IMG/VR virus record: IMGVR_UViG_3300045999_002963
Span: 1-20,924 of that record
Direction: 5' to 3' (one strand)
Source: a virus
DNA: 20,924 nucleotides
Every line of letters starts with the position of its first letter. Within the stretch, counting starts at the first letter, position 1. Below are positions 1 through 20,924 of the stretch, in pieces. Under the pieces are notes generated by a model. That model did not search any database, was not told the DNA's origin, and worked only from the letters and a program-made list of their open reading frames with translations. The position numbers and the translations under genes are program-made.

Positions 1-1
1 T

Positions 2-400
2 GACCACACACGACTAGTAATTGGGAGAGAAGATACTGAACTGCAGAAACTAAACACTCTATCAAAAGGATGTATGTGGTTACAAGCGAGAATGCAAACA
101 ATAACTGTATTGTTGTCACAGCTTAACCGTAACATCGAACAAGAGTTTCGTGCAAAACAGCAGTATCAGCCTCTATTAACTGATTTATTCGGAGGTGATT
201 CTATCGGGCAAGATGCGCATGTAGTCATGATGCTTCAACGCCCATACGACTTGTATAATATCACTGACAGTTATTGTGGGGAAGATCCTATAGGACTATT
301 GGCTTGCCACATTGAAAAGAATCGTGATGGATTATTAGGTTTGATCCCGTTTCAAACAGATCTATCGACATTTACGATAGAAGAACGCCCAGCTAAATAA
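2..400 (+). CDS. Replicative DNA helicase, DnaB-type, C-terminal fragment (5' truncated by window edge)
   Basis: The frame is open from base 2, so this is the last 132 codons of a gene that begins outside the window; the ATG at 74 is an internal methionine. The peptide matches the end of the RecA-fold motor of DnaB-family hexameric helicases. The first codons (DHTRLV) fit the strand and Asp of Walker B. SQLNRNIE follows (DnaB proteins have SQLNR), then LLTDLFGGDSIGQDAHVVMM, equivalent to the DLRESGAIEQDADVV segment. The HIEKNRDGLLG segment corresponds to the K-x-R-x-G stretch that supplies the arginine finger. The final FTIEE matches the usual FxxFxE end. In the family this protein unwinds DNA ahead of the replisome and loads or stimulates primase; a DnaG-type primase lies four genes downstream. 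The Walker A motif is not in view. Confidence 0.85.
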   Translation, partial: DHTRLVIGREDTELQKLNTLSKGCMWLQARMQTITVLLSQLNRNIEQEFRAKQQYQPLLTDLFGGDSIGQDAHVVMMLQRPYDLYNITDSYCGEDPIGLLACHIEKNRDGLLGLIPFQTDLSTFTIEERPAK

Positions 401-401
401 C

Positions 402-419
402 AATCAAATACAAAAAACT
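402..419 (+). promoter_or_regulatory. A-rich 5' leader shared with the gene at 10270
   Basis: The 18 bases before the ATG at 420 match the 18 bases before the ATG at 10270 in 16 positions (AATCAAAYACAAAWAACT, then the start codon). There is no Shine-Dalgarno sequence. A-rich leaders with A at about -3 and -6 are the usual initiation context in Bacteroidota. It may be only a translation signal, or part of a repeated promoter. Confidence 0.4.
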
Positions 420-1118
420 ATGGAACTCCCAACATCTATTGTTCCCGCAGCTAGAAAAAGCCCAAAGAACATAGTTATTTATGGTCCCCCAAAGATTGGG
501 AAGACAACTATCTTATCTAAGCTTGATGGATGTTTAATCATCGATCTCGAAGATGGAAGTGATATGGTTAGTGCCTTAAAAGTAAAAGCAAATTCTCTCA
601 ACGAACTTAGTGAGATTGGGAAAGCTATCATGAAAGCGGGTAAACCGTATAAATATGTAGCTATCGATACAATCACACAACTTGAGGTATGGGCTGAATC
701 AGAAGCCAAAGAGCTGTACAGACAAACTCCTATGGGAAAGAACTTTGATTCTGACAACAAGGGCTTATCTGTACTCTCATTACCTCAAGGTGCAGGTTAT
801 TTATACTTGAGAATTGCTTACAAGAAGTGGTTGGATCGGTTGAATCAACTTGCTCCTCACATTATTCTCGTTGGACATCTGAAAGACAAGATGATCGAGA
901 AGAAAGGGAAAGAGGTCTCAAGCAAGGATCTTGATTTGACTGGGAAAATTAGAAACATTACATGCGCAAATGCTGATGCAATTGGGTATGTGTATCGTGA
1001 GAAGGAAGAATTAATGGTCTCCTTCGATTCAAAAGATGATCAAAATGCTGGTTCCCGCTGTGATCACTTAAAAGGTCAATCCGTAGCGTTTGACTGGGAC
1101 AAAATCTTCATTGACTAA
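420..1118 (+). CDS. Sak4-like RecA-fold ATPase (single-strand annealing / recombination)
   Basis: This 232-aa P-loop ATPase is of the phage AAA_24/Sak4 type. Walker A is GPPKIGKT at residues 22-29. LIIDLEDGSD (39-48) follows, and a Walker B-like strand YVAIDT (79-84) ends in D83. A later HIILVGHLKDK segment at about 147-157 resembles the sensor strand of RecA-like folds. There is no N-terminal extension or DNA-binding fusion, which matches the short single-domain Sak4 group. In the studied phage HK620 protein, Sak4 is a remote RecA homologue that anneals single strands with help from its cognate SSB; here an SSB-like gene lies two genes downstream. The leader before the ATG is A-rich with no Shine-Dalgarno sequence, and nearly the same leader recurs before the gene at 10270. 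A general phage ATP-binding protein with another role remains possible. Confidence 0.78.
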   Translation: MELPTSIVPAARKSPKNIVIYGPPKIGKTTILSKLDGCLIIDLEDGSDMVSALKVKANSLNELSEIGKAIMKAGKPYKYVAIDTITQLEVWAESEAKELYRQTPMGKNFDSDNKGLSVLSLPQGAGYLYLRIAYKKWLDRLNQLAPHIILVGHLKDKMIEKKGKEVSSKDLDLTGKIRNITCANADAIGYVYREKEELMVSFDSKDDQNAGSRCDHLKGQSVAFDWDKIFID

Positions 1119-1141
1119 ACACTCTTTTAAAACCTTTTGTT

Positions 1142-1471
1142 ATGATTGACGCTCAAATCCAGAATGTTCCGCAAGTTGTGGAGCCTAAGAAGCAAGTAAT
1201 CACGGTATCTCAAATCCTTTCTGACCTCGAAGCAGGATTGGATCGTAAGTCTATCCGTGAGAAATACAATCTCTCTGTAGAAGAAACAAAGCTTATCTTT
1301 CAGCACCCAAAGCTCGCAGGAAAGCGTGTTAAGCGCAGCAAAGCTATCAAGTTTACACTTATTGATGATACTGAACAACAAATTACTGATTCTCAGTCTG
1401 ATGATACAGACCCTGAAGATGAGTCTGAAGAAGATACCACTCCTTGGGACTCTTACTCAGTGAACAGCTAA
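1142..1471 (+). CDS. Small protein with helix-turn-helix-like N-terminus and acidic tail, function unknown
   Basis: I do not recognise a named family. The 109-aa product has two parts. Residues about 20-65 are predicted helical, with a pattern like a small helix-turn-helix: a segment starting at VSQILSDLEAGL, then RKSIREKYNLSVEETKLIF, then basic residues (KLAGKRVKRSKAIKF). The last 40 residues are strongly acidic (runs such as DDTDPEDESEED) and end in PWDSYSVNS, an acidic-plus-aromatic ending comparable to SSB tails. It sits 23 nt after the Sak4-like gene and 51 nt before the SSB-like gene, so a role in recombination or replication, or in regulating that cluster, is the natural guess. Its Arg codons are mainly CGT, as in the SSB gene, which may indicate high expression. 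Confidence 0.6.
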   Translation: MIDAQIQNVPQVVEPKKQVITVSQILSDLEAGLDRKSIREKYNLSVEETKLIFQHPKLAGKRVKRSKAIKFTLIDDTEQQITDSQSDDTDPEDESEEDTTPWDSYSVNS

Positions 1472-1522
1472 GAAATACTTAGTAGTTGATAATAACTAAC
1501 AAACTAAAATAAACACATAATA

Positions 1523-2281
1523 ATGGCTATTTCCGCAAATAATTCTGAAGACGAAGTCGTAGGAGGGATTAATCTGTTCTACGGAGTTGCAGCTATGCAA
1601 GTAGTTGCTATAAATCCTACTCTTGCAGAGCTTAATGAGCTTGGGATCAACTCAAAGCGTGATCCCGAATACACGCTTGAACTGAATGAGGAGAAGTATC
1701 AGAAATTGAGTTTCTGGGTTAAGCACACTTCCCCTGACATCATCACTCGTGTTGAGATTCTCATGAAAGATACTCCTCGTGCAAGCAAGGATGGATCAAA
1801 GTTCATGTGGGTCAACAATCGTGGACAAATCACATGGAGTGACGAAGCTCCGTCTTCAAAGTATGAGTGGTTTAAATCTGAAGGTGAGCGTAAAGCTTAC
1901 AGCGGAGAGGACACACTGCTGAACTTTGTAAAAGCTTGGGGTAACGTATCTTCTAATGGAGATTGCTACTTTGAGACCATTGACAAAATCGTTCAAGGTG
2001 ATGTAACTGAGATCAAGAAGCTCGTTGAAGTTCTTAAGGACAACAAAGTCCGTGTTCTTCTTGGAGTAAAAGATGGGAAGTATCAGCAGGTCTACACAAA
2101 GCACTTTGGACGTTTAAAGCCAAAGCGTGATGATCTGTTTACAAAAGAGCTCAACTCTGACTATGGAGGATTTAACTCTGCATATCCTGCAGATTTGAGA
2201 CTCTCTGGGTACTCAGAGAAGGTCATTGCTCCCTCAGAAAGCTTAGCTCCCGCAGTGAGCTCTGAGGACGATTGGTTGTAA
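1523..2281 (+). CDS. ssb: Probable single-stranded DNA-binding protein
   Basis: This 252-aa protein has the layout of phage SSBs encoded beside Sak4 and primase genes: a mixed beta-rich body with many aromatics and lysines (segments FWVKHTSPDIITRVEIL and KFMWVNNRGQITWSDEAP look like OB-fold strands), then a flexible Ser/Pro/Ala stretch and an acidic, aromatic-hydrophobic end, SSEDDWL. The end is analogous to the DDDIPF tip by which SSBs recruit partner proteins. SSB coats unwound strands at the fork and would be the partner of the Sak4-like annealase upstream. Codon use sets it apart from its neighbours: 8 of 9 Arg codons are CGT and GGA is the main Gly codon, consistent with abundant expression. 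The call rests on architecture and position; the fold is not provable by eye. Confidence 0.68.
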   Translation: MAISANNSEDEVVGGINLFYGVAAMQVVAINPTLAELNELGINSKRDPEYTLELNEEKYQKLSFWVKHTSPDIITRVEILMKDTPRASKDGSKFMWVNNRGQITWSDEAPSSKYEWFKSEGERKAYSGEDTLLNFVKAWGNVSSNGDCYFETIDKIVQGDVTEIKKLVEVLKDNKVRVLLGVKDGKYQQVYTKHFGRLKPKRDDLFTKELNSDYGGFNSAYPADLRLSGYSEKVIAPSESLAPAVSSEDDWL

Positions 2282-2291
2282 GAGTTAAATT

Positions 2292-2335
2292 ATGAGGAGG
2301 GGGGTTAGGGGCATACCCTTTCCCCCCTTTCTCAT
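2292..2335 (+). promoter_or_regulatory. Long G/C-armed hairpin between the SSB-like and primase genes
   Basis: The 68-nt gap holds an extended hairpin. ATGAG (2292-2296) pairs with CTCAT (2331-2335), GGGGGG (2299-2304) with CCCCCC (2322-2327), and AGGG (2307-2310) with CCCT (2316-2319) around the loop GCATA. A TT/TT internal loop and a GA/TTT junction separate the helices. No U-tract follows the outer stem, so it is not a textbook terminator; a TTT run follows the C arm only. Attenuation, RNA processing or 3'-end protection of the SSB message are all possible. Confidence 0.6.
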
Positions 2336-2349
2336 CTCATAATATAGCT

Positions 2350-3357
2350 ATGGGAATACACTATAAAGACAGCAACGTAATACTACACTCTGACTATATA
2401 CTGAGCTATTTAACTGAGTATGATATTTTTAGGAGATATTGTAGTAATTTTATTAAATTAGGGGCAAAGTTTCGAAGCGAACTTAGAAAAGATAATTCTC
2501 CGACTGTTAGCATAGTAGAATGGAACGGAAAATTACTTTATAAGGACTTTGGAAACCTTGAACACACCTTTAATTGCTTTAGCTATGTTGCTTATAAGTA
2601 TGGAACAGACTTTGTTGGGGCTCTCAATATCGTTTATAGTGATTTTTCTAGTAGCTTTAATGGGAATGATTCTGTCGTGGCTGGTAGATTCAGTCATAGA
2701 GTGGGAGGAGAACTATCACGCAAGAAATCAGAAATAAAGGTTAGAGTTAGGAATTGGAATGACTCAGATAAAGATTTCTGGGTCAAATATCATATTTCTA
2801 AAAAAATACTGCATAAATTTGATGTCTTTCCCGTGGATTATTACTGGGTAAATGATTCAAGATTCAAAGCAGATACTTTAACCTATGCCTTCAAATTCGA
2901 AAATGGATTTAAATTGTATAGACCGTATGATCCTATTCATAAATGGTTTAGCAATGTTGATAGTCAAACTGTACAAGGGTATAGTCAACTTCCTGCAACT
3001 GGGGAAAATATATTTATTACAAGTTCCCTCAAGGACGTCATGTGCTTGGATGTGCTTAACATCCCATCCATTGCATTTCAATCAGAGATGCAGATGCCAC
3101 GACAAGAGGTTTGCAGGGAGATACACGATCGCTACAATACAGTCTTTTTACTCTACGACAACGACTACACGTCGGAAGTAAATCCTGGGCAGTCTATGGC
3201 TAAAAAAATTATAGAAAAATATCCTGATTTTATAAATATTTGTATACCTTCACACTTTGAATCAAAAGACATTTCTGATTTAATAAAAAATAAAGGCTTA
3301 GAAGTGGGTAAATTATTCTTACAACAACAATGCGAGGCTCATATAAAACCAACGTAG
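2350..3357 (+). CDS. DnaG-type primase with Toprim domain
   Basis: This 335-aa protein has the short primase form common in Bacteroidota phages. An N-terminal segment resembles the primase N-terminal core (FRSELRKDNSPT and KLLYKDFG near residues 42-68) but lacks the cysteines of a CHC2 zinc finger. A middle region follows, then a Toprim domain at about residues 220-310. Within Toprim, ITSSLKD (223-229) fits motif I, YDND supplies the two metal-binding Asp (D270, D272), and PGQSMAKK and ESKDISDL fit the later Toprim and primase motifs. The canonical motif I Glu is replaced by Ser225. The enzyme would make RNA primers with the DnaB-type helicase encoded upstream. It starts 15 nt after the large hairpin with no Shine-Dalgarno sequence, ends in TAG (the only TAG stop among the complete genes) and overlaps the next gene by 28 nt. 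Confidence 0.8.
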   Translation: MGIHYKDSNVILHSDYILSYLTEYDIFRRYCSNFIKLGAKFRSELRKDNSPTVSIVEWNGKLLYKDFGNLEHTFNCFSYVAYKYGTDFVGALNIVYSDFSSSFNGNDSVVAGRFSHRVGGELSRKKSEIKVRVRNWNDSDKDFWVKYHISKKILHKFDVFPVDYYWVNDSRFKADTLTYAFKFENGFKLYRPYDPIHKWFSNVDSQTVQGYSQLPATGENIFITSSLKDVMCLDVLNIPSIAFQSEMQMPRQEVCREIHDRYNTVFLLYDNDYTSEVNPGQSMAKKIIEKYPDFINICIPSHFESKDISDLIKNKGLEVGKLFLQQQCEAHIKPT

Positions 3358-3545
3358 AAACTAAAAAACAGATAGATAAGATTCTGTTTAAGACAGTGCA
3401 AATGATGGCAAATGTTGGAATGAAAACCTCGTTAGATGTTGGGGATAGAAAAACAGCTAAAAAACTAGAGAAAGAGTGGCTTCAAGAAATAAAAGACTTA
3501 GATCCGGAAATGTACGAACTCCTAGTCCCAACCGTGGGAGAGTGA
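3330..3545 (+). CDS. Small conserved-looking protein, function unknown
   Basis: This 71-aa charged, helical product contains KKQIDKILFKTVQMMANVG, then DRKTAKKLEKEWLQEIKDLD and a final PEMYELLVPTVGE. I do not recognise a named family. The gene overlaps the primase 3' end by 28 nt. Its TGA stop (3543-3545) overlaps a GTG (3542) that may be the true start of the next gene. Such nesting suggests translational coupling between primase, this protein and the nuclease. An internal ATG at 3402 would avoid the primase overlap but would leave a gap, so the longer start is preferred. No catalytic motif, membrane segment or cysteine pair is visible; it may be an accessory or partner protein. Confidence 0.6.
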   Translation: MRGSYKTNVETKKQIDKILFKTVQMMANVGMKTSLDVGDRKTAKKLEKEWLQEIKDLDPEMYELLVPTVGE

Positions 3546-3964
3546 GGAATGCAAAGAAGCTAGAAGTAGATGGAATTAAGTTTAAAAGTCTTCTCGAAGC
3601 ATTCTGTTATAGTAAACTCAAAGATGCAGGATTAAAATTTGGGTATGAAACTCAAAAGTTTGTCCTCATGGAAGGGTTCTATTATCCCGAAGAGTCATTC
3701 GAAGACAATGGGAAAACAGGATTCAATGATAAGCAGCCTTATAAAGTCAGAGATATTACATACACCCCAGACTTTGTAGACCCCAATGGGAGGTGGGTAA
3801 TCGAATGTAAGGGGTACGCTAATGAACGATTCCCTATGAAGTGGAAGATGTTCAAAGAGCTACTAGTAAGAGACGGAAACCCTCCCAAACTATATGTCCC
3901 AAGGAATCAAAATCAGGTTCTAAAGACTATAGAGCTTATTCAAGCAATAAAGACCTCAACGTAA
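3476..3964 (+). CDS. DUF1064-family PD-(D/E)XK endonuclease
   Basis: The core matches the phage DUF1064 nucleases: an N-terminal KKLEVDGIKFKSLLEAF segment with the helix Glu (E41), then the catalytic TPDF and VIECKG strands, giving D99, E110 and K112 in the D-x10-ExK spacing of PD-(D/E)XK enzymes. Members are predicted to cut DNA or branched intermediates during phage replication or recombination; the exact substrate is unknown. The start is uncertain. GTG 3476 gives 162 aa but overlaps the previous gene by 70 nt and adds a basic, Arg-rich extension. GTG 3542 begins right at the conserved core, gives 140 aa and overlaps the previous TGA as GTGA, which favours coupling. The stop codon lies inside the loop of the terminator at 3953-3977. 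Confidence 0.78.
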   Translation: MASRNKRLRSGNVRTPSPNRGRVRNAKKLEVDGIKFKSLLEAFCYSKLKDAGLKFGYETQKFVLMEGFYYPEESFEDNGKTGFNDKQPYKVRDITYTPDFVDPNGRWVIECKGYANERFPMKWKMFKELLVRDGNPPKLYVPRNQNQVLKTIELIQAIKTST

Positions 3965-3977
3965 GTTGGGGTTTTTT
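3953..3977 (+). terminator. Rho-independent terminator overlapping the nuclease stop codon
   Basis: CCTCAAC (3954-3960) pairs with GTTGGGG (3965-3971), with one G-T wobble and an extra outer A-T pair, around a GTAA loop (3961-3964). Six T follow (3972-3977), then G and four more T. The nuclease TAA (3962-3964) is in the loop. The structure would end the primase/nuclease transcript before rIIA, so rIIA may need its own promoter or read-through. Confidence 0.8.
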
Positions 3978-4003
3978 GTTTTATACACCTAGCAATCTAT
4001 CCA

Positions 4004-6724
4004 ATGAGCATAAAGACTATTGGGAGCAACGTAACTTCTAACTCAAAGGGGTTAGAAAAGCGAATAAATAAAGGGGCAGAAAGATTAGTATTTGACATCT
4101 TACAATCTTCACAGTACTCTACCCCTATATCCTCTAGTGTCAGAGAGCTAACTACAAATGCTCTAGATTCACAGAGAGAGAAAGAGATGGCTATTGAGAT
4201 TCTAACAGGGAATAAATCAATAGAGGATTACTATATTAAACGAGATGGGGAGCAATATCAGGACTCTAACTTTGACCCATCGTACTACAATCTAGAGTAT
4301 TTAGACAACACTCAATCTGATGTAATTCTCAAATACCATGAGAATGAAGGAGTTGGGTTCTGTGATGAGTTTATAGTCGAAGACTATGGAGTTGGGATTG
4401 GGGGTAAGCGTCTTATTGGGATGTCTGAGCTTGGATATTCTACAAAGAGAAATACCTCTGAGAACTTTGGAGCATTCGGACTAGGAAGCAAAGTTGCTTT
4501 ATCTACAGGAGTAGACTTCTATGTAGTAGAAAGTGCATATAATGGGAAGTATGTAAAGTTTCAATGCTTTGCATACAAGACTGTATTCACTATCTCTAAA
4601 TGGGAGGCAGATGGGGAGATGAATCTTGAAGGGAATACGATTTACTACAAAAACTACTTAGGGAATAATTTCACTAGAGTATCTTTTGGGGTAAAAAGAC
4701 ATAATAGATCTGCATTTCAAGATGCAGTTTCTGATCAACTAACTTATGTGCAAGGAGTTAAGTTCTTTATTAGACGAGAGAATAATACATCTTATTTTGA
4801 AGCTGACTTCTATAAAGAGCCTATCTATAACTCTAAGAATATCTTAGTATCTGAAGGGACTTACTATGGGAGACCTCATATCGTGATTGTAAAATCCGAA
4901 GATTCCTCAACAGGAATCAATTATGGGCATGTACAGTTTAGAGAGCTTGAGATGGAGCAGCTGTTTGGGGCTGTTGGGTTAAAATGCCCAATGCGTCAAG
5001 CATATATAGATGAAAATAACAACGAAGTTGTAATTCAAGAAGGTGTTGAAGTAACCCCCAGCCGTGAGAAAGTCATTTGGAATGACAACACAAAGAGATT
5101 CGTTGAGAATGTCATAGACAAAGCTCATATTGAAATCTCAGAGTTAGTTAATTCAGAGCTAGGGAATGAGGCAGACATCTTAGAATGGTTAAAGAAGTGC
5201 TCTGTAACTATAAATTCTGGGAATAGAGTTGAAGAGATAACAGAAGAAACCACATCTATTGCACTCTTAGGAAAGCTATCTAGATTCTTGAATGTAGATA
5301 AGATCAAACCTAAATTCTTTCTAGATAAATCTATTGAGTATAAAGGAACCTCTAATCTGCTTCCTTATTATACTATCACAAAGATGTTTATACCCTTTGG
5401 GTTAAGTACAATTAAAGTAAGTGATGTATATTATTGGAATCACATAAATCTAGATAACTTATACTTTCTCCCATCTAACAGAAATGCTACCAAAGATTGG
5501 TATTTGCTAAATGAGATTAAAACTGGGGAGAAAGCTATCTATATCTTAAGAGAGAATACTTCTAAGCTGAATGGGGTTAATCCATTCATGCTATTAAATG
5601 AAACATTCATAGCAACAAGAGCATTAGAAGATAAGATTCTAAACTACATCAAGCTATCTAAGTACTACAAATCTTACGAAGATGTAGTAGTCCCCAGCGA
5701 CTTTAAACTCCCAACTGGAGCTACAGCATCTTTCGTAAGTATCCTTACTCCTGAGCAAATGCGGGAGATGAATGGGGAGATTGTAGCATTCACATTACGA
5801 GAAGATCAAAGTAGGTATAGCAAAGAACTAGTCTTTGATAAGATTCAGCCTATTCAAAAGGATTTCCTTACTTCTTCTACTCCTACATATTATGGATTAC
5901 GAGATGACAAGGAGGAACTTTATGTTGCATATAAAATGCTTGAGAACATAAATCCTGTCTATTCTTCTTCTAGAACCTATGGGTATATTCGAGCATTTTA
6001 TTGGGATAAACCTCCTGTAAGGTTGGAGAAATCTGATGGTTTAAAGCTAATAGAGCGAAGTTCGATAAAACATAAAGCTCAGATTATAAAGATCAGTGAA
6101 AAAACAGAGAATATTGTACATGCAAACTCCAACATAAAGCACGTATCTAACTTATTCTGGGAAGACAATGGAGATGGGACTATGGTCCTTCACCCTTTAC
6201 TAAAGTTTTACTTTACAAGAGAATACTCTTCTATGGTAAGAGACTGGGTATCAGTTTATATCTCCAAGATTATCCCAGAATTTACAGATATATGCTTTGT
6301 GATTACTAGTTTGTTTGAACAAAGCCCACAATTTAGCTACGATGAAGTGCGGAACTCTGTCTTATTGGATAATCTAACTAAGTTTGCAAAGAGGAAATAC
6401 TTCTTGGATAAATCTCTCCCGGACTATAAAGAACAATTGCAAGGGATATGTGAGGAGATATTCAAATTGGATATAAAAGACATTGACATTTTCTACGATG
6501 ATATACTGGAAATCAGTACCTTTGTATGTAATTTCGCAGAAGGGATTAACTCTTTCGTAGGAAGATTGCATGTAAATAATGACATCAGTTCCGCATTTCT
6601 CACTGAGCTAGAATCATATCTAAAGATGAGGGGTAAATTAGATATGGAAATCCCAAGTTGTCTCCCCTCAGCAGTCGCTATTATTCACGAAAACCTAATC
6701 CCTCAATATAAAGACAATGATTGA
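4004..6724 (+). CDS. rIIA: rIIA-like protein (GHKL-type ATPase)
   Basis: The N-terminus is a GHKL (Hsp90/gyrase-type) ATP-binding domain: N-box SSSVRELTTNALDS (43-56) with E48, N52 and D55, G1 box EDYGVGIGG with D127-x-G129-x-G131, and G2 box GAFGLGSK (156-163). The remaining 700 or so residues show no motif I can name. Immediate coupling to an rIIB-like gene (8-nt overlap) fits the T4 rIIA-rIIB operon. In T4 the pair lets phage grow on cells carrying the lambda Rex exclusion system; the proteins are membrane-associated and their chemistry is unresolved. At 906 aa this is longer than T4 rIIA (about 725). The gene follows a terminator by 26 nt. Glycine codons are strongly skewed: about 29 GGG, 15 GGA, 4 GGT and no GGC. 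Confidence 0.82.
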   Translation: MSIKTIGSNVTSNSKGLEKRINKGAERLVFDILQSSQYSTPISSSVRELTTNALDSQREKEMAIEILTGNKSIEDYYIKRDGEQYQDSNFDPSYYNLEYLDNTQSDVILKYHENEGVGFCDEFIVEDYGVGIGGKRLIGMSELGYSTKRNTSENFGAFGLGSKVALSTGVDFYVVESAYNGKYVKFQCFAYKTVFTISKWEADGEMNLEGNTIYYKNYLGNNFTRVSFGVKRHNRSAFQDAVSDQLTYVQGVKFFIRRENNTSYFEADFYKEPIYNSKNILVSEGTYYGRPHIVIVKSEDSSTGINYGHVQFRELEMEQLFGAVGLKCPMRQAYIDENNNEVVIQEGVEVTPSREKVIWNDNTKRFVENVIDKAHIEISELVNSELGNEADILEWLKKCSVTINSGNRVEEITEETTSIALLGKLSRFLNVDKIKPKFFLDKSIEYKGTSNLLPYYTITKMFIPFGLSTIKVSDVYYWNHINLDNLYFLPSNRNATKDWYLLNEIKTGEKAIYILRENTSKLNGVNPFMLLNETFIATRALEDKILNYIKLSKYYKSYEDVVVPSDFKLPTGATASFVSILTPEQMREMNGEIVAFTLREDQSRYSKELVFDKIQPIQKDFLTSSTPTYYGLRDDKEELYVAYKMLENINPVYSSSRTYGYIRAFYWDKPPVRLEKSDGLKLIERSSIKHKAQIIKISEKTENIVHANSNIKHVSNLFWEDNGDGTMVLHPLLKFYFTREYSSMVRDWVSVYISKIIPEFTDICFVITSLFEQSPQFSYDEVRNSVLLDNLTKFAKRKYFLDKSLPDYKEQLQGICEEIFKLDIKDIDIFYDDILEISTFVCNFAEGINSFVGRLHVNNDISSAFLTELESYLKMRGKLDMEIPSCLPSAVAIIHENLIPQYKDND

Positions 6725-7952
6725 CATCAATGTTATTGACAACTGCATCTCTGGCTCTGTGGGGGAAACTCCCTTTATGGTAGAGTATGATGCAAATGTC
6801 TATCAGGAACTCAGCTACATTGCTGACCTAGCTAACAATGCTAACACAAAAGAAGAGTATCAGATTCACACTGATAAGTTCTTCTCAGTGATTAACAGAG
6901 TGAAGGATTATGCAAAAATTGCAGAAACCAAATGTCCTTACATTAAAGTAAACAATGTAACTGGGCAATTCTTTCTCACCTATGAGGGAGAGGTATCTAA
7001 AATTCCAATGCCTACAGAGCTTGTAGATCGTATCTACAACTCTATGGATAGCGGAGCAGATTTCATGCCCTTGGTGAAGCTGTGGATGCGTTGGTTGCGT
7101 AATCCAGTACTGAAAGCAAAGATGGAGAATGGGACAGGGAAAGAATTCTCTGATAGATTCTTCAACTTTGTAAACATGAAGTATGTGCACCCCGAGTTGT
7201 TGACTGACCTTATGGATAATCATGGTCTGAGTTTAGATGCAGCTAGAAAGCGAGCTACTATCTATCAGATCAAGATTACAAAAGAGGGTCTCTTAAATGG
7301 GTACAAGGTTTCTAGAGAGATCATGCATATGTTTGATCCTGAATCAGGAGAATCTATACCCCGCTATAAGAGAACCTTTGATGTAAATACAGGGCAAATT
7401 GCTTCTGAAGGTTTACCTGAGTTTGTAGAAGATAGAATCTTTGAGCCTGCTGTAATGGGTTCAAGTGGAGATCCTTTTACTTGCGAAGGAGTCAATGGAT
7501 TCTCTGACCCAGGTCATTTTATCAAAGTAGGTTGTTTACACTCCCTAAAGTCTTGGGATAAAGTAAACACAGATGATCACCGTTCTTGTGTCCCAGGTTT
7601 ACACATCGGGGGATTGTATTATATCTCTGGATATAGTGGGGAAATCCACAACATATTCGTAGATCCAATGCACGTTGGGGCTGTTCCTGACGACGAGACA
7701 GGAGCTATTCGTTGTTTGCAGTACTTTGTACATTCAAGTCTTGCCGGAGTCAATGGAAGCATCTATCACTCTTCTACCTATGCTGCTATGACAGACTTAG
7801 AGTGGGAAGAAATGAGGAAGGATGTAGTCATTGAGCTCAACAATCATTTAGGGAATGCTCTTACTTCTAGACTGTCTGATTTCAAAGACGAATTAGAAGA
7901 TGATGAGTATGGTGATTATGAAGATGGGAGTTATGATGATATGGATAACTAA
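6717..7952 (+). CDS. rIIB: rIIB-like protein
   Basis: This 411-aa protein overlaps rIIA by 8 nt (ATG 6717-6719, rIIA TGA 6722-6724). The C-terminal half has the hallmark rIIB region: a CVPGLHIGGLYYISGY segment followed by IHNIFVDPMHVGAVPDD and the RCLQYFVH strand, resembling the T4 rIIB HVG-type core. The first 180 residues look helical and include FMPLVKLWMRWLRNPVLKAKM. The last 20 or so residues are very acidic (DELEDDEYGDYEDGSYDD), a tail I do not associate with T4 rIIB, which is shorter (about 312 aa). It presumably works with rIIA in protecting the infection, by analogy with T4 exclusion of Rex. Assignment as rIIB is strong from motif plus operon context; the biochemical role is unknown. 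Confidence 0.82.
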   Translation: MIDINVIDNCISGSVGETPFMVEYDANVYQELSYIADLANNANTKEEYQIHTDKFFSVINRVKDYAKIAETKCPYIKVNNVTGQFFLTYEGEVSKIPMPTELVDRIYNSMDSGADFMPLVKLWMRWLRNPVLKAKMENGTGKEFSDRFFNFVNMKYVHPELLTDLMDNHGLSLDAARKRATIYQIKITKEGLLNGYKVSREIMHMFDPESGESIPRYKRTFDVNTGQIASEGLPEFVEDRIFEPAVMGSSGDPFTCEGVNGFSDPGHFIKVGCLHSLKSWDKVNTDDHRSCVPGLHIGGLYYISGYSGEIHNIFVDPMHVGAVPDDETGAIRCLQYFVHSSLAGVNGSIYHSSTYAAMTDLEWEEMRKDVVIELNNHLGNALTSRLSDFKDELEDDEYGDYEDGSYDDMDN

Positions 7953-7989
7953 ATCGCTGTGATACCCTAATAAAGTAAGTCACAGTGAT
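7953..7989 (+). promoter_or_regulatory. Inverted repeat enclosing the exonuclease start codon
   Basis: ATCGCTGTGA (7953-7962) pairs with TCACAGTGAT (7980-7989) over 10 bp with one G-T wobble, around a 17-nt loop. The GTG start (7985-7987) lies in the 3' arm, so the folded RNA would hide it. Either a translation-control hairpin or a protein-binding operator could explain it. Confidence 0.5.
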
Positions 7990-8782
7990 AGAGCAAGGAA
8001 AACTAGACAATGTTTGTCTTATAGATGGAGATTCCTTGTTGTACTATGAAATGGATAAAAGCTCTCTTGAGGAGGCCTGCGAAGGTCTCTCCAAGAGGCT
8101 TTCCCATATATTAGAGCAATGCGATACCAACAGGTATGTAGGGTTTCTAACAGAAGGGAGATGTTTCAGGTACAACGTGGATTATCAGTATAAAGCCAAA
8201 CGTAAAAGAAGGGGAGACCGTCCCATTATTTTCCCTTCTATGGTTGAATATCTAAAGCAGGAGTGGGGATTTACAGCCTTTGATGGGTTAGAAGCTGATG
8301 ATCTAGTCAGCTATTATTCTAACTCCTTGGTAGAGTATAAACTCGCAACCCCAGTTATATGTTCCCCTGATAAAGATGTTCTATATCAATGTGCAGGGAC
8401 GCACTACAATTATCGCACTACTCAGTTTATTGAAACTACTGAAGATCAAGCTACTAGTTTTCTTTGGAAACAAGTATTGATGGGAGATAGTACAGACAAC
8501 ATACCTGGACTTCCAGGAGTTGGGGAGAAGACTGCAGACAATTGGTTAAAAGGACGCACTAAAGACTTTGAAGTCTTTGCACTCAAACAATATGTAGACA
8601 AGTTTGGGTCAATAGAAGGAGTGCGTAAATTCTATCAATCATTTGCTCTAGTAAAACTCTTAAAGACCGATGCAGATATTGAATGGTTCTTTAAGATAAA
8701 CTTTCTCCCAAAGTCCCCAGAAATACGAGAACGTAAGTTTAGTTCTGAAGATGTATCTTCACAGACAAATCTTTGGGACTAA
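7985..8782 (+). CDS. 5'-3' exonuclease / flap endonuclease (T5 exonuclease, Pol I N-domain family)
   Basis: All metal-ligand motifs of the family are present in order: LIDGDSLLY with D14, YKAKRKRRGDRP (the arch or YKANR region), EADDLV (E103, D105, D106), SPDKDV (D129, D131) and MGDSTDNIPG (D168, D171). The helix-hairpin-helix-type LPGVGEKTA (176-184), which grips DNA, follows. The enzyme removes 5' flaps and RNA primers and can act in recombination as a 5' resection enzyme. The GTG start is favoured because an in-frame TAA sits nine bases upstream and D14 must be retained; no ATG lies between. The stop overlaps the next ATG as TAATG (8780-8784). The 265-aa length suits a stand-alone phage exonuclease. 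Confidence 0.88.
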   Translation: MIEQGKLDNVCLIDGDSLLYYEMDKSSLEEACEGLSKRLSHILEQCDTNRYVGFLTEGRCFRYNVDYQYKAKRKRRGDRPIIFPSMVEYLKQEWGFTAFDGLEADDLVSYYSNSLVEYKLATPVICSPDKDVLYQCAGTHYNYRTTQFIETTEDQATSFLWKQVLMGDSTDNIPGLPGVGEKTADNWLKGRTKDFEVFALKQYVDKFGSIEGVRKFYQSFALVKLLKTDADIEWFFKINFLPKSPEIRERKFSSEDVSSQTNLWD

Positions 8783-9552
8783 TGAAAGATTTATTTCACG
8801 TATCCATAGTTGTTGTGAACGCTAGAATGGCACGAGTCGTTGGAACTGTGTCTATGTTCATGCAAAATCGTAATGATACAGATATTGTATCATTAGAATA
8901 TAATGACTATAAAATTACAGTAGGGGATACAGTGAGAGCTGGAAAAATACCATACAAAGTAAACTATATCAAACCAGTAATAACTCAACAAGGATTAATA
9001 GGGTATGATATAATAGTTTGTAATGTAAACAATACTAGCATATTTGCCTTTCCGTTTATTGGGGGTAATCGTAGACTAATGCTTTGGGATAATCTGTTCA
9101 TGAATGCATTTATTGCAGTTCCTGATCATCCTAAGTGCATTGCATTATTGTATAGATTTTCTGGGAGTATCTTATTTACAAAGTTTGAATCTGCATTATG
9201 CTCATTCAGAGCCTTTGAACATAGATATGATCCAGATCCCTATCATGTATTGTTTGTCTTCAATGTCCCTCAAGAAGCAGAAGCATCCTATGAGCACTTT
9301 ATAAATGGGAGATATTCGCAGATTGATGATTTGTGGAAACTAAAGATTCTAGACTTTCATGGTTTTGACATGGATGGGCATACTGGGCAGATACTGTTCA
9401 GAGACTCTCGTCTTCGTGAAAAGATTGAAAACAAGCTAGATATTACTTTGGGAGAAGAAACAGAACTTCATAGCATTATCGACCGCTCTGTAGAGGAATT
9501 AGATTTTAGCTTTTATGCCCCAAGCGCAAAAGCTGCTATAGATAAGATGTAA
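8782..9552 (+). CDS. Conserved-looking protein of unknown function in the exonuclease-UDG cassette
   Basis: The start is set at ATG 8782, which overlaps the exonuclease stop (TAATG); a TTG nine bases earlier is less likely. The 256-aa product has a beta-rich, hydrophobic first third (VSIVVVNARMARVVGTVSMF). A central segment, ALLYRFSGSILFTKFESAL, is followed by PYHVLFVFNVPQEAEASYEHF and WKLKILDFHGFD. The C-terminal portion is helical and charged (SRLREKIENKLDI). No signal peptide, clear membrane helix, nucleotide-binding loop or nuclease motif is visible, and I cannot name a family. Its TAA overlaps the UDG ATG, so it is translationally locked between an exonuclease and a glycosylase. This makes a DNA replication or repair role plausible but unproven. 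Confidence 0.7.
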   Translation: MKDLFHVSIVVVNARMARVVGTVSMFMQNRNDTDIVSLEYNDYKITVGDTVRAGKIPYKVNYIKPVITQQGLIGYDIIVCNVNNTSIFAFPFIGGNRRLMLWDNLFMNAFIAVPDHPKCIALLYRFSGSILFTKFESALCSFRAFEHRYDPDPYHVLFVFNVPQEAEASYEHFINGRYSQIDDLWKLKILDFHGFDMDGHTGQILFRDSRLREKIENKLDITLGEETELHSIIDRSVEELDFSFYAPSAKAAIDKM

Positions 9553-10253
9553 TGACCGATAGACTTAGAAATCAACTAGGAGATTGGGGGGACGTATTGT
9601 CCCCCTTTATCTCTAACCCTTCTTTTGATCATATACGAACTCAATTACGAGTAGAGAAATCCAAAACTATCGTATACCCCTCTGATGATAAGATATTTAA
9701 AGCTTTTGAGCTCTGTCAATTTAAAGATCTCAAAGTTGTAATCCTTGGACAGGATCCATATCACAGAGGTGAAGCTATAGGAGTATGTTTTGGGATTGAT
9801 AAAGAGAAGTCAAAGATACCCCCAAGTCTTAGAGTCATTGTAAAAGAACTGCAATCTCAATACCCAGACATAGACATATCTAAGTTTGATTATTCTTTGT
9901 ATTCATGGGCTCAACAAGGAGTGCTTCTCTTAAATACATACTTAACAGTTTCTAAGAACTCTCCAGGTTCCCACCAAAATATGTGGGCATGGTGGACAGC
10001 AGATGTCCTCAAAGAAATCTGTTTAAGGAAATGTGATGATGTGATATTCATCCTTTGGGGGAAACACGCTCAGAGCTTTAGCTACCTTATTCCTACCTGT
10101 AATATCCTAAAGAGTGCTCACCCAGCTGCAGAAGCATATGGAGGAGGAGGATTCTTTGGGAATAATCACTTTCTAGAAGTAAATAAATTACTCTCTAGCA
10201 AATCTATCCCTGAAATAAATTGGGGATTACATAGTAACTTGTCCAATCTTTAA
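9552..10253 (+). CDS. ung: Uracil-DNA glycosylase, family 1
   Basis: All family 1 motifs are present: the water-activating GQDPYH (66-71, catalytic D68), IGVCFGI as the uracil-pocket segment, IPPSLRVIVKEL as the Pro-rich loop, LLLNTYLTV with the uracil-specific Asn, and SAHPAAEAY near 186-194. The last is the minor-groove His loop, HPA in place of the usual HPS. It is followed by GFFGNNHF, as in Escherichia coli Ung. The enzyme excises uracil from DNA. At 233 aa it is of normal length. Its ATG overlaps the preceding stop (TAATG), completing a coupled cassette with the exonuclease. A strong terminator-like hairpin lies inside the first 60 bases of the coding region. Confidence 0.93.
   Translation: MTDRLRNQLGDWGDVLSPFISNPSFDHIRTQLRVEKSKTIVYPSDDKIFKAFELCQFKDLKVVILGQDPYHRGEAIGVCFGIDKEKSKIPPSLRVIVKELQSQYPDIDISKFDYSLYSWAQQGVLLLNTYLTVSKNSPGSHQNMWAWWTADVLKEICLRKCDDVIFILWGKHAQSFSYLIPTCNILKSAHPAAEAYGGGGFFGNNHFLEVNKLLSSKSIPEINWGLHSNLSNL
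9579..9614 (+). promoter_or_regulatory. Terminator-like hairpin inside the 5' end of the UDG gene
   Basis: GGGGGAC (9587-9593) pairs perfectly with GTCCCCC (9599-9605) around GTATT, followed by TTTATCT. An outer helix, GGAGAT (9579-9584) with ATCTCT (9609-9614), adds six pairs including one wobble. The core arms and the following TTTA or TTTTA are the same as in the convergent terminator at 10617-10640. It may attenuate transcription or block ribosomes early in the gene. Confidence 0.5.
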
Positions 10254-10269
10254 TCAAACACAAATAACT
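10252..10269 (+). promoter_or_regulatory. Second copy of the A-rich leader
   Basis: This leader differs from the one at 402-419 at only two of 18 positions and has the same spacing to the ATG. There is no Shine-Dalgarno sequence. Conservation across 9.8 kb suggests a functional initiation element. Confidence 0.4.
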
Positions 10270-10611
10270 ATGAGCGACGGAATTTGGTTTCAGCAACATA
10301 CTGGTCCTGAGGAGTTTACATACTCCACTCGTAAAAACTACAATGACCCCACAGTGCAACAAGTAAGGCAGATTGCAGATGAAATAGTAGAGATGCTTAA
10401 TGACAAGAACTCTGCTTATGGAAACTCTGCTCTCAATCCTCTGAGATTATTCTCTACTTCTAGTGCTCTTGAGGGACTATGTGTACGTATTGACGACAAG
10501 ATCAGTAGAATAGCTAACTCTGGGATTACAGATAAGACTGAAGATTCTGTAAAAGATCTTATAGGGTATCTGTTATTATTGCAGGTTGCTTTAAGTAAGA
10601 GCCGTAGATAA
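10270..10611 (+). CDS. DUF6378-like small helical phage protein
   Basis: This 113-aa protein resembles the phage DUF6378 domain: a KNSAYGNSALNPLRLF motif (46-61), RIDDKISRI (about 73-81) and EDSVKDLIGYLLLL (about 91-104). The E-x2-K and D-spaced helices recall all-alpha nucleotide pyrophosphohydrolases such as MazG, which would suit a nucleotide-pool role next to UDG, but this is inference only. It is the last gene of the plus-strand block. Its TAA is followed five bases later by the stem of the bidirectional terminator. Its leader is nearly identical to that of the Sak4-like gene. Confidence 0.7.
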   Translation: MSDGIWFQQHTGPEEFTYSTRKNYNDPTVQQVRQIADEIVEMLNDKNSAYGNSALNPLRLFSTSSALEGLCVRIDDKISRIANSGITDKTEDSVKDLIGYLLLLQVALSKSRR

Positions 10612-10616
10612 AAAAG

Positions 10617-10640
10617 AAAGGGGGACTTCGGTCCCCCTTT
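10617..10640. terminator. Bidirectional terminator between converging transcription blocks
   Basis: A perfect 10-bp stem, AAAGGGGGAC (10617-10626) with GTCCCCCTTT (10631-10640), closes a TTCG tetraloop (C-UUCG-G in RNA). It has a T-rich tail on the plus strand (TTTTACTTTACTT), and AAAAAGAAA on the other side gives a U-tract on the minus strand. It lies exactly between the convergent genes ending at 10611 and 10645. Confidence 0.92.
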
Positions 10641-10644
10641 TACT

Positions 10645-13600
10645 TTACTTCTCGTAGAATTTAGCTAGATTCTCTGGATTGTTTGTTTTAGATACCCCTG
10701 AGAATCCGGGTAGTATATCAGTTAACTCTTTCACTACTTTCAAATCTCCTTTCTCATAAGGGCCTGACTTTCTTTGGTAATATATCTCTTTTTCATCTAT
10801 AGGCCACCCAAGATTATACATACCTAAGTTTTTAGCTGATACTGCAAGTTCCCAAGCATTTTTAACTGGGCGAATGGTAGCAGTAGGAGATTCAGCAAGT
10901 CTTATAAACTCTTCAATATTCCTAAAGGCTACAAGTTCACTACGCAGTCTCAAAGCTTGGTAGACAGTGAATGATGCCCAGTATGGGTTCTTCTCATCGT
11001 CATCATCGAACATACCTTTTATAGTGTTTGCAAGCATCAAGGCTATAGTAGAAACAGCCATTTCTACCCCTGCTCGAATCAGATTCTTTTTCTCTGATTC
11101 TGATAAATCCCCAAATGTCTTTTTAAGATCTCTAGTTTGAATGAGATTAGACATTGCATTTATCATGGTATTATAATACCCATTTGTAAGCTCCCCGCTC
11201 TCTACATCTATGTGAGCCCCATCCCCAAATCCAAATCTTCTTCTCAAACCGGGGACAAAATAACTTCTAAAAAGAAGTAACAACCTAGCTCCAGCACGTC
11301 TCTGTGCAGCTACTACGTCTACACTTCCACGTAACTGGTTGAGTGTCTTAGACATAGACGATACTCTTAAAGAGAACTTAGCTAAATTGAAATTAGCTAC
11401 CCGTGGGTCAATGATCCACCTGCCCTTAGAATCTTGTATAAATACATCGTACAAGTTGGCATCACTCCCATCTTCATTCTTTATCACATTCCCATCCTTG
11501 TCTTTCAGCTGCCCCTCCATTTCAAAGGCCATAGCTAGGACCTTTTGACCCATCAACTGTATATCTGCAGCCTTCTGAGCAAATGTTAAAGTTGATACAC
11601 TTGCTGCTTTTTTAGCTGCACTCCCTGTTAAGTTATTAAAAGCTTGAGATCCTTCTTGTAAAGCATTAGTTAATTCCATAAACGCTCCAATCTTATTCCC
11701 TTTAGTTAATTTTCCAGATGCAGTTTCAGCAAGATTACCTCCTAAAGTTCCCATGTGCATCTTAGCTTTCCCAAGATTCTTAGCTGTAAAGTATCCCCCA
11801 GCTATCCCCTCTTGTATTGACACAGTATTATCCATCAACCACTGGTTAGCTGCCTGCGGGATGTTCAATCCAAGTGCTGTAATAGCTGTTAAACTGCTTA
11901 TAGATGCAGATAGTTTTTCTGGGGACATCCCAAGAAATGTAGCAGAAGCATCAGATGCAGATTGTCTGTCATAGAACACACTCTCCAACCACTCATTTAC
12001 TTTTTTAAGATCGTTAGAGTCTCCTCCTTGTGGAGATCTAGCATATAGCTTATGCAATCCATACTTAGATAAAATGCTGTTAGTCTGCAGATCTCCATTG
12101 GGAAGTAAGTTAACCTCCATACGGTTTTCTAATGCAGACCTCATAACATTAACTACCCCATGTAATTCAGATTTACTTCTAAACCTGTTAGCCATATCAT
12201 CAAACTTAATGATACTAGATGTAATGTCTCTAGATATCAAAGCTTGATCTAGTGTCCCTACAAAGTGCATAGGGATTGCTCTGAGTCTCTCCTTGTTCTT
12301 TCCTATTAATTCCCCAAATTCTGTATCTGTTTCTTGATGCAAGAAGTTATTTTGAAAGAATCCTTTTACTGATTTGGATACCCCATCTTCAAGGAACTCA
12401 TCTTGAGCAGATTTACGAATAGATGGGGCTACATATGAGAAGTCATCCCAAGTATTCTTAAACTGTGGAGTACCCCCAATCTTCTTTAATTGAGCTGTTT
12501 TGTATTTATCAAGAAGTACATCATAGTACTCTCTAGCCTCTGCAGGCATCTGAGTATACTTAGGATTTAAATAGGTATCATTAGGAACTGCCAGATTCCC
12601 CTTAAAGACTCCCCCAGAGAAGACTCCCTCAATCTCATACTGCAGCCCATTGATTGCTGCCCATATCTGGGCTTTTTCAGTTTCAGGAACTGCCTGAGTA
12701 AGAACATCAAATTCTAAAGCTTCTTTCTTTCTAATTAAAGCATCAAGCTGACTTTGAGCACCTTCAACTGGGATGGTATTCTGTCCCCACCAAGAGTTAA
12801 CTTCTTCTAAATAGCTTTTCCCATCTGAAGTTTTAAAGTACGCATCTAGATCTTTCCCCTTTACTCCTTCAGGATAGTTGTTTCTAGCTCTAGCTTCTGC
12901 GTAGAATTTATCTTTAGCAGCATAGAACTTGCTTACATCGTACTGCTGTACAAATGATAGCACTTCTGTAGATGAATACTTTCCAGTCTCATCATCTCTC
13001 CTATATATGGTTATAGTCTCTAAGATATCTTCATAGAGCTTAGCAGGATTATCTTCCCCAACCCCTTTCCAATTCACAAACTTTCTGTATGGATCTGCAA
13101 GATCATACTTTGTATTTATAGTATCCTGATATGCCCCAAACAGTTTAGTCTTTACAGCATTAGCAAATAGCTGTATTGATGTGCTTCTGCTATAAACAAC
13201 GGGATCTAACCATAAAGAGAACCAGCTAGCATCTGTATGAGATGCTTTCATCTCTGCTAAGATAGCCTCTCTCCCAATCTTCTTCTCTTCTAACTGCTTG
13301 ATATTCAGAGCTAATACTGCATCTCTCCCAGCAGCTCTAGCCTTTAAGTATCTAACGTCAAACCTATTGATATCGACTACTACTCCAGCTGTTTTAATTC
13401 TCTCAATCTTAGCATCTAGTTGCTTATTGATATCCATAGGAGCATACTCAAGGAGATAGTCCACATGTATAGGGAGTACAGCGTCTAGGAATCTACTATC
13501 AATCTCTTTCATGCGTCTCTCAGACTCTCTGACGTAGTATAGAATATCTTCCCCAGCAGCAATCTCATCAGACATATTAGAGTTGAGAATAGACTCTACT

Positions 13601-14445
13601 TGGTACCCTAAAAGAGTGACAATAGACTTACTGCTACTCCCAGAATAAAAAGAGTCAATAGTTTGCTTGAGATCAGATATCTTTCTAAGAACTCTTTCTC
13701 TCTCAACATTACTTACTTTACCCTTAGCATTAAGAGCTTCGTACTTCTCCTCTAATACTTTTAACTGTGCCTGTCCTTTAACAGACATATCGTGCAGATA
13801 ATGCACAAAGTCATAGTAAGAATTTATAGATTCACTCTTCTTTTTAATTCTGCTAAGCATAGCACGTATCCTATTCTGCTGTGCTTTATTCTGATCTGAC
13901 GGGGGTTCTTCTTTAAGCTTACGAAGATTGTTCTCAAGATTCTCTATGATCAATCCTGTTAACTCCTCTCCTTGCTGTCTAGTTTTTTCTACTTCTTTGG
14001 CTAATTTCCCAGATCCCTCCATAGCAGCAAACTCCTCTGTAACATCTCCTAAGATATCAGACTCTTCTACTACTCTATTTGCAGTTGTAGAGAACTCATA
14101 TACATCAGGAGCAATCTTATTAATATTTTTTAAGACATTGTAATCAACTATCAATTTGATACTTGATCCCACTCTATCAGTTTTTAGAAGAAGATCATCC
14201 GCCCCAAATGCTTGTGCTGCTACAGCATTTATAGAGTCAATCTGCTTAAGCGCCTGTCGCTGAGAACGTCTAGGGTTTATGTACATATGAGATGCACCCT
14301 CTACTCGTATCCCCAACCCATCTTGTAAGATGATCTCCTCAATAGACTCTAGCATTCTAGATCCTATCGGAGTATCCTCAACATATTGAAATACGTTTGT
14401 AACAAATTCATCACCCACTCCATTGACAGTATATACACAAGCCAT
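10645..14445 (-). CDS. Giant probable virion/ejected protein downstream of the virion RNA polymerase
   Basis: This 1266-aa protein has no named enzymatic motif that I can see. An N-terminal region (1-110) is mixed alpha/beta, and about 140-275 is heptad-rich and highly charged, likely coiled coil (KEEPPSDQNKAQQNRIRAML, LEEKYEALNAKGKVSNVERE). A long helical middle follows. Ala/Gly/Ser-rich hydrophobic stretches occur near 845-865 (SLTAITALGLNIPQAANQWL) and at 1127-1146 (VEMAVSTIALMLANTIKGMF, then DDDDEKN), the latter a possible membrane-crossing helix. The LLLLFRSYFVPGLRRRFGFG segment followed by NGYYNTM resembles a conserved patch in giant crAss-like phage proteins encoded next to the polymerase. 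Some of these are polymerase-associated or capsid cargo proteins. It is co-oriented with the polymerase gene, 30 nt downstream, without an intervening terminator. Ejection with the genome is inferred. Confidence 0.65.
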   Translation of the reverse strand: MACVYTVNGVGDEFVTNVFQYVEDTPIGSRMLESIEEIILQDGLGIRVEGASHMYINPRRSQRQALKQIDSINAVAAQAFGADDLLLKTDRVGSSIKLIVDYNVLKNINKIAPDVYEFSTTANRVVEESDILGDVTEEFAAMEGSGKLAKEVEKTRQQGEELTGLIIENLENNLRKLKEEPPSDQNKAQQNRIRAMLSRIKKKSESINSYYDFVHYLHDMSVKGQAQLKVLEEKYEALNAKGKVSNVERERVLRKISDLKQTIDSFYSGSSSKSIVTLLGYQVESILNSNMSDEIAAGEDILYYVRESERRMKEIDSRFLDAVLPIHVDYLLEYAPMDINKQLDAKIERIKTAGVVVDINRFDVRYLKARAAGRDAVLALNIKQLEEKKIGREAILAEMKASHTDASWFSLWLDPVVYSRSTSIQLFANAVKTKLFGAYQDTINTKYDLADPYRKFVNWKGVGEDNPAKLYEDILETITIYRRDDETGKYSSTEVLSFVQQYDVSKFYAAKDKFYAEARARNNYPEGVKGKDLDAYFKTSDGKSYLEEVNSWWGQNTIPVEGAQSQLDALIRKKEALEFDVLTQAVPETEKAQIWAAINGLQYEIEGVFSGGVFKGNLAVPNDTYLNPKYTQMPAEAREYYDVLLDKYKTAQLKKIGGTPQFKNTWDDFSYVAPSIRKSAQDEFLEDGVSKSVKGFFQNNFLHQETDTEFGELIGKNKERLRAIPMHFVGTLDQALISRDITSSIIKFDDMANRFRSKSELHGVVNVMRSALENRMEVNLLPNGDLQTNSILSKYGLHKLYARSPQGGDSNDLKKVNEWLESVFYDRQSASDASATFLGMSPEKLSASISSLTAITALGLNIPQAANQWLMDNTVSIQEGIAGGYFTAKNLGKAKMHMGTLGGNLAETASGKLTKGNKIGAFMELTNALQEGSQAFNNLTGSAAKKAASVSTLTFAQKAADIQLMGQKVLAMAFEMEGQLKDKDGNVIKNEDGSDANLYDVFIQDSKGRWIIDPRVANFNLAKFSLRVSSMSKTLNQLRGSVDVVAAQRRAGARLLLLFRSYFVPGLRRRFGFGDGAHIDVESGELTNGYYNTMINAMSNLIQTRDLKKTFGDLSESEKKNLIRAGVEMAVSTIALMLANTIKGMFDDDDEKNPYWASFTVYQALRLRSELVAFRNIEEFIRLAESPTATIRPVKNAWELAVSAKNLGMYNLGWPIDEKEIYYQRKSGPYEKGDLKVVKELTDILPGFSGVSKTNNPENLAKFYEK
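12022..12037 (-). repeat. 16-nt exact repeat, copy 1 (within the 1266-aa gene)
   Basis: On the minus strand this reads ATCTCCACAAGGAGGA and encodes SPQGG. The identical 16-mer, in the same frame, occurs in the polymerase gene at 18682-18697. It contains AAGGAGG and a CTCC-ACAA-GGAG mini-hairpin. Confidence 0.6.
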
Positions 14446-14475
14446 GTTATTTACTTTTTATTGTAAAGATATTAA

Positions 14476-17400
14476 TTAAAATCTGCAATTGACTCCATAC
14501 TTGTTCAATCCGTCATTGTCAGAGGAGTATATCTTAGAGATAGCAGACTGCTCTAAATAGCTTTTAAATTGATTATATAATTCTCCAGAAAATTTCTGCA
14601 TACCCTCCCTCCCAGTTACTATTGTCCCCCCATTTCCAGGGATATTCATCTCTACAAGTCTATTCTTAATCCCTTTAGGAGTTACTTTAATATAGTAAGA
14701 ATTATTATTATCTCCCCCAATTCTTACATAGAGTTCTGTAGCATCCATAGTTCCTTTTCTATTTTTAGGAACTCTTTTATATCCCTTATAGAACATTGCA
14801 GTTTCTGTAACTACTGAAGGAATAGAATATATTTTATATTCAGTTCCTTCATATACTTTTGTGTTTTTTGTTAATTTTAATCTAGATTCTTTCTGAATAA
14901 GTCCAAAACTCAACCCAAAGTTTCTAACAAATTCTACAACAAATTCTGGGTCTGTAAACCTGTTAATATCATTTCTAGAATTATTGATAGAGTTTCTAAA
15001 CTCATCTAATATTCCAAGTGCTTCAAACATTTCTGGGCGAATAAACTTGTAGAAAGAACTCTTACTTGGGAGGAAAGCACTAGATATAAGTGCATACTGC
15101 ATCAAAGAGTATCCAAGTTCTGCAATTTCAAGATTCTGCTTTTCTCTTTCAACTTTATCTTGGAGTGGGGAAGTATACCTCCCAGGATTTGAGATCAATA
15201 GCATAAATCCTTCAGAGATTCTATTACTCAAATCAGCATCCACTCGCCCTTTAGGTTTGAACTCTAACTTAACAATTCTACTTTCTGGGCTTTTGGTGGA
15301 TGTATTATCTAAAGAATCAATAAGTGCGTTTCCTGAAAGCGCAGGGTATTTCTTAATAGCATCATTCAATTGCCCTAATATACTCCTGCTCCATATCTTA
15401 TTGTCAACCAATTTTTTAGGATCATTCCCAGTAAATTGTCCTTCGGGATTTTTACTCAAAAACAGTTCATTGAACTTAGTCCCAGGAGCTGACATAAGAG
15501 AGTACAGCAATGCTCTATTGATAGCTCTATGCTGAGATGCAGTTAAATCCTCAAGCATAAGAATATTCTTCAAGTACTCTTTGAACATAAGAACAGAGTC
15601 TGATGGTCCAAAGAATAGAGGCTTAGCAGCATTGAATACTACATTGAAGTATTCTTGGAATGCCTGTGTTGGGAGGAATGCATCTCCTTCTAAGAACTGC
15701 TGTAAGTCTTCTGCACTAACTAAAGGATTAGATTGTGCTTTAATTACATTAATTGTATCTGCAATTACTTGCATTTCTCCTAAGTCATTTACAGCATCTA
15801 ATGTATCTGGAGATAAAGCTTTATAAATTTTACGTAATTCTTTCCCAGAATAATAAGATATGATAAAGTTCCTAAACAAACTCTTTGCTAACTCACTGGT
15901 TGTATCTTGATTAGCAATGACAGTTTCAAGGTCTTCTTGACTCATAGGATCCATAGGTCCATTGACTCTATCATTAGCATTTTGAAGCAAATCGCGATGT
16001 AGTCCTAATTCTTTTATCATATCTTTAAATACTTGATAAGGACCCTCTGCGCTGGTATTTACTCTTCTTGTAAATTCCTTAACTAAAGGTTGCATTCTAA
16101 ATGCAATAACCCCAGCCTCAGGAACACCCATTGATGCTAAGTGAATAGTGGCATTAGCTGTTAAACCTGTATCATTTGTTCTTTCTTGTAATGGGTTTTC
16201 TTGTCCCCCAACATCAAGTGAAGCAGATAAGTGAGAAGTAAATACTTTATTCACTCGTTCTCCAGTAACAGCAGATCTATTTCGAATGATGTATAGTTCA
16301 GATCGCACTCCATCCTGCACCCAAGTAACCTTAGCACTTTGATTTAATCGCAACCCTCTTGTCCCATCTCCAAGATTTCCATGAACAGCAACTGAGAATC
16401 CAGAGTCAGCATTTGCATACTGCCCAACAAGACCTGCAGCTGTCATGAACTTATTGTACATCTTAATATCTAAGAGAGGATCATCAAAGGCATTAGAGCC
16501 AAGATCTGCATTCTCCATAATATTTAATCTATCAGCAATTTCCTTATACTCTTTAGATTCTACCCCAGACAGTACCTCTTCTAAGTGCTCAAGGTTCTGA
16601 GATACAGCTACCTGTGTGTAAAATAACAAGTTATTAAGCTGCGCTTCATCTAAGCTTTCGTAATATTCTAAAGGCTGATTTGCAAGATCGGTTATATTAA
16701 TGTTGGGGAAAGCTATATTCCCATCAGCATCTATATCTTGCATAATAACATAGAGTTTATCCCAGTCAAAGTCGGAACCTGTTACTACTGTAAAGTTTGC
16801 AGGAACAATAATGCTCTTCTTATATGATTTTGGGAGAGCAATAACTGGTCTGAGAACAAGAGTTGATGCCAAAGATTGGTGTGGAATACGGTACCCAATA
16901 AGATTAAGTTTTTCTTGTATTGCAGGATCTGATAAATCAAGATCTTCCCCAACTTTAATCCCAATCTTTTCCAACACATCCTCAGATAAAGCAACTTCTA
17001 CATACAATTTATCCTCAGAAGCTGCATCAATAAACTGTAATTCTCGTAATTCTCCATTGATATGGAACTTACCCATAGCCCCAGCCTGAACAAGCTCAAC
17101 CCCAGGAACCATAATCTTGGCTACTCTAGATCTAAACAGTCCTAAGAACTGCGCTGTAAGATCTCTCTCAGTAGTTGGGAATGACACAGGAAGTCTAAAA
17201 TCATATTCGTTATTTACTTTAACGATAGCTAATTGATCTTCAAGTACAATATCAAGTTGCCCACTATTCCTCTTAGATTCAATAGTTAACTCTTTAATCT
17301 TAGAGAGCATCTTAAGCTTAGCTGTTTGTCTTTCAGCTTCAGTAGTAGCATTGATATAATCCCTAAATCCTACTTCTTCAATAGTATCCTTAAGAGTCTT

Positions 17401-20400
17401 GGTTACTTTAGCCTTGAATGCTCGACCATAGATATCAAAAAGTTGCTGCCCAGAAATATCTGTCCCACGGAATTTATATGTTCCTTGACGATTGATATTA
17501 GCCACAGCATGCTTTCTAATCTGTCTATTAAATCTAACCTGAGACTTTTCTTTTGTAGACATAACCTGAGGTTCTACAAACGATCGTCCATACTGTATAG
17601 TAGGCTCTATTCCTTGGAAGTAATTACTTTCTCCTCTTTCTTCTTTAGATCTATCAATCGTAAATACTTTTCTCTTGATTCCCTTCTTTGCTGATATAGC
17701 ATTGAACAGGTGAATAGGTTCCCCATTTGTATACTCCCCATTCATTGCTCTATACATATCCTCCATTATCGGAGATGTAGCAGCAACGTCTCTATTGAGA
17801 ACAAAGAATGCGTTCTTATCTAATTCAGATGCATATATCTTTTGACCTGCAACTTCTACAATCCCTGTATGATCGTAGAATAATTTGAATTGAGGAGTAA
17901 ACTCAAACTCCCATTTTCCCCCATTTTCATATCTCTGATACATCTCTTCATGTTCGGCAGTCCATGTAGATGGCCCAAACCCACCTTGTATCAAAGCTCT
18001 AAACATCTCAGGGCTAATAATAGCCAAAGCGTCAGTACCCTTAGCTACATTTGATCTAAAATTATTTGATATCGCTGATGCCCTCTCTTGAGACACACCT
18101 TGTTTTATGAGCTGGTCTTTATATACATCTGCAAGTTTCTCTGTAACTTCTCCTTCTGTTCCTAAGTCATTAAATGATGCTTGACCAAATGTTTCAAACA
18201 TCCCAAAGTCAGGATTAAGAGGATCAGAACCTTTAATAAATGCTCTAGATCCTGGAGTATTTAATAGTCCCCATCTCTTATATAAGTCTTCAATACTTTT
18301 AAAGTATGCGTGACTACCTCTAAATAAGCTAGTTAACTCAATTCTAGATACAATTGTATTAAATACAAAAGAATCTATGAAAGCATTAAAATCTCCTCTG
18401 TATCCTCTTTTAAGTCCTTCAGAATCTATATATGTCTCATTAAGATTGAGAGACTCTAATTTCTGCATCATTGCAGCACTGTGAGCTGAGAGAGTTTCAT
18501 TTAGATATTTCTCAACCATCTGATCAATTGCATTCCATTGAGAATCATATGTTGAAACTCTTCCCAACTCTAACATACCTAATATAAAACCAGAAAGATT
18601 AGTCCCATTAATTGTAACATCTCCTGTTCCAGAGAGTCTCATTTGTTTTATTCTATCTATATTATCGTGATATTCTTTAAATCCTCCTTGTGGAGATTCT
18701 TTAGAATCCTCATTAATTTTAGAATCTCTATTAATTCGTACAAGATCTTGTACAATAATAGCCTCAATGATTTTCCTCTTGCTCATCCCAGTATCCTTAA
18801 AGATCTCTGTGAGTTTGCTCTTATTACTAAAATCGTCAAACTTGGGAAGAGTTACATATGTTAAATTCTCTCTAGATTCCTGAGTAGGAACTTGCACTCT
18901 CATAGTACTTGTCCCATCCATCAGGAATAGATCTAAAGCCGTCTTAAGTAGACCTCTGTCTTTCAGATCTTTATATTCTTTTGCATCTGAAGCTTCATCC
19001 TCTTCTCCTCTAACAGCACTAAATTGTTGAGTTTGAATATTGAAATACCCAAACTCAGCACTTTCAAGAATCCCAAACAGTAGAGATCTATGTTCAAGAG
19101 AAGGATTGAGAGAAGCATCTTGTTCCATGTCAAGATATGTCTGAGATTTAGTCTCAGAGTTCATATCATTGACTCTATCCGTAAGAGGGGTAGGCTTATT
19201 AACTGGGTAAACTGGTTTCCCTTTTCCGTTAAGAACAGAATCTACTGTATCAGATGTATACAAATCCGCAAAGGCATTTGCTAAATAGTTAATCTGATTG
19301 ATACGTCCCATAGAATAATCAGATTTCATATCCTTTTTGGGGGCTACAAATTCAGATATTCTACCTCCAGAGAGTTTAGTTTCAAATATATCTTGTAAGA
19401 TTCCTTTGATATCTCCTTTATCTAATATTTTAGCTAGAAATTGCTGAGATTCAGCGCCTTTAGATAAAATATATTCTTCTATAATGTCTTGATTCTGCTG
19501 TTTACTATTCCCAATATTCATCCCAAGCTCCCACATAATCCGCCCCAACGCTTGAGTCTTTGCAGTTAAATTAGTTCCCTGCAGTATAGAGAAGTCTCTT
19601 TTTATATCCTCAGTTTTAGAAATTGGATTTCTAAGATTATATATATTATTTCCCTCCTCATCTTTAGTTACTGTATATACTGTAGGATTATTTTTAAACT
19701 GCTGTTCAGACTGTATATTCTGCAACCATGCAGATCTTAACTTAGATATAGAGTCTTCTTTATTAATCCCAATAACAGTTGTAGATTTCCCTAAAGCTTT
19801 TTCTGCTTTCCCATCCTTTATTACAACATCTCCCTCTGCATCTACAACATCTTCTTGCGCATAAGATTCTTCAATAATAATTAACTTAGTTTCATCAAGT
19901 CTAAATGTCTTAAAGAACTGAGCTTTTTGCGCAGTTGAGAAACGAGATAATGCTTCAACAACTGGGAGTAACTCTTCATCATATTTAGAAGCTGCAGTAA
20001 GAGCTTCTTGCATTTGCTCAAATGATGTTACGTTTTTTACTTTACTCTTTATCTTCCCCATTAATCTAGTAACAGGGATAGTAGTTTTAAATCCATACAT
20101 GTTAGGGTATGGAGATATAATATCTTGTAGAAGTCTTTTTACTTCTTGAGAGACAGTACTAGCTGGATCTACCTGCAGAGTTGCTACAGAATAGTTCTTC
20201 TCAGCCATAACAACATCATCTTCTACATCCGCTTCTGATGGCTCTTCTTCCTCATCAGGATTTTGATCTTGCTCAGCATCTGTAAGTTCAAGATCTTCTT
20301 TGACGATTTGCTCAGGCGTATATGCCTTCCCAATATTATATCCATAGGCTTTAATAGCATCAATTAAAGATGATCTAAAACCTTTTCTAATTGTTTCAGT

Positions 20401-20919
20401 TTCTGGATTGTCTTTATCTATAAGAACATCATTCCAGTTCTCGATAATACTATCTAGAGCTGTATATGTAATATCTAACTCTTCTTCAGAAAGAGTCGCT
20501 ACATTTATATTTAAAAGAGGGTTGACATACTCTTGAGATGTTTCTGGATCATACTCTGAAATATAGTCTCTGAGTTCGATAATTGCATCATAGATTAATC
20601 CTCCAGGTTGATCTGTTTTCCCAAGAAGTTCTTTTGCCCGTGTAAGCATACCTTGTTTGTTGTCGGTATGCCCACCCATCCCAGACACAAAAGCCGTAGA
20701 CAGTACATCTACAGCTTGTGTGAATCCTTTCTCGCTCCCAAAGTCATTTCTAATAGCAGAATTATCAGCTTTTAATATGACTCCTTGCTCATAGTACAAT
20801 TGAGGAACTACCCCGTCTACATTGTATTTAGCGTAGATAGCTGCTGCTCCTACTTCTCCGTGGAGTTCTACAAGTCTTTTATAGTCTGAATCTGAAAGGT
20901 TAGGGCAAAAAAGTCTCAT
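14476..20919 (-). CDS. crAss-like virion RNA polymerase (double-psi beta-barrel type)
   Basis: This 2147-aa protein carries the catalytic signature GSDFDWDKLYV, with D1383, D1385 and D1387 as the DxDxD magnesium ligands. Two-barrel RNA polymerases related to cellular beta/beta' subunits and QDE-1 share this signature. A Lys-rich FNAISAKKGIKRK segment with K1078/K1079 lies about 300 residues earlier and may mark the first barrel. The N-terminus, CPNLSDSDYKRLVELHGEVG, resembles the opening of giant proteins in this phage group. A very acidic linker lies at about 210-235 (DQNPDEEEEPSEADVEDD). The length matches phi14:2 gp66 (about 2200 aa), which is packaged and transcribes early genes in the host. 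The start is ATG 20919, five bases from the window edge, so an upstream start cannot be excluded. The whole gene reads through in the standard code. Confidence 0.85.
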   Translation of the reverse strand: MRLFCPNLSDSDYKRLVELHGEVGAAAIYAKYNVDGVVPQLYYEQGVILKADNSAIRNDFGSEKGFTQAVDVLSTAFVSGMGGHTDNKQGMLTRAKELLGKTDQPGGLIYDAIIELRDYISEYDPETSQEYVNPLLNINVATLSEEELDITYTALDSIIENWNDVLIDKDNPETETIRKGFRSSLIDAIKAYGYNIGKAYTPEQIVKEDLELTDAEQDQNPDEEEEPSEADVEDDVVMAEKNYSVATLQVDPASTVSQEVKRLLQDIISPYPNMYGFKTTIPVTRLMGKIKSKVKNVTSFEQMQEALTAASKYDEELLPVVEALSRFSTAQKAQFFKTFRLDETKLIIIEESYAQEDVVDAEGDVVIKDGKAEKALGKSTTVIGINKEDSISKLRSAWLQNIQSEQQFKNNPTVYTVTKDEEGNNIYNLRNPISKTEDIKRDFSILQGTNLTAKTQALGRIMWELGMNIGNSKQQNQDIIEEYILSKGAESQQFLAKILDKGDIKGILQDIFETKLSGGRISEFVAPKKDMKSDYSMGRINQINYLANAFADLYTSDTVDSVLNGKGKPVYPVNKPTPLTDRVNDMNSETKSQTYLDMEQDASLNPSLEHRSLLFGILESAEFGYFNIQTQQFSAVRGEEDEASDAKEYKDLKDRGLLKTALDLFLMDGTSTMRVQVPTQESRENLTYVTLPKFDDFSNKSKLTEIFKDTGMSKRKIIEAIIVQDLVRINRDSKINEDSKESPQGGFKEYHDNIDRIKQMRLSGTGDVTINGTNLSGFILGMLELGRVSTYDSQWNAIDQMVEKYLNETLSAHSAAMMQKLESLNLNETYIDSEGLKRGYRGDFNAFIDSFVFNTIVSRIELTSLFRGSHAYFKSIEDLYKRWGLLNTPGSRAFIKGSDPLNPDFGMFETFGQASFNDLGTEGEVTEKLADVYKDQLIKQGVSQERASAISNNFRSNVAKGTDALAIISPEMFRALIQGGFGPSTWTAEHEEMYQRYENGGKWEFEFTPQFKLFYDHTGIVEVAGQKIYASELDKNAFFVLNRDVAATSPIMEDMYRAMNGEYTNGEPIHLFNAISAKKGIKRKVFTIDRSKEERGESNYFQGIEPTIQYGRSFVEPQVMSTKEKSQVRFNRQIRKHAVANINRQGTYKFRGTDISGQQLFDIYGRAFKAKVTKTLKDTIEEVGFRDYINATTEAERQTAKLKMLSKIKELTIESKRNSGQLDIVLEDQLAIVKVNNEYDFRLPVSFPTTERDLTAQFLGLFRSRVAKIMVPGVELVQAGAMGKFHINGELRELQFIDAASEDKLYVEVALSEDVLEKIGIKVGEDLDLSDPAIQEKLNLIGYRIPHQSLASTLVLRPVIALPKSYKKSIIVPANFTVVTGSDFDWDKLYVIMQDIDADGNIAFPNINITDLANQPLEYYESLDEAQLNNLLFYTQVAVSQNLEHLEEVLSGVESKEYKEIADRLNIMENADLGSNAFDDPLLDIKMYNKFMTAAGLVGQYANADSGFSVAVHGNLGDGTRGLRLNQSAKVTWVQDGVRSELYIIRNRSAVTGERVNKVFTSHLSASLDVGGQENPLQERTNDTGLTANATIHLASMGVPEAGVIAFRMQPLVKEFTRRVNTSAEGPYQVFKDMIKELGLHRDLLQNANDRVNGPMDPMSQEDLETVIANQDTTSELAKSLFRNFIISYYSGKELRKIYKALSPDTLDAVNDLGEMQVIADTINVIKAQSNPLVSAEDLQQFLEGDAFLPTQAFQEYFNVVFNAAKPLFFGPSDSVLMFKEYLKNILMLEDLTASQHRAINRALLYSLMSAPGTKFNELFLSKNPEGQFTGNDPKKLVDNKIWSRSILGQLNDAIKKYPALSGNALIDSLDNTSTKSPESRIVKLEFKPKGRVDADLSNRISEGFMLLISNPGRYTSPLQDKVEREKQNLEIAELGYSLMQYALISSAFLPSKSSFYKFIRPEMFEALGILDEFRNSINNSRNDINRFTDPEFVVEFVRNFGLSFGLIQKESRLKLTKNTKVYEGTEYKIYSIPSVVTETAMFYKGYKRVPKNRKGTMDATELYVRIGGDNNNSYYIKVTPKGIKNRLVEMNIPGNGGTIVTGREGMQKFSGELYNQFKSYLEQSAISKIYSSDNDGLNKYGVNCRF
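18682..18697 (-). repeat. 16-nt exact repeat, copy 2 (within the RNA polymerase gene)
   Basis: This is identical to 12022-12037 and again encodes SPQGG with the same codons. The flanking bases extend the hairpin here (AATC on one side, GATT on the other). Confidence 0.6.
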
Positions 20920-20924
20920 TTGCA

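Follow-up and report, generated by a model that had tools for sequence, protein, structure and literature searches.

Facing terminal cysteines suggest a disulfide-linked cargo thread around a crassvirus virion RNA polymerase

Results

The window, one 20.9-kb virus contig of 20,924 nucleotides, carries a 2147-aa open reading frame on its minus strand (14476-20919, ATG start) between two neighbouring reading frames. We call the encoded protein R, for the RNA polymerase (RNAP), and its consecutive neighbours U and D, for the upstream and downstream cargo proteins. The features of the locus are these:

74..10611, plus strand: replication/early block, convergent with the genes below (DnaB-like end, Sak4-like, primase, Holliday junction resolvase, RIIA/RIIB-like, exonuclease, UDG)
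10645..14445, minus strand: D, downstream cargo protein, 1266 aa, homologue of crAss001 gp49 ("RNA-polymerase subunit"), with a single Cys at residue 3
14221..14445, minus strand: N-terminal "cap B" segment of D
14437..14439, minus strand: codon of Cys3, the sole Cys of D
14476..20919, minus strand: R, single-chain RNA polymerase, virion-packaged by analogy, 2147 aa, with Cys only at residues 5 and 2145
14485..14487, minus strand: codon of Cys2145 of R, the C-terminal junction Cys facing D, in a tail predicted to be disordered
15580..18582, minus strand: modelled polymerase core of R, residues 780-1780, with the fold of the phi14:2 virion RNAP (6VR4)
16747..16779, minus strand: GSDFDWDKLYV, residues 1381-1391, catalytic loop with the lineage-specific W1386
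16759-16773, minus strand: DFDWD of R
17683..17685, minus strand: K1079 of R, invariant lysine among 37 relatives
17815..17817, minus strand: K1035 of R, second invariant lysine among 37 relatives
20710..20919, minus strand: N-terminal "cap A" segment of R (C-P-N..., ~70 aa), common to R and D of different lineages
20905..20907, minus strand: codon of Cys5 of R, the N-terminal junction Cys facing U
20916..20924, minus strand: U, upstream cargo protein, last codons Cys-Lys-stop, overlapping the start of R as ATGA; its penultimate codon, for Cys, ends the window (20922-20924)

U is 1490 aa long, and its remainder lies beyond the window on the sister contig described below.

The window belongs to Crassvirales. 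A 67-kb sister contig (IMGVR_UViG_3300008111_001005; L002/L096-L099), 98.5% identical across the whole window, carries crassvirus TerL, portal and MCP genes, which confirms the placement that the initial annotation had drawn from the polymerase. The portal was identified by PHROG, and the tblastn matches of MCP and TerL include crAssphage and related crass-like phages; the TerL model phrog_2 missed crassviruses. Upstream of the polymerase the sister contig encodes ORFs of 967, 835 and 1490 aa, and downstream one of 1266 aa. The structural/transcription and replication blocks converge, as in Crassvirales members, and both gene order and convergence match phi14:2 gp78-gp77-gp76, which likewise runs into an early/replication block. 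In the RNAP tree, the window groups with metagenomic contigs in a well-supported clade to which none of the included reference phages belongs. The replication block holds a RIIA/RIIB-like pair (4004-7952, plus strand) and a uracil-DNA glycosylase family protein (9552-10253, plus strand; Pfam PF03167, E 4.7e-11), for which PHROGs gave only unknown function. Neither PHROGs nor Pfam yielded a significant match for D.

R is, with near certainty, a crassvirus virion RNA polymerase. Linking it to 6VR4, the virion RNAP of phi14:2, required profile comparison and fold, because that entry escaped searches of PDB sequences with one or two query sequences; phmmer of R returned nothing, and PHROGs and Pfam held no matching model. 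A tblastn search of annotated phages gave 75 records, and the matches listed were all crassviruses, mostly at genes annotated as RNA polymerase. When a profile of the window core and a 53%-identical sister was compared by hhalign with one of the phi14:2, crAss001, cr111 and cr85 RNAPs, the two aligned over 760 columns (probability 99.8, E 2.7e-28). We then modelled residues 780-1780 with AlphaFold (AF2) from 37 natural sequences, reaching a mean pLDDT of 85.9 and a pTM of 0.85. Foldseek against the PDB placed 6VR4 at the top (E 5.8e-30, prob 1.00, TMq 0.72, 1067 columns). It was the only entry to pass E 0.001, and the weak followers were almost all other RNAPs, multisubunit or two-barrel. Through the 6VR4 match, the predicted model has a single-chain fold with two double-psi barrels and not the T7-like palm fold of N4-type enzymes. 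The polymerase identity proposed at the outset is thus borne out, as is the expected structure, as far as a fold search reaches.

R is a new, divergent member of this known family, with a lineage-specific Trp. Its phi14:2 counterpart, the gp66 of the literature, is GenBank Phi14:2_gp077; the gene numbered gp066 in GenBank is unrelated, and we rejected it as the RNAP. Like R, the phi14:2 enzyme is a single chain (2180 aa) with the same fold and a DFDxD loop, but the two share only ~16% identity in structural alignment, and it reads DFDID rather than DFDWD and bears cap B rather than cap A. The phi14:2 enzyme transcribes early genes and is rifampicin-resistant (PMC10136315). By analogy with phi14:2 and crAss001, R would be packed in the capsid, ejected via the tail and refolded in the host, where it would transcribe early genes. 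The plus-strand block is its presumed target, and the proposal that R transcribes this block is reasonable by comparison with phi14:2.

The catalytic loop of R retains its three Asp. Translation reproduces GSDFDWDKLYV at residues 1381-1391 of the 2147-aa minus-strand protein, as first reported; the span originally given for the motif, 16757-16780, has the right place with boundaries a few bases off. D1383, D1385 and D1387 are invariant across 37 relatives and would bind the catalytic Mg2+. The initial annotation had paired this loop with K1078 and K1079. Both lysines are present and K1079 is invariant, but the second invariant lysine is K1035, not K1078. We take K1079 to lie on the DPBB-B side of the presumed active site, as in two-barrel RNAPs. 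A second DxDxD, at residue 1395, lacks conserved context, whereas the GSDFD-W-D context falls within the ~760-column alignment with known crassvirus RNAPs, so DFDWD is not a chance motif.

The Trp at the fourth position of the motif is confined to the window lineage in IMG/VR. At loci outside the window clade fetched with the profile, this position is Ile or Val, in a search whose pattern permitted only V, W or I there. For this reason we scanned all of IMG/VR separately with a degenerate DNA pattern for GxDFDWDK. Three contigs matched: two from the window clade and one (L092) that we rejected as a further DFDWDK polymerase, being a chance match in an unrelated small ORF. The early suggestion that the Trp might be lineage-specific therefore holds.

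Cargo proteins around the polymerase are nearly devoid of cysteine away from their junctions. Five consecutive cargo proteins of the sister genome contain 4 Cys in 6,707 aa, all at two junctions: one at the penultimate residue of U, one near each end of R and one at residue 3 of D. The replication proteins of the same genome contain about 1-2% Cys. The window repeats the pattern, with C5 and C2145 alone in R, C3 alone in D and the penultimate Cys of U, while its plus-strand genes have an ordinary content of 43 Cys in 3,385 aa (1.27%). That this pattern is a rule is not visible without related sequences.

We surveyed the R ORF and its neighbours at 64 non-redundant IMG/VR loci. In the sequences covered, U, R and D are nearly free of Cys except at their facing ends, and these terminal Cys are lost on fusion and track breaks that have moved. 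With U and R encoded separately, a Cys falls among residues 1-12 of R in 19/22 cases and among the final 4 of U in 18/18; with the two fused, the count at the start of the ORF is 0/25 (Fisher 2e-10), and the next ORF upstream lacks a C-end Cys in 23/23. At the other junction, R carries a C-terminal Cys in 50 of 51 loci with a separate D and in none of five with R-D fusion (1.6e-6), and a separate D has its Cys at residue 3-6 in 44/44. Interior Cys density is 0.028% in R ORFs. The remaining ORFs at these loci, with 1.15%, supply the background: Cys at positions 2-6 in 9/128 and in the last 4 residues in 2/128. Because related sequences are not independent, these P-values overstate the association, and independent events weigh more; the RNAP tree requires at least 5 changes of the fusion/split state (bootstrap trees give 5-6).

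Homology as well as length supports the fusion calls: in 22 of the 25 fused ORFs the N-terminal part is matched by an iterated U profile, and all R-D fusions are matched over their C-terminal part by a D profile. We discounted assembly frameshifts as an explanation for the split ORFs, since both sides carry the Cys and one gene pair of crAss001 lies on opposite strands.

The Cys pair follows the break point. In L028 and L030 the break has shifted ~540 residues upstream, into the U region, and the Cys pair is found there. Relative to a zincin motif, the break comes before it in L031, L033 and L048 and after it in crAss001. These differing positions led us to reject the idea that the Cys are relics of one ancestral split. 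In crAss001 the U gene lies on the strand opposite R and D and the rule still holds (U ends ...ALRCNS, R begins MSKRC and has a Cys 9 residues from its end, D begins MAKKC), so the rule concerns proteins and not the DNA junction.

Named phages of three families obey the rule: phi14:2, crAss001, cr111, p-crAssphage and cr4_1. In phi14:2, Cys3 and Cys2179 are the sole Cys of the polymerase, as is the terminal pair in the window R. In crAss001 (Steigviridae), gp50, gp49 and gp47 are homologous to R, D and U and have terminal Cys at the same ends; they differ from the window in the opposite strand and zincin domain of gp47, in a DFDVD loop and in one interior Cys in R. In p-crAssphage (Intestiviridae; gp44/gp45), U ends in a Cys (-2) and R starts MSC as the rule predicts, but R and D are fused, which accounts for an R without a C-terminal Cys, and interior Cys are more numerous than in the window. 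The cr110 polymerase obeys after correction of its start to a downstream MSC.

Held-out loci follow the rule as well. L114, from a Spirosoma oryzae assembly, has an R of ~3,350 aa with only two Cys, one per end, and a D starting MACTL. In L103, from a Bacteroidetes MAG, U ends FVKCS and a fused R-D starts MSQHC and has no C-terminal Cys. Exceptions are L073, which has no terminal Cys; in part L053, with a Cys-rich interior and a misassigned start; and the crAss002 RNAP, whose first Cys from the annotated start is at residue 35. The Intestiviridae and cr4_1 RNAPs contain 7-8 Cys in total.

In L114 (NZ_PVTE01000009, Spirosoma oryzae DSM 28354), R and a D-like neighbour lie on a 229-kb contig from the assembly of a bacterial isolate, possibly a related large phage, a prophage or a plasmid-like element. 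L103 (JACPEA010000007, a Bacteroidetes groundwater MAG) places a fused R-D of ~3,740 aa in a 234-kb contig and is possibly a large-genome relative.

R and D share exchangeable N-terminal caps. Their first 50-70 residues fall into types that have been exchanged between R and D across lineages, as between the R of L042 and the D of L061 (E 6.6e-10), and other R-D pairs still reach 1e-7 with the first 8 residues removed. Among held-out phages, the R of cr111 matches cap A (2.3e-9) and that of phi14:2 matches cap B (2.6e-11). A search for caps at fused U-R junctions found none; the fully fused ORF L040 has an internal cap B match that begins after the Cys position.

Tails may be matched to the caps that follow them. 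We built a profile from R tails with cap A next in line. Against it, the crAss001 and cr111 U tails, whose following cap is likewise type A, score 14 and 22 bits, and tails followed by cap B score no more than 6.6 bits. The profile does not separate other lineages, the window's included, and tail-to-cap matching is thus partly supported by sequence, with clear results from crAss001 and cr111 alone. In the window R, a weak model (10 sequences, 67 pLDDT) predicts disorder for the final 23 residues.

Discussion

We consider it probable that this crassvirus virion RNAP is the middle link of a U-R-D chain joined by disulfides between terminal Cys. The bonds themselves, read from the cysteine pattern, are rather likely: U, R and D are kept nearly Cys-free except for one Cys at each end that faces a neighbour, and the facing Cys would pair as U-S-S-R-S-S-D. 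Three separately made proteins would then exit the particle strung together N to C as a single thread, drawn through the narrow tail in order, and would come apart when the disulfides are reduced in the host cytoplasm. U-R, R-D or U-R-D fusions would substitute a peptide bond and have no Cys at that junction. A role in ordered ejection, with reduction after entry, is what we infer from this arrangement. We also lean, a little less firmly, towards a fuller version in which matched tail-cap disulfide couplings make a breakable cargo train, threaded in fixed order, for which fusion is interchangeable and has been swapped at least 5 times.

What is known of crAss001 suits such a thread. Its virions contain gp45, gp46, gp47, gp49 and gp50 as cargo, the RNAP and cargo having been found by mass spectrometry, for which both a reduced and a non-reduced sample exist, and carry many disulfides in the tail and portal vertex (PMC10172136). 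The tail has constrictions below 50 A, so the cargo must partly unfold to pass, and the RNAP-associated cargo was unresolved in cryo-EM (PMC10172136). In another system, P23-45, gp96 is also a two-barrel single-chain virion RNAP (loop DFDGD) delivered within a larger polypeptide; unlike R it is covalently fused to the tail tape measure, and it belongs to another clade of two-barrel RNAPs (PMC10770324).

The site of assembly speaks against a junction disulfide: virions are put together in a reducing, often anaerobic cytoplasm, so the bond could arise only at a late stage or with the help of a catalyst. Our literature search on crassvirus cargo cysteines and disulfides found no statement of the rule, and its one relevant item was the crAss001 tail and portal-vertex disulfides; the phi14:2 structure paper lay outside the search, so a prior mention is possible.

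Two Cys meeting at a junction could instead form a metal site or a transient adduct. We think it unlikely that the facing Cys build a shared Zn or Fe-S site or bind a shared partner, with U-R and R-D held non-covalently. The pairwise meeting of Cys at each junction would fit, and the conservation of the caps beyond the Cys would suit a structured binding site. Each side offers only one Cys, however, mostly 1-4 residues from the C-end and at positions 3-6 of the N-end, with no consistent extra Cys, and non-covalent links would probably be lost during extrusion, with partial unfolding, through a channel below 50 A (PMC10172136).

A role in ligation or processing appears quite improbable. The terminal Cys might serve polyprotein cleavage by a zincin near the U-R junction, or an intein-like or thioester ligation. 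Many fused ORFs do carry an HExxH zincin motif close to that junction, others have one at an end of U or R, and the annotation of p-crAssphage gp45 describes a fusion to a zincin protease. Yet it is the fused ORFs, which would need cleavage, that lack the Cys; the window lineage and phi14:2 have the Cys but no HExxH match in U or R; and the N-side Cys sits at residue 3-6, not residue 1. Split inteins were considered and dropped, as no split-intein domain was seen.

The zincin motif has a distribution of its own. It occurs as GTxYHEAFH near the U-R junction in many lineages (near residue 1550-1800 in the fused ORFs of L015, L016 and L020, for example), at the C-end of U in crAss001, and at the N-end of R in L031, L033 and L048.

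Very little speaks for an ordinary virion RNAP whose terminal Cys are chance leftovers, Cys being avoided only because ejected proteins unfold and refold. Avoidance itself is real and wider than crassviruses. Phage N4 ejects a giant virion RNAP with two further proteins, Cys-poor like the window cargo, and its gp50, gp51 and gp52 (L122; 3500, 644 and 150 aa) have zero Cys in 4,294 aa. But the N4 enzyme, T7-like and single-subunit rather than double-barrel, has no terminal Cys, so avoidance alone does not yield them. It also leaves unexplained the Cys at facing ends (18/18, 19/22, 50/51, 44/44), their absence from outer ends and fused junctions (0/25, 0/5) and the shift of the Cys pair along with the break point.

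Least credible is a decayed or non-catalytic homologue in which Trp has replaced a small or aliphatic residue of the catalytic loop: Trp at that position turned up in no other crassvirus RNAP in our scans, but the three Asp are all retained, as are K1035, K1079 and the remaining invariant positions, the ORF is intact, and the Trp is conserved in the 53%-identical sister. Read as an active enzyme, R widens the tolerated range of the two-barrel RNAP catalytic loop to include DFDWD.

A cysteine code that marks cargo breaks would be a specific and cheaply testable answer to how hundreds of kDa are ejected in order through a channel below 50 A. Crassviruses are the most abundant human gut viruses, and this podovirus-like ejection question concerns them directly. 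The terminal-Cys rule also helps annotators to locate the true starts and ends of giant cargo proteins. Single Cys occur near the ends of two other cargo proteins, at the penultimate residue of p-crAssphage gp47 (L116) and 8 residues from the end of crAss002 gp30 (L115), and these proteins may be tethered likewise.

Several RNAPs of the family vary outside the features discussed above. In the window clade, the VDxAKDP element that follows the catalytic loop in other crassvirus RNAPs is LDVGGQENP, longer by a 2-residue insertion (window 16190-16260, minus strand, residues ~1565-1580); the element may be part of the bridge helix or of the trigger loop. The R of L042 has ~660 additional residues ahead of the catalytic motif relative to its close relative L048, possibly an intein or a domain insertion. 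The sister-lineage virion RNAP of L003 carries near its N-terminus an ADP-ribosyltransferase-like insert (L003:859-1233, RNAP residues 136-261; ART-PolyVal, E 3.3e-6, just under the curated cut-off), which the window protein lacks and which is a possible co-injected effector domain.
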